A stretch of DNA of 51,768 nucleotides from Akkermansia muciniphila (GTDB taxonomy: Bacteria; Verrucomicrobiota; Verrucomicrobiia; Opitutales; Opitutaceae), in assembly GCA_945888375.1 (NCBI GenBank), contig CAMCZZ010000023.1, positions 1 to 51,768 on the forward strand. The letters run 5' to 3'. Under the pieces are notes generated by a model. The model did no database searches. It saw only the letters and a list, made by a program, of their open reading frames with translations, and had not been told where the DNA came from. Each line of letters begins with the position of its first letter. The first letter of the stretch is position 1. Of this stretch, positions 1 through 51,768 are shown piece after piece. The translations under genes were made by a program, and so were the position numbers.

Positions 1-204
1 CTGCCCCGCGCCGAGGTTATCCACGCCGCCGAGCGTGCCACCGCGATATGGGTCAACGTCCTGCGCGCCCGGCTCGAAACGGAAGCCCCGCCCCGCCTCA
101 TCGGCCTTTCCATCGCCGAACTGCGCGCCGAGCTAAGGACGATCACCGATGAACTTTGCTCCGACGTGGTCAAAGCCCTGGAGGCCGAGGCCGGGGTGGG
201 GTGA
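1..204 (+). CDS. C-terminal end of an unidentified protein (partial)
   Basis: Frame 1 is open from the window edge to a TGA at 202-204 and gives 67 residues, starting LPRAEVIHAAERATAIWVNV and rich in Ala, Arg, Leu and Glu, so probably helical. The gene's start lies outside the window. I do not recognise the family with confidence. The spacing of acidic and leucine residues faintly recalls the C-terminal helices of phage small terminase (Nu1-like) proteins, which is only an impression. It runs toward the 3' end of a tRNA-Gly gene, a common integration point for mobile elements, so it could be the last gene of an integrated element. Confidence 0.5.
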   Translation: MPRAEVIHAAERATAIWVNVLRARLETEAPPRLIGLSIAELRAELRTITDELCSDVVKALEAEAGVG

Positions 205-244
205 ACCGCCGCAAACACTCTGCAACACTTGGCGTTTATCGGCG

Positions 245-279
245 TTTTTTTAGGGGTTTAGGCCCTTTTTTTTAGGGGT
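245..279. repeat. Two direct copies of a T-rich 13-mer
   Basis: TTTTTTTAGGGGT occurs at 245-257 and again at 267-279, a 22-base period, in the non-coding stretch between the partial gene ending at 204 and the tRNA-Gly terminator. The second copy runs into GGGGTAACCCC, a short palindrome. The T-rich sequence stands out from its GC-rich surroundings. It may be the debris of a duplicated terminator or an integration boundary; no function can be assigned. Confidence 0.45.
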
Positions 280-298
280 AACCCCACCCTTTTAGACA

Positions 299-330
299 CA
301 AAAAACCCCGGATCCCTTTCGGGTCCGGGG
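299..330 (-). terminator. Rho-independent terminator of tRNA-Gly
   Basis: The arms CCCCGGATCCC and GGGTCCGGGG (306-330) pair around a TTTC loop with one bulged base. On the minus strand the hairpin is followed by six T residues, as expected just downstream of the tRNA-Gly 3' end. On the plus strand the following bases are CTTTCT, so it may also act weakly on the gene ending at 204. Confidence 0.8.
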
Positions 331-344
331 CTTTCTATCTAAAA

Positions 345-420
<76 letters not shown>

Positions 421-490
421 GTGAGAAGGTCGGAGAAAAGGGCGCGCGACGGCAGGGTCAACAGGTTTCTTAAAATCAGCGCGGATTTTT

Positions 491-1366
491 TTAGCGGACG
501 TTCTCCAGCTCGAAAACCAGCTGGTTGCGCGCTTGCACCGGCAGAGGCACCACGCCGGCCTTCAAAAGGGCGGGGGCCGTCTCATCGGCGAGAAGATGGC
601 GGAGCAAGAAGTTCAAGCGCTTGGCGTCGGACTTGCGAAACACCAATCGCACCGGCAGGCGCAGAGGGTAGTCGCCCGTGTGCAGGTTCTCCGAAGTCGG
701 GCCATAGGCCACGTCGCGCTCGCCCTTGGCGACCAGGAGGACCTTGAGCGGCCCACCCTCCGCCGGCGGGGAGGGCAGGAGCGCGATGCCGCCTTCCTCT
801 CCTCCGATGCGGCCGGTGGCGCCGGCGACATCCTTAAACTGGACAACCGTCGACTTGAGGTCGGGGGTTTTGAGCACCTGGTAGCGGAAAAGATCCACCG
901 CCAGCCCGCCCCGCCGGCTCACCGCGACGGCGGTAATGCTGCGCACACCCCACGAACCGGTGACGCCCAGCTCGCTCCAACGTTTGATATTGGTGACCTC
1001 GGATGCACCAAAAACGCCGGCGAGTTGTCCAAAATGGAGCTGGGTGAGTGGCACCGTGACTGGGACCGCCACGACCGTGGTGAGGTAGCCCATGACCGCG
1101 TTGATAAACTCGGGGCCGGGCGGGGTATCCTCCGCCCCCAGCACCACCAGCCCCAAATCGGCGCCGCCGGCCTGCAAGGTCTCCAAACCGAGCCGGCTGC
1201 CCCGAAGCTCGAGCGTGAGAGGCAACTCGTTCGCTGCCGCGAAGAGCTTTAGCTCCGACCCGAGCGTTTCGGAGACCAAATCCGAACCGACCATACGAAT
1301 GGGCTCGGAAAACAGGGGGGACACGGGACTGAGCAAGCAACACAGGAGGGCTACGGCGCGCTTCAT
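491..1366 (-). CDS. PstS-like periplasmic substrate-binding protein
   Basis: This 291-residue protein has a signal peptide: MKR, a hydrophobic stretch to about residue 19, and likely cleavage near LFS-EP. The mature protein opens with IRMVGSDLVSETLGSEL, like the GSxxx phosphate-loop start of the PBP-like/PstS family, and contains INAVMGYLTTVVAVPV and LRLPVRLVFRKS in places matching that fold. It is somewhat shorter than typical PstS. No pstCAB transporter genes are adjacent; instead it follows a histidine kinase and an NtrC-type regulator on the same strand. It may therefore be a stand-alone anion-binding protein controlled by, or feeding, that two-component system. Phosphate as ligand is inferred from the family only. 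Confidence 0.75.
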   Translation of the reverse strand: MKRAVALLCCLLSPVSPLFSEPIRMVGSDLVSETLGSELKLFAAANELPLTLELRGSRLGLETLQAGGADLGLVVLGAEDTPPGPEFINAVMGYLTTVVAVPVTVPLTQLHFGQLAGVFGASEVTNIKRWSELGVTGSWGVRSITAVAVSRRGGLAVDLFRYQVLKTPDLKSTVVQFKDVAGATGRIGGEEGGIALLPSPPAEGGPLKVLLVAKGERDVAYGPTSENLHTGDYPLRLPVRLVFRKSDAKRLNFLLRHLLADETAPALLKAGVVPLPVQARNQLVFELENVR

Positions 1367-1471
1367 AGGGTGAAGAAGTCCTGCCCGTCCCGACGGGCGC
1401 AGGCAAACGCAAACCCAAGGGACTCGTGCGCCGGGCCGGTTCCTCGCGCCGCCGACCGCGGCGAGCCCCGG

Positions 1472-2899
1472 TCAGTCCAGCGTATCGAGCTCCGGCCACG
1501 CGGCCAGCTTGCGGTGAAGCGTGCGCCGGCTGATGCCCATCAGGTGGGCGGCCTGCGTGCGGTTGCCCCGGGCCTTGATCAAGGCCTCGCGGAGCAGGCG
1601 CTTTTCATTCTCCTCGACCGAGAGCGACGCCCCCGGCGGACCGGGCAAAGCGAGCACCGGAGCCTTGCCAGCCAAGGCCAGGACGGGGGCGACCGGCGGG
1701 GAGCCGGCCTGCCCGGCATAACCCTGCCACTCGCCCCGGTAACGCGGATCGAGATCGTATTCGCTGAACTTGCCCCCGCGGTGCATGACGACGGCATTCT
1801 CGCAAAAGTTCCTCAACTCGCGGATGTTGCCCGGCCAGCGGTAAGCGCAAAGCGTGCGCAGGGCACCAGGCTCCAGGCGCGGCGGAGTCACCCCGTTTTC
1901 CTTGGCAAAAAAGATCAGGTAATGCGCGAGCAACAGAGGGATGTCGTCAGGCCGGTCGCGCAGCGGCGGCATGGTCAGGCGCACGACATTGAGGCGGAAA
2001 AAAAGGTCCTCGCGGAACTTACCCTCGCCTACCATGCGCTCGAGGTGGCGGTTGGTCGCGGCGACCAGACGCACGTCGAGCGGGATGGGTTTACTGCCGC
2101 CGACGCGTTCGATCGAACGCGTCTCCAAAAAGCGCAGCAACTTCACCTGGGTGCTGGCGGTGATCTCGCCGATCTCGTCGAGGAAGAGCGTGCCGCCATC
2201 GGCCGATTCGAAGCGCCCCACCCGCCGCTCGCTCGCGCCGGTGAAAGCCCCGCGCTCGTGGCCGAAGAGCTCGCTTTCCAAGAGATTCTCCGAGAGCGCG
2301 GCGCAGTGCACCGCCACAAAGGGCCCGCGGGCACGGGGGCCGGCCTGATGCAGCGCCTGGGCGATCAGCTCCTTGCCCGTGCCGCTCTCGCCCTCAATCA
2401 GAATGGTGGCGCGGGAGGGTGCCACCAAACGCACCTTGTCGATCAGATCGCACAAGGGTGCGGAGTGGCCGATGATACCGTCGAAACTGAACTTTTCGTC
2501 CAACCGCTCGTGAAGTTGTTTTACCTCGATCTCGAGGGTCTTGGTCTTGAGCGCGCGCTGGAGCAGCACCTCAAGTTGCTCGATGTTCACCGGCTTGGTG
2601 AGAAATTCGACCGCGCCCCGTTTCATCGCCTCGACCGCCGAGTCCACGCTGCCGTAGGCCGTCATCATAATGACGGCCGGGCGGTGCGGGAGAGCGAGGG
2701 CTTTGTCGATGACCTTGAGGCCGGACTTGCCCGGCATGCGCAGATCGGTGAGCACCGCATCAAAGGGCTGCGCCTCCAGAAGGTTGAAGGCCTCGTCGGC
2801 ATTGGCCGCGATCGAGACGTCGTAGTCATCCTCCAAGGCCTGGCGGAGGCCTTCACGGGAGTGCTTCTCGTCATCGACGATCAAAACGCTGGGCAACAT
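1472..2899 (-). CDS. NtrC-family sigma-54-dependent response regulator
   Basis: The 475-residue protein has the full three-part layout. The receiver domain (about 1-115) has acidic residues D9-D10, phosphoacceptor D52 in TDLRMPG, T80 and K102. The AAA+ domain has Walker A GESGTGKE at 170-177, the sigma-54 contact loop GAFTGA at 217-222 and Walker B GGTLFLDEIG at 235-244. A Fis-type helix-turn-helix follows (about 433-475, NRTQAAHLMGISRRTLHRKL). It should activate sigma-54 promoters when phosphorylated. The kinase gene lies 106 bases upstream on the same strand, so the two form a likely pair. The target genes are unknown; the PstS-like gene immediately downstream is a candidate. Confidence 0.95.
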   Translation of the reverse strand: MLPSVLIVDDEKHSREGLRQALEDDYDVSIAANADEAFNLLEAQPFDAVLTDLRMPGKSGLKVIDKALALPHRPAVIMMTAYGSVDSAVEAMKRGAVEFLTKPVNIEQLEVLLQRALKTKTLEIEVKQLHERLDEKFSFDGIIGHSAPLCDLIDKVRLVAPSRATILIEGESGTGKELIAQALHQAGPRARGPFVAVHCAALSENLLESELFGHERGAFTGASERRVGRFESADGGTLFLDEIGEITASTQVKLLRFLETRSIERVGGSKPIPLDVRLVAATNRHLERMVGEGKFREDLFFRLNVVRLTMPPLRDRPDDIPLLLAHYLIFFAKENGVTPPRLEPGALRTLCAYRWPGNIRELRNFCENAVVMHRGGKFSEYDLDPRYRGEWQGYAGQAGSPPVAPVLALAGKAPVLALPGPPGASLSVEENEKRLLREALIKARGNRTQAAHLMGISRRTLHRKLAAWPELDTLD

Positions 2900-2944
2900 G
2901 GCCGCCGAGCACGCCTAAACCTGGCCGCCGGGTCAAGCCATGTA

Positions 2945-2959
2945 GTGCCATTTCGGCAC
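2945..2959. promoter_or_regulatory. Perfect GTGCC-N5-GGCAC inverted repeat upstream of the regulator gene
   Basis: GTGCCATTTCGGCAC is a perfect 5+5 inverted repeat with a 5-base spacer, about 46 bases upstream of the NtrC-type regulator start. The size and spacing resemble upstream activating sites of NtrC-family proteins, so autoregulation is plausible. It could also be a weak hairpin. No well-spaced sigma-54 promoter is visible next to it. Confidence 0.4.
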
Positions 2960-3005
2960 ACTTCTAGCAGGTTTAACCGCGGGTGAAAGGTAAGCTGGGG
3001 TGGAA

Positions 3006-4196
3006 TCAGGAGCGCAGGAGGCGAACGCGGCGTTGTTTCAGCGGGAATTGCAGGGTGACGGTCGTGCCGCGGCCGGGCTCGCTCTCGACCACGATATGCC
3101 CGCCATGCTCGCGGAGGATGCGTTGCACGACCATCATGCCGAGGCCGTGGCCGCCGGGCTTGGTGGTGTGGTAAGGCTCGAAAAGCCGGGCAAGGTGTTC
3201 GGGCTGGATCCCGCTGCCGGTATCGGCGAAGGCGAGCAGCAGATGTTCTTCATCGGCCCGTGCGGCGATGCGCAGCTGGCCACCCGGTTGCATGGCCTCG
3301 GCAGCGTTTTTAATGACGTTGAAAAACACCTGCTTTACCTGGTCGCGATCGGCGTGGACCAGCGGGAGCCCGGCGGCGGTGGTCACTTCGACCACGATGC
3401 CACGATCGGCCAGCTCGCGCTCCTGAAACCGCAAGACCTCGGCCAGCACATCGGTCAGGCGGGTGTCGGCCAGGTCGGGCGGACGGGGCCGGATGGCTTG
3501 GAGAAAATTGGCGATGATGCCATCGAGACGGGCGACTTCGCTTTGGCAGACGCGCAGCGAATCCGCGAGACTGGCGGCGTCTTTTTTATCCAGTCCGCGC
3601 AGCTTGCGCAGACGCCGCTCGACGAGCTGGAGCTGGATGGTGAGGGAGTTGAGCGGATTACCGAGCTCATGGGCTACCCCGGCGGCGAGCAGGACAATCG
3701 AAGCCACCCGCTCACTCTCGATACGCTGGTCGGTATCGAGCTTGTCACGGGTCAAGTCGGTGAGCACCACCGCGAAGCGCCGGGCCTCGCCGGCGAAGGT
3801 GGCGGCACTGGCGCCGCCGGGCACATCGAAGGGCACGAGGTAGAGGCGCACCGCGCGCGGCTCCGGATAGCTCAGCTCGATTTCGCGGGTGAGGCTGCTG
3901 GCATTGGCCAGGGCGTGGGCGAGGATCGCGTGTAGGCCCGGCACCAGCCGCCAGAGGGTGGGCGCGGCGGAGTCGGCCTTTTTTAACCCGAGGAGACGGT
4001 GGGCGGCGGAGTTGGCGTAGGCGATCTCGCCATCGGCATCGACCACCAGCACGCCCTCCTGCAGGACATTAAACACCCGTTCAAACAGCCCGCGCTCGCG
4101 GCCAAGGCGCTGGGCGAGGGTCGCGAGGGTGGGCGCATCGAGGGTTTCGAGCCGCTCGAGCATGCGTTCCAGGGAACTGGGTTTTTTCACCGCCAC
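3006..4196 (-). CDS. Cytoplasmic PAS sensor histidine kinase (NtrB-like)
   Basis: No membrane segments are visible. A PAS-like domain ([20 protein letters not shown]) is followed by a HisKA domain with H-box [15 protein letters not shown] (phosphoacceptor His near residue 176), then a HATPase domain with N-box [11 protein letters not shown]1 DTGSGI and G2 HGLGMM. This fits a soluble kinase that phosphorylates the adjacent NtrC-type regulator. The frame is open up to an ATG at 4295, but the first 33 residues from there look unlike the family. I chose the GTG at 4196; GTG 4190 and ATG 4163 are alternatives. The signal sensed cannot be told from sequence. Confidence 0.9.
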
Positions 4197-4414
4197 GCGC
4201 CGGATGTGAGGCCTCGGAGCGCGCTTGGCAACGCATGCGTCAGGCCCCCACGCCGCCGCCACATCCCTGCGTTCCGTTCTGGCGCTCCAGACCAATCACC
4301 CGAAAATGGCCGCAAGAAGTCGCAAATCGCGCATAACCGAGCCCTCCCTCCCGGGCTTTTTGGCGACTGCTGCGCCCCTTTGGGCGGCCAGTTTCCGCTT
4401 CCCCAAAAGTAGCC

Positions 4415-6682
4415 TTAGCAGAGGTTCACCGGATCGACGTCGAGCACCTGCACGAGGTCGTCCGGCCACTCGAAGGCGGCCCGCAGGCGGGCCAGCTCCA
4501 CCACGATGCCGGTTACCGGGGCATTGCAGAAATACCAGAGCTGCCAGCGATACTCGTCCTGGATTTTTTCAATGGGCGCGGCCGCCGGGCCCATCAGCGC
4601 GACTTTTTCCTTGAGCGCGTCCTCCACGCGTTTTTTCCACTGCTCGGCGTAGAAGCGCAGCTTTTCCGGATTCGGCCCACGGAAGAGGTGGTGCAACAAA
4701 TGCCGGGCGGGCGGGTAGCCGAAAGCGCGCCGCACCTTCAGCTCGGCCTGGGCAAAACCGGCGAAATCGGCGTGACGGGAAAACTGGATCGCGCCGGCCT
4801 CGGGGGTAAAGGTCTGCACCATGACCTCGCCGGCCCGGTCGCCGCGCCCGGCCCGCCCGGCGACCTGCACAAGGAGCTGGAACGTGCGCTCGTTGGCCCG
4901 GAAATCCGGCACATGCATGGAAAGGTCGGCATCTACCAGGCCCACGAGGGTGACGTTCGGGAAATCGAGGCCCTTGGCGATCATCTGGGTGCCGACGAGG
5001 ATATCGATGCGGCCGGCGCGGAAGGCGGCGAGAATCTCGCGAAAGCGGTTTTTTTTACCCATCGTATCGGTATCGATCCGCTCGATCCGGGCCTTGGGCA
5101 GGAAACGTCGCACCGCCTCCTCGACACGCTGGGTGCCAGTGCCGCGCCACTTGATCTCGGGGGAGGCACAGGCCGGGCAGCGGGCGGGCGCGCCGCGCTG
5201 GTGGCCGCAGAGGTGGCAGCGCAGCGTCTCGTCGCTGCGGTGGTAGGTCATGGTCACACTGCAATGCGGGCACTCCTCCGCATGCCCGCACTTGCGGCAC
5301 TGCATCGCCGAAGAGTAGCCGCGCCGGTTGATAAACAGGATGGACTGCTCGCGCTTGGTCAGGCGGTCATGCAGGGCATCGATCAAACGACGCGAAAGCG
5401 TGACGGCCCCGCGCTGCTTCATCGCCTCGACGCGCATGTCCACGATGTCGATGAAGGGCAGCTTGCGGTCATCGATGCGCTTGGTGAGCTGGAGCAAGCC
5501 GTATTTGCCCGCCTGGGCGTTGGCCCAGGACTCGAGCGAAGGCGTGGCGGAACCCAGCAGACAGACCGCCCCGCAAAGCTTGGCCCGGTAGATCGCGGTG
5601 TCGCGCCCGTGGTAGCGCGGGGTCTCGTCCTGCTTGTAGGCCGGCTCGTGCTCCTCATCCACGACGACGAGCCGCAGGTTTTGCACCGGGGCAAAGACCG
5701 CCGAGCGCGCCCCCACCACCACCCGGGCCTCGCCGGTGGCCAACGCGAGCCAGCCGTCGAGCCGCTCGCCCTCGCTCAAGGAACTGTGCCAGACGACGGC
5801 GCGATGGTCGGGCGCGATGGCCTCCAACCGTGAACGCAGGCGCGCGACGGTCTGCGGGGTGAGCGCGACCTCCGGCACGAGGAAGGCCACGCCGCCGCCG
5901 GCGGCGAGAGTCTCCTGGATGGCCCGCAGATAGACCTCGGTCTTGCCCGAGCCGGTGACGCCGAAAAGTAGCCGCACCGCAAAGACCCCCGCCTGCACAT
6001 CCCCCGCGAGGGCGCTGACCGCCGCCTGCTGCTCGTCATTGAGCGCATGGGGCCGGGCGGCGACGTGTTCTCCCGCCGCATGGTCGTCGTCGTAGGCGAT
6101 ACGCTCGACGCGGCGCGTCTCCTCCCGCACCAACCCGCGCTCGACCAGGCCGGTGATGGCCGCGGCGGAGACGGCGAGCCGGTCGAGCACAAGGGCCTTG
6201 GCCACCGCGCGCGGCTGGGTCCGCAGGAACGCGTAAACCTTCGCCTGGGCCGGGGCGCGCTTGGCCAGTGCGGCCTGCTCCCCGGCCGGGAGCTCGCGTG
6301 CGACCGCGAGGAGTTTCTCCTGTTTCAACGAGGCGGCCTTGCGCACCGCGCCCGGCAACATGGTCTCGATGATGCCCTCCAGCGGCGCGGCGTAGTAGGC
6401 GCTCATCCACTTCGCCAGCCGCAGCAAATCGGGCGGCATGGCGGGGAAGGGGTAAACCAGCCCGGCGAGGGGCTTGCAGCGCTCCACCGGAAAATCTTTG
6501 GGCTCGGAGAACTCCGCCACGATGCCGAGATGGAAGCGGTTGACGATAGGGATGCGCACCAAGGAGCCGACCTGCACTTGTCCACGCAAGGAGACCGGCA
6601 CCTGGTAATGCAGGAGCTTGTCGAAACCTGCGAGAGGATGCACGCCGACGGTCATGGAAGAGGCCTTTGAAGGCAGGTGCAT
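4415..6682 (-). CDS. priA: Primosomal replication protein N' (PriA helicase)
   Basis: PriA restarts stalled replication forks by loading the primosome. From the ATG at 6682 the product has 755 residues, a little longer than the roughly 730 usual. Visible parts are the N-terminal 3'-DNA-binding region (VGSLVRIPIVNRFHLGIVAE), helicase Walker A FGVTGSGKTEVYL and DEEH box VVVDEEHEPAYKQDE. The zinc-binding cysteine cluster CRKCGHAEECPHC ... CHLCG ... CPAC and helicase motifs V-VI (GTQMIAKGLDFPNVTLVG, QVAGRAGRG) follow. The frame extends upstream to 6916, but that part overlaps the neighbouring gene and looks like its shadow. An ATG at 6655 is also possible. It lies 38 bases after the membrane-protein gene and may be co-transcribed. 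Confidence 0.96.
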   Translation of the reverse strand: MHLPSKASSMTVGVHPLAGFDKLLHYQVPVSLRGQVQVGSLVRIPIVNRFHLGIVAEFSEPKDFPVERCKPLAGLVYPFPAMPPDLLRLAKWMSAYYAAPLEGIIETMLPGAVRKAASLKQEKLLAVARELPAGEQAALAKRAPAQAKVYAFLRTQPRAVAKALVLDRLAVSAAAITGLVERGLVREETRRVERIAYDDDHAAGEHVAARPHALNDEQQAAVSALAGDVQAGVFAVRLLFGVTGSGKTEVYLRAIQETLAAGGGVAFLVPEVALTPQTVARLRSRLEAIAPDHRAVVWHSSLSEGERLDGWLALATGEARVVVGARSAVFAPVQNLRLVVVDEEHEPAYKQDETPRYHGRDTAIYRAKLCGAVCLLGSATPSLESWANAQAGKYGLLQLTKRIDDRKLPFIDIVDMRVEAMKQRGAVTLSRRLIDALHDRLTKREQSILFINRRGYSSAMQCRKCGHAEECPHCSVTMTYHRSDETLRCHLCGHQRGAPARCPACASPEIKWRGTGTQRVEEAVRRFLPKARIERIDTDTMGKKNRFREILAAFRAGRIDILVGTQMIAKGLDFPNVTLVGLVDADLSMHVPDFRANERTFQLLVQVAGRAGRGDRAGEVMVQTFTPEAGAIQFSRHADFAGFAQAELKVRRAFGYPPARHLLHHLFRGPNPEKLRFYAEQWKKRVEDALKEKVALMGPAAAPIEKIQDEYRWQLWYFCNAPVTGIVVELARLRAAFEWPDDLVQVLDVDPVNLC

Positions 6683-6720
6683 GGCGGCGGGGCGAACGGA
6701 TTCTTGCCCGCCCCGCCCGT

Positions 6721-8802
6721 TCACTGCCCCGGGGTCAGCCCCACTTCCCGCGCCAAAGCCCAGCCGCTGGGCGGATGCTCGAGTGCGACCACGCCCTCGA
6801 CCGGCAGGGCGGCCAGCGGATCCGCCGCGAAACAAAAAACCCGCGTCGCCTCCCGGCGGTGGTCTTGTTGCCAGCGCGTATCCAGCCAGCCCGGCCGCAA
6901 ACTGCGCCAGCTCCACCCTGTAGGGACGATTTCCGCTGCGTCCGCGCCGTGGCCGCGCACCTCAAACCAGGGCGCGGCCTCCGCCAGCTGCGGCCCGGTG
7001 CGAAGCGCCAGCGTGCGTCCGCCTTCCGCGAGTTGGAGAGAGGCCCATTCCGCGCCATCCGGCCCCAGCAAGCGCGCCACCAACCCCGCCGGCACGGGTT
7101 CCGCCCAGCCGAGCTCGGCCCGGTCCGCGCCGGCCAGCGCGAGCACGCCGCGCCCGCCCCCTTTTTCGATGCGCCAGACCGGGGCTTCGCCTTGGGAAGC
7201 AACCTTGCGGAAAAGCAACACCCACCCGGCGCGCGTGACCGGTTGGTGCAGCGCGTGGGGCAGCGTCGCCCGCACCTGCTCCCAAGCGCGGCGGCGAGCG
7301 GCCGCAAGGGCCTCCCGGGGCTCGCCCCCGGCCGCCGCTACGGAGGGCACGGTCGAGAGCGCCACATCAAGGGTGCGGGCCAGCCGCCACTCCCCCAACG
7401 AGCAACTCCAGCTACGGGAAGACGGGGCCGGCGGGGCTGGCGCCTCGGGGGGCGGCTGGGCTAGATCCGCCCCGTCCCGCTCGCCTGCTTGGGTTTTTGC
7501 CCGGACCGCCGGGAGGGGGGGCCGCTCCGGGGTGCGGGACGCACCTGCCAGAGCATCTTCCGCTGAATAAAATGGCACCGGGAGGCCCGCCGACGACGAC
7601 GCGCCCATACCCCCGGGCGCCGGCGCACGCGGCCCATCCCGCCGCACCTGCTCGCCTGCTCTGTCCCTTGCCTCCCCCGGCGGGACCGGGCGGTCGGCTG
7701 ACCTGCTCTCGAGCACGTTTTGGGGCGAAACTTCGGAAACGGCCCTTTCAGAATCGGCATCGACCAAGCCGGCATGACCCCGGTCAGGACTATCTGCAGG
7801 CGTTTGCCCACCCTTCCCCGCCGAATTTCGGGCCGGTTCAGCGTTGGCGCCTGATCCGGAATTCGCCGCAAGCTCCCGTGGCTTAGGCTCCTCCTCGGAC
7901 GGAGAAGTGATCGGACCGGTGTAAGCCATCGGCACCGGCACCACCTTGCCGGGCCTCGCCTCGCCCTCCGACGAGGCCCCGGGGCGGGTCGCCACCGGCT
8001 GAACTGCCAAAACCCCGGGCAGCACCCGTCCGGCCAAGGCCGGTAAAAATGGCTCACTCCCGCCAGGCGGCGCGGGCTCCTCCCCACCAGCGGGAAGGAG
8101 GGACGGACTCGGCATCGGAAAAACCTCCCCCGCCTCCGGGCCAGCTCCCGCGACGGGGTCCGGCGGTGCTTTGGAGCGCAGGCCCCAAATCGCCAGCGCC
8201 ACGAGCCCGGAAACGAGCAGTCCACCCGCGAGCCAAGCGGCCACACGAGGTCTGGCCGGTCCCGCCGCCGCGGAGGCCGCCGGCACGACCGGGGGCGGAG
8301 CGGGCATCACCACACTCGGGACCGGCTCGGGCTCGGCCGGGGGGGCGTCCTCCACTTCATCCGCCCGGCGCGAGGGGGACGGGCGGGCGATGCCCCAACT
8401 CCGGATCATCCAGCCCGTCTCGGTGCGCACCGCAAACCCCGCCAGCTCCGCATCAGCCGCCTGGGTCAAGCCGTTGATCAAGCTCTGCATGCCCTCACGC
8501 AAAGCCGCCGCCTCCCCGCCGCCCTCCTCGGCATCGCGCTCCAACTCCGCCGAAAGATTGAGCAATCCAGCACCCAGGCGTTTACGCAAACTGGCCAGAT
8601 CGGCGCCGGCTGGCAGCGCCGGCTCGGTCGGCCCGTTCCAGCTCCAAGTCACCCGGCCATCGCCCGCCCGGCGATGCGGCTCCAGCAGCACGCCGCGAAA
8701 ACTCGGCCGCAGCCGCCGCCAAAAAGCCTGCGCCGGCCGGCCGGCGATCCGTTGCGCGCCTGACTCGGCATCCTCCGCTCGCCAAAGGACCAGCACGCTC
8801 AT
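6721..8802 (-). CDS. Large proline-rich single-pass membrane protein, unknown function
   Basis: I do not recognise this 693-residue protein. Residues 1-165 form a charged N-terminal domain (starting MSVLVLWRAEDAESGAQRIA). A Pro/Ala-rich stretch leads to one transmembrane segment near 188-208 (AAWLAGGLLVSGLVALAIWG). A long Pro/Gly/Ser-rich linker follows, then a folded C-terminal domain from about 460 (SWSCSLGEWRLARTLDVALS onward) with several Trp residues. The layout (cytoplasmic domain, one membrane span, flexible periplasmic linker, terminal domain) resembles TonB- or SPOR-type envelope-spanning proteins, but no such motif is visible. Its start overlaps the stop of the lipoprotein gene by four bases, so the pair is probably translationally coupled. 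Confidence 0.8.
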   Translation of the reverse strand: MSVLVLWRAEDAESGAQRIAGRPAQAFWRRLRPSFRGVLLEPHRRAGDGRVTWSWNGPTEPALPAGADLASLRKRLGAGLLNLSAELERDAEEGGGEAAALREGMQSLINGLTQAADAELAGFAVRTETGWMIRSWGIARPSPSRRADEVEDAPPAEPEPVPSVVMPAPPPVVPAASAAAGPARPRVAAWLAGGLLVSGLVALAIWGLRSKAPPDPVAGAGPEAGEVFPMPSPSLLPAGGEEPAPPGGSEPFLPALAGRVLPGVLAVQPVATRPGASSEGEARPGKVVPVPMAYTGPITSPSEEEPKPRELAANSGSGANAEPARNSAGKGGQTPADSPDRGHAGLVDADSERAVSEVSPQNVLESRSADRPVPPGEARDRAGEQVRRDGPRAPAPGGMGASSSAGLPVPFYSAEDALAGASRTPERPPLPAVRAKTQAGERDGADLAQPPPEAPAPPAPSSRSWSCSLGEWRLARTLDVALSTVPSVAAAGGEPREALAAARRRAWEQVRATLPHALHQPVTRAGWVLLFRKVASQGEAPVWRIEKGGGRGVLALAGADRAELGWAEPVPAGLVARLLGPDGAEWASLQLAEGGRTLALRTGPQLAEAAPWFEVRGHGADAAEIVPTGWSWRSLRPGWLDTRWQQDHRREATRVFCFAADPLAALPVEGVVALEHPPSGWALAREVGLTPGQ

Positions 8803-9218
8803 GACCCCGGGGTCTCCACCGACAACAAGGTCCCCAAGGGCCAGACGTAAGTCCGCCCGCCTTGCAATTCCACCTCGGCATCCGCCCCCGGCGGGACCCA
8901 GACCCGCTCCGTCTCTCCCGCCCCGGCCACCCGGCTACGCACCCGATAAACGCCGGGCGCAAGTGCGAGCCGCCGCCGCTCCCGGGGACCCAGCTGAGCA
9001 CTGGCGACCGCGTCCTTTGCCGCCGTTTCCCGGTTAAAAAAATCCACCTGCCAGGCATACCCGCTGTGATTCTCCACTTGCACCAGGGCCGCCGGGGCAG
9101 ACTTCCGGGCCGGCCCGGCGCAAGCCGCGAACCCCAAAACAACCACGAGCACCGCGCCGCGCTGCGCCCACGCCCGCACGAAGGGCCAAATGCGACGGGC
9201 TGCCAGCGGTGATATCAT
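8799..9218 (-). CDS. Small predicted lipoprotein, unknown function
   Basis: Starting at the ATG at 9218, the product has 139 residues: a basic N-terminus, hydrophobic GAVLVVVLGFAA, then C33, the likely lipidated cysteine. The lipobox FAAC has Phe at -3, which is off consensus. The mature part (ALVQVENHSGYAWQVDFFNR, later RVWVPPGADAEVELQGG) looks like a small beta-sandwich. An ATG at 9266 lies in frame but would put 16 extra residues before the signal. The gene overlaps the 693-residue membrane-protein gene by ATGA, which suggests joint function in the envelope. Confidence 0.75.
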   Translation of the reverse strand: MISPLAARRIWPFVRAWAQRGAVLVVVLGFAACAGPARKSAPAALVQVENHSGYAWQVDFFNRETAAKDAVASAQLGPRERRRLALAPGVYRVRSRVAGAGETERVWVPPGADAEVELQGGRTYVWPLGTLLSVETPGS

Positions 9219-9415
9219 ACCACTATCCCAGCCGCGCCGGCCCTCACGCGCAAGTCCTGCCCACATGGGCCGCTAGGCACGCAATTCGTTTTGGCCGCAG
9301 TGAAATCCACACTTGCCCGCGCCGCTTCACGCATCCCATTGTCGGCCTTTACGCGCGCTTCGACCACTCTGGTTCGCCGGTGCGCTCGCTCCGTCCCCCT
9401 TCGCAAATATACCGC

Positions 9416-11176
9416 ATGCATAGCTTCTCCGAGCAGTGTCTCGATATGGCCCGTTCAATGTTGGGCCACAACTTGGATGCCATCCAGCCCGACGGCTCCA
9501 TCCTTCCCGCCGCCGGCGAGGAACCTCGCTCCGACGAGCCCGGCCACGTCGCCTTCGCCCTCGGCGAATACTACCGCGCCACCGGCGAGACCACGCTCAA
9601 GGGCTACGACCTCATCGACCTCGCCGCCCGCTGCATCACCGCGCAGATGTTCACCGAGCCGCCCGCGGAGAACGGCCTCGCCTACGCCGCCCTCGGCCTC
9701 CTTTGCTTCGGCCCCTCCAAGGAGCGCAACCCAGTCTGGGAACGCCTAGTCGACGAGACCCGCGAACGCATCGACAAAGCCCTGCTCCAGCGCTCCGACT
9801 ACGACAACCACTGGCAGGCCTTCAACGTCGCCAAGGCCGTCGCCCGCTTCTCCCTCGGCCTCTCCAAGAAGGACGAGACCTCCCGCCTGATCGAGCGCAT
9901 GGTCGAGCGGATCAACGCGACCAGCTCCACCGGCTTCTTTGACGACGCCACCTCCGGTATCGGCGGTAATTTCAACCTATATGGCGTGATGAGCTTCTCG
10001 TTCATCCGCTCCGCCCTCCAGCTCCACGCCAACTCCGGCGTGCGCGACCGCAAACTCCCCACCCTGCGCACCTACGGCGAGAAATACATCAAGATGATGC
10101 CCGACCTGGTCCGCCCCGACGGCCTGGGCTGGGCCTTCGGCCGCGCCGCCGGCGTTTACGGCCAGATGCACTGCATCTCCCTCGTGCTGCAAGGCCTGCG
10201 CGACGGCTGGATCGCCGATGCCGACAAACCGAAGTATTTCGACCTGCTCCGCCGCTTGTTCGTATTTTTCTACCAGACCTACCTCGACCAAGAGCACGGC
10301 TTCCTCGACCTGCGCGACCCCGAGCGCACCGCCTACGCGCACCACACCACGCGCATGGCCAACTTCGACGCCGCCCGCTACCTCTGCCAGTGGTCGCGCC
10401 TGTCCAAGACCGTCTCCCTGCCGCTCTCCTCCGGCAAACCCGAAGCCCCCCGCACCGTCGCCCGCTTCGTCATCTTCGACAAATCCTCCCGCAAGGAGCA
10501 GGGCCTTTTTCTCTACCGCAACGCCGAGACCGGCCTGCACGCCCAAATCCCGCTCGTCGGCACCGGCGCCCACCTGACCTCGGACTCTCTGCCCTTCCCT
10601 CACTCCCCGGGCGTGTTTGATTGGCCCAACAACGTCTACGCCCCGATCCTCACCCCTGAGCTGACCTTTGGCGAAAACGTCACCCTGCCCGCCTTTTACG
10701 GCCGTGGCTGCGTGACCGGACTCGGCCTGCGCAACAGCTTCTTTTTCCGCTATGAACAGCCCGAGCTGATCAACACCAAGGAGGAAATCCAGAAGGGCCT
10801 CGGCTCCGTCAAGGTGCAGTGGACCTTCACCGGCCCGCAGATCTCCGTCGAATACGCCTACTCCGTCAAACAGCAGGTCACCCTCGACAAGTTCCGCTAC
10901 CAGATCGCGATCGCCGCCCCCCACTCCCGCTACCGCGTCGCCGGTATGCCCACCGTCGGCGAGCACGGCCATCGCTGCACCGTGCAAAAGGATGATTTCC
11001 AAGGCGTCTGGCAGGAGACCGAGGTCGTGACCGAGGACCCCGCCTACCGCACCAACTTCGGCAAGATCCATTACGTGCAAACCTTGCTCCGCGACCATCC
11101 GCTGATCATGCGTCCGGGCCAGGTCTACCGCTTCGTGGTAAACTTCGAGCCCGACCTCGCCCAACTGGATGGATAA
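9416..11176 (+). CDS. Uncharacterised protein, possible alpha-toroid plus beta-sandwich enzyme
   Basis: I chose the ATG at 9416 (MHSFSEQCLDMARSMLGHNL), giving 586 residues; the frame is open from 9209 but that part looks non-coding. There is no signal peptide, so a cytoplasmic location is likely. The N-terminal 330 residues are helical with regularly spaced aromatic and charged positions (GEYYRATGETTLKGYDLIDL, YDNHWQAFNVAKAVARFSLG), as in alpha/alpha-toroid glycan-active enzymes. The C-terminal half is beta-rich (FFFRYEQPELINTKEEIQ onward). This two-part layout is seen in polysaccharide lyases and related hydrolases, but no catalytic motif can be assigned. It precedes hisF on the same strand with a hairpin between them. 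Confidence 0.75.
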   Translation: MHSFSEQCLDMARSMLGHNLDAIQPDGSILPAAGEEPRSDEPGHVAFALGEYYRATGETTLKGYDLIDLAARCITAQMFTEPPAENGLAYAALGLLCFGPSKERNPVWERLVDETRERIDKALLQRSDYDNHWQAFNVAKAVARFSLGLSKKDETSRLIERMVERINATSSTGFFDDATSGIGGNFNLYGVMSFSFIRSALQLHANSGVRDRKLPTLRTYGEKYIKMMPDLVRPDGLGWAFGRAAGVYGQMHCISLVLQGLRDGWIADADKPKYFDLLRRLFVFFYQTYLDQEHGFLDLRDPERTAYAHHTTRMANFDAARYLCQWSRLSKTVSLPLSSGKPEAPRTVARFVIFDKSSRKEQGLFLYRNAETGLHAQIPLVGTGAHLTSDSLPFPHSPGVFDWPNNVYAPILTPELTFGENVTLPAFYGRGCVTGLGLRNSFFFRYEQPELINTKEEIQKGLGSVKVQWTFTGPQISVEYAYSVKQQVTLDKFRYQIAIAAPHSRYRVAGMPTVGEHGHRCTVQKDDFQGVWQETEVVTEDPAYRTNFGKIHYVQTLLRDHPLIMRPGQVYRFVVNFEPDLAQLDG

Positions 11177-11198
11177 ACGGCGCCACCAGGCGCCGTTT
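11175..11198 (+). terminator. Hairpin at the stop codon of the 586-residue gene
   Basis: AAACGGCGCC and GGCGCCGTTT form a perfect 10-base stem around an ACCA loop, beginning inside the stop codon. Only three T residues end the stem and no longer T tract follows, so termination may be partial or the hairpin may protect the transcript end. Confidence 0.55.
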
Positions 11199-11203
11199 GG
11201 TCA

Positions 11204-11289
11204 AAGGTCGCAAAGTCAAAAGTCCCTGGTAGCCACCGCGGGGCGTTGCCGCGCCGCACTCGACCTTCGACCTTAACACCTTCGACCTT
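11204..11289. repeat. Word-like CGACCTT repeats before hisF
   Basis: CGACCTT occurs at 11261-11267, 11268-11274 and 11283-11289, and its complement AAGGTCG at 11204-11210, all within the short gap before hisF. Similar short-period repeats lie just upstream of two other genes here (near 18415 and 26046), which suggests a repeat habit of this genome. No function is evident. Confidence 0.5.
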
Positions 11290-11310
11290 AGACTGCCTTA
11301 TCTTCAAGTC

Positions 11311-12072
11311 ATGCTCTCCCGCCGCGTCATCCCCTGCCTCGACGTTCACGCCGGCCGCGTGGTGAAGGGCATCAAGTTCCTCGAGCTGCGCGATGCCGGA
11401 GACCCCGTCGAGTCCGCCAAGGCCTACGACGCCCAAGGCGCCGACGAACTCGTATTTCTCGACATCACCGCGTCCTCCGACGGACGGGGGATCATGCACG
11501 ATGTCGTCGCCCGCACCGCCGAGCAGTGCTTCATGCCCCTCACCGTGGGCGGAGGCCTGCGCACCGTTTCCGATATCGAGGCCATGTTGAAAAGCGGCGC
11601 CGATAAGGTCTCGCTCAACACCGCCGCGATCAAGGACCCGGAGCTCATCCGCGCCTCGTCGGAACGTTTCGGCGCCCAGTGCATCGTGCTCGCCATCGAC
11701 GCCAAGCGCGAACCCGACGGCCGCTCTTGGCGCGTTTACACCCACGGCGGCCGCAATCGCACCGAGCTCGACGCCGTGAAATGGGCGGAACAAGCCGTGG
11801 CCCTGGGCGCGGGCGAGATCCTGCTCACTTCGATGGACGCCGATGGCACCCTTGCCGGCTTCGACAGCCCGCTTACCCGGGCCGTGTCCGATGCTGTCAG
11901 CGTGCCCGTCATCGCCAGCGGCGGCGCCGGACAACTCGAGCACTTCGCCGACGTGCTGCGAGACGGCCACGCCAGTGCCGTGCTCGCCGCCAGCCTTTTC
12001 CACTTCGGCACCCTGACGGTCGGCCAGGTAAAAAATCACCTCGCCGCCGCCGGCCTGCCCGTCCGCCGCTAG
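11311..12072 (+). CDS. hisF: Imidazole glycerol phosphate synthase subunit HisF
   Basis: HisF is the cyclase of histidine biosynthesis; with HisH it converts PRFAR and ammonia to IGP and AICAR. The 253-residue length is exact for the family. The (beta/alpha)8-barrel shows catalytic D11 ([17 protein letters not shown]) and D130 (VLAIDAK), and phosphate-binding loops ([21 protein letters not shown]). No other his gene lies in the window, so histidine genes are dispersed in this genome. It converges with glgP with a 42-base gap and no clear terminator. Confidence 0.97.
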
Positions 12073-12114
12073 GCTTGGACTCGGCCGGGCTCCGGCAGCG
12101 GAGGGGTTGTCCAG

Positions 12115-14640
12115 TTAGCCCACCTGCACCGCCGGAAGACGCCAGATCTCGCGAGCGTATTCGTGGATCGTCCGGTCGCTGGAGAACTTGCCCACTCGGG
12201 CGGTATTGAGGATGGCCTTCTTCGCCCAGCCGGTGCGATCGCGATAGGCCTGATCCACCTTTGCCTGGGCCTCGATGTAACTGCGATAATCGGCGAGGCA
12301 CTTATAGGGATCGCCGCCGCCGGTAAGGCTGTGGTGCAGCGCGCCGAAGGCGTGGTGTTCGCCGGGGGTGAAGAAATCGCTGCCCAGCCAGTCGATGACC
12401 GCGCGCAGTTCGTCATCGCGATGATAATAATCCCACGGGCTGTAACCCTTGGCGTCGAGGGCCTCCACCTCGGGCACGGTCAGGCCGAAGATGAAGATGT
12501 TGTCGTCGCCGACCTCCTCGCCGATCTCGACATTGGCGCCATCGAGCGTGCCGATGGTCAGCGCGCCGTTGAGAGCGAGCTTCATGTTACCGGTGCCCGA
12601 AGCCTCCTTGCCGGCGGTGGAAATCTGCTCGGAGAGGTCGGCGGCGGGGATGATCTTCTCGGCCAGCGACACGCGGTAGTTGGGCAGGAAGGCGACCTTC
12701 AACTTGCCGCCGATGCGGGCATCCTCGTTGATGTGTTTGCCGATGGTGTTGATCGCCCGGATGATGTTCTTCGCCAGGTCGTAGCCGGGGGCGGCCTTAG
12801 CGGCGAAGACGAAGACGCGCGGCACGATATCGAGCGCCGGGTTCTGGAGCAGACGGCGGTAGAGGGTGAGGATGTGCAGCAGGTTGAGGTGCTGACGTTT
12901 GTATTCGTGCAGACGCTTGATCTGCACGTCGAACAGGGCGTCAGGCGAGACGGTGATGCCGCACTCGCGCTCGATCACGGCAGCCAGGGCCACCTTGTTG
13001 GCGTATTTCACCGCCATGAACCGCTTTTGGAACGCGGTATCGCCGGCGAATTTCTCAAGGGCGTGGAGCTGGTCCAGATCGCGGGCCCAGTCACCATTGC
13101 CCAGCGTATCGCGCAAGAGGGTGGCAAGCTCGGGATTGCAGTCGAGGAGCCAGCGACGGGGGGTGATGCCGTTGGTTTTATTCTGGAATTTGCCCGGGTA
13201 GAGGGAGTCAAACTCGGGGAAGAGATCCTTCTTGAGCAACTGGGTGTGGAGCGCGGCGACGCCGTTGACCGCATGCGAGCCGACCACGGAGAGATTGGCC
13301 ATGCGGAAAGCTTTCGCGCCGCCCTCGTCCACGAGGGAGCAGATGCGTTTCTTATCGTTGTCACCCGGCCACTTGGCCTCGACCGTCTCCATCAGGCGGC
13401 GGTTGATTTCGAAGATGATTTGGGTGTGGCGCGGCAGAACCTTGGTGAAGAGCGGCAGGCTCCACTTTTCCAGCGCCTCGGGCAGAAGGGTATGGTTGGT
13501 GTAGCCAAAGGTCCGGGTGACGATGGCCCAGGCGTTTTCCCATGTGAACTGCTGCTCATCGACGAGGATGCGCTGGAGCTCGGCCACCGAGACGGAGGGA
13601 TGGGTGTCATTGAGCTGCACGGCGACCTTGTCGGCGAAGTTGGCCCAAGTGTTGCCGGGGATGCGGAAGTGACGGCGAAGGATGTCGCGCAGAGAGCAAG
13701 AGACGAAGAAATACTGCTGGATCAGGCGAAGCTCCTTGCCGTTCTCGGTCTTGTCATTCGGGTAGAGCACCTTGGAGACAGTCTCGCCGATGGCCTTCTC
13801 ACGCACCGCCTCGACATAGCCGCCGGAGTTGAAGGCGCTGAGATCGAACTCCTCGGTCGAGCGCGAAGCCCAGAGGCGCAGCAGGTTAACGGTCTTGGTG
13901 CCGTAGCCGGTGATAGGGATGTCGTAGGGAACGCCGAGGATCTTTTTCGCGTCAACCCAGCGCGGGCGGTAGCCGCCACGATCGTCGAAGACATTCTCCA
14001 CCCGCCCATAGAGCTGGATTTCTTGAGTGTATTCGGCGCGGCAGATTTCCCATGGCGTGCCGAAAATCATCCAGTTGTCGGGATGCTCGACCTGGTTGCC
14101 GTTGACGAACTCCTGCTTGAACAGGCCGAACTCGTAATGGATGCCATAGCCGATGGCCGGATAATCGAGGGTGGCGAGAGAATCGAGGAAACAGGCCGCG
14201 AGCCGCCCGAGGCCACCGTTGCCCAGACCCATATCAAACTCGGTCTCGGTCAACTCATCCAAATTAACCCCCAACTCCGCCAAGGCCGTGCGGGCCGCCT
14301 CCGTGAGGCCGGTATTCTGGAGGTTGTTCTCCATCAAGCGCCCCATCAAGTATTCGAGGGAAAGATAATAAAGCCGGCGGACGTTTTCCTTGTTATGCAC
14401 GGCCTGGGTGGCGAGCAGGCGGGCAAGGATCTGCTCCCGCACGGCCGAGGCGGTGGCGATCCACCAGTCACGCGGCGTGGCCGAGCCTTGGTCGCGGGCG
14501 AGCGTATAGGTTAAATGCTTGAGGATAGCCTGCTTAAAGTTAGCCGATTGCTCATGGGCACCGGGCGCGGCGACGTCCGCAGCGGAGGCGGCGCGGGCAT
14601 TGGCAGAGACTTTACGAGTTTTGGAGGGAGCGGCGCACAT
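12115..14640 (-). CDS. glgP: Glycogen/starch phosphorylase
   Basis: This enzyme releases glucose-1-phosphate from alpha-1,4-glucans using pyridoxal phosphate. The 841 residues match the family length. Characteristic blocks include [70 protein letters not shown] and the PLP-lysine site [20 protein letters not shown]. The first 45 residues ([20 protein letters not shown] onward) are a low-complexity Ala/Lys-rich tail before the family core. It is cytoplasmic. Upstream lies a 268-base divergent region shared with the ABC ATPase gene. Confidence 0.97.
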
Positions 14641-14791
14641 ACGAAGAAGGGAGAAGTGGGAAGAGACTGAAGCTCACCACGAAACGTGCCACGACCGAAA
14701 CCGGGAGCACGTTCTTTTTTCGACTTTCGCCATTAAGTCACAGGCCCGATCGCCCTCCGAGGCGAGCAGCCGGACTGAATAAACCGTATGT

Positions 14792-14831
14792 TTCCCCTGA
14801 TGAATCTTGGGATCTTAAAAAATCAGGGGAA
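14792..14831. promoter_or_regulatory. 10-base inverted repeat in the glgP/ABC divergent region
   Basis: TTCCCCTGAT (14792-14801) and ATCAGGGGAA (14822-14831) are perfect inverted arms separated by 20 bases, ending 77 bases before the ABC ATPase start. The wide spacer and AT-rich centre fit a dimeric regulator site or looped operator better than a terminator, since no T tract follows the second arm. Either divergent gene could be controlled from it. Confidence 0.45.
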
Positions 14832-14908
14832 CCTTTGCCCTCCCTGCTGTTCAAAGTGGCCGCTTGTCCTTGTCCCTTTGCTTACCTTCCCGTTCTACCT
14901 CCCAGCCC

Positions 14909-15631
14909 ATGATCGAAGTAAAAAACCTGGTTAAAACCTACGGCACCAAACGCGCCGTCGATGGCGTGAGTTTCACCGTCCGCCCCGGCGATATCCTCGG
15001 CTTCCTCGGCCCGAATGGCGCCGGCAAGTCCACCACAATGAAGATGATCACCGGCTATATCCGCCCGGATGCCGGCACCGCCACCGTGGCAGGCATCGAC
15101 GTCGCCAAGGACCCCGTGGCAGTAAAGGCCCGCATCGGCTACCTGCCCGAAAGCGCCCCCGCCTACGGCGAAATGACCGTGCTGGAATTTCTTGATTTTA
15201 TCGCCGAGGTGCGCGGCTACCGCGCCTCCGCCGAGCGCCGCGCACGCGTCGAGCGCGCCCTCGCCCGCACCCACCTCGAACCGGTGCGCCGGCAGGCGAT
15301 CGAGACACTGTCAAAAGGCTACAAGCAACGCGTCGGCTTCGCCCAGGCCCTTCTGCACGAACCACCCTGCCTGGTGCTCGACGAACCCACCGACGGCCTC
15401 GACCCCAATCAGAAAAACGAGGTGCGCGCCCTGATTAAAACCATGGCCACCGACCGCGCCGTCATCTTATCCACCCACATCCTCGAGGAAGTCGATGCCA
15501 TCTGCAACCGCATCATCCTCATCTCGAATGGTCGCGTCGTAGTGGACGAGACTCCCGAGGCTTTCCACGCCCGCCGCCCCGGCGCCCGTCTGGACACCAT
15601 CTTCCGCGAGCTCACCAACGCCGACGCCTGA
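14909..15631 (+). CDS. ABC transporter ATP-binding protein (GldA-like)
   Basis: From the ATG at 14909 ([19 protein letters not shown]) the product has 240 residues. Walker A is GPNGAGKS (34-41), the signature is [13 protein letters not shown] and Walker B is [13 protein letters not shown]. It is the nucleotide-binding subunit for the ABC-2 permease that begins 50 bases downstream. The order ATPase, permease, GldG-like, DUF4340 is the known GldA/F/G-type cassette. In Bacteroidota the relatives support gliding; in other phyla the substrate is not established. The frame opens earlier at 14864, but those residues do not look native. Confidence 0.93.
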
Positions 15632-15681
15632 GCCTCACCGCGCCTCCCCAACCCATTTCTTCAAGCTCCCCGCCTCCTCCC

Positions 15682-16404
15682 ATGTCCCAGATCTCGCCCG
15701 TCTTTAAACGTGAGTTCCTCGGCTACTTCCGCTCCCCGGTGGCCTACGTTTTCCTGATCGTCTTCCTCGTCGCCTCGGTCGGCCTCGCCTTCTTCGTCGG
15801 CGGCTTCTTCAAGGCCAACCAGGCCTCCCTGCAAAGCTTCTTCGTTTTCCACCCCTGGCTCTACCTGTTCCTCATCCCCGCCGTGGGCATGCGCCTCTGG
15901 GCCGAGGAACGCCGGGGCGGCACCATCGAACTGCTCTTCACCCTGCCGCTCACCACCCTCGATGCCGTGTTGGGCAAGTTTTTCGCCGCGTGGGCCTTCC
16001 TCGCCCTCGCCCTCACCCTCACCTTCCCGCTGGCCCTCACCGTCGGCTGGCTCGGCCAACCCGATTGGGGCGTGATCGCCGCCGGCTACCTCGGTAGCGC
16101 CCTGATGGCCGGAGCCTACCTCGCCATCTGCTCCCTGTTGTCCTCCCTGACTAAAAACCAAGTAATCGCCTTCGTGCTCGGCGTGGTCGTGAACCTCGCC
16201 TTGGTGTTCCTCGGCTGGAGCGTATTCAACGGCCTCCTGTCTGGTTTCCTGCCCGTCAACGCCGTCGATTTCATCGCAAATCTCGGCTTCATCCCTCACT
16301 TCGACGCCCTTTCCAAGGGCATCCTCGACCCGCGCGATTTCGCCTACTTCGGCTCCGTCATGGCCCTCGCCCTGACCCTCAACGTCGTCGCCCTCGAACG
16401 CTAA
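15682..16404 (+). CDS. ABC-2 type permease (GldF-like)
   Basis: The 240-residue protein begins with the typical FKREFLGYFRSPVAYVFLIV block and has about six membrane segments (for example VFLIVFLVASVGLAFFVGGF and WLYLFLIPAVGMRLW). RLWAEERRGGTIELLFTLPL is the conserved cytoplasmic loop of this family. It should form the membrane channel with the ATPase upstream. It ends 43 bases before the GldG-like gene. Confidence 0.92.
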   Translation: MSQISPVFKREFLGYFRSPVAYVFLIVFLVASVGLAFFVGGFFKANQASLQSFFVFHPWLYLFLIPAVGMRLWAEERRGGTIELLFTLPLTTLDAVLGKFFAAWAFLALALTLTFPLALTVGWLGQPDWGVIAAGYLGSALMAGAYLAICSLLSSLTKNQVIAFVLGVVVNLALVFLGWSVFNGLLSGFLPVNAVDFIANLGFIPHFDALSKGILDPRDFAYFGSVMALALTLNVVALER

Positions 16405-16447
16405 GCCATCCGCTCCGCCCGCCCCCTCCCCCCGCCCTTCCCCGCCC

Positions 16448-18316
16448 ATGAAATCCGGCCTCGTCAAAACCCTCGCCGTCGTGCTGCTCGCCGTCGTCCT
16501 GTTGCTGGTCAACTTCCTCGCCTCCCGCCTGCCCGTGCGAGGCGATCTGACCGCCGGGCGCATCTACACCCTGTCGCCCGGCACCCGTGCCCTCCTCGGT
16601 AAGATCGAGGAACCCATCGCCCTCCGCCTCTACGCCACCCGCGGCGTGGACGGTCTTCCTGTATCTTATAAAAACTACGCGGATCGCGTGGAGGAGATGC
16701 TCCGCGCCTACGTCCGCGCCAGCGGCGGCAAACTCTCCCTCGAGACGATCTCGCCCGCCGCCGACACGCCCGAGGAAGAAAAGGCCCAAGCCGCCGGCCT
16801 CCAGCCCCAGCAGGTCCCCGGCAGCGGTGAGCCCTTTTACCTCGGCCTCGTCGTCACCCAAGCCGACCAGCAGAAGTCCCTCCCCGCCTTCAGCCCTGAC
16901 CGCGAGGAACTGATCGAATACGACGTATCCTCCCTGCTCCACTCGGTGCAGCAGTTGAATAAACCCAAACTCGGCGTCTTTACCCGCCTGCCCCTCGCCG
17001 GCGAACCCTTCAACATGATGCAGCAACGCCGGCCCACGCCACCCCAGTTGCTGATCGAGGAGTGGAAACGTTCCTATGAAGTCGTCACCGTCGATACCGA
17101 TTTCACCACCCTGCCCGCCGGCCTCGACGCCCTCGCCGTGCTCCACCCCGCCGGGATCAAACCCGCCCAGGAATTCGCCATAGACCAGTTCCTGCTCTCC
17201 GGCAAACCCGTGCTCGTCGCGGTTGATCCCTCCTCCACCCACTTCAAACGCCAGGGCGGCCAGCAAGCGATGTTCGGCGGCGGCAGCCCGGACGTGTCCT
17301 CCAGCCTGCCCGCCTTGTTCAAGGCCTACGGTATCACCTGCGACACCGCCCAGGTCGTCGGCGACGAGGCTCTCGCCACCCCGGTAAACGCCGGCAACGG
17401 CCAGGTCGCCCGCATGCCCGTGTGGCTGTCCCTGACCGCCAAAAATCTTAACGCCGCCTCGCCTGCCACCGCCCAGCTGAAATCCCTGCTGTTCATCGAA
17501 GCCGGCTCCGTCGCCGTCGAAAACCGCGAGGGCCGCGAGATCACCCCGCTGTTGGAAACCTCCCCCAGCGCCGGCACCGTCCCGGGGTTTTCCCTGCAGT
17601 TCTCCCAACCCGAGGAGATCGGCCGCACCCTCGTCGCCGGCACCGAGAAGAAGAACCTCGCCGTGCTCGTGCGCGGCCCCTTCACCACCGCCTTCCCTGA
17701 CGGAGCCCCCGCCGCCGATAACGCCGATAAATCCACCCCCGCCTCGCCGCCCGCCGACCTCCGCAAGTCCGGCACCGGCACCCTGGTCGTGATCGCCGAC
17801 TCCGATTGGCTGCTCGACGATTTCTCCGTGCGCCGCCAGTCGATTTTCGGCCAGGAAATGGTGCAGCCCCTGAACGACAACCTGTTCTTCGGCTCCAACT
17901 TGATCGATTTCCTCGCCGGCTCGCCCGACCTCATCGCCCTGCGCGGCAAACGCTCCGCCCAGCGCCCCTTCGAGGTCGTGGCCAGGATGGAAGCCGAAGC
18001 CCAGAAACAATTTAATTCCAAGCTCGCCGCCCTCGAGACCCGCATCTCCGAGGTGCAGTCCAAGCTCTCCGAACTCCAAGGCAAATCGCCCGACGGCGGT
18101 CGCCTCGTAGCCACGCCCGAGGTTCTCAAAACCATCGAGGACTTCCAAGCCCAGGAGCTCGCCATGCGCCGCGAACGCCGCGACATCCGTCGCGCCCTGC
18201 GCGAGGGCATCGACGCCCTCGAGACCCGTCTGCTCGTGATCAATCTGCTGACCACTCCCGTGCTACTCGGCTTCTTCGGCCTCTGGTTCGCCCGCCACCG
18301 CAAACACGCGGCTTGA
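16448..18316 (+). CDS. GldG-like ABC transporter auxiliary protein
   Basis: The 622-residue protein has an N-terminal membrane anchor (LAVVLLAVVLLLVNFLASRL), a large periplasmic region and a C-terminal span (LLTTPVLLGFFGLWFARHRK). Blocks such as RGDLTAGRIYTLSPGTRALL and IALRLYATRGVDGLPVSYKN, with later GKPVLVAVDPSS and LVVIADSDWLLDDF, are typical of the GldG/ABC-transporter-auxiliary family. A helical, possibly coiled-coil stretch near 515-560 precedes the last span. It is the third gene of the cassette; its biochemical role is unknown. Confidence 0.9.
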   Translation: MKSGLVKTLAVVLLAVVLLLVNFLASRLPVRGDLTAGRIYTLSPGTRALLGKIEEPIALRLYATRGVDGLPVSYKNYADRVEEMLRAYVRASGGKLSLETISPAADTPEEEKAQAAGLQPQQVPGSGEPFYLGLVVTQADQQKSLPAFSPDREELIEYDVSSLLHSVQQLNKPKLGVFTRLPLAGEPFNMMQQRRPTPPQLLIEEWKRSYEVVTVDTDFTTLPAGLDALAVLHPAGIKPAQEFAIDQFLLSGKPVLVAVDPSSTHFKRQGGQQAMFGGGSPDVSSSLPALFKAYGITCDTAQVVGDEALATPVNAGNGQVARMPVWLSLTAKNLNAASPATAQLKSLLFIEAGSVAVENREGREITPLLETSPSAGTVPGFSLQFSQPEEIGRTLVAGTEKKNLAVLVRGPFTTAFPDGAPAADNADKSTPASPPADLRKSGTGTLVVIADSDWLLDDFSVRRQSIFGQEMVQPLNDNLFFGSNLIDFLAGSPDLIALRGKRSAQRPFEVVARMEAEAQKQFNSKLAALETRISEVQSKLSELQGKSPDGGRLVATPEVLKTIEDFQAQELAMRRERRDIRRALREGIDALETRLLVINLLTTPVLLGFFGLWFARHRKHAA

Positions 18317-18414
18317 GCGCCGGCCAAAGCCCGAATCAAAAACCTCCTGTTCCACAAAACCAAACTCTGGCCCTCGGCTCCGAAGACTCCGTCCCGTCTC
18401 CACTTTACCCGACC

Positions 18415-18436
18415 TTCGCGACTTCGCGTCTTCGCG
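18415..18436. repeat. TTCGCG repeats before the DUF4340 gene
   Basis: TTCGCG occurs at 18415, 18423 and 18431, an exact 8-base period, just before the start of the DUF4340 gene in a 138-base gap. It resembles the word-like repeats near 11261 and 26046. Confidence 0.5.
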
Positions 18437-18454
18437 CTTCAATCCTGACTCGCC

Positions 18455-19648
18455 ATGAAACTCCGCCCCCTCCTCCTCACCCTCGCCGTCCTCGTCCCCG
18501 CCGCCGGTGCCGTCTGGTGGCTACAACGGCCCGCGCCCCCCGCCCAGACCACCGACGCCCGCCTCGGCCAGCGCGTCGCCGACCCCGCAAGCCTCACCTC
18601 CGCCACCCGCGTGCGCCTGCAGGCCCAGGGCAATAGCACCGAGCTCGCCCGCACCGAAGACGGTCGTTGGACCATCGCCGCCAGCGATAAATACCCCGCC
18701 CTCCCCGCCGACGCCTCGCGCCTCACCCGGCTCGCCGCCGACCTCGTCTCCCCCAAGGTCGAGCGCCTCGTCACCGAAAACCCGACCCGCCTCGCCACCC
18801 TCGAACTCGACTCCACCGAGGTCGCCTTCTTGGACGCCGCAGGCAAAACCCTGCTCGAACTCGATCTCGGCAAAAACGCCGATGGTGGCGGCCGCTTCCT
18901 CCGCTACGGCTCCGAGGCCAAGGCCTACCTCGCCCGCCTCACCGCCTCCATCGATGCCGATGCCACCAACTGGCGAGATACCGCCTTGGTCGCGTTGAAG
19001 AGCGACGACATCGCTTCCCTCGCCTTCGCCTTCCCCGGCGCCGCCCCCGTGGTGATTTCCCGTCCCGATGCCAAAACCGGCTGGACCAGCCCCGCCACCC
19101 CCGCCGGTCAACAGGTAAAGACCGGCTCGATAAGCACCCAACTGACCAACCTCACCGGCTTGCGTTACACTCAGGTCGCCCCCGCCCTCGACCCCGGAGT
19201 GATCGCCGCCCGCGTGCTCACGCGTGACGTCACCCTGACCACCTTCGACGGCCGCACCGTGAAGCTCACCCTCGGCCGCGCCCCCGAAGTGCCCAAACCC
19301 GCTAAACCCACCGCCACCCCGCCCGCCGACGGCTCCACGCCTCCGCCCGAACCCGCCGAACCGCCCGCCCTGCCCCGCCCCGTCTACGTGGAGCTGACCG
19401 ACTCCAAGCCCGATGCCCTCCTCGCCGCCGCCGCCAAGACCCACGCCTTCGAGATCGGCGAGTGGATCCACTCCGGTCTGCCCGCCGCCGCCGCCGATCT
19501 CTTCGAACCCGTCCCGGCCCCGCCGGCCGCCGCCTCGACAGACAAACCCGCCGCAACACCCCCCGCCCCTGCGCCCATCAGCGTGACCACCGAACCGGTG
19601 AGCGTCACCACCGAGCCGATGACCGCACCGGCGACACCCTCGCCCTGA
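18455..19648 (+). CDS. DUF4340 domain protein of the ABC cassette
   Basis: The 397-residue protein has an N-terminal membrane anchor (LLLTLAVLVPAAGAVWWL) and a periplasmic DUF4340-type body. The body shows repeated modules with W-T-I and L-Y-L-A-type motifs (DGRWTIAASDKYPALPADAS, FLRYGSEAKAYLAR, ASIDADATNWRDTALVALKS). The C-terminal third becomes Pro/Ala/Thr-rich with a Thr-Glu-Pro repeat near the end, so it is probably disordered. DUF4340 proteins commonly follow GldG-like genes; the role is unknown. A strong terminator 38 bases downstream ends the cassette. Confidence 0.85.
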   Translation: MKLRPLLLTLAVLVPAAGAVWWLQRPAPPAQTTDARLGQRVADPASLTSATRVRLQAQGNSTELARTEDGRWTIAASDKYPALPADASRLTRLAADLVSPKVERLVTENPTRLATLELDSTEVAFLDAAGKTLLELDLGKNADGGGRFLRYGSEAKAYLARLTASIDADATNWRDTALVALKSDDIASLAFAFPGAAPVVISRPDAKTGWTSPATPAGQQVKTGSISTQLTNLTGLRYTQVAPALDPGVIAARVLTRDVTLTTFDGRTVKLTLGRAPEVPKPAKPTATPPADGSTPPPEPAEPPALPRPVYVELTDSKPDALLAAAAKTHAFEIGEWIHSGLPAAAADLFEPVPAPPAAASTDKPAATPPAPAPISVTTEPVSVTTEPMTAPATPSP

Positions 19649-19685
19649 GCCGGTCCCCTACCCCAGAAATCAGCCCGCGCCTGTT

Positions 19686-19722
19686 CGGACGCCCCCAACT
19701 CCCGGGGGCGTCCGTTTTTTTT
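19686..19722 (+). terminator. Strong rho-independent terminator after the ABC cassette
   Basis: CGGACGCCCCC and GGGGGCGTCCG form a perfect 11-base stem around AACTCCC, followed directly by eight T residues. It closes the ATPase-permease-GldG-DUF4340 unit. Confidence 0.93.
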
Positions 19723-19844
19723 CCAAGGCTTCAGCGCAAAGCGCCCCCCCGCGCTGGCAGACTTGCGCAAGGCACTACGCCGAAGTTGAAACCTCGCCTT
19801 TACGCCGCACAGCACTTCAAAACTACCCCAACTATCTCCCCCCC

Positions 19845-21533
19845 ATGGCCAAACCCGAAGAACCTAAGATCATTTTCTCGATGATGCGCGTCTCGAAGAA
19901 AATCGAGCGCAAGGAGATCCTTCGCGACATCTCCCTGTCGTTTTACTACGGCGCGAAGATCGGCGTGCTCGGCCTGAACGGCTCCGGCAAATCTTCCCTC
20001 CTCCGCATCCTCGCCGGCCGCGACAAGGAGATCGACGGAACCCTCCACTTCGAGCCCGGCTACGCCGTCGGCCTGCTCGAACAGGAACCCCGCCTCACCC
20101 CAGGCGCCACCGTGCGCGCCTGCGTCGAAGAGGGCGTGAAACCCCTCACCGATCTCACCACCGCCTACGACGCCTCGTGGGATGACCTCGCCGCCGCCGA
20201 GACCGACGCCGACCGCGACGCCATCGGGGATAAACAAGCCAAACTCCAGGCCGAGATCGAGCGTCTCGGCGCCTGGGACGTCGCCCCCCAGGTCGAGATG
20301 GCCATGGACGCCCTCCGCTGCCCGCCCCCCGAGGCCGTGGTCGACACCCTTTCTGGCGGCGAGCGCCGCCGCGTCGCCCTCGCCCGCCTCCTTCTCCAGA
20401 AACCCGCCATCCTCCTGCTCGACGAGCCCACCAACCATCTCGACGCCGAGTCCGTCCATTGGCTGGAACAACACCTCGCGCGTTATGAGGGCACCGTCAT
20501 CGCCGTCACCCACGACCGCTACTTCCTCGACAACGTCGCCCAGTGGATTCTCGAACTCGCCCACGGCCACGGCATCCCCTGGAAGGGCAACTACTCCGGC
20601 TGGCTCGAGCAAAAATCCGCCCGCCTCGCCGCCGAACAGCGCACCGAGGACAAACGCCGCAAGGCCATGACCCGTGAACTGGAGTGGATCCGCCAGGGCG
20701 CCAAGGCCCGCCACGCCAAATCCCAGGCCCGCATCTCCGCCTACGAGAAGATGGTCAGTTCCTCCACCACCGCCGAGCAGGAACGCGAGTTCGAGCTCCT
20801 CCTCCCCAAAGGCCCCCGCCTCGGCCAGCTCGTGGTCGAGCTCCAGGGCGTCACCAAGGCCTACGGCGAAAAGGTCCTCTTCGAAAACCTCTCCTTTGCC
20901 CTCCCCCCCGGCGGCATCGTCGGCGTGATCGGCCCCAACGGCGCCGGCAAGACCACCCTCTTCCGCCTCATCACCGGGGCAGAGACGCCCGACGCCGGCG
21001 CGCTGCGCGTGGGCGAGACCGTGGTGCTGGCCCACGTGGACCAGTCCCGCGACGCCCTGCCCGACGCCCAGACCATCTACGACGCCATCAGCGGCGGCGA
21101 GGAGATCATCCGCATGCCCGGCCGCGAAGTGAACGCCCGCGCCTACTGCGCCCAGTTCGGCTTCACCGGCGCCGACCAGCAGAAAAAGGTCGGCGTGCTC
21201 TCCGGCGGCGAACGCAACCGCGTCCACCTCGCCCGCCTACTAAAGGCCGGCGCCAACCTCCTCCTACTCGACGAACCCACCAACGATCTCGACGTGAACT
21301 CCATCCGCGCCCTCGAGGAGGGCCTGGAGACCTTCGCCGGGTGCGCCGTGGTGGTGAGCCACGACCGCTGGTTCCTCGACCGCGTCGCCACCCACATCCT
21401 CGCCTTCGAGGGCGACAGCCAAGTCGTGTATTACAACGGCAACTATTCCGCTTACCTAGAGGATTTCCGCAAACGCAAGGGCGTCGAGGCCGACCGCCCC
21501 CGCCGCATCAAATACCGCAAACTCACCCGCTGA
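19845..21533 (+). CDS. ettA: Energy-dependent translational throttle protein EttA (ABC-F)
   Basis: EttA binds the ribosomal E site and gates the first elongation step according to ATP level. The 562 residues match the family. There are two ABC domains: Walker A GLNGSGKS (43-50) and GPNGAGKT, signatures LSGGERRRVALARLL and LSGGERNRVHLARLL, and Walker B motifs ending LLLDEPTNHLD and LLLDEPTNDLD. The linker HGIPWKGNYSGWLEQKSARL is characteristic of EttA within ABC-F. There are no membrane segments. It is preceded by the cassette terminator, so it has its own promoter; the DUF3592 gene follows after 20 bases and may be co-transcribed. Confidence 0.96.
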   Translation: MAKPEEPKIIFSMMRVSKKIERKEILRDISLSFYYGAKIGVLGLNGSGKSSLLRILAGRDKEIDGTLHFEPGYAVGLLEQEPRLTPGATVRACVEEGVKPLTDLTTAYDASWDDLAAAETDADRDAIGDKQAKLQAEIERLGAWDVAPQVEMAMDALRCPPPEAVVDTLSGGERRRVALARLLLQKPAILLLDEPTNHLDAESVHWLEQHLARYEGTVIAVTHDRYFLDNVAQWILELAHGHGIPWKGNYSGWLEQKSARLAAEQRTEDKRRKAMTRELEWIRQGAKARHAKSQARISAYEKMVSSSTTAEQEREFELLLPKGPRLGQLVVELQGVTKAYGEKVLFENLSFALPPGGIVGVIGPNGAGKTTLFRLITGAETPDAGALRVGETVVLAHVDQSRDALPDAQTIYDAISGGEEIIRMPGREVNARAYCAQFGFTGADQQKKVGVLSGGERNRVHLARLLKAGANLLLLDEPTNDLDVNSIRALEEGLETFAGCAVVVSHDRWFLDRVATHILAFEGDSQVVYYNGNYSAYLEDFRKRKGVEADRPRRIKYRKLTR

Positions 21534-21553
21534 AGCCCTCGTTGCTCCCGCCC

Positions 21554-22660
21554 ATGCCCCTCCACGACGAAAGCGAAGTTTTGCTCGTTTCCCGGCGCAG
21601 CCTTGCCGTGCCGACGGCGATCGGCGCGGTGTTCCTTATCGTAGGAGTCTGGGCGGTGAGGACCATGGCCGCGAAGGGCGACACCTGGTTCATGTGGATC
21701 TGGGGCACCATCTGGTTCCTCGGTAGCGGCGCGGCCCTGCTAAGCGGCCTGTGGGGGCTGCTCGTCTCGCGTCCCCGCTTCGCCCGCCTAGGTGACGAGG
21801 GGCTGCAACTTTATCGCCAGCACGCCCCTGTCATTGCGTGGACCCAGCTGGTGGAAGCCCGTCTTGGCCCAAAAACGATGAAGGACAGCGACGGCAGCAC
21901 CACCCACGTATTTCGCCACCCCCTCATCCTCCGCTTGCGCGACCGCTCCGGCTTTCCGACCCGGGGGCTCAAGAGTCGAGCTTTCCCCATGCAGCCCCTG
22001 CCCGACGGCACACTCGACTGGATGGTGCCCCTCGACGGCTGCCCCTGCGAAGAACGCGACTTCCTCGCGAAAATCCAAGCCCGGCTGCACCCCGGCGCTC
22101 CGCTCCCGCAGACAACCATCACCGAACCCATCCTGCCCGTCCTTGGCGTCCACCGCCTCGATCGCCCGCATGCCCCCGCGGTCACAACGCCGGTCTTTGC
22201 GCTCCTGTTCGTTGGTTTCGGCCTTTTTTTTGCCTGGAAAGGAGCCGAGTCCGAGCGCCGAGGCGCCGCCAGTCTGGCTTGGCCAACCGCCAAGGGCACC
22301 ATCACTCAATCACAGCTGCAGCGTGACAGCGATGGTTACTCGCTGCAGGTCCGCTACGTTTACCAAGCCCAAGGTAAAAACCTCACCGGCACTCGCGTCG
22401 CCTTTGCGGCCGACACCGGCCAGTATCCGGCTTGGGCCAAACGCTTCGCGCCCAAATCCATCGTGGACGTGAGCTACAACCCCTCGGATCCGTCCGATTC
22501 GGTGCTCGTGCCCGGAAACCAGAAAGCCGCGCATTTCGTCACCGGCTTCGGCCTGGTCTTCGCCGCCGCCGCCACCTGGCCGATCATCGCCTACTTCCGC
22601 GCCCGCAAACGCCTCGAACGCTGGCTCCTCGAAAATCCCGACGAACCTAGGAAGGTATAG
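21554..22660 (+). CDS. DUF3592 family membrane protein
   Basis: From ATG 21554 (MPLHDESEVLLVSRRSLAVP) the product has 368 residues. Two spans lie near the N-terminus (TAIGAVFLIVGVWAVRTMA; IWGTIWFLGSGAALLSGLWG), one near 205-222 (FALLFVGFGLFFAWKGA) and one near the C-terminus (VTGFGLVFAAAATWPIIAYF). Between the last two is the DUF3592 signature: AWPTAKGTITQSQL, a VRYVYQAQGK strand and VDVSYNPSDPSDSVL. The family is common in bacteria and has no assigned function. The same frame is open far upstream through ettA, but that is shadow coding. Confidence 0.85.
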   Translation: MPLHDESEVLLVSRRSLAVPTAIGAVFLIVGVWAVRTMAAKGDTWFMWIWGTIWFLGSGAALLSGLWGLLVSRPRFARLGDEGLQLYRQHAPVIAWTQLVEARLGPKTMKDSDGSTTHVFRHPLILRLRDRSGFPTRGLKSRAFPMQPLPDGTLDWMVPLDGCPCEERDFLAKIQARLHPGAPLPQTTITEPILPVLGVHRLDRPHAPAVTTPVFALLFVGFGLFFAWKGAESERRGAASLAWPTAKGTITQSQLQRDSDGYSLQVRYVYQAQGKNLTGTRVAFAADTGQYPAWAKRFAPKSIVDVSYNPSDPSDSVLVPGNQKAAHFVTGFGLVFAAAATWPIIAYFRARKRLERWLLENPDEPRKV

Positions 22661-22947
22661 GCAGAGCGGCATGCCCGTTTTTATAGGTTTCGAACTAAAA
22701 ATCCGACGCCTTCGCCCGGCTGACCGACAGTCTGTCAATTGATCCCAGATACCGCATTAAACCCTCCGGGCTATCCCCGTTTTTTGATTCATAATGCATT
22801 GCCATATCCCCGGCTTGCACTTGCCGGCGGCTATCGCGGATGACGCGGTGAGCGACGACCAAGCGGCGGCACGAACCGCCCCGCGAGTATCACGTTATCC
22901 GAGTTGATTACCTAGAAAACCAAGTCCGGCCCCCACACCCCCAGCGC

Positions 22948-24060
22948 TCAGCCCCTCACCGCCGCCAGCACCGTCCCGACCTCCACCGCGATATCCGTTC
23001 CCTTTGCCGCTCGCTCTTCCCGTAGCCCGCCCAGACCCTCGGCCACCACCGGTCGATAATCCAGCCCACCCAGCGCCGCCCAGCGCCAGTAGCAAGGGTT
23101 GACGTAGTCCCGGGCAAATAGCTCCACCACCCGCGTCCCCGGCGCGCAAAAAACCAGATTAGCCAAGCCCGCCCCGTGCGGCGCCACCACCTCCCGCGCC
23201 GCCCGAAAAAGCGCGATCTGCTCCGCCCAGCTCCGCTCCTCCAGCCGCACCGTGACAAAGCCCCGCGCCTCCAACTCCGCCCGCAGGGCCTCCTCGCCCA
23301 CCACCCGCCGCCGCCGCGCCCCCGCCCGGCTGACGTAGATTTTCTCCCCCACCCCTGCCGCGTCCCGTCCCAGCCCCGCCGCGAAATCCCGCAACGCCGC
23401 CACCCCCTCCGGCCGGGGAAAACCGGGCCGGCCGACGTAGTTTGGCACGATCAGCGGCCCCGCTTGGAAGTGCGTAGATCGCCCCGCCGCCACCACCTGC
23501 CCCTCAATCCCGAGCCGGCGGTGCGCGACCTCGGTGAGCGCCGTGCCCGCATGCGCATACACGACCGCGGCCCGCGCCAGATCCCCCGTAGCCCGCAAGG
23601 CGAGCAAACGCGGCATCTCATCGAGCAACCAGTGCGCATAGGTCTGCCCCAGATGGGATACCGCCACCGCGACTACCCCGCCGGGCTGCTTGAGCGGTGG
23701 CCTCACCCAGTCGCGCTGGAGCAGCCAGTGTTGCTCAAAAGGTTTGCCAAAATCCGGTGCGACATCGCGCGCGAGCAAGTCGCCATCGGCCGACAGCACG
23801 TTGCCATCACCAAGCACCCGGCCCGCCGGCAACCACGCCGTGCCTTCCTCCGCGAAGTCTTCAGCCGCCAACCCGGCAAAAAACGCCCGCGTAGCCGCGC
23901 CGCCGTCTCCCTCCGGAGCCACCAAGGTGGGCGGCGCATAGACCACCCGCCCCTCCGGCAATCGCGGAATCCAACGCCCGCCCGTCAGCTCCACCAGTTC
24001 GCGCAATCGCACGCACCGCCGGGGGGGCGGATTCGTGAGCGGCGGCGGGACGGGCGGCAT
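22948..24060 (-). CDS. Glycosyltransferase family 61 protein (DUF563)
   Basis: The C-terminal half carries the GT61 pattern: VAVSHLGQTYAHWLLDEMPR, IYVSRAGARRRRV, FRAAREVVAPHGAGLANLVF and CYWRWAALGGLDYRPVV. Members transfer sugars in polysaccharide or glycan synthesis. I chose ATG 24060 (370 residues). The frame continues to 24141 and 24246, but a start at 24141 would leave only 16 bases to the divergent msrA start, too little for promoters. There is no signal peptide or clear membrane span. The substrate is unknown and no other polysaccharide genes lie nearby. Confidence 0.8.
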   Translation of the reverse strand: MPPVPPPLTNPPPRRCVRLRELVELTGGRWIPRLPEGRVVYAPPTLVAPEGDGGAATRAFFAGLAAEDFAEEGTAWLPAGRVLGDGNVLSADGDLLARDVAPDFGKPFEQHWLLQRDWVRPPLKQPGGVVAVAVSHLGQTYAHWLLDEMPRLLALRATGDLARAAVVYAHAGTALTEVAHRRLGIEGQVVAAGRSTHFQAGPLIVPNYVGRPGFPRPEGVAALRDFAAGLGRDAAGVGEKIYVSRAGARRRRVVGEEALRAELEARGFVTVRLEERSWAEQIALFRAAREVVAPHGAGLANLVFCAPGTRVVELFARDYVNPCYWRWAALGGLDYRPVVAEGLGGLREERAAKGTDIAVEVGTVLAAVRG

Positions 24061-24157
24061 GGCCCCAGCCAGCCAGCGCGCCCCGCCGGCGCAAGCCGCG
24101 TCAATGCCGCCACGATTTGCCTCCACGCCCCGGGCGCGCATGGTTGCCACCATTCCC

Positions 24158-24796
24158 ATGCGTCCCTTCGCCTTGCTCGCCTCGCTGGTCCCGTTTCTTT
24201 TTCTCACCGCCTGCGGCAACCCGCACCCCCCCGCTCCCATGCCCACACCCGCTCCCCTCCCTCCCGCCCTCGCCGAGACGCTCGTCCTCGGCGGCGGTTG
24301 CTTCTGGTGCGTCGAGGCCGCCTATGAACTGCTCCCCGGCGTGGTCAGCGCCGAGAGCGGTTACGCCGGCGGCAAACGCCCCAACCCCAGCTACGAACAG
24401 GTCTGCACCGGCGCCACCGGCCACGCCGAGGTAGTCAAAATCACCTTCGACCCTGCCAAAGTCACCCGCGGCGCCCTGCTCGATTTTTTCTGGGATATCC
24501 ACAACCCCACCACCCTGAACCGCCAGGGCGCCGACGAAGGCACGCAATACCGCTCCGTCATCTACTACGCCAACGACGCCGAAAAGGCCGTCATCGAGGC
24601 CTCCCGCGAACGCGCCAACGCGGCTTGGGGCGGCAAGATCATTACCGAGATTTCCCCGCTCCCCGAGTTCTTCGTAGCCGAGGCCTACCATCAGGATTAT
24701 TTTAGGAAAAACCCCGGCAACGGCTACTGCCAGGCCGTCATCCGGCCAAAGATCGAAAAACTCCGCCACCACTCCCTCGCCGCCCCAGCGCAGTAA
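24158..24796 (+). CDS. msrA: Peptide methionine sulfoxide reductase MsrA, lipoprotein form
   Basis: MsrA repairs methionine-S-sulfoxide in proteins. From ATG 24158 the 212 residues start with a lipoprotein signal (LLASLVPFLFLTAC, lipidated C19) and a Pro-rich linker. The catalytic domain follows: LVLGGGCFWCVEAAYELLPG with catalytic C48 in GCFWC, then GYAGGKRPNPSYEQVCTGAT, GHAEVVKITFDP, FFWDIHNPTTLNRQGADEGT and QYRSVIYY. The enzyme is therefore probably anchored in the cell envelope to repair periplasmic proteins. An in-frame ATG at 24140 is possible but less likely given the signal peptide. A hairpin terminator follows. Confidence 0.95.
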   Translation: MRPFALLASLVPFLFLTACGNPHPPAPMPTPAPLPPALAETLVLGGGCFWCVEAAYELLPGVVSAESGYAGGKRPNPSYEQVCTGATGHAEVVKITFDPAKVTRGALLDFFWDIHNPTTLNRQGADEGTQYRSVIYYANDAEKAVIEASRERANAAWGGKIITEISPLPEFFVAEAYHQDYFRKNPGNGYCQAVIRPKIEKLRHHSLAAPAQ

Positions 24797-24807
24797 AGCC
24801 CAGCTTT

Positions 24808-24841
24808 GCCGCGCTTTCGGCTAGAGCGCGGCGCGCTTTTC
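24808..24841 (+). terminator. Hairpin terminator after msrA
   Basis: GCCGCGCT (24808-24815) and AGCGCGGC (24825-24832) form a perfect 8-base stem with a 9-base loop, followed by GCGC and TTTT. The T tract is short and offset, so strength is uncertain. Confidence 0.6.
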
Positions 24842-24860
24842 GGAAAGCGTCTTCCGTTCC

Positions 24861-26024
24861 ATGTCCACGCCCCTTGCCCAGCGCGCCGCCCACGTCATCG
24901 CCCAGGTCTCGCCCGACACCCCCGCCGATTTTGTCCTGCGCCGCGAAATCGGCACCGATCCCGACCTCGATTCGGTCGAGAAACGCGCCCTGACCGGCGC
25001 CGTCTTCGCGTTTTTCCGCTGGTTCGCCTGGCTCGACACCACCGACGCCCTGCCCCGCCGCGTGCTCGCCGCGCTCGACCTGCAAAAACGCTTCGACGCC
25101 GACCCCGCCGCGATCAAGCCCGAGGCCCTCGCCGCCCTCGCCCTCCCGCCCTGGGCCCTTGCGAGCCTCGACTTCCCCACACCCGAAGCCCGCCTCGCCT
25201 ACCTCCGCCAGCTCCAGCGGCCCCCGGCCCTCTGGATCCGCCCCCAGCGCGAATTCGCCGCCTCCATCGCCCGTGCCCTGCGCCACACCACTCCGCCGGA
25301 AGTCAGGGCAGCGAATTTCAATTTAACCCCCTCCCCTGCCTCCACCGCCCTTCGCTACACCGGCCCCAGCGATCTGTTCAAAGCCGAGGAGTTCAAAAAA
25401 GGCCTGTTCGAGATTCAGGATCTCGCCTCCCAAATCGTGGGCCACGCCTGCGCCCCGCTCCCCACCGAGACTTGGTGGGATGCCTGCTGCGGCGAGGGCG
25501 GCAAGACCCTCCATCTCTCCGACCTGATGGGCAACAAGGGCGTCATCTGGGCCACCGACCGCCACACCGGCCGCCTCGCCACCCTGCGTAAACGCGCCGG
25601 CCGCGCCCAAGCCTTCAACTACCGCGCCGTCACTTGGAACGGCGGCCCGTTCCTGCCCACTAAAACCAAATTCGATGGCATCCTGGTCGACGCCCCCTGC
25701 TCCGGCGTCGGCACCTGGCAGCGCAACCCGCACGCCCGCTGGACCCTCACTGAAACCGACATTCGCGAGCTGGCCGCCATCCAGCTCCAGCTCCTCGAAA
25801 ATACCCACAAGGCCCTCAAACCCGGCGGCCGCCTCGTCTACGCCGTGTGCACCATCACCCGCCAAGAGACGACCGAGGTCGTGCGCGCTTTCTCCGCCGC
25901 CCACCCGGAGCTGGAGCCTTTGCCCTTGCTCGAACAGACCACCCCCGCCGCCGACGGCCTGTTCCTCTGGCCCCACGAGCTCGACGCCAACGGCATGTTC
26001 CTCGCCGCCTGGCGAAAAAAGTAA
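24861..26024 (+). CDS. RsmB/NOP2-type RNA cytosine-5 methyltransferase
   Basis: This 387-residue SAM-dependent enzyme methylates cytosine in RNA, in RsmB 16S rRNA C967. Residues 1-130 resemble the NusB-like N-terminal region (VEKRALTGAVFAFFRWFAWL). The SAM-binding motif is TWWDACCGEGGKTLHLSDLM. Motif IV is GILVDAPCSGVGTWQRNPHA, with a cysteine in DAPCSG, and motif VI is GGRLVYAVCTITRQE, with the catalytic-type cysteine. No truncation is visible. Assignment to RsmB rather than another NOP2/Sun member is not certain, so no symbol is given. Confidence 0.88.
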   Translation: MSTPLAQRAAHVIAQVSPDTPADFVLRREIGTDPDLDSVEKRALTGAVFAFFRWFAWLDTTDALPRRVLAALDLQKRFDADPAAIKPEALAALALPPWALASLDFPTPEARLAYLRQLQRPPALWIRPQREFAASIARALRHTTPPEVRAANFNLTPSPASTALRYTGPSDLFKAEEFKKGLFEIQDLASQIVGHACAPLPTETWWDACCGEGGKTLHLSDLMGNKGVIWATDRHTGRLATLRKRAGRAQAFNYRAVTWNGGPFLPTKTKFDGILVDAPCSGVGTWQRNPHARWTLTETDIRELAAIQLQLLENTHKALKPGGRLVYAVCTITRQETTEVVRAFSAAHPELEPLPLLEQTTPAADGLFLWPHELDANGMFLAAWRKK

Positions 26025-26045
26025 GTCCGCTTCCGCTCCTTCGCG

Positions 26046-26063
26046 CCTCCGTGCCCTCCGTGG
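26046..26063. repeat. CCTCCGTG repeat before the methyltransferase gene
   Basis: CCTCCGTG occurs at 26046 and again at 26055, followed by GGTTCAAT. It is the same style of word-like repeat as at 11261 and 18415. It overlaps the candidate GTG starts of the next gene, which makes those starts less certain. Confidence 0.4.
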
Positions 26064-26890
26064 TTCAATCGTCCGTTTCCTCCGCAGCGGGCTCCGCCAA
26101 AGCCCCGCGCCCCGTCACCGCCGCGCAGGTGCGGCGCGATTTCAACGACCTGCGCGCCGTCGTGCACTACACCAAGGCCGCCCACGAACTCGGGCTCTGG
26201 GCCAGCGAGCGGATCATGCTGGAGCGCGTGCTGCCGCCGCCACCCGCCCCCGACTTCCCCATCCTCGAGGCCGGCTGCGGCGCCGGCCGCGTGAGCGTCG
26301 CCCTGCACGGCCTCGGTTACCGCCACCTCACGGGCTTCGACTTCGCCCGGGAACTGGTTGACCAAGCCGTATTCCTCGCCGCCGAACGCCGCGCCGGGAT
26401 CGCCTTCCACCACGCCGACGCCACCCGGCTAGCTACCCACCCCGCCTTCGCCCCCGCCGCCCCTCTGTCGGGTGGCTTCGCCGCCTGCCTCTTTCTCTTC
26501 AACGGGCTCATGCAGATCCCGCTGCGCCGCAGCCGCCGCCGCGCCCTGCGCCAGCTCGCCGCGGTGTGCCGGCCGGACGCGCCGCTGCTCTTCACCACCC
26601 ACGACCGCGACCACTCCCCGGCCGAGCGCGCAAGCTGGCGGCTGGAGGCCCGCCGCTGGGCCGCCGGCAAACAGGATCCGCGCCTGCGGGAGTTTGGCGA
26701 CCGCCGCTTCGAAGATCACTGCGGCGATACCTTCATGCACCTGCCTGACCGCGCTGAAATCCTCGACGATCTCGCCGCCACCGGCTGGACCCACCAGGAA
26801 GATCACCTCCGCCGCGAACTCACGAAGGAATCCGCCGCCGTGCGCGCCTTCTCCGACGAATGTCGCTTCTGGGTGGCCCGTCGCGCCTGA
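26051..26890 (+). CDS. Class I SAM-dependent methyltransferase
   Basis: The SAM-binding motif I is FPILEAGCGAGRVSVALHGL, followed by the acidic residue in LTGFDFARELV, then FHHADATRLA and AACLFLFNGLMQIPLRRSRR in the positions of motifs II-IV. PLLFTTHDRDH is the post-IV strand. The layout fits a small-molecule or unspecific class I methyltransferase; the substrate is unknown. The start is uncertain: no ATG lies before the core, so GTG 26051 or GTG 26060 is proposed, giving about 279 residues. It starts 26 bases after the RsmB-type gene. Confidence 0.8.
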   Translation: MPSVVQSSVSSAAGSAKAPRPVTAAQVRRDFNDLRAVVHYTKAAHELGLWASERIMLERVLPPPPAPDFPILEAGCGAGRVSVALHGLGYRHLTGFDFARELVDQAVFLAAERRAGIAFHHADATRLATHPAFAPAAPLSGGFAACLFLFNGLMQIPLRRSRRRALRQLAAVCRPDAPLLFTTHDRDHSPAERASWRLEARRWAAGKQDPRLREFGDRRFEDHCGDTFMHLPDRAEILDDLAATGWTHQEDHLRRELTKESAAVRAFSDECRFWVARRA

Positions 26891-26940
26891 CCCCGCTTGC
26901 CCCCAGCCAACACCCCCGCCTCACTGCCTCGCCCCCGCTC

Positions 26941-27795
26941 ATGCCACCCCTTACCGACCGCACCTGGCTCTGGCTCGCCGCCGCCTGCTACCTCGCAGGG
27001 GCAGCGCTGGGCGCCGTCTCTCTCCTGCGCGGCCGGCGTGGCTCGACCGCCGCGATCTACCTCATGCTGGCCACGGGCTACGCGTTCCAGACCTTCGGCC
27101 TCTACCTGCGCGGCGTCGCCGTCCACGGTTGTCCGCTCGGCAACAAGTTCGAGTTGGTCCAGTTCACCGTCTGGTCCGCCGCATCCCTGTATCTCGTCGT
27201 CGGCCCGGCCTTTCGCCTGAGTCTGCTGGGTTTTGGCACCGCGCTGCTCGCCGCCGTCCTCGGCCTGGTCGCGCTGTTTTTCCCCGAGTGGGACGCCGAG
27301 CGCCGCACCCACCTTTTTGGTGGTAATGCCTGGATCGAATTCCACGCCGCCCTCGCCCTGTTCAGCTACGGAGTCTTCGGTCTTTTGGCCTTGGTTTCGG
27401 CCCTCTACCTCGTGCGCCACCATGGCTTGAAAAATAAACGCGTCGGCGGCGCCTTTTCCCTGCTGCCTTCGATCCGCGACCTCGATGTGATCGGCCTGCG
27501 CCTGCTCGCCGCCGGCGTGACCCTGCTCGCGCTGTCGCTCGGCGTTGGCTCGGTGTGGTGGATCCGGGAACCGGCCAGCGTAAACCTGTTTAAACTCCTC
27601 GCCACGGTCGGGGTATTTTTGGCCTACGCCCTCGCGCTCGGCCTGCGCCTGCGCGGCCGCCTGGTCGGCCGCCGGCAGGCCCTCGCCGGCACCGGTCTTT
27701 TCCTCGCCGCCCTGCTTTCCCTGACCCCGGTCAACGCCAGCCGCCACCCCGCCGGTCCCGTCACGCCCCCCGCCCCGGAGGGTTCCGCGCGATGA
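26941..27795 (+). CDS. HemX/CcsA-like cytochrome c assembly membrane protein
   Basis: The 284-residue protein has about eight membrane spans (for example WLWLAAACYLAGAALGAVSL, FELVQFTVWSAASLYLVVG and FLAYALALGLRLRG). GNAWIEFHAALALFSYGVFG carries a conserved His of the CcsA/HemX superfamily. The classic CcsA heme-handling WWD motif is not evident, so it is nearer to HemX/YpjD than to the cytochrome c synthase. Its stop overlaps the hemA start by ATGA, so the two are coupled. In Bacillus HemX affects the amount of HemA, which fits this order. Confidence 0.85.
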   Translation: MPPLTDRTWLWLAAACYLAGAALGAVSLLRGRRGSTAAIYLMLATGYAFQTFGLYLRGVAVHGCPLGNKFELVQFTVWSAASLYLVVGPAFRLSLLGFGTALLAAVLGLVALFFPEWDAERRTHLFGGNAWIEFHAALALFSYGVFGLLALVSALYLVRHHGLKNKRVGGAFSLLPSIRDLDVIGLRLLAAGVTLLALSLGVGSVWWIREPASVNLFKLLATVGVFLAYALALGLRLRGRLVGRRQALAGTGLFLAALLSLTPVNASRHPAGPVTPPAPEGSAR

Positions 27796-28826
27796 CTCCG
27801 ACCGGCCCCCTTGTTTTCCACCTCGGCGCCAGCCACCACACCGCTCCGCTGGCTCTCCGCGAGAAGCTCGCCCTCCCGCCCGAGCGTGCCGCCGAGTTGC
27901 ACTCGCGCCTGCCCGCCTCCGGCCTGCCCGAGTTGGTGCTCCTGAATACCTGCAACCGCGTGGAATTCTACGGCGTCGCCGCCGGGCCCGCCGACCTCGC
28001 CGCGCTCGAGACCGCTTTCTGCGCCGTCACCGGGCTCGATCCGGCCGGTTTCGCCGCCATCCGTGCCCACACCACCGGCCCCGCCGCCCTGCGCCACCTG
28101 CTTGCCGTCGCCGCAGGGCTGGAGTCGCAGCTCCTCGGCGAAACGGAGATTTTCGGCCAGGTAAAAGACGCCTATGCCGCCGCCCAGACCGCCGGCCGCG
28201 CCGGTCCCGTGCTGAACCGCGTTTTCCAAAAAGCCTTCCAGGCCGCCAAGCACGTCCGCACTCACACCGCGATCAACGAAGGCCAGGTCAGCGTCGCCAA
28301 CGTCGCCGTGGAGCTCGCCCTGACCATCTTCGGCGACCTCTGCTCCGCCCGCATCCTCCTGCTCGGCGCCGGCGACATCGGCGAAAAGACCGCCAAGGCC
28401 TTCCAGTCGCGAGGCGCCGCCGCCCTCACCGTGGCCAACCGCACCCCCGAGCGCGCCCTCAGCCTTGCCCAGTCGCTGGACGCCACCGCGTTGCCCTTCG
28501 AGCATTTTCCCCGGCACCTCGGGGAGTATGATATCGTGGTCGGCTCCACCGCCGCGCCCGAGACCGTGGTGCACGCCGCCGCAGTCGCGGCCGCCCTTGA
28601 ACGTCGGCGTGCGAGGCCGCTGTTGTTTCTGGATCTAGCCCTCCCCCGCGACATCGCGCCCGAGGTGGCCGAGTTGGAGAATGTCTACCTCTACAACCTC
28701 GACGACCTCGGGAAGATCGCCGCGCAAAACCTCGCCGCCCGCGAGGCCGAGGTGACCCGCGCCCGCACCCTCATCGCCGCCAAAGCCGACGACCTCTGGC
28801 GCCAGATCGTCGCCCGGCACGGTTGA
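27792..28826 (+). CDS. hemA: Glutamyl-tRNA reductase
   Basis: HemA reduces glutamyl-tRNA to glutamate-1-semialdehyde, the first committed step of C5-pathway tetrapyrrole synthesis. Residues ASHHTAPLALREKLA, the catalytic C54 in LLNTCNRVEFYG, GLESQLLGETEIFGQVKDAY and the NADPH-binding LLGAGDIGEKTAKAF are all present. At 344 residues it is shorter than the usual 420 or so. It ends shortly after the spinal helix (NLAAREAEVTRARTLIAAKA), so most of the C-terminal dimerisation domain is absent. The stop is two bases from the convergent lpxB stop, with no room for a terminator. Confidence 0.93.
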   Translation: MTPTGPLVFHLGASHHTAPLALREKLALPPERAAELHSRLPASGLPELVLLNTCNRVEFYGVAAGPADLAALETAFCAVTGLDPAGFAAIRAHTTGPAALRHLLAVAAGLESQLLGETEIFGQVKDAYAAAQTAGRAGPVLNRVFQKAFQAAKHVRTHTAINEGQVSVANVAVELALTIFGDLCSARILLLGAGDIGEKTAKAFQSRGAAALTVANRTPERALSLAQSLDATALPFEHFPRHLGEYDIVVGSTAAPETVVHAAAVAAALERRRARPLLFLDLALPRDIAPEVAELENVYLYNLDDLGKIAAQNLAAREAEVTRARTLIAAKADDLWRQIVARHG

Positions 28827-28828
28827 GC

Positions 28829-29989
28829 TTAGCCCAGACCGCCGCGGCGGAGCGCCCAGTCCGCCGCCGTGCCCTCGGCCGGTTGGGAGAGAATGGCCTG
28901 CAACGCCTTCGTCTGAGTGGCCGTAGCGTCGCGTCGAGCCGGGTTTTCCAGACAGTCCCGCAACTCGGCCGCCAGCGCCTCGGGGCTCGCCGCACCTTGC
29001 AAATACTCCGGATACATCGGCGCCTTCAGCAGGAGGTTGTTGATGCCCAGGTAGGGGATCTTCACCAGCCAGCGCCCCAGCAAGTAGGTCAACGGATTGG
29101 CGCGGTAAACGATCGCCCCCGGCAGTCCCGCCAGCGCGCAGTGCAGCGACATCGTGCCACTGGAAGTGAGCACCGCCGAGGCCGGCACCGGTGCACCGGT
29201 GTTCGCCACCAACTCCACCCCGGACGGCACTCCGGCCGCCTCAATCACCTCGCGGATCGCCGCGCTCGGATAGATCACCCGCGCCCCGCGTTTTCCGTAG
29301 GCGGCGTGCCCCTCGCGTAGCAAGGGCCAGATGCGCCCCACCGCCTGCTTGCGACTCCCAGGCAGCAAAAGCACGGGCGCCTCCGCATCGAAACGCACCG
29401 GCGGCACATAGTCCTTCGCCAAAAAAGGATGCCCCACAAACTCCACCGGCAATTCGGTGTCGGCATAACACGCCACCTCGAAAGGGAAAATGCAGGCGAG
29501 CGCATCGAGATGCTGCGCCATCTTGAAACGCCGCCCCGCTTTCCAGGCCCAGATCTGGGGCGAGATGTAGAAAAGCAGTTTCACCGGTCCGCCCGCCCGG
29601 GACGCCAGGCCGCGTTCGTTGAGGGTCGCCGCCAGCCGCAGGTTAAAACCCGGGTAATCGACGAAGCACACCGCGCGCGGACGATGCGTCGCGATCCAGG
29701 CGGCGGTGGCATCGAAGAGCGCTTTGAAGAAGGAGTAGTTTTTCAACACCTCCACCAGCCCCACCACCGAGGAGGCGGTAAGGTCGTGCAAGAGCTGCGC
29801 GCCCGCCGCCGCGAGGTGTTTGCCGCCAAGGGCGCAGACCCGCAGCCCGGGCTGCTTCGCGCGCAACTCCGCGACCAGCCGCGCCCCGTGTTCGTCCCCC
29901 GAGTGCTCCCCCGCGATGACGAGTAAATCAACACCACCCGCAGAGGGTCCGGGTAAAAACGGGAGGGAAAGACTTCCGCCCGCCTTCAT
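28829..29989 (-). CDS. lpxB: Lipid-A-disaccharide synthase
   Basis: LpxB joins UDP-diacyl-glucosamine and lipid X to form the lipid A disaccharide at the inner membrane. The 386-residue protein shows LLVIAGEHSGDEHGARLV, FVDYPGFNLRLA, LLFYISPQIWAWKAGRRFKM, VEFVGHPFLAKDYV, LLLPGSRKQAV and TSSGTMSLHCALAGLP, all family blocks. Its presence shows the organism makes lipopolysaccharide. The start overlaps the stop of the upstream oxidoreductase by ATGA. Confidence 0.96.
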   Translation of the reverse strand: MKAGGSLSLPFLPGPSAGGVDLLVIAGEHSGDEHGARLVAELRAKQPGLRVCALGGKHLAAAGAQLLHDLTASSVVGLVEVLKNYSFFKALFDATAAWIATHRPRAVCFVDYPGFNLRLAATLNERGLASRAGGPVKLLFYISPQIWAWKAGRRFKMAQHLDALACIFPFEVACYADTELPVEFVGHPFLAKDYVPPVRFDAEAPVLLLPGSRKQAVGRIWPLLREGHAAYGKRGARVIYPSAAIREVIEAAGVPSGVELVANTGAPVPASAVLTSSGTMSLHCALAGLPGAIVYRANPLTYLLGRWLVKIPYLGINNLLLKAPMYPEYLQGAASPEALAAELRDCLENPARRDATATQTKALQAILSQPAEGTAADWALRRGGLG

Positions 29990-30984
29990 TTCCGCGAAGC
30001 CTTGATCTGCTCGGTAATCTGGATGGCGACTTCCAGCGCGGATTTGGCGAGGGCTGCGCCCACCTTGGGCTGCTTCCGCTCCGCCACGCTCTCCGTGAAA
30101 TGCGCCAGCTCCAGTTTGAGCGGTTCATCCTTTTCGATCGGGATCTCCTGCACCGGGATGGAGCTGGCATCGCCCGCCTTGGCCAGCCCGACCTTCAACT
30201 TCAAACCATAGGTGATCAGCTCGCTCTTTTTCACCAAATGCCCCTTCTGGTTCATGAAATCCAGAGAGAGGTAGGCATCATCCTGAAAGATCCGGATCTC
30301 GCGGTTTTTCTTCAGGCTCATGCGCGAGGCGCTGAGGTTGGCCACGCAGCCGTTCTCGAATTCGATGCGGGCGTTGGCGATATCCTCCGTCTTCGAGAGC
30401 ACGCTGATGCCCACGCTGTCGATCTTGCGAATGGGCGACTTCACCAGCGCGAGCACGATGCCGATGTCATGGATCATCAAATCGAGCACCACCCCGACCT
30501 CGGTGCCGCGCGGGGTGTAGGGCGCGAGGCGCTCAGCCGTCAGGTAGGCCGGACGATCAATGTGCTTCTCCATGAAACTCATCACCGGGTTGAAGTGCTC
30601 GATGTGGCCCACCTGCACGATGCAGCCCCTGGCCTGCGCGGCCGCCAGCACGCGCTCCGCCTCCTCCAGCGTGGCCGTGATGGGCTTCTCAATCAGCAAG
30701 TGGCAGCCGAGCGCGAGCAAAGGGAGCGCCACCTGCTCGTGTTTATCCGTGGGCACGACCACCGAGACGGCATCACACGCGGCCCCGAGCGCCTCGATGG
30801 AATCGAAACGCCGGCAGCCGTGGCGGGCACAAATCTCCACCGCGCGTTCATCATTCGCTTCAAAGATGCCGACGAACTCGACGTTGGGGAGGGCGGCGTA
30901 GATGCGGGCATGGTGCTGGCCGAGCGAGCCGACGCCGGCGACACCGCACTTTACCTTGGGTTTGGGAGAGGAAAACAGGTTCAA
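29986..30984 (-). CDS. Gfo/Idh/MocA family oxidoreductase
   Basis: The 332-residue protein has the Rossmann dinucleotide motif CGVAGVGSLGQHHARIYA, the catalytic-type Lys in LLIEKPITATLEEAERVL and a C-terminal Gfo/Idh/MocA domain with VVLDLMIHDIGIVLALV. Translational overlap with lpxB suggests a role in lipid A or envelope sugar metabolism. In some bacteria a relative, GnnA, oxidises UDP-GlcNAc at C3 to make the diamino sugar of amide-linked lipid A. The partner transaminase GnnB is not in the window, so this assignment is only a possibility. Confidence 0.88.
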   Translation of the reverse strand: MNLFSSPKPKVKCGVAGVGSLGQHHARIYAALPNVEFVGIFEANDERAVEICARHGCRRFDSIEALGAACDAVSVVVPTDKHEQVALPLLALGCHLLIEKPITATLEEAERVLAAAQARGCIVQVGHIEHFNPVMSFMEKHIDRPAYLTAERLAPYTPRGTEVGVVLDLMIHDIGIVLALVKSPIRKIDSVGISVLSKTEDIANARIEFENGCVANLSASRMSLKKNREIRIFQDDAYLSLDFMNQKGHLVKKSELITYGLKLKVGLAKAGDASSIPVQEIPIEKDEPLKLELAHFTESVAERKQPKVGAALAKSALEVAIQITEQIKASRK

Positions 30985-31116
30985 CGGTTAAAAAGGAGCC
31001 GCGAAGTTGCCTGCCGCCCCGCCGGTTTGCGAGCGGGGAAAGTCAACCGGCGCGCGAACCGGACAAGGCATCGGCCCGGATTGGACTTTGGTCCGCTCCC
31101 ATGCACCCTTGGAAAC

Positions 31117-31350
31117 GTGATCGTTATTCGCCGCCTCACCGACCGCCGCCGGGCCTACACCGGTATCTTCCTGCCCGGCGAACCTCCCCGGATCTTTCCG
31201 ACCAACGACGCCGAACACAGCCGCATCCTGGAAATTTATAAACAAGACCGGGCCCACGCCGATATCGTGAATGACTTCTCCGAGTTTGCCCTCGGCGACG
31301 ACCGGCCGCTGCCGCCACCCCGACCGGGCCTCCGCCCGCCCTCGCCTTAG
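31117..31350 (+). CDS. Small hypothetical protein
   Basis: A GTG at 31117 opens a 77-residue frame: VIVIRRLTDRRRAYTGIFLP, then PRIFPTNDAEHSRILEIYKQ and ADIVNDFSEFALGDD, ending Pro-rich. The middle part has a mixed hydrophobic/charged pattern typical of real small proteins. The frame is open further upstream, but that part is the shadow of the oxidoreductase gene. There is no good ribosome-binding site. It sits divergently from the oxidoreductase gene. Confidence 0.5.
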   Translation: MIVIRRLTDRRRAYTGIFLPGEPPRIFPTNDAEHSRILEIYKQDRAHADIVNDFSEFALGDDRPLPPPRPGLRPPSP

Positions 31351-31453
31351 CCAGGAAAATTCAGTTGGACGGCGGAGCAGCGGCCGAGGGGGGCGCAGGG
31401 GCGGGTCCGACAGGCCCCTCCCCGCCCGGAACTAGCGACTGCGGGTGAAAGGC

Positions 31454-34396
31454 TCAGAGCCCGAGGGCGCGATTGAGCAGGCGGGTGAGCTGGCTGGTGC
31501 CGACGGCCTTGAGCGTGCCGTCGAGCACGAGGGGCTCGACCAGAGGCAGAAAACCGTTCGCCGCGGGGGCGGCGGAAGCATCGAGCAGACCGAGCGTGGC
31601 GAGGTTGCGCGCGGTTTCGCCGCCGGCGCCAAAATCGAGCCGCAGGCTCAGCGGTTGGTTAATCAAGGACAGGCCGGGGGCGTTGCCCAAGGAGCCGGAA
31701 CCCTTTAACCGTAACTCGCTGGCGGAGAGGCCGAGGGTATCAATGGCGATGGCGCCATCCGCACCGCGACGGGCGTGGAGATTGAGCTCTTCGTAGGCGA
31801 GGTTGGAGAGGGTGCGGGCGAAGGCGTTGGCGGCCGCCACCTGCTGGGCACGGCGCCCGAGGGCATTATCCCCGGCCACCGCGCCGAGCAGTCCGGCGAT
31901 GGCGCCGAGCTCCTTCGAGCCGGCGAGTTTGGCGTAGCGGTTGGTCTCGAGATTGAGCGCGCGGAGGACACCCTGGCGGCCGGTGAGCTTCACCGTGGCG
32001 GCCGCTCCGGTGGCGGCCGAGACGGGATCGAGACCGGCGCCTTCCAGCGTGGCGGTCAGCCCGAAAGTGCCCTCGAGCGGCACACCAGCGGCAGGGTTGA
32101 GCGCCTTGAGGAGCGGACCGGTGGCGAGGCCCACGGCACCAACCTCGGCGCCGAGTTGGTAGGAGCGGCTGGCCTCGAGCCAACGCAGTAAGCCGGCGAA
32201 CTGGAGCCGGCCGCCGGTGCCGAGCACGGTCTGGAGTTTTTCCAAGGTGGCCTGCTCGCGGCTCAAACCGAGGCGACCGGTGGTGTTGGTGAATTCGAGA
32301 CCGGGCGCATAAACGATGCGGGCGAGGGATAACTCCAGCCAGCCCTGAGTCCCGGCCCAGAGTGGCCCGGCCGGGGAAGGCACGGGCGCGGGGGTAGCGG
32401 AGGCAACCGGGGATGCCTGCGCGGAGGCGGCGGACGGCGCGGGGGCGAGCCCGGCGAAGGCCTGGAGATCGGGCACGTGCAGGTTTTGACTGCCCAGCCT
32501 GGCGGCGATTTGCAGATCGGTATTGGCGGCCGAGGGCGGCGTGGCAGTGACGGCCAGTTCGAGGTCGGAGACGCGCGCGGGATTGGCTTGGCGGACGGTG
32601 AGGGGCAGCTTCGCGGTGATGATCCCGGCGGCATCCCGGTTGACCTCGGCCAGCAGCGTGACCTCGGGCAGCTCGGCGGCGGGCGCGGCTCCGGGCGCGA
32701 CGAGGGCACGCAGACCGGTGAGGCGGAGATCGGCGGAGACCTTTTGGGTATCGCCCGAGGCGATATCGAGCACGAGGAGCGCCTTGCCGGCGCCGAGACG
32801 GGCGAGGCCTCGGAGCGCAGGCTGATCGAGCAAGGCACCGAGCAAGGCGCGGAGCTCCAGCCGGGCGGTGGTGGGCGCGCCGGGTTTTTGAGCGGCGGTG
32901 AGACCGAGGCTGAGTATATCCTGATCGCCAACCTGGAAGCGCAGGCGGGGCAGCTCGACGTCTAGGCCGGCGGGGCTGGCAGTGACGCGCAGACCCTCCA
33001 CGCGGAGGGCGTCGAAGGCCACGAGGGGCGCCTCGCGCGGGCCGTAGCGCACGCCGGGCAAGACAAGCGGATCGATAGTCGTAAGCGCCACGCCCTCCCC
33101 CACCGGACGCAGGCTCCAGGCTCCGGTCACGGAGCCGCCCAAGGAAAGCTCGGGCGCGAAGAGAGCCAACCACGGGGCAGGCAGGCCGTGCAGGCGGACC
33201 TCGACGAGCTCGTCCGCCGGACGCACGGGGGTGAGCTTGCGGCTGGCGGAGGCGAAGGCGAAAGCCTGGCGGGCGGCGACGCTCAACACCGGCTCAGTCC
33301 CGGATGCCACATCGAGCTGGAAAGTGCGCACCCGCGTCTCGTTGGCATCGGCAGCGAGATCGAAACGGGTATCAAGCTGCATCGCGCCGAGCGCGGGCAG
33401 GCCAAGCTTGTCCAGGGAATCGACCAGAATCTGGAGGGCGCCGGCGAGCCGGATGCGTTGGGCCTCGCTCACCCCGAGTTCGCCTTCACCGGTGAGGCGG
33501 ATGGCAGGCAGCACCGGCCGGGGGGAGAAGGGCGCGAGGTCGGCATCGGTGAGGGCGATCTTCCAACGGCCGGGAAGCTCGGTCGCACCGGGAGACCAGC
33601 GGGTCTCGAGCTCGAAGAGGTTTTTCTCCGCGGTGGAGAGACGCGCCCCCCAAGTCTCGCCGTCGCCCTCGCGGGCGAGGGTCACCTCGGTCCGGAGGCT
33701 CGCCGGTTGGCGTAGCGGGCCGCCGGAGGCCAGGGCATCGATCCGGGCCGCAAGGGCGGAGAGTTGACCGGCGGCGTCGAGCGTCGGTTGCAGGAGGACG
33801 GTGGCGGCGAGCTCGCGCGAAGCCTCAGGCTGGAGCTTGATTTTCAGGGTAAAAGCGCCCTGCCGCCCGGCGGCAAGCTCGCCGCCAGAGAGTGAAAAAT
33901 CAACGGCGAGCGGCGTGGGGCCACCGACGCGCAGCACCCCGGCGAGGTCCACGCCGTTGACGGCCAGATCACGAGGCAAAGGCAGGGCGGCGAGCAGGCC
34001 GGCGAAGGGTTTGGGCGGAAGGGTTTCCCCGGGGTCGGCGGCGGACTGCTCGCGGGCGTGAGCGGCGGCGGCGACGGGGTCGTAGTCAACCACGAGGTCG
34101 TGCGCGACGAGGCGGCGCACGTCGATATGGCCGCGAGCGAGGTCGAGCAGCGGGATGTCGGCAGCGAACGCGGGGGCGTGGACCTTGATACCTGCTTGCT
34201 CAAGGCGCAGGCCGCGCAGCGAGGCGCCCCCGAGGCCCACGGCGACATTCTCCACATCACCCTGGCCGGCGAGAGCCCGGCGGGCGGCGGTGGTTTGCAC
34301 GGCCGGAGTCAGCAAGGCGGCGACGAGCAGGCCGAGTAGCACGACCGGGACAACGATCAAGGCGACTATGATTTTGCGGCGGCGGGAGAAGGGCAT
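31454..34396 (-). CDS. AsmA-like membrane-anchored envelope protein
   Basis: The 980-residue protein begins with a basic N-terminus and one span (IIVALIVVPVVLLGLLVAAL). A very long beta-rich periplasmic region follows, with repeating short strands (VENVAVGLGGASLRGLRLEQ, HIDVRRLVAHDLVVDYDP). The C-terminal portion (GVPLEGTFGLTATLEGAG, LNLHARRGADGAIAIDTLGL, SASELRLKGSGSLGN) matches the AsmA-like C-terminal pattern. AsmA-clan proteins are long beta-groove bridges thought to move lipids between membranes. It is 113 bases downstream of tolC but separated by a terminator, so it is probably a separate unit. Confidence 0.82.
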   Translation of the reverse strand: MPFSRRRKIIVALIVVPVVLLGLLVAALLTPAVQTTAARRALAGQGDVENVAVGLGGASLRGLRLEQAGIKVHAPAFAADIPLLDLARGHIDVRRLVAHDLVVDYDPVAAAAHAREQSAADPGETLPPKPFAGLLAALPLPRDLAVNGVDLAGVLRVGGPTPLAVDFSLSGGELAAGRQGAFTLKIKLQPEASRELAATVLLQPTLDAAGQLSALAARIDALASGGPLRQPASLRTEVTLAREGDGETWGARLSTAEKNLFELETRWSPGATELPGRWKIALTDADLAPFSPRPVLPAIRLTGEGELGVSEAQRIRLAGALQILVDSLDKLGLPALGAMQLDTRFDLAADANETRVRTFQLDVASGTEPVLSVAARQAFAFASASRKLTPVRPADELVEVRLHGLPAPWLALFAPELSLGGSVTGAWSLRPVGEGVALTTIDPLVLPGVRYGPREAPLVAFDALRVEGLRVTASPAGLDVELPRLRFQVGDQDILSLGLTAAQKPGAPTTARLELRALLGALLDQPALRGLARLGAGKALLVLDIASGDTQKVSADLRLTGLRALVAPGAAPAAELPEVTLLAEVNRDAAGIITAKLPLTVRQANPARVSDLELAVTATPPSAANTDLQIAARLGSQNLHVPDLQAFAGLAPAPSAASAQASPVASATPAPVPSPAGPLWAGTQGWLELSLARIVYAPGLEFTNTTGRLGLSREQATLEKLQTVLGTGGRLQFAGLLRWLEASRSYQLGAEVGAVGLATGPLLKALNPAAGVPLEGTFGLTATLEGAGLDPVSAATGAAATVKLTGRQGVLRALNLETNRYAKLAGSKELGAIAGLLGAVAGDNALGRRAQQVAAANAFARTLSNLAYEELNLHARRGADGAIAIDTLGLSASELRLKGSGSLGNAPGLSLINQPLSLRLDFGAGGETARNLATLGLLDASAAPAANGFLPLVEPLVLDGTLKAVGTSQLTRLLNRALGL

Positions 34397-34447
34397 GGCG
34401 GAAAGGGTGAAAACGAAAGGATGGCCACAGAAAGGCCGGTCGGCGGC

Positions 34448-34480
34448 AAAAGAAAAGACCCCGGCGGTGGGCGCGGGGTC
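34448..34480 (-). terminator. Terminator of the efflux operon
   Basis: On the minus strand GACCCCG and CGGGGTC pair around a GC-rich loop (34457-34480), followed by TTTTCTTTT. It lies just past the tolC-like stop and ends the marR-adaptor-RND-tolC unit. Confidence 0.8.
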
Positions 34481-34509
34481 CGGAAAAAAAAACGGCCGCG
34501 GAGGCGGGA

Positions 34510-35898
34510 TCAGGGCATAGCGGAGGCCGTGACCGGATCGGACTCGCCGACGGCCTTGCGCACGGTGGCCAGGGCGATGGTGTGGCGGTAGTTGGCCTCG
34601 AGGCGGTTCAGGCTGGCCTCGGTGAGGGCTTGGCGGGCCTGCAGCACGTCGAGCTGGGTGGCGGCGCCGTTGCGGTAGCGCACATCGGCAAGACGGAGGG
34701 CCTCCTCGGCCTGGCCGACGACCTTGGCGGCGGCCTCGGCGAGCTCGGCCGCCTCCTGCAGGGAGGAAAGCGCGCGGCGCACCTCCACCTCGACCGCGAG
34801 AGTCTGCTCGGCGACGCTGAGCCGGGCCTGGTTCAACTGGGCGCGGGCCTGGACGACCTTGCCGCGGGTGCGGGCGCCGTCGAAAAGTGCCCAGCTCGCC
34901 TCGACCCCAGCGGTCCAGCCGTCGAGGGAGTCATTGAGGGAGTTGGAGGTGCTCCGTTTAACGCCCTCGTAGCCGCCGGTGACATAGATCTCGGGCAGGT
35001 AGTCGGCCTTCGACACGGTCACGCCGGACTCGCGGGCGCGCCGGATCTGCTCGAGGCGCAGGAGTTCGGGGCGGCGGGCCTTGGCGGCGGAGAGGGAGGC
35101 CTGCAGCTCATAGGCCACCGGGTGATACTCCAGGGTGCCGGTAAACGCGGGCACTTTTTTCAAATCGGAACCAAAGCCGCCCTGGTAGCCGAGGGCGGCG
35201 CGGAGTTCGTCGATGGCGATGCGCAGGCCGTTGCGCGCGCTGATGAGTGCGGGCTGGGCGTTGGCCAAGGCGACCTCGGCGGTGAGCACCTCGAAATGCG
35301 ATACCGAGCCGGCCTCGAAGCGGTTCTTCGCCGTCAGGAGCTGCTCTTTCAGCAAGGCCACCCCCTGTTCCTGCACCTGGATGCGTTCCCGGTTCAGCAA
35401 CACGTCAGCAAAGCGGGTGCGCACGAGCAGGAGGACCTCGTTGACCACGGCCTCGATCTCGAATACGGCGGCGGAGCGGGTGGTCTTGGCGGCATCGAGC
35501 GCGGCGCCCACGCCGCCACCGCTGTAAACCAGCTGCCGCACGATGATGGCGGCGCGCCAATTCTGGTAGTTGACCGGCACGCCGGCGCGGGCCTCGGACA
35601 GACTCCGGGCGTCGCGCGAGTAGCCGACGGTGGCGGCGACATTGGGAATGGCCTGGGCGCGGACCTCGACGATCAAGCCCTCCTGCTCGCGCAGGCGTTC
35701 GCGGGCCTGGCGGATGGCGAAGTTGTTCTCCAAGGCGAAGACCAGGGCCTGGTCGAGGGTGAGCACATCGGGCACGGCGGGGACGACCGGGGCGGGCGCG
35801 GGCGGCGGCTCGGGCTGAAGGGCCTCGACAAAGGGCAACACGTCGGCGGACGCGGAGGCGGCCAACAGGCCGGCGGCGAAAAGGGCGGTGCGTTTCAT
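34510..35898 (-). CDS. TolC-family outer membrane efflux protein
   Basis: The 462-residue protein has a signal peptide (MKRTALFAAGLLAASASA, cleaved before DVLPF). It shows the duplicated TolC layout: LTLDQALVFALENNFAIRQA opens the first half and ELLRLEQIRRARESGVTVSK the second, each with long amphipathic helices. It forms the outer-membrane exit duct for the RND pump encoded 15 bases upstream. The substrate is unknown. Confidence 0.93.
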   Translation of the reverse strand: MKRTALFAAGLLAASASADVLPFVEALQPEPPPAPAPVVPAVPDVLTLDQALVFALENNFAIRQARERLREQEGLIVEVRAQAIPNVAATVGYSRDARSLSEARAGVPVNYQNWRAAIIVRQLVYSGGGVGAALDAAKTTRSAAVFEIEAVVNEVLLLVRTRFADVLLNRERIQVQEQGVALLKEQLLTAKNRFEAGSVSHFEVLTAEVALANAQPALISARNGLRIAIDELRAALGYQGGFGSDLKKVPAFTGTLEYHPVAYELQASLSAAKARRPELLRLEQIRRARESGVTVSKADYLPEIYVTGGYEGVKRSTSNSLNDSLDGWTAGVEASWALFDGARTRGKVVQARAQLNQARLSVAEQTLAVEVEVRRALSSLQEAAELAEAAAKVVGQAEEALRLADVRYRNGAATQLDVLQARQALTEASLNRLEANYRHTIALATVRKAVGESDPVTASAMP

Positions 35899-35913
35899 GG
35901 CGGTGGCGAGGAT

Positions 35914-38900
35914 TTAGGCGGCAGGGTTGAGGGCGGGCTCGGCAGGGGGAGCCTCAGGCGAGGGCGACCGGTTCCGGGAGTGGTCCTTGGCGATCAGCAT
36001 GTAGAGGGAAGGCAGGACGAGCAGGGTGAAAATCGTGCCGATGGTCATGCCGCCGACCAGCACGAGACCGATCGAATTACGCGCGGCGGCACCCGGTCCG
36101 GTGACGAGGGTAAGGGGGAAATGGCCGACGACGGTCGCCACGGTGGTCATAAGAATGGGGCGCAGGCGGGTCAGCGAGGCCTCGCGAATGGCCGCCAGCT
36201 TGGGGCGGCCCTGCTCTTGCAGCACGTTGGCGAACTCGACGATCAGGATGCCATTCTTCGCGATCAGGCCGACGAGCGTGACCAGGCCGACCTGGGCGTA
36301 GATATTCATCGTGGTGGTCCATCCGTCGGTCCAGAAGGCGAGGTTCGGGTTGGGCATCTTCAGGAAGGTGAAGAGCAGGGCGCCGAAGAGCGCGAGGGGC
36401 ACCGACCCCAGGAGGATGACGAAGGGATCGCGGAAGGAATTAAACTGCGCGGCGAGCACCAGGAAAATCAGGACCACGGCCAGACCCAGCGCGGGCAGAA
36501 ACTTATTGCCCTCGGTGCGGAGCTGGCGGGATTCCCCGGTGTAATCGATCACATAACCCTTGGGGAGAATCTTGGCCGCCTCATCCTCGAGAAAACGCAA
36601 CCCCTCATCCAGCGGCACGATGCAGACGCCGGAAATGGAGACGGCGTTGAGCTGCTGGAAGCGGTTGAGCGAGCGCGGGACGACGGAGTTCTGAATGGTC
36701 GCGACCGTGCTGAGCGGGATAAGCGATCCGTTCGGACCGGTGACGTAGATATCCTTTAACTGCTCGGCGTTGAGCCGGTCACCGCGCTTGATCTGGGGGA
36801 TAACCTTGTAGCTGCGGCCCTCGATATTGAAGCGGTTGACGAAATTGCCGCCTACGGCTGCGCCCACGTCGGCGCCGACCTGCTGGAGATTCAGGCCGAG
36901 CGCGGCGACCTTGTCGCGGTCGATCACGATTTCGGACTGGGGCTGGTCGATCTTGACGTCGATGATCGGAGGGAAGGCGAATTTACCGCTCTCCATCGCG
37001 CGTTTCTGGAGCTCTTCCGCAAACACCAGCACTTGCTCGCTGGGAGCGGTGGATGCCAGGACGAACTCGACCGGGAACTGGCCGCCGCCGGGTAGCGCGG
37101 GGGGCGTCACGGCGAACATCTGGATACCCGGAATCGTGCCCAGCTTGGCCTGCACCTCGGGGAGAATTTGAAAAACGGAGCGCTGGCGCTCGCTCCAGGG
37201 CTTTACCACCAGGCCGCCAAAACCGGAGGTTGGGTTGGTGATTTGGAAAGTGAAGTCGGTCTCGGACACGCTGCGGAAGGCCTCGCCGGCGGCGGCGGCA
37301 TAGCGGCTGGTCTGGTCGAGGGTGTTGTTCGCCCCGGTATTCATGATGCCGAAGATCACGCCCTGGTCCTCGGCGGGGGCGAGTTCGGTGGGGGACAGCT
37401 TGAACATCGGCAATGCGAGCAGCACCACCACGATCCAGATCGTGTAAACGAAGGGACGGTTGGCGAGGGTGCCATCGAGCACGCCGGAATAGGCCCCCTT
37501 CACCCTTTCGAAAAGGGCATTCACCTTGGCCGGGAAACCAGTGTGGGACGCGCCCGGGCGAAGGAGCTTCGCCGACATCATTGGCGAGAGGGTCAAGGCC
37601 ACCACACCCGAGATCGTGACCGCGCCGGCCAGGGTAAAGGCAAACTCGCGGAATAGGGCGCCGGTAAGCCCGCCCTGCAAGCCGATGGGCGCATAGACCG
37701 AGGCCAGCGTGATGGTCATGGCGATGACCGGACCGACCAGTTCGCGCGCGCCTAGGAGGGACGCCTCCAGCGGGGATTTACCCTCGCTGATGTGGCGTTC
37801 GACGTTCTCGACCACCACGATGGCATCGTCCACCACCAGGCCGACCGCCAACACGATGGCGAGCAGGGTGAGCAGATTGATGGTGAAACCGAGGGCCTGC
37901 ATCAGGAACACCGCCCCGATGAGGGATACCGGGATGGCGACCACGGGCACGAGCACCGAGCGGAAGGAACCCAGGAAGAAAAAGATCACGACCACCACGA
38001 TCAGAAGGGTCTCGATCAGGGTTTTCACCACATCGTGGATCGCGTCGTTGATGTATTCCGTGGAATCGTAGGCCACCCGGGTTTCGAGGCCGGTGGGCAG
38101 CTCGCGGGCGATGGCGACCATCTCGGCGCGGATGCGTTTGATAACGTCGATGGAATTGGCGTTGGGCAGGACGTAGATACCCATGAACACGGCGGTCTGG
38201 CCGGAGAAGCGCACCTCGGTGTTGTAATCCTCGGCCCCGAGCACGACATCGGCGATGTCCTGCAGGCGGACGATCACGCCGCCGGACTCGAGCACGACGA
38301 GTTGCCGGAACTCCTCGACGGTCTTCAGATCGGTATTGGCGGTCAGGTTGACCTGAATCAGCGAGCCCTTGGTTTCGCCGACGGCGGCGAGGTAGTTATT
38401 GCTGGCGAGGGCGGCTCGGACCCGGGCGGGGCTCAGGTTAAAGGCGGCCATGCGCTCGGGCTTCAGCCATATACGCATGGCGAAGGTGCGGGCGCCCAGC
38501 ACCTCGGCGCGTTGCACGCCGGGGACGGCAGTGAGGCGGGGCTGGACGACGCGCACGAGATAGTCGGTGATCTCGTTCTGCCGGAGCACGTCGGATTTGA
38601 AGTTGAGGTAAGCGGCGGCGAACTGGCTGTCGGCCGAGACGATGTTAAGGACCGGCAACTCGGCCTCGGGCGGCAGGTCGCCGCGGACCTTGTTCACCTT
38701 TGAGCTGATTTCAGACAGCGCCTTGTTGGCCTCGTAGTTTAGCTTCAACCGGGCAGTGATGGTGGACACGCCTTGGGCGCTGCTGGATTGAAGATAATCG
38801 ATGCCGTCGGACTCGGCGATGGCGCGCTCCAGCGGAGTCGTGATGAAACCGCGCACCAGCTCGGCACTGGCGCCGACATAGGCGGTGGTGACGGTGATGG

Positions 38901-39033
38901 AGGCGTTCTCGCTCCGCGGATACTGGCGGACATTAAGCGAGCTGTAGGCCTGCAAACCGGCGATAATGATCACGAGGCTGACCACAATCGCCAGCACGGG
39001 CCGGCGGATGAAAATATCGGTAAAGGAATTCAT
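35914..39033 (-). CDS. RND-family multidrug efflux transporter (HAE-1/AcrB type)
   Basis: This 1039-residue inner-membrane proton antiporter has the expected 12-span, two-pore-domain layout. It starts NSFTDIFIRRPVLAIVVSLV. Key features are the TM4 acidic pair in LAVGLVVDDAIVVVENVERH, the FFFLGSFRSVLVPVVAIPVS segment and, late in the protein, VGLIAKNGILIVEFAN and LTRLRPILMTTVATVVG. It works with the adaptor (45 bases upstream) and TolC-like protein (15 bases downstream). Full length with no break. Substrate range cannot be read from sequence. Confidence 0.96.
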   Translation of the reverse strand: MNSFTDIFIRRPVLAIVVSLVIIIAGLQAYSSLNVRQYPRSENASITVTTAYVGASAELVRGFITTPLERAIAESDGIDYLQSSSAQGVSTITARLKLNYEANKALSEISSKVNKVRGDLPPEAELPVLNIVSADSQFAAAYLNFKSDVLRQNEITDYLVRVVQPRLTAVPGVQRAEVLGARTFAMRIWLKPERMAAFNLSPARVRAALASNNYLAAVGETKGSLIQVNLTANTDLKTVEEFRQLVVLESGGVIVRLQDIADVVLGAEDYNTEVRFSGQTAVFMGIYVLPNANSIDVIKRIRAEMVAIARELPTGLETRVAYDSTEYINDAIHDVVKTLIETLLIVVVVIFFFLGSFRSVLVPVVAIPVSLIGAVFLMQALGFTINLLTLLAIVLAVGLVVDDAIVVVENVERHISEGKSPLEASLLGARELVGPVIAMTITLASVYAPIGLQGGLTGALFREFAFTLAGAVTISGVVALTLSPMMSAKLLRPGASHTGFPAKVNALFERVKGAYSGVLDGTLANRPFVYTIWIVVVLLALPMFKLSPTELAPAEDQGVIFGIMNTGANNTLDQTSRYAAAAGEAFRSVSETDFTFQITNPTSGFGGLVVKPWSERQRSVFQILPEVQAKLGTIPGIQMFAVTPPALPGGGQFPVEFVLASTAPSEQVLVFAEELQKRAMESGKFAFPPIIDVKIDQPQSEIVIDRDKVAALGLNLQQVGADVGAAVGGNFVNRFNIEGRSYKVIPQIKRGDRLNAEQLKDIYVTGPNGSLIPLSTVATIQNSVVPRSLNRFQQLNAVSISGVCIVPLDEGLRFLEDEAAKILPKGYVIDYTGESRQLRTEGNKFLPALGLAVVLIFLVLAAQFNSFRDPFVILLGSVPLALFGALLFTFLKMPNPNLAFWTDGWTTTMNIYAQVGLVTLVGLIAKNGILIVEFANVLQEQGRPKLAAIREASLTRLRPILMTTVATVVGHFPLTLVTGPGAAARNSIGLVLVGGMTIGTIFTLLVLPSLYMLIAKDHSRNRSPSPEAPPAEPALNPAA

Positions 39034-39078
39034 GGTAGGTGCAGCGCGTCAGGAAGCGGGGGGCGCGGGGACGACGGC

Positions 39079-40206
39079 TCAGGAATCGGTGGGGGTCGGA
39101 GCGATGCGGGCGTCGGGGGCGAGGGAATTATCGACCGAGATGGCGACGCCGTTGCGAAGTTTGAACACGCCCGCGCTCACGATGGTATCGCCGAGTTTCA
39201 AGCCCGAGGTAACGGCCACGAAATCTCCTCGCTTCACCCCGAGGCGGACAAACTGCTGGCGCACGGTCTTCTGCGGGACCCCGGCGGCGTCCTTGCCGTC
39301 CTCTACGATAAAGACGGTGTCGCCGTAGGGTGCGTAGAGCACGGAGGTGGCGGGGATGATGAGAACCTTATCGGCCACCGGGAGATCAACCGCGACCGAC
39401 CCGAACATGCCCGGGCGCAAGAGCCCGGCGGGATTGGCCAGAGTGATCTGCAGTTTAACGCTGCGCGTGGCCGCATCGAGGTCGGGATTGATGGCGGTCA
39501 CCTTGCCGGAGAACTCACGGCCGGGATAAACATCGGTGCTGACGCGCGCGCCCAGACCTTCGGAAAGCTGGGCCAAGTTTTGCTGCGGCAGGGAGAAATT
39601 CACATAGATCGGGTCGAGGGATTGCAGCGAAACGATCGGCGTGCCGACGGCTAAAAACTGGCCGAGGTTGATCTGGCGGATGCCGACTCGTCCCGCGAAA
39701 GGAGCGGACACGCGGCGCTTGGCGATCACGGCGCGAATATTCGCCACTTCGGCAAAGGCTTGTTCACTCTGAGCCTCAAACGAATCGAGTTCAGACTGGG
39801 AGTTGGTATTCTGCTCACGCAGCGACTTGGCCCGCGCTAGGTTCAACCGGGCGAGCTCGGCCTTGGCCAGGGCGGAGGCGAGCTGCGCCTCTTCCACGGA
39901 GGTATCGAGCTCGACCAGGACAGCCCCGGCGGGAACCTCGGCACCGGAGTCGAAATTGATGCGACTCACGGTGCCAGTCACCTCGGAGGCCAGGGTCACA
40001 CCCTGCACGGCAGCGAAGGAACCGACCGCATTAAGGCTGGGCCGCCAAGTCTCTTCGCGCACCTCCGCAGTGGTGACGGCCTCGGGCGGAGGCACCATGG
40101 TCTTCCCCGTCGCGATCAACGCACTGATTTGGAGTGCCTTGATGGCGACCAGGGGAGCGACGAGCAGGAACAGGATAAAGCCGGTGAGGCTGAGTTTCTT
40201 GAACAT
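39079..40206 (-). CDS. RND efflux periplasmic adaptor (membrane fusion protein)
   Basis: The 375-residue protein has an N-terminal membrane segment (LTGFILFLLVAPLVAIKALQ). The split lipoyl domain shows ASEVTGTVSRINFDSGAEVP and AVIAKRRVSAPFAGRVGIRQ, on either side of a helical hairpin (ASALAKAELARLNLARAKSL). Beta-barrel and membrane-proximal domains follow (VSTDVYPGREFSGKVTAINP, LLRPGMFGSVAVDLP). It bridges the RND pump and the outer-membrane duct. Gene order adaptor-RND-TolC is standard; marR precedes it by 27 bases. Confidence 0.95.
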   Translation of the reverse strand: MFKKLSLTGFILFLLVAPLVAIKALQISALIATGKTMVPPPEAVTTAEVREETWRPSLNAVGSFAAVQGVTLASEVTGTVSRINFDSGAEVPAGAVLVELDTSVEEAQLASALAKAELARLNLARAKSLREQNTNSQSELDSFEAQSEQAFAEVANIRAVIAKRRVSAPFAGRVGIRQINLGQFLAVGTPIVSLQSLDPIYVNFSLPQQNLAQLSEGLGARVSTDVYPGREFSGKVTAINPDLDAATRSVKLQITLANPAGLLRPGMFGSVAVDLPVADKVLIIPATSVLYAPYGDTVFIVEDGKDAAGVPQKTVRQQFVRLGVKRGDFVAVTSGLKLGDTIVSAGVFKLRNGVAISVDNSLAPDARIAPTPTDS

Positions 40207-40233
40207 GACGATAGGTTGGTTTGGTTAAAAAAA

Positions 40234-40791
40234 TCAGGAGGTGGGCACGACCACGCCGGAAGGGACGCTGGGCGGAAAAGAGAGCACCGCCTGATCGACC
40301 ACCTTGCCGAGCAGACGCACCAGAGTGCGGCGTTCGGGCTCGGTCAGCGCGGCCATCAACACGCTGATGCGGCGGAAATGCTCGGGCATGATCTGGCCGA
40401 GAAACTCCTGCCCGCGCGGGGTAAGCTCCACCAACAGCATCCGGCGATCCTCCGCGTCGGGTTTGCGGGTGACCATGCCATCGCGCTCCAGCGTATCGAC
40501 CAGACCGGTCATGGTGGCACGAGTCACCCCGGCCAGATCAGCCAGCTGGGCGGGGGTGAACGCGTGGGACTGCCCGCCAGCCTTGTCCGCCAGCAGCATC
40601 AGCACGGTGAAACGCCCCTGGCTGAGACCCTGCGCATGGAAATGCCCATCCATCACCCGAAACCCTTCGTCGCCCGCGCGCAAAAGATGCAAAAAGGCTT
40701 CGCAAGCCGAAGGATCCAATGCCGGAAAACGCTGCGCGCACTCCAGGAGGCAGTCGTAGCGCGGGATATCTTTTAGCAAAAGGTGGGGCAT
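40234..40791 (-). CDS. MarR-family transcriptional regulator of the efflux operon
   Basis: The 185-residue protein has the winged-helix core LADLAGVTRATMTGLVDTLE with recognition helix, and wing GMVTRKPDAEDRRMLLVELT, the classic DxRxxxxxLT MarR motif. Flanking helices provide dimerisation. As first gene of the marR-adaptor-RND-tolC unit it most likely represses its own operon until a pump substrate binds. An inverted repeat lies 16 bases upstream of the start. Confidence 0.95.
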   Translation of the reverse strand: MPHLLLKDIPRYDCLLECAQRFPALDPSACEAFLHLLRAGDEGFRVMDGHFHAQGLSQGRFTVLMLLADKAGGQSHAFTPAQLADLAGVTRATMTGLVDTLERDGMVTRKPDAEDRRMLLVELTPRGQEFLGQIMPEHFRRISVLMAALTEPERRTLVRLLGKVVDQAVLSFPPSVPSGVVVPTS

Positions 40792-40806
40792 GACGCGGTG
40801 GTTAGA

Positions 40807-40822
40807 GGCTTAACTATAAGCC
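40807..40822. promoter_or_regulatory. Candidate MarR operator
   Basis: GGCTTAACTATAAGCC has perfect 6-base inverted arms (GGCTTA/TAAGCC) around ACTA and lies 16-31 bases upstream of the marR start, within an AT-rich promoter stretch. Size and place fit a MarR dimer site controlling the efflux operon. Confidence 0.5.
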
Positions 40823-40901
40823 ACCTTACAATATGGCCCCTAATTTAATCAAGACCAAGGCGTTAGTTTTCGCGCCAGGAGCGACTGACTTTGGTTCATG
40901 G

Positions 40902-40978
40902 TGGTGTGCCCGGCGGGATTCAAACCCACGACCGTTCGCTTAGAAGGCGAATGCTCTATTCAACTGAGCTACGGGCAC
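40902..40978 (-). tRNA. tRNA-Arg (anticodon TCT)
   Basis: Read on the minus strand this is a 77-base cloverleaf. The acceptor arms GTGCCCG and CGGGCAC pair, the D-arm contains GTAGCTCAGTTGAATAGAGC, the anticodon stem is TTCGC/GCGAA with loop CTTCTAA, and the T-arm contains GGTTTGAATCC. CCA is encoded. It reads AGA/AGG arginine codons. It marks the boundary between the core genome and the defence-type region to its right, which lies on the tRNA's 5' side. Confidence 0.97.
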
Positions 40979-41344
40979 ATTAACCAGCAACTGCCAAGAA
41001 AATCAGGTCCTCTGAAAACAGCCAATGCTTAACCAGATGATAGACATTGGACCTATTGATTCCTTACCGACACAGCAGGTCTGCCAACAAGGCTATTCGC
41101 AAAGCCGTAGCGCCTTCTGCGAAACTCTCCTCGGCATCGCCCACGACGCCCCAAGCCGGGGTTCCCGTCAAATAAATCACCGCACACCCCATCACACACG
41201 GGGGGACAATCCGCCTTACATGAAGGGACGACCCCACACGCCAGCCTACACCGGATGAGCTCTCTGTTAAAATCGCTCCGCCGCGCGCCCTTCCCACCGC
41301 TTTCTCCTTCAACCTACCCCGCGTCTCGTTACCGTCTCCTCCCG
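40979..41344. other. Intergenic region before the hsd genes
   Basis: These 366 bases separate tRNA-Arg from hsdM. A 77-codon open frame (41025-41258) has composition unlike a protein (Pro/His/Arg/Thr-rich) and no ribosome-binding site, so I do not call it. The left part is visibly less GC-rich than the core. I see no repeat of the tRNA end, no integrase and no clear promoter; the hsdM promoter must lie here. Confidence 0.5.
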
Positions 41345-43846
41345 ATGGCCATCAAAAAGTCCGAACTCTACTCCTCCCTCTGGCAGTCTTGCGACGAACT
41401 CCGGGGCGGTATGGACGCCTCCCAATACAAGGACTACGTCCTCGTCCTCCTCTTCCTCAAATACGTCAGCGACAAATTCGCCGGCAAACCCTTCGCCCCC
41501 ATCACCATCCCGCCCGGTGCCGGCTTCGCCGACATGGTCGCGCTCAAGGGCACGTCCAACATCGGCGACGACATCAACAAAAAGATCCTCGCCCCGCTCG
41601 CCCTCGCCAACGAGCTGTCCGACTTCCCCGATTTCAACGACCCCGCCAAGCTCGGCGATGGCAAGGAGCGGGTGGACCGCCTCACCCACCTCATCGCCAT
41701 CTTCGAAAACCCCGCCCTCGATTTCTCCCAAAACCGCGCCGACGGCGACGATCTCCTCGGCGATGCCTACGAGTATTTGATGCGCCACTTCGCCACCGAG
41801 AGCGGCAAGGCGAAGGGCCAGTTCTACACCCCGTCCGAGGTCAGCAGCGTCATCGCCCACATCCTCGGCATCCGCCACGCCGACCCCACCGCCAACACCA
41901 CCGCCTACGATCCCACCTGCGGCTCCGGTTCCCTCCTCCTGAAGGTCGGCGCCGAGGCCGGCCAGGGCAAGGACCTGCGCATTACCCTCTACGGCCAGGA
42001 AAAGGATAACGCCACCGCCGGCCTCGCCCGCATGAACATGATCCTGCACGATTTCCCCACCGCCGAAATCAAGCAGGGCAACACCCTCGCCTCCCCGCTC
42101 TTCCTCGATGGCGACGCCCTCAAGGCCTTCGACTACGTCGTCGCCAATCCCCCCTTCAGCGACAAGCGCTGGAGCACCGGCCTCCTCCCCGACGCCGACC
42201 CGTTCCAGCGTTTCACCGGCTACGGCATCCCGCCCGCCAAGCAGGGCGACTACGCCTACCTGCTCCACATCCTCCGCTCCCTCAAAAGCACCGGCAAGGG
42301 CGCCTGCATCCTCCCCCACGGCGTCCTCTTTCGCGGCAACGCCGAGGGCGTCATCCGCCGCAACCTCGTCCAGCGCGGCGTCATCCGCGCCATCATCGGC
42401 CTGCCCGCCAATCTCTTCTACGGCACCGGCATCCCCGCCTGCATCATCCTGCTCGACAAGGAGGGCGCCCCCGCCCGCAAGGCCATCTTCCTGATCGACG
42501 CCTCCAAAGGCTTCAAAAAAGACGGCCCCAAGAACCGCCTCCGCGAGCAGGACATCCACAAGATCGTGGACACCTTTAACCGCCTCGACGAGAGCGACCC
42601 CCGCTACGCCCGCCTCGTGCCCGTCGCCGAGATCGCCGACCCCAAAAACGACTACAACCTCAACCTCCCGCGCTACATCGACAGCACCGAGCCCGAGGAC
42701 GTGCAGGATATCGACGCCCACCTGCGCGGCGGCATCCCCGACCGCGACCTCGACGCCCTCGCCCCCTACTGGCAGGTCATGCCCGGCGTCCGCTCCGCCC
42801 TCTTCCGCCCCCTCCGCCCCGGCTACTCCGCCCTCCGCTCCGCTTCCGACTCCGCTCTCTCAAATTCGGAATCTGAAATCTCAAATGGACCGTCGCTGAA
42901 GGCGACGATCTTCGCCCACCCCGAGTTCACCGCCTTCACCACCGAGGCCCGGAATCGCTTCACCCGCTGGCAAACCGCCGCCGCCGTCCGCCTCCGCGCC
43001 CTCGCCCCCGGCGCCCAGCCCAAGTCCCTCATCGAGACCATCGCCGAGGACCTGCTCGCCACCTTCAAGACCGCCCCGCTGCTCGACGCCTACGACGTGT
43101 ATCAACACCTCATGGACTACTGGGCCGCCACCCTGCAGGACGACTGCTACCTCGTCGCCGACGCCGGCTGGCGCGCCGCCGCCCAGCCCCGCCTCCTCAT
43201 CGAGGATAAAACCAAAAAATCCAAAACCCGGCCCGACTACGCCCTCGGCAAAAAGAAATACCTCGCCGAGCTGCTCCCGCCCGCCCTGCTCATCGCCCGC
43301 TACTACGCCCCCGAGCAAGCCGCCATCGAGGCCCTCGAAGCCCGCCTCGCCTCCCTCGCCCAGCAACTCGAAGAACTCGCCGAAGAGCACGGCGGCGAAG
43401 GCGGCCTGCTCGAAGACGCCGCCAACGATAAAGGCAAACTCACCAAAGCCTCCGTCGCCGCCCGCCTCAAAGACCGCAAAGGCGACGCCGACGCGGCCGA
43501 CGAGATCAAGGTCCTCAAAGACTACCTCGCCCTCACCGAACAGGAAACCGCCACCGGCGCGCAGCTCTCCGCCGCGCAGGAGGCCCTCGCCGCCCAGGTC
43601 CACGCCCGCTACGCCACCCTCACCGAGGCCGAGATCCAGACCCTCGTGGTGGACGACAAATGGCTAAAAACCCTCGCCGCCGCCGTGCAAGGCGAGCTCG
43701 ACCGCGTCTCCCAGACCCTCACCGGCCGCATCCGCCAGCTCGCCGAACGCTACGCCACCCCGCTGCCGAAGCTCACTGACGAAGTCGCGACCCTCGCCGC
43801 CCGGGTGGACGAACACCTCAAAAAAATGGGGGCAGTATGGAAGTGA
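41345..43846 (+). CDS. hsdM: Type I restriction-modification DNA methyltransferase subunit HsdM
   Basis: HsdM methylates adenine (N6) at the site chosen by HsdS. From ATG 41345 the product has 833 residues: N-terminal HsdM domain (LWQSCDELRGGMDASQYKDY), SAM motif DPTCGSGSLLLK (189-200), catalytic NPPF (268-271) and the usual FYTPSEVSSVIAHIL block. A long helical C-terminal extension (about 640-833) is partly coiled coil (LEARLASLAQQLEELAEEHG). Residues near 498-516 (SASDSALSNSESEISN) look like a foreign insertion between RPGYSAL and KATIFAHPEF. It overlaps hsdS by 10 bases. No hsdR lies in the window. Confidence 0.94.
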   Translation: MAIKKSELYSSLWQSCDELRGGMDASQYKDYVLVLLFLKYVSDKFAGKPFAPITIPPGAGFADMVALKGTSNIGDDINKKILAPLALANELSDFPDFNDPAKLGDGKERVDRLTHLIAIFENPALDFSQNRADGDDLLGDAYEYLMRHFATESGKAKGQFYTPSEVSSVIAHILGIRHADPTANTTAYDPTCGSGSLLLKVGAEAGQGKDLRITLYGQEKDNATAGLARMNMILHDFPTAEIKQGNTLASPLFLDGDALKAFDYVVANPPFSDKRWSTGLLPDADPFQRFTGYGIPPAKQGDYAYLLHILRSLKSTGKGACILPHGVLFRGNAEGVIRRNLVQRGVIRAIIGLPANLFYGTGIPACIILLDKEGAPARKAIFLIDASKGFKKDGPKNRLREQDIHKIVDTFNRLDESDPRYARLVPVAEIADPKNDYNLNLPRYIDSTEPEDVQDIDAHLRGGIPDRDLDALAPYWQVMPGVRSALFRPLRPGYSALRSASDSALSNSESEISNGPSLKATIFAHPEFTAFTTEARNRFTRWQTAAAVRLRALAPGAQPKSLIETIAEDLLATFKTAPLLDAYDVYQHLMDYWAATLQDDCYLVADAGWRAAAQPRLLIEDKTKKSKTRPDYALGKKKYLAELLPPALLIARYYAPEQAAIEALEARLASLAQQLEELAEEHGGEGGLLEDAANDKGKLTKASVAARLKDRKGDADAADEIKVLKDYLALTEQETATGAQLSAAQEALAAQVHARYATLTEAEIQTLVVDDKWLKTLAAAVQGELDRVSQTLTGRIRQLAERYATPLPKLTDEVATLAARVDEHLKKMGAVWK
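42836..42892 (+). repeat. In-frame repeat-like insertion inside hsdM
   Basis: This stretch encodes a Ser-rich segment (residues about 498-516) and ends with CAAATTCGGAATCTGAAATC followed by TCAAATGG. That text is AT-rich and word-like, unlike the C-rich hsdM around it, and resembles the intergenic repeats seen elsewhere here. It keeps the reading frame. In HsdM relatives as I remember them, the flanking blocks are joined by a shorter linker. Confidence 0.45.
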
Positions 43847-44994
43847 AACCCGGCTACAAACAAACCGAGGTCGGCGTCATCCCGGACGATTGGGATGTTG
43901 CGCAGATTCGCGACGTATGCCGATTGGTTAACGGACGGGGCTTTAAGCCGTTTGAGTGGCAAACTGTCGGCCTCCCCATCATCCGCATCCAAAACCTGAA
44001 CGGCTCAGAGGACTTCAATTTTTACTCGGGACAATACAACCCGAAGATTCTCGTCGAACACGGGCAACTCTTGTTTGCGTGGTCAGGAAGCCGTGGCACT
44101 TCATTTGGGCCACACGTTTGGAGTGGTGGAAGCGCACTACTGAACTACCACACTTGGAAGGTGGTGGTTAACGAGTCCAAAATTGAACCGGACTTCCTCC
44201 TTTTCTCACTGCGACAACTGACCAGCTACATCGAAGACCGAGCACACGGCGCTTCGGCGCTAGTCCACACGCAGAAATGGGAAATGGAGAAGTTCCCAAT
44301 CGCGTTTCCCGCAACCCTCCCCGAACAACGCGCCATAGCCACGGCGTTGAGCGATGTGGATGGGCTGCTGGGCGGGCTGGAGCGGCTGATCGCCAAGAAG
44401 CGCGACCTCAAACAGGCCGCCATGCAGCAACTCCTCACCGCCCAAACCCGCCTCCCAGGCTTCCACGGCGAGTGGCATGTGAAACGGCTGGGGGATGTCG
44501 TCCAAATTCAAAAAGGACAGCTGATCACTAGCAGCACGTTGCAGCCGGGAGACATTCCAGTGATCGCAGGCGGCAAGCAGCCCGCCTATTTTCACGCCAC
44601 CGCAAATCGGTTCGGGCGCACGATCACAATCAGCGCATCTGGTGCGAGTGCCGGTTACGTTGCACGCTACGACCACCCAATTTTCGCCTCGGATTGCTCC
44701 ACGATAAGCGAGTCGAAAACCTACTGCCTCGACTTCATCTTCTATCAACTCTTGTTGAAGCAGCAGACGATCTACAAAGCGCAAACAGGCGGTGCTCAGC
44801 CCCACATTCACGCGAAGGATTTGAATCCAATTCTCTTCTCCTTCCCCAGCGTCCCCGAACAAACCGCCATCGCCGAGGTGCTGAGGGAGATGGACGGGGA
44901 GCTGGCGGCGTTGGAGGAGCGGCGAGAGAAGACCCGCGCCCTCAAGCAGTCCATGATGCAAGCCCTCCTCACCGGCCGCATCCGCTTGGTGTGA
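43837..44994 (+). CDS. hsdS: Type I restriction-modification specificity subunit HsdS
   Basis: HsdS recognises the split DNA target for the HsdM complex. The 385 residues show two target-recognition domains (about 12-160 and 215-338). Each is followed by a conserved helical repeat: PEQRAIATALSDVDGLLGGL (from 162) and PEQTAIAEVLREMDGELAAL (from 340), ending in LLTAQTRLPGF and LLTGRIRLV. Both domains are less GC-rich than the helices and hsdM, as expected from exchange of recognition domains. The start overlaps hsdM by 10 bases. Complete, no break. Confidence 0.94.
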   Translation: MEVKPGYKQTEVGVIPDDWDVAQIRDVCRLVNGRGFKPFEWQTVGLPIIRIQNLNGSEDFNFYSGQYNPKILVEHGQLLFAWSGSRGTSFGPHVWSGGSALLNYHTWKVVVNESKIEPDFLLFSLRQLTSYIEDRAHGASALVHTQKWEMEKFPIAFPATLPEQRAIATALSDVDGLLGGLERLIAKKRDLKQAAMQQLLTAQTRLPGFHGEWHVKRLGDVVQIQKGQLITSSTLQPGDIPVIAGGKQPAYFHATANRFGRTITISASGASAGYVARYDHPIFASDCSTISESKTYCLDFIFYQLLLKQQTIYKAQTGGAQPHIHAKDLNPILFSFPSVPEQTAIAEVLREMDGELAALEERREKTRALKQSMMQALLTGRIRLV

Positions 44995-45043
44995 CCGCAG
45001 CCCGGACTTGCATCGGACCTGAACCGTCGCGACTGTCCCCACG

Positions 45044-46099
45044 ATGCCCGACTCCCCGCATCCCGACCTGATCGAGTTCCGCATCCTCCCCGAAGACAAC
45101 GGGCATGAGGTCCCGGTTTCGTTGCTCACGCAGGGCTTGCAGGGGCTTCAGCAACTCATCCACTTCAGCGCCTTGGCGGTCGAGGCGCGCACAGTGCGGC
45201 AACGTGTGCGGGTATCGGCCGACATTCAGCAGCGCTACACCCTGCATTGCCGCCCTCCCGAGGACGGTAGCTTCATGGTTGCCGGCCGCGTCGGCGATCT
45301 CCGCAAGGGCCTCGTGAACACCGGCGACGTGCGCAAGGTCATGGGGCTCGTCCACGAGTTTTCCCACGCCACGCTTGCTGCCAAAGATGAGGACCTGCTT
45401 CGCCTCGTGCCCGACAGCCGGATCCGCGTGCGCATGCTCGACTGCCTGCGCGGCATGGCGCCACCGCCGGGCTCTGGCTACGCTTTTGAGTTCAAGAACT
45501 GCGTCGGCGCCCCCGTGCGGCTCGACGAGGTGCTATCCGGACGAATCGACGCCGTCCTAAGCGCGCCTGAGCCGCGCCAGCGCCAGCACACGATCACCGG
45601 CGAACTGCGCAGCATCGCTTTTGCGGAACACCGGCTGACGATCTACTATGCTCCCAAGGGCCGCACACTGGAGTGTCTCTACGACGAATCGCTTGAGCCC
45701 ATGCTTTTCGAAAATCGCCGTGATCTCATTCAGGTTACCGGACAGGTCGAGGACGCTGACGACGGACACCCGCGGCGCATTGTAGAAGTGTCGCGCATCG
45801 AGGAGCTGGATCTCTCTCCCTTCGTCATAGTCGAGTTCGCCAACGGCATCCCCCTTGCGGAACCGCTACGACTGGATCCGATTCTGAGCGAGGATCAGCA
45901 GTTAATCCGCCTGCAAAACGATACGCTCGATATTGATGTTTTTGCCCACACACGCGGAGAACTCCTCGTTGAACTGCGCAGTCAGCTGGAAATGCTCTGG
46001 GTCGAATATGCCCAGGAGCACGACGACGCTTTGTCCGCCCCCGCCCAGGCATTGAAGCGCCGTCTTCTGGAACTCGTAAAATCCTCCGCCCATGCCTAG
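45044..46099 (+). CDS. Unknown 351-residue protein of a two-gene module
   Basis: I cannot assign a family. Residues 1-140 look like a mixed alpha/beta domain (LIEFRILPEDNGHEVPVSLL, VRVSADIQQRYTLHCRPPED). Residues 181-290 are beta-rich (TITGELRSIAFAEHRLTIYY). The C-terminal block 293-348 (LDIDVFAHTRGELLVELRSQ, then WVEYAQEHDDALSAPAQALK) resembles, from memory, a domain found beside HicA-like small proteins. It starts 49 bases after hsdS and overlaps the next gene by 8 bases, so the two are co-translated. There are no membrane segments or signal peptide. The larger protein may restrain or partner the 96-residue one. Confidence 0.75.
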   Translation: MPDSPHPDLIEFRILPEDNGHEVPVSLLTQGLQGLQQLIHFSALAVEARTVRQRVRVSADIQQRYTLHCRPPEDGSFMVAGRVGDLRKGLVNTGDVRKVMGLVHEFSHATLAAKDEDLLRLVPDSRIRVRMLDCLRGMAPPPGSGYAFEFKNCVGAPVRLDEVLSGRIDAVLSAPEPRQRQHTITGELRSIAFAEHRLTIYYAPKGRTLECLYDESLEPMLFENRRDLIQVTGQVEDADDGHPRRIVEVSRIEELDLSPFVIVEFANGIPLAEPLRLDPILSEDQQLIRLQNDTLDIDVFAHTRGELLVELRSQLEMLWVEYAQEHDDALSAPAQALKRRLLELVKSSAHA

Positions 46100-46382
46100 G
46101 GATAAATCCGAAGTCGAAACGAGCCTGCTAAAAAAAGGCTTCAAGCCGACTCACGCCGGCTCGGATCATAACTGGTTTGTTTACACGGATACCGCCGGCA
46201 AAAAAGCCATCGGTGCCCGCACGAAAACCAGCCATGGTCGTGGATTTGACTTGGATGATTACTTGCTCGGACAGATGGCGCGGCAGGTAAGTCTTACCAA
46301 AAAGCAGTTCCTCGACTTGGTGGACTGTCCCTTGTCGCGCGAGGAGTATGAGAAGTTATTGAAGGCTGCGGGTAAACTGTAG
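46092..46382 (+). CDS. Small HicA-like protein paired with the 351-residue gene
   Basis: The 96-residue protein begins MPRDKSEVETSLLKKGFKPT and has GSDHNWFVYTD (His 26) where HicA RNases have their catalytic GSHH-type motif. ARTKTSHGRGFDLDDYLLGQ follows, and the protein ends with DLVDCPLSREEYEKLL. The first half fits the double-stranded-RNA-binding-like HicA fold. The second half (TSHG ... QMARQ ... DCPLSR) is an extension I associate from memory with a family of uncharacterised proteins sometimes labelled HicA. The 8-base overlap with the preceding gene points to a toxin-antitoxin-like or two-part system. Confidence 0.75.
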   Translation: MPRDKSEVETSLLKKGFKPTHAGSDHNWFVYTDTAGKKAIGARTKTSHGRGFDLDDYLLGQMARQVSLTKKQFLDLVDCPLSREEYEKLLKAAGKL

Positions 46383-46507
46383 GCCTCTGGCAGGCGATTT
46401 CCGAATAGTCTCGGTTTTGGAGCAAATCTGTCCGAATTCACCTCGTAAAACCTGCTAGTTGTCATCGGCCGCAGATAATTCCGTCTGTGGTAACACATCC
46501 AAACATC

Positions 46508-46660
46508 ATGTCGAAAAATCCGATGACTCCGCAATCCGCCGCCCGCATTCAGAGCGCCACGGCAAAAACACAAGGTCAGGTTAGCCAGGGCAGTTTTGCC
46601 GCCCGGGCGCAATCAGCCGCTGCTAAAACCGCCGCTCCATCCCAGCCTGCCAAAAAGTAG
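46508..46660 (+). CDS. 50-residue seed-maturation-protein-like (SMP) small protein
   Basis: The protein opens MSKNPMTPQSAARIQSATAK and contains SFAARAQSAAAKTAAPSQPA. The blocks MTPxxAARIQSATAK and GSFAARAQSAAAK match the SMP motif of plant late-embryogenesis proteins, which also occurs in very short bacterial proteins. It is hydrophilic, Ala/Gln/Lys-rich and probably disordered. Its stop is two bases before the start of the 391-residue HTH gene, so the two are likely one transcript. Bacterial function is unknown; a stress-linked role is only suggested by the plant family. Confidence 0.75.
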   Translation: MSKNPMTPQSAARIQSATAKTQGQVSQGSFAARAQSAAAKTAAPSQPAKK

Positions 46661-46662
46661 TT

Positions 46663-47838
46663 ATGACTGAGGCCGAGCAGCAACAGGTGCCGCTTGTTTC
46701 AGCTGAGGGAACTACCCAGTCGGCGTTTCCCGCCGGCTGGGTTTTGGCTGTTTTCGAAGTTATCCATGCGTTCGCCCCTGCTTTCGCAAAAAACCAAAAA
46801 CTGCCCCAAATCGGCCGAACCGGAACCGGCGGTCGTATCAATCAGGGTGCCTCGGTAACAGTAAAAACCTATGAAGGTCTAGAATCTGCCCTGGTTCGGC
46901 TCGTCACGTGTCTTTTCCCCAAAACCGCCTCGGTAAATCATTTCGCAGAAAAATATGTGAAGGAATATTTCGGCCTCTGGACACAAGCCTTCGAAATCGC
47001 CCCGATGTGGGTGAAGATGATGGGCTGCGAAACAGCTCCATCCGGCGTGATTGCCCATGCGCTCATCCGCGACCTCGTTCTCCGGCTTTGCTACCTGGAA
47101 ACCTGCGAACGAAAGCTCAATAAAGGGGACTTCACTGAGTGGGAATTGTCCCTGCTCAAAACCGATTCGATCCCTCAAATCTACCAAACTATTCTCAATG
47201 CCCGGACCAAACCTCGCGGGATCACGTTGGAAGCGTTGGCCCGAAGAATGAAACTCAGCGAGAGGTCCCTGCGTCGTTATAAAAAAGGCAAAAGCGCTCC
47301 ATCGATGATTCACCTGTGCAGCCTGAAACCACAGGATGAAAACGAGCGGCTACTTGGCTGTATCGGCGTCATCGACGGCCTCCTTCGGAAGCTCAGGTTA
47401 CGCGACAGTTCACTCCAAACCGAAATCCTGAAAATCGCGGAATCAATTCTCCCCAGCCATCGACGGTCACTGGACTCATTCGCGGGGCAAGTTCTACATC
47501 AGCGAACCGACGGAACGATCCAAAGCGAAACACACGATTTCGAGAGTTACATCACTTACGGAGACAACATGCTCCTTCATCCAGGTTTTGAGGAAGTGTG
47601 GCCAAAGATACCGGATGCGCTCTGGCGAGCCCATCTTTACAACCTGCAATTCGCCCGCGTGGCCGACTTGGCCCAAGCTTACTTCCAGTTTTCCGATGAA
47701 GAAAACGACCGTGCTCTGGAAAGATTCTTTGATGCTGCGGAACGTGAATCCGGCGGCTGCCCATATGAATGGATGAATAGGCTTAAAAACCGTAACAATA
47801 TCCTGCCCTTCCCGGATACCGGCCCAAAGGCAGGCTAG
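46663..47838 (+). CDS. Unknown 391-residue protein with a helix-turn-helix segment
   Basis: The protein is mostly helical with no membrane segment. Residues 187-212 (ITLEALARRMKLSERSLRRY, then KKGKSAPS) read as an XRE-type helix-turn-helix in the middle of the chain. A helical N-terminal domain (71-180) and a C-terminal helical domain flank it (for example LWRAHLYNLQFARVADLAQA). Pol-like or nuclease motifs are absent. It follows the SMP-like gene by two bases and converges with the ankyrin operon. It may be a DNA-binding regulator or sensor of this defence-type region. Confidence 0.7.
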   Translation: MTEAEQQQVPLVSAEGTTQSAFPAGWVLAVFEVIHAFAPAFAKNQKLPQIGRTGTGGRINQGASVTVKTYEGLESALVRLVTCLFPKTASVNHFAEKYVKEYFGLWTQAFEIAPMWVKMMGCETAPSGVIAHALIRDLVLRLCYLETCERKLNKGDFTEWELSLLKTDSIPQIYQTILNARTKPRGITLEALARRMKLSERSLRRYKKGKSAPSMIHLCSLKPQDENERLLGCIGVIDGLLRKLRLRDSSLQTEILKIAESILPSHRRSLDSFAGQVLHQRTDGTIQSETHDFESYITYGDNMLLHPGFEEVWPKIPDALWRAHLYNLQFARVADLAQAYFQFSDEENDRALERFFDAAERESGGCPYEWMNRLKNRNNILPFPDTGPKAG

Positions 47839-47842
47839 TTAC

Positions 47843-47989
47843 TTAGATCCGCCACGCCTTGATCCGCGTCGCATACTCGTCGCGTGGCAAGCGGCTACCG
47901 GCGGCGCAGATTTTCTCCAGTCGCTCCGCCGCCTCCGCTTTCGGCAACTCGCCATCGGGAGGGCACCGGAGCGCGCGGTTGTTTCCTCA
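47843..47989 (-). other. In-frame continuation past the TGA of the ankyrin gene
   Basis: The ankyrin-protein frame stops at TGA 47987-47989, but the same frame then stays open for 47 codons to TAA 47843-47845. It reads GNNRALRCPPDGELPKAEAA, then ERLEKICAAGSRLPRDEYAT, then RIKAWRI, which looks like genuine protein. A nonsense mutation (for example from CGA or TGG), a sequencing error, or readthrough would each explain it. No selenocysteine insertion evidence was sought beyond the sequence itself. Confidence 0.65.
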
Positions 47990-50527
47990 AACCCTCCGGG
48001 GATACAACTGTCGGATGCGCTCCGACATCTCCATCGCGTGAATAGGCCGCCCGAGCACCGGCACAAAAAGCCGGTCATCGGCGCGGTGTGCGTGGAGAAG
48101 TTTCGCCATCTCGAAGTCATCGTCCCGGATCGCAAAGCAGAGCGCGGTAGCGCCGTCATCGCAGCGATGGTTTACGTTCGCTCCAGCTGTCAAAAGCTGA
48201 AGTGCGATGTCGTGCATGTGGCACTCTACCGACAAGGTGAAGGCGGTGTGTCCCTTGGTGCAGGTGGTGTCGATATCCACCACTCCATCGCCGACCAGGG
48301 ATACGAGGTATGAAATCACCTCACCAGCACGGTCTGGGTAGCCCATTCCGGAGCCTTCGGGGTAGCCGTTTTCGGCGATTTCCTTGGTTAACTCTTTAAA
48401 TATTTCTGCTGCCTGCGGAATCGAATTGATAAGTTTGTTAGCAACGTAACTCGCTTGTGATGTCGGTTTCACAGTCTGCGTATACTTTAACAACGCCTCA
48501 GGCGACATGCGATGGGTCGCCAAGAGCATCACTGAGTAGTAAAGTGCGGTTAGCCCCCCCTTCACTCGATCCTGATTGAGGTCGATTTCGCCGCCCCGGT
48601 CTCGCTTCCATTTCGTTAGTTCGCGCAACACATCCACCCGGCCGTGGATCAAAGCCCGCTCCAATGGGCTGTGGCGATTTTTGTCGGTTTCCCGGACTAG
48701 TGCCGAGCGTCTGATTGGGTTCTCTTCGCGACGCAGGATTTCCAGCACGAGATCGTAGGCGTCGCGGGCGAAAGCCTTGGTCACGCAGGTGTCGCCGGTG
48801 GAGTTGATGAAGTTCAGGTCGGCGCCGCTACGAACCAACTCAAACGCACGGGGAATGTCGCGCCGGTCAATCACCTCCATCAAGGGCGACTGGTCGCGCC
48901 CCGTAGCGGCGGAAAGGAGCACGCGTTTTTGACGTTTATCCACCGGCTCCTTGAGGCGCTCCATTGCCTCGGGCTCCAAGAAACCAAATATGCCGGCATA
49001 GTAGGCATGATCCAAAGCTTGGAGTGAAAGTTCGTTGCGCAGACGCCGCCGTAGATCGCTGTGCAGCTCATCAATAAACTTTCGTGCTGCTTTTTCCACC
49101 CGTTGTGCTTCCTGCTCGTGGTCAAAATCCTTGCCGAACCCCGCAAGATCCCACCACGCGAGTGTGTTTTTGATCCAATCCAGCAGCCGTTCACCTTCGG
49201 CAATTTTACCGCGCTGGATGAGCGCCGCCAGTCCGAGCGCCTCCTGGATGACATGGGGCGTGTAAAAACCGACGCGATACCGGCACTGGCTAACTGCCTC
49301 ACGATAAACTTCCAAAGCGTTCAGCAGAGTTTGGTTTGTGGGCTTGGGTTCCCGCGAAAGCGTCAGGCGCGCCTCTATTGCCAAAAACACGCCACCCAAC
49401 GGTTCCTCCCATTCACGGTAGTCGCGCCGCAAGGCAGCCAAGCTATCGCCCGCCGTTGCCACCGAATCTGGGGGCTCATTTAGCATGGTTGCATTCCACA
49501 AGGCTCCGATTTTCTCCCAAAGTGTTTTAAAACCCTGAGGTAAGACTGACCTCGAATACGTGTCATAATAGTCGCGATGGCAGCGTAGGTCGGCCCAGCG
49601 CAAATCGACGAGCGTCGCTTCGCCTTGGTCGATTATCTCGACAACGAATTTACGAAACCCAGCGACTATGTCCTCCAAGTAACGGATATAATCATCCAGC
49701 GAATATCGGGAGGATTGCGGAACATCAGCCGCTAGCCTTTCCTCAAGTCGTCCAAGACTTGCCGACTGACGTTTCAAGAGGTCGGTAGCGTGGCGTTTTT
49801 CTTCGGGCGATACGCAGGTGCCATACGCTTCACCGAGGGCTTCTATCAGCAGCGCCAGACCAAAATTTAGCATGATTTCGTTCAGGCGTTCATGCCCACG
49901 GAAAAAACTGGCGAGCGAATAAAACCGCGAACGCGTATCACCCGCCGCCCATTCGCCCACATCGGCCTCGGTCACCGATTGCGCGGTGGGCCGGTAAAAC
50001 GCAAAACACTCTTTCAACAGGGGATGAGCCGGCGCATCGGCGGACCAGAGAGTGGAAAGCAGTTTTTCCAGCGGTTGTTGCAGAATGGGGCCATTAACGT
50101 CCGGGATGCGGAGCAATAGTTTGCGCAGTATAAAGAGCCCATAAATCGCGTCAGGTGCTTTACCACGGCCATACCATGAACGAGTGCGGTCACGGTCCAG
50201 GTGCGTAGTGATGTCTCTAAGCATCGTCGTGTGCTCTTCGAGCGCACAGTTTACGGACCAGGTCAAAATGCGTTTAAGTTTATCGCCGTGCGGAAGCGAC
50301 GCCGTGTGATGCTGGATGAATTTGTCGAAATCCTCGCATGAGGGAACGCGGCCCTCGGGCTCGCAGGCCCAATCACGTAATTGGTCGCTCACCTTTCCGG
50401 CACGGGCTTTGTCCGGGGGGGCGGTCGGGGAGAAAATGTCGCTCCACTCAGGCAAGTGGAGCGAATTGATCAAAAGCTCGAAGACTTCCCCGCAGGTGGG
50501 AAATGATGCTAGTGTTTTTGTTTTCAT
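47987..50527 (-). CDS. Large ankyrin-repeat protein of the viperin operon
   Basis: The 846-residue protein has a long helical N-terminal region (1-540) with no recognised domain (for example RFYSLASFFRGHERLNEIML). Ankyrin repeats follow at about 545-640 (SPLMEVIDRRDIPRAFELVR, SGADLNFINSTGDTCVTKAF) and about 755-820 (KGHTAFTLSVECHMHDIALQ, LLTAGANVNHRCDDGATALC). No signal peptide or membrane segment is visible. Its start overlaps the 86-residue gene by ATGA, so it is the last gene of a translationally coupled operon behind the viperin-like gene. Ankyrin proteins often sense or bind partners in defence systems; this role is an inference. The true C-terminus may lie 47 codons further on. Confidence 0.85.
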   Translation of the reverse strand: MKTKTLASFPTCGEVFELLINSLHLPEWSDIFSPTAPPDKARAGKVSDQLRDWACEPEGRVPSCEDFDKFIQHHTASLPHGDKLKRILTWSVNCALEEHTTMLRDITTHLDRDRTRSWYGRGKAPDAIYGLFILRKLLLRIPDVNGPILQQPLEKLLSTLWSADAPAHPLLKECFAFYRPTAQSVTEADVGEWAAGDTRSRFYSLASFFRGHERLNEIMLNFGLALLIEALGEAYGTCVSPEEKRHATDLLKRQSASLGRLEERLAADVPQSSRYSLDDYIRYLEDIVAGFRKFVVEIIDQGEATLVDLRWADLRCHRDYYDTYSRSVLPQGFKTLWEKIGALWNATMLNEPPDSVATAGDSLAALRRDYREWEEPLGGVFLAIEARLTLSREPKPTNQTLLNALEVYREAVSQCRYRVGFYTPHVIQEALGLAALIQRGKIAEGERLLDWIKNTLAWWDLAGFGKDFDHEQEAQRVEKAARKFIDELHSDLRRRLRNELSLQALDHAYYAGIFGFLEPEAMERLKEPVDKRQKRVLLSAATGRDQSPLMEVIDRRDIPRAFELVRSGADLNFINSTGDTCVTKAFARDAYDLVLEILRREENPIRRSALVRETDKNRHSPLERALIHGRVDVLRELTKWKRDRGGEIDLNQDRVKGGLTALYYSVMLLATHRMSPEALLKYTQTVKPTSQASYVANKLINSIPQAAEIFKELTKEIAENGYPEGSGMGYPDRAGEVISYLVSLVGDGVVDIDTTCTKGHTAFTLSVECHMHDIALQLLTAGANVNHRCDDGATALCFAIRDDDFEMAKLLHAHRADDRLFVPVLGRPIHAMEMSERIRQLYPRRV

Positions 50528-50784
50528 CCCAAATAAGTCGCGAGGTTGAGGTGGTTGTAGCGCTCGTGACTGAGGCAGTCACGAAATTGATAACCGAGAG
50601 GCGTGCGCAGGAAGATCGCCCGCCATCGCCGCCCAAGCGGGATGGAGACCAACTCGCGCGCCACTTGCAGGCGCTTGCCGCGAAACTCGACCGGTGAACG
50701 CCGCTCAACTTCCAGGGCATAGCGCACGCGTCTCAGCCGTGCGGCCTGCGCCGGAGGCAGGCCGGGAACTGTGGTCGTTCTCAT
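50524..50784 (-). CDS. 86-residue unknown protein between viperin-like and ankyrin genes
   Basis: The protein is basic and Arg-rich, starting MRTTTVPGLPPAQAARLRRV. The central part ELVSIPLGRRWRAIFLRTPL and the end LSHERYNHLNLATYLG suggest a small alpha/beta fold, faintly like RelE/ParE-type toxins, but no catalytic pattern is clear. It overlaps the viperin-like gene upstream and the ankyrin gene downstream by four bases each (ATGA), so all three are translationally coupled. It may be an accessory subunit of a viperin-based system. Confidence 0.7.
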   Translation of the reverse strand: MRTTTVPGLPPAQAARLRRVRYALEVERRSPVEFRGKRLQVARELVSIPLGRRWRAIFLRTPLGYQFRDCLSHERYNHLNLATYLG

Positions 50785-51624
50785 CGTGCGACCTCCATCG
50801 TGCGGTTGAGCCCCGTGGCGAAGTCGTAGTCACCTTGCCGGGCGCGGAAGCGTTCTGTCGAAAAGGCGATCTCGGCCCAGGCCGCTTCGATGCCGACCTT
50901 CACAATCGGCCGGCTGTAGCGATAAGTGCCGGCCGAGTTGTCAAAAAAGCAGCCGTTGGGACCAACCATAGCATAGGTGCCATACATATCGGCCTGCGTT
51001 TCCGGCACGATCACCACGCCCTCGCGGGCTAGGTCGGCATGGCGGGCCACGAACTCGCGGAAAACCGCTTCGCTGATCGCCCAGCGGTCAAAGGTGCCGC
51101 CGTTCTCCTCGGCGATACGCGTCGCCTGGAAGAGCTTCCAGCGGCGTGGTTGGGCGGCTCGGATAAAGGCGCTGAAATCCTCCGCCGCGTTGGCCTGGTT
51201 CACCACGGTATTGAGCTTCACCCGGATGCCGAGTGCCTGCGCCGCATGGATTTTATCCAGATATTCGGCCGCGCTGATCGTGACTCCACGGGCCGCGCGA
51301 CCGATGTGCCGGTTGGTGTCGGCATTCTGCGAATCAATACTGATGGTCAGCCAGTCCAGGATCGGCGCGAGACGGCGGATCTTGTCCCCGGTCAGGAGGG
51401 CACCGTTGGTGACGAGCGAGGTCACCAAGCCCTCTGCCCGGGCAAAGGCGATGTCCTCGAATACGGTTGGGGAGAGCAAAGGCTCGCCGCCGACAAAAGT
51501 GACCTTGCGCGGACTATCCTCGAAGTTTCGGGGGGCATGGGCGATCTGCCGGATAATCTCGTGTAGTTCGGGTTGGGGAATCTTTGGGCGTTTCGCGGAG
51601 GCGAAGCCGGCGTAGCAGAAGGTA
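50781..51624 (-). pseudogene. Prokaryotic viperin-like radical SAM enzyme, 5' end cut by an insertion sequence
   Basis: The readable frame (about 280 residues) begins TFCYAGFASAKRP, which is the last cysteine of the CxxxCxxC iron-sulfur motif. It continues with KVTFVGGEPLLSPTVFEDI (GGEP SAM motif), SLVTNGALLTG, LTISIDSQNAD, KLNTVVNQANAAEDFSAFI, PRRWKLFQATRIAEENGG and MYGTYAMVGPNGCFFDNSAG, then YRYSRPIVKVGIEAAWAEIA. The NTVVN, RWK-x-FQ, E-N and YSxPIxxVGxEAA blocks are those of viperin. Viperins convert CTP, UTP or GTP to 3'-deoxy-3',4'-didehydro nucleotides that stop phage RNA synthesis. The first two cysteines and N-terminus are missing; a TAA at 51630-51632 lies in the inserted DNA. An internal TTG at 51477-51479 could not give an active enzyme. 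Confidence 0.85.
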
Positions 51625-51647
51625 GTGTCTTAAAAGTTCAGCAAAAG

Positions 51648-51721
51648 GTCGGGTCATGGAAGGGTGGTTTTGGTGACCAAACCTAAACCACAAACGAACA
51701 AGGAACCGACCATGACCCGAC
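51648..51721 (+). promoter_or_regulatory. Inverted repeat that would sequester the transposase start codon
   Basis: GTCGGGTCATGG (51648-51659) and CCATGACCCGAC (51710-51721) are perfect 12-base inverted arms; the second contains the transposase ATG (51712). A transcript entering from outside the element would hide the start in a hairpin, while one starting between the arms would not. IS10 and IS50 use the same principle against impinging transcription. The loop also has a small palindrome, TTTGGTGACCAAA. Confidence 0.6.
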
Positions 51722-51768
51722 AGAAGAAGAAAGTAGAGAAGATGAGCGACGCGCGCGAGCAGATGCTG
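51712..51768 (+). CDS. Transposase N-terminus (partial)
   Basis: ATG 51712 is preceded by AAGGAA, a good ribosome-binding site. The 19 visible codons read MTRQKKKVEKMSDAREQML and run off the window. The basic start and its place just inside an element end fit a transposase, but too little is visible to name the family. Confidence 0.65.
   Translation, partial: MTRQKKKVEKMSDAREQML

Follow-up and report, generated by a model that had tools for sequence, protein, structure and literature searches.

A prokaryotic viperin gene heading a viperin–ParE_like–ankyrin operon, recently inactivated by an IS256-family element

At its right-hand end, the DNA analysed here (51,768 nucleotides, hereafter the window, which is contig C23 of a 39-contig genome that is 99.5% complete) breaks off within a repeat, and next to this repeat a viperin frame on the minus strand opens without its N-terminal part. 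The locus raises the questions of what interrupted the gene, where its missing part lies, and to what kind of genetic unit it belonged. Our answer, which we hold at a probability of about 0.9, is that a prokaryotic viperin, leading a viperin–ParE_like–ankyrin operon within a type I restriction island, was recently inactivated by the transposition of a 1426-bp IS256-family element just after the codon for its third cysteine, with the duplication of 8 bp. The features around the interruption are the following:

50781..51620, minus strand: C-terminal remainder of the viperin, opening with FCYAGF, 279 codons and a stop (NCBIfam NF038283, PADLOC pVip, ORF list)
51613..51620, minus strand: 8-bp target duplication, TTCTGCTA; the identical 8 bases are the last of the N-terminal viperin stub (contig C36, L035:7908-7915)
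51621..51768, plus strand: right end of the IS256-family element, truncated where the contig stops (full copy in L034; NF033543)

The two halves of the viperin gene

The frame on the minus strand at 50781-51629 encodes a prokaryotic viperin, scoring 243.6 bits against the NCBIfam profile NF038283 (viperin_w_prok; curated equivalog cut-off, 180 bits), which it spans from position 17 to 280 of 281, the first 16 positions being absent. The same frame was matched by PADLOC pVip (E 7.5e-74) and further by the generic Pfam Radical_SAM domain. The first-pass annotation of this DNA had recognized a viperin here from the blocks GGEPLL, NTVVN, RRWKLFQ, and RYSRPIVKVGIEAA, and had named an HMM search against viperin families as the check; frame and blocks lie where it had placed them, and the search bore out the assignment. 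Read from 51629 to 50781, the frame starts D-T-T-F-C-Y-A-G-F with a stop codon just before it, and the codons preceding TTC-TGC (TAA-GAC-ACT-ACC) are every one derived from the element. No internal stop is found along the rest of the frame, and the earliest candidate start codon is a TTG at 51479, beyond the cysteine motif. Restarting there, the remainder could in principle give a shortened viperin with another role, as an open frame of 232 aa is indeed present; however, such a product would be without all three cluster cysteines, whose CxxxCxxC motif was kept in 12 of the 12 full-length viperin relatives compared, and we consider it extremely improbable.

The missing part was found in the same genome. 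A profile search at E <= 1 returned six matches, corresponding to the window, a stub at the end of contig C36, and four weak radical-SAM proteins (12 to 39 bits), with no second viperin among them. The C36 end matches the viperin profile at positions 2-20 (E 0.0026) and reads MQTPALPPTINLHTLVPCNYQCGFC from L035:7839, carrying CNYQCGFC, and then a stop codon that arises at the junction by using the first base of the repeat. This stub comprises 25 residues from the start aligned with those of relatives, or 64 if counted from the earliest ATG in the frame, and holds all three cluster cysteines; an N-terminus with a CNxxC motif is what the first-pass annotation had expected beyond the contig end. 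When both flanks were joined with a single copy of the duplication, one open viperin frame of 302 residues containing CNYQCGFC was obtained. The CxxxCxxC motif is thus in one frame with the rest of the enzyme in the joined empty site, and on a separate frame in the genome as assembled.

The assembly contains no physical link between contigs C23 and C36, and we infer their adjacency from the shared duplication and the matching viperin halves. As each of them terminates in the element, the two halves might in theory come from unrelated loci cut at a common repeat. However, the halves complement each other along the viperin profile (positions 17-280 and 2-20), the 8-bp flank of one matches that of the other alone among the flanks collected, and no other viperin was found in the genome, so that an assembly artefact of this kind would surprise us greatly.

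The inserted element and its target duplication

A full copy of the element (C39:1612-3037, in L034) is 1426 bp long and encodes a transposase of 418 residues, assigned to the IS256 family by NF033543 (358.6 bits, cut-off 150) and matched by Pfam Transposase_mut (4.8e-139). Its termini are imperfect inverted repeats of 28 bases. The last 148 bases of the window recur at eight other contig ends, and the identity of 99-100% among the copies across the compared ends argues for a recent spread of the element. By mapping from the full copy, the first start codon of the transposase frame falls at about 51664 in the window, and its reading direction leads away from the viperin remainder.

Flanks of the element were collected throughout the genome, seven left and eight right, excluding two diverged copies (80%). 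Each of the seven left flanks, that of the viperin among them, shares a perfect 8-bp duplication with a single right flank, and the right flank of the insertion in C25 stays unpaired, as no left partner was found for it. The 8-mer common to the two viperin halves recurs in none of the other flanks collected. Over the whole set, 0.0009 matches would be expected by chance (56 pairings x 4^-8, or 56/65536). These one-to-one perfect duplications therefore speak for a true and recent insertion. Target duplications of the IS256 family measure 8-9 bp, a range in which those of this element fall.

On the N-terminal side, the element begins after two bases of the tyrosine codon that follows the third cysteine, and on the C-terminal side the duplication TTCTGCTA regenerates FC; the third-cysteine codon is present on both sides because it is contained in the duplication. 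The first-pass annotation had proposed an insertion sequence at the iron-sulfur motif and a target duplication to look for, and both were found, as the 1426-bp element separating the viperin halves and the 8 bp at its sides. It had also placed the junction inside the codon of the second cysteine, in which it erred, as the element actually enters just after the third cysteine of CNYQCGFC.

A perfect duplication with an intact frame on either side is also what would be left by an element capable of precise entry into and exit from the viperin gene, in which case the population would mix defended and undefended cells. In Staphylococcus and Pseudoalteromonas, IS256-family elements are known to act as a switch by inserting and excising reversibly (PMC5649170), and the elements presented there resemble the one in the window in transposase family, inverted ends, and 8-bp duplications. 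They differ from it in their reversible insertion, a feature given for those elements, whereas the window element is known from the occupied site alone, the only state held by the assembly. In addition, a recent one-way insertion also gives perfect duplications, and all seven resolved copies have one. We therefore regard phase switching as unlikely and favour a simple recent insertion.

The 279 codons that remain of the viperin in the window are directly preceded by an in-frame stop, within the element, and have no start codon ahead of the cysteine; the viperin gene is dead as assembled. Judging from the chemistry of the family, neither half would be a working radical-SAM enzyme, as the cluster ligands are encoded on one and the barrel on the other. 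Divided in this way over two frames, the disrupted locus could presumably yield no ddhNTP. The statement of the first-pass annotation that the cell has lost its viperin defence is supported for the assembled genome, because no second viperin was found there. The two genes downstream are probably silenced as well, since the transposase reads in the opposite direction and the operon promoter now lies behind 1.4 kb of foreign DNA. A search for promoters restricted to the sigma-70-like type detected no site in 51400-51768, including the outward direction from the element end (0 found, 0.1 expected in shuffles).

Partner genes, defence island, and distribution of the cassette

The viperin leads an operon in which the genes overlap by four bases at each junction, and restriction genes are encoded on both sides of the insertion:

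50524..50784, minus strand: ParE_like protein, 86 aa, predicted RelE/HigB-type fold (PF24732); its first 4 bases are shared with the end of the viperin frame
47987..50527, minus strand: ankyrin protein, 846 aa (Pfam Ank_2); its first 4 bases are shared with the end of the ParE_like frame
43837-44994, plus strand: hsdS, type I restriction
41255-43846, plus strand: hsdM, type I restriction
L035:3998-7126, on C36, far side of the insertion: hsdR, type I restriction
L035:7130-7710: PIN/RHH gene pair resembling VapBC, located between hsdR and the viperin stub and oriented divergently from the latter

With hsdM and hsdS on C23 and hsdR on C36, the viperin cassette is embedded in a defence island, and the division of the restriction genes across the same junction supports the neighbourhood of both contigs. 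The PIN/RHH pair scored under the NCBIfam cut-offs and over those of Pfam. Between hsdS and the viperin operon (45044-46382 and 46663-47838), the window encodes a 351-aa protein without family, a 96-aa protein with a weak likeness to HicA (E 0.033, below cut-off), and an HTH protein. Further away, at 34510-40206, there are genes for an RND efflux pump (OEP, AcrB-type, and HlyD-type).

The ParE_like protein belongs to PF24732 (46.2 bits over a gathering cut-off of 24.4; E 4.5e-12). Its structure was predicted from two sequences with a best pLDDT of 88, two of the five models scoring above 85 and the other three at 55-60, and the nearest solved folds retrieved by Foldseek were HigB, RelE, and YafQ (best E 0.035, TM up to 0.69), with no solved fold matching at E <= 0.001. 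No antitoxin family appeared among the listed Pfam and NCBIfam matches of its neighbours, the viperin and the ankyrin gene. The ankyrin protein consists of an N-terminal region of about 530 residues without assigned family followed by C-terminal ankyrin repeats. Searches with these 530 residues (four relatives) gave only E values of 0.12 and 0.16 against Pfam, and only a designed protein at E 0.11 among solved structures. The structure predicted for the ankyrin protein from a two-row alignment had a pLDDT of 38, from which no conclusion was drawn. PADLOC reported PDC-M72A in four of the four ankyrin proteins scanned, and 'Ankyrin' in one of them, memberships that were rejected because the matches span the repeats only.

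The comparison with a relative free of the insertion, which the first-pass annotation had pointed to, was provided by a Verrucomicrobia subdivision 3 MAG (L045, CAILMI010000025.1), the only relative retrieved in the scan of genome contigs with the viperin. It carries an intact viperin, 76% identical in the best segment, followed by the same two partners in the same order as in the window (ParE_like 62% and ankyrin 41% identical). Between both viperin frames, dN is 0.17 and dS is 3.3, which is saturated. L045 and genome G334 of the samples below were taken as one genome and counted once.

Three overlapping genome samples were then considered. In the phylum sample (387 genomes), the viperin was above cut-off in 12 genomes and the ankyrin protein in three (G000, G334, and G093), all three of which hold a viperin with the ankyrin gene downstream. 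The class sample (384 genomes) contained the ankyrin protein in four genomes, one of them new (G939), and the order sample (372 genomes) the viperin in five, again one new (G704), where viperin, ParE_like, and ankyrin genes succeed each other with short gaps between them. Altogether, five distinct ankyrin genes were found, that of the window and relatives in four other genomes, all from Verrucomicrobiota; all five lie downstream of a viperin, four with a ParE_like gene between. In G939 (C49, L096), the ankyrin gene directly follows the viperin without any ParE_like gene, which suggests that, in this viperin subgroup, the ankyrin protein is the more constant of the two partners.

The 12 viperin loci of the phylum sample together with those of G704 and G939 make 14 Verrucomicrobiota loci, a set that is not unbiased, since G939 was located through its ankyrin gene. 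The ankyrin gene is absent by profile from nine of these 14. PF24732, with 34 matches at E <= 1e-5 in 31 of the 387 phylum genomes, is the next same-strand gene after the viperin in five of the 12 viperin genomes (G000, G334, G093, G102, and G149) and adjoins it downstream in six of the 14 loci, G704 being the sixth. Seven loci (G216, G215, G239, G363, G391, G397, and G412) have neither the ankyrin gene nor PF24732 above cut-off, their neighbours being other, unrelated genes; the small gene after the viperin of G216 remained under the cut-off for PF24732 (E 0.085, 13.3 bits) and was not counted.

Some of these loci show further particularities. In G149 (L062), the viperin frame reaches 517 aa with a long C-terminal extension, and the ParE_like protein after it bears an N-terminal DUF7682 zinc-binding domain. 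Large genes of 640 and 727 aa immediately precede the viperin at L061:614-2536 and L065:6974-9157, respectively, and no Pfam or PADLOC family was found for them. Downstream of the viperin of G363 (L057, around 10600-12100 of the flipped locus), the peptide KSTQQPKGDCD is repeated in what looks like a translated CRISPR array.

Viperin relatives were present on 13 plasmid records, and phage records gave none at E 1e-20. ParE_like and ankyrin proteins are both absent by profile from the nine plasmid viperin loci examined out of these 13, so that the association with these partners is seen in Verrucomicrobiota only. The ankyrin protein was found neither in plasmids nor in IMG/VR, the latter searched with two peptide patterns and 26 stretches tested. 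A tblastn search with the ParE_like protein of L045 matched 12 plasmids of Vibrio and Photobacterium, and no annotated viperin was detected nearby in the two of them that were examined.

In G093, the ankyrin gene breaks at a contig end (L058, C86) and continues at the start of another (L070, C152). A 22-base sequence is common to the two break ends, where it lies in inverted orientation; the gene sequences on either side have the 8-bp direct repeat TCTGACCC in common, and the left end of the repeat recurs with different flanks on three other contigs. To judge by these sequences, the interruption looks like another insertion element, different from that of the window, its interior and transposase being unseen. 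On its right side, three bases separate the inverted end from the 8-bp repeat and a single right end was seen, for which reason the right boundary is unconfirmed.

Two of the five known cassettes are thus interrupted; neither the gene hit nor the repeat is the same in the two cases, and an 8-bp direct repeat accompanies both. This might indicate that the cassette is costly or self-toxic and that insertions into it are favoured at low phage pressure, which we take as possible, at odds well short of even. Against such selected loss, the cassettes number five, the proportion becomes one in four once that of the window, chosen for being broken, is set aside, and the second case has the incomplete evidence and the three extra bases just described.

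The viperin–ankyrin cassette and known viperin systems

The window gene is alike to pVip (NF038283; PADLOC PDLC02903, 'not associated with kinases') in its family, in the CxxxCxxC motif recovered across contigs, and in its defence-island setting. It differs in being split by an insertion sequence and in leading an operon with a predicted RelE-fold protein and an ankyrin protein, in place of which several of the plasmid viperins examined have an annotated nucleoside or thymidylate kinase. Genes relE and hicA beside pVip have already been published (mBio 2024, PMC10865869), and in our loci a small gene for a protein with a predicted RelE-type fold likewise directly follows the viperin; an ankyrin gene goes unmentioned in the accessible part of that article. 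In the literature on viperin with ankyrin or toxins, represented mostly by titles and abstracts, no report of an ankyrin partner for viperin was found, nor was an insertion in a bacterial viperin reported in that on viperin or defence genes and insertion elements, represented likewise.

An insertion into a single gene is in itself ordinary, and the viperin–ankyrin cassette is the more interesting part of this locus. When intact, it might act as an anti-phage module, in which the viperin would produce chain-terminating nucleotides, the putative RelE-fold protein would add a block of translation or RNA, and the ankyrin protein would sense or restrain; these roles are the least certain part of our proposal. 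We tentatively suggest, as a possibility that we would not call probable, that the three proteins work together in Verrucomicrobiota as a single anti-phage system of several parts. In it, the large ankyrin protein would always accompany the viperins of this subgroup, as a sensor or restraint, and the putative RelE-fold protein would serve as an optional second effector; the danger of the whole system to its host would lead to its repeated switching off by insertion sequences, possibly in a reversible way.

In conclusion, a clean and recent insertion in an antiviral enzyme offers a natural knock-out for comparison with intact relatives, and the interrupted cassettes make the cost of this defence testable. 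In addition, the recurrence of viperin with an ankyrin gene suggests that some bacterial viperins have a regulator or sensor not yet described.
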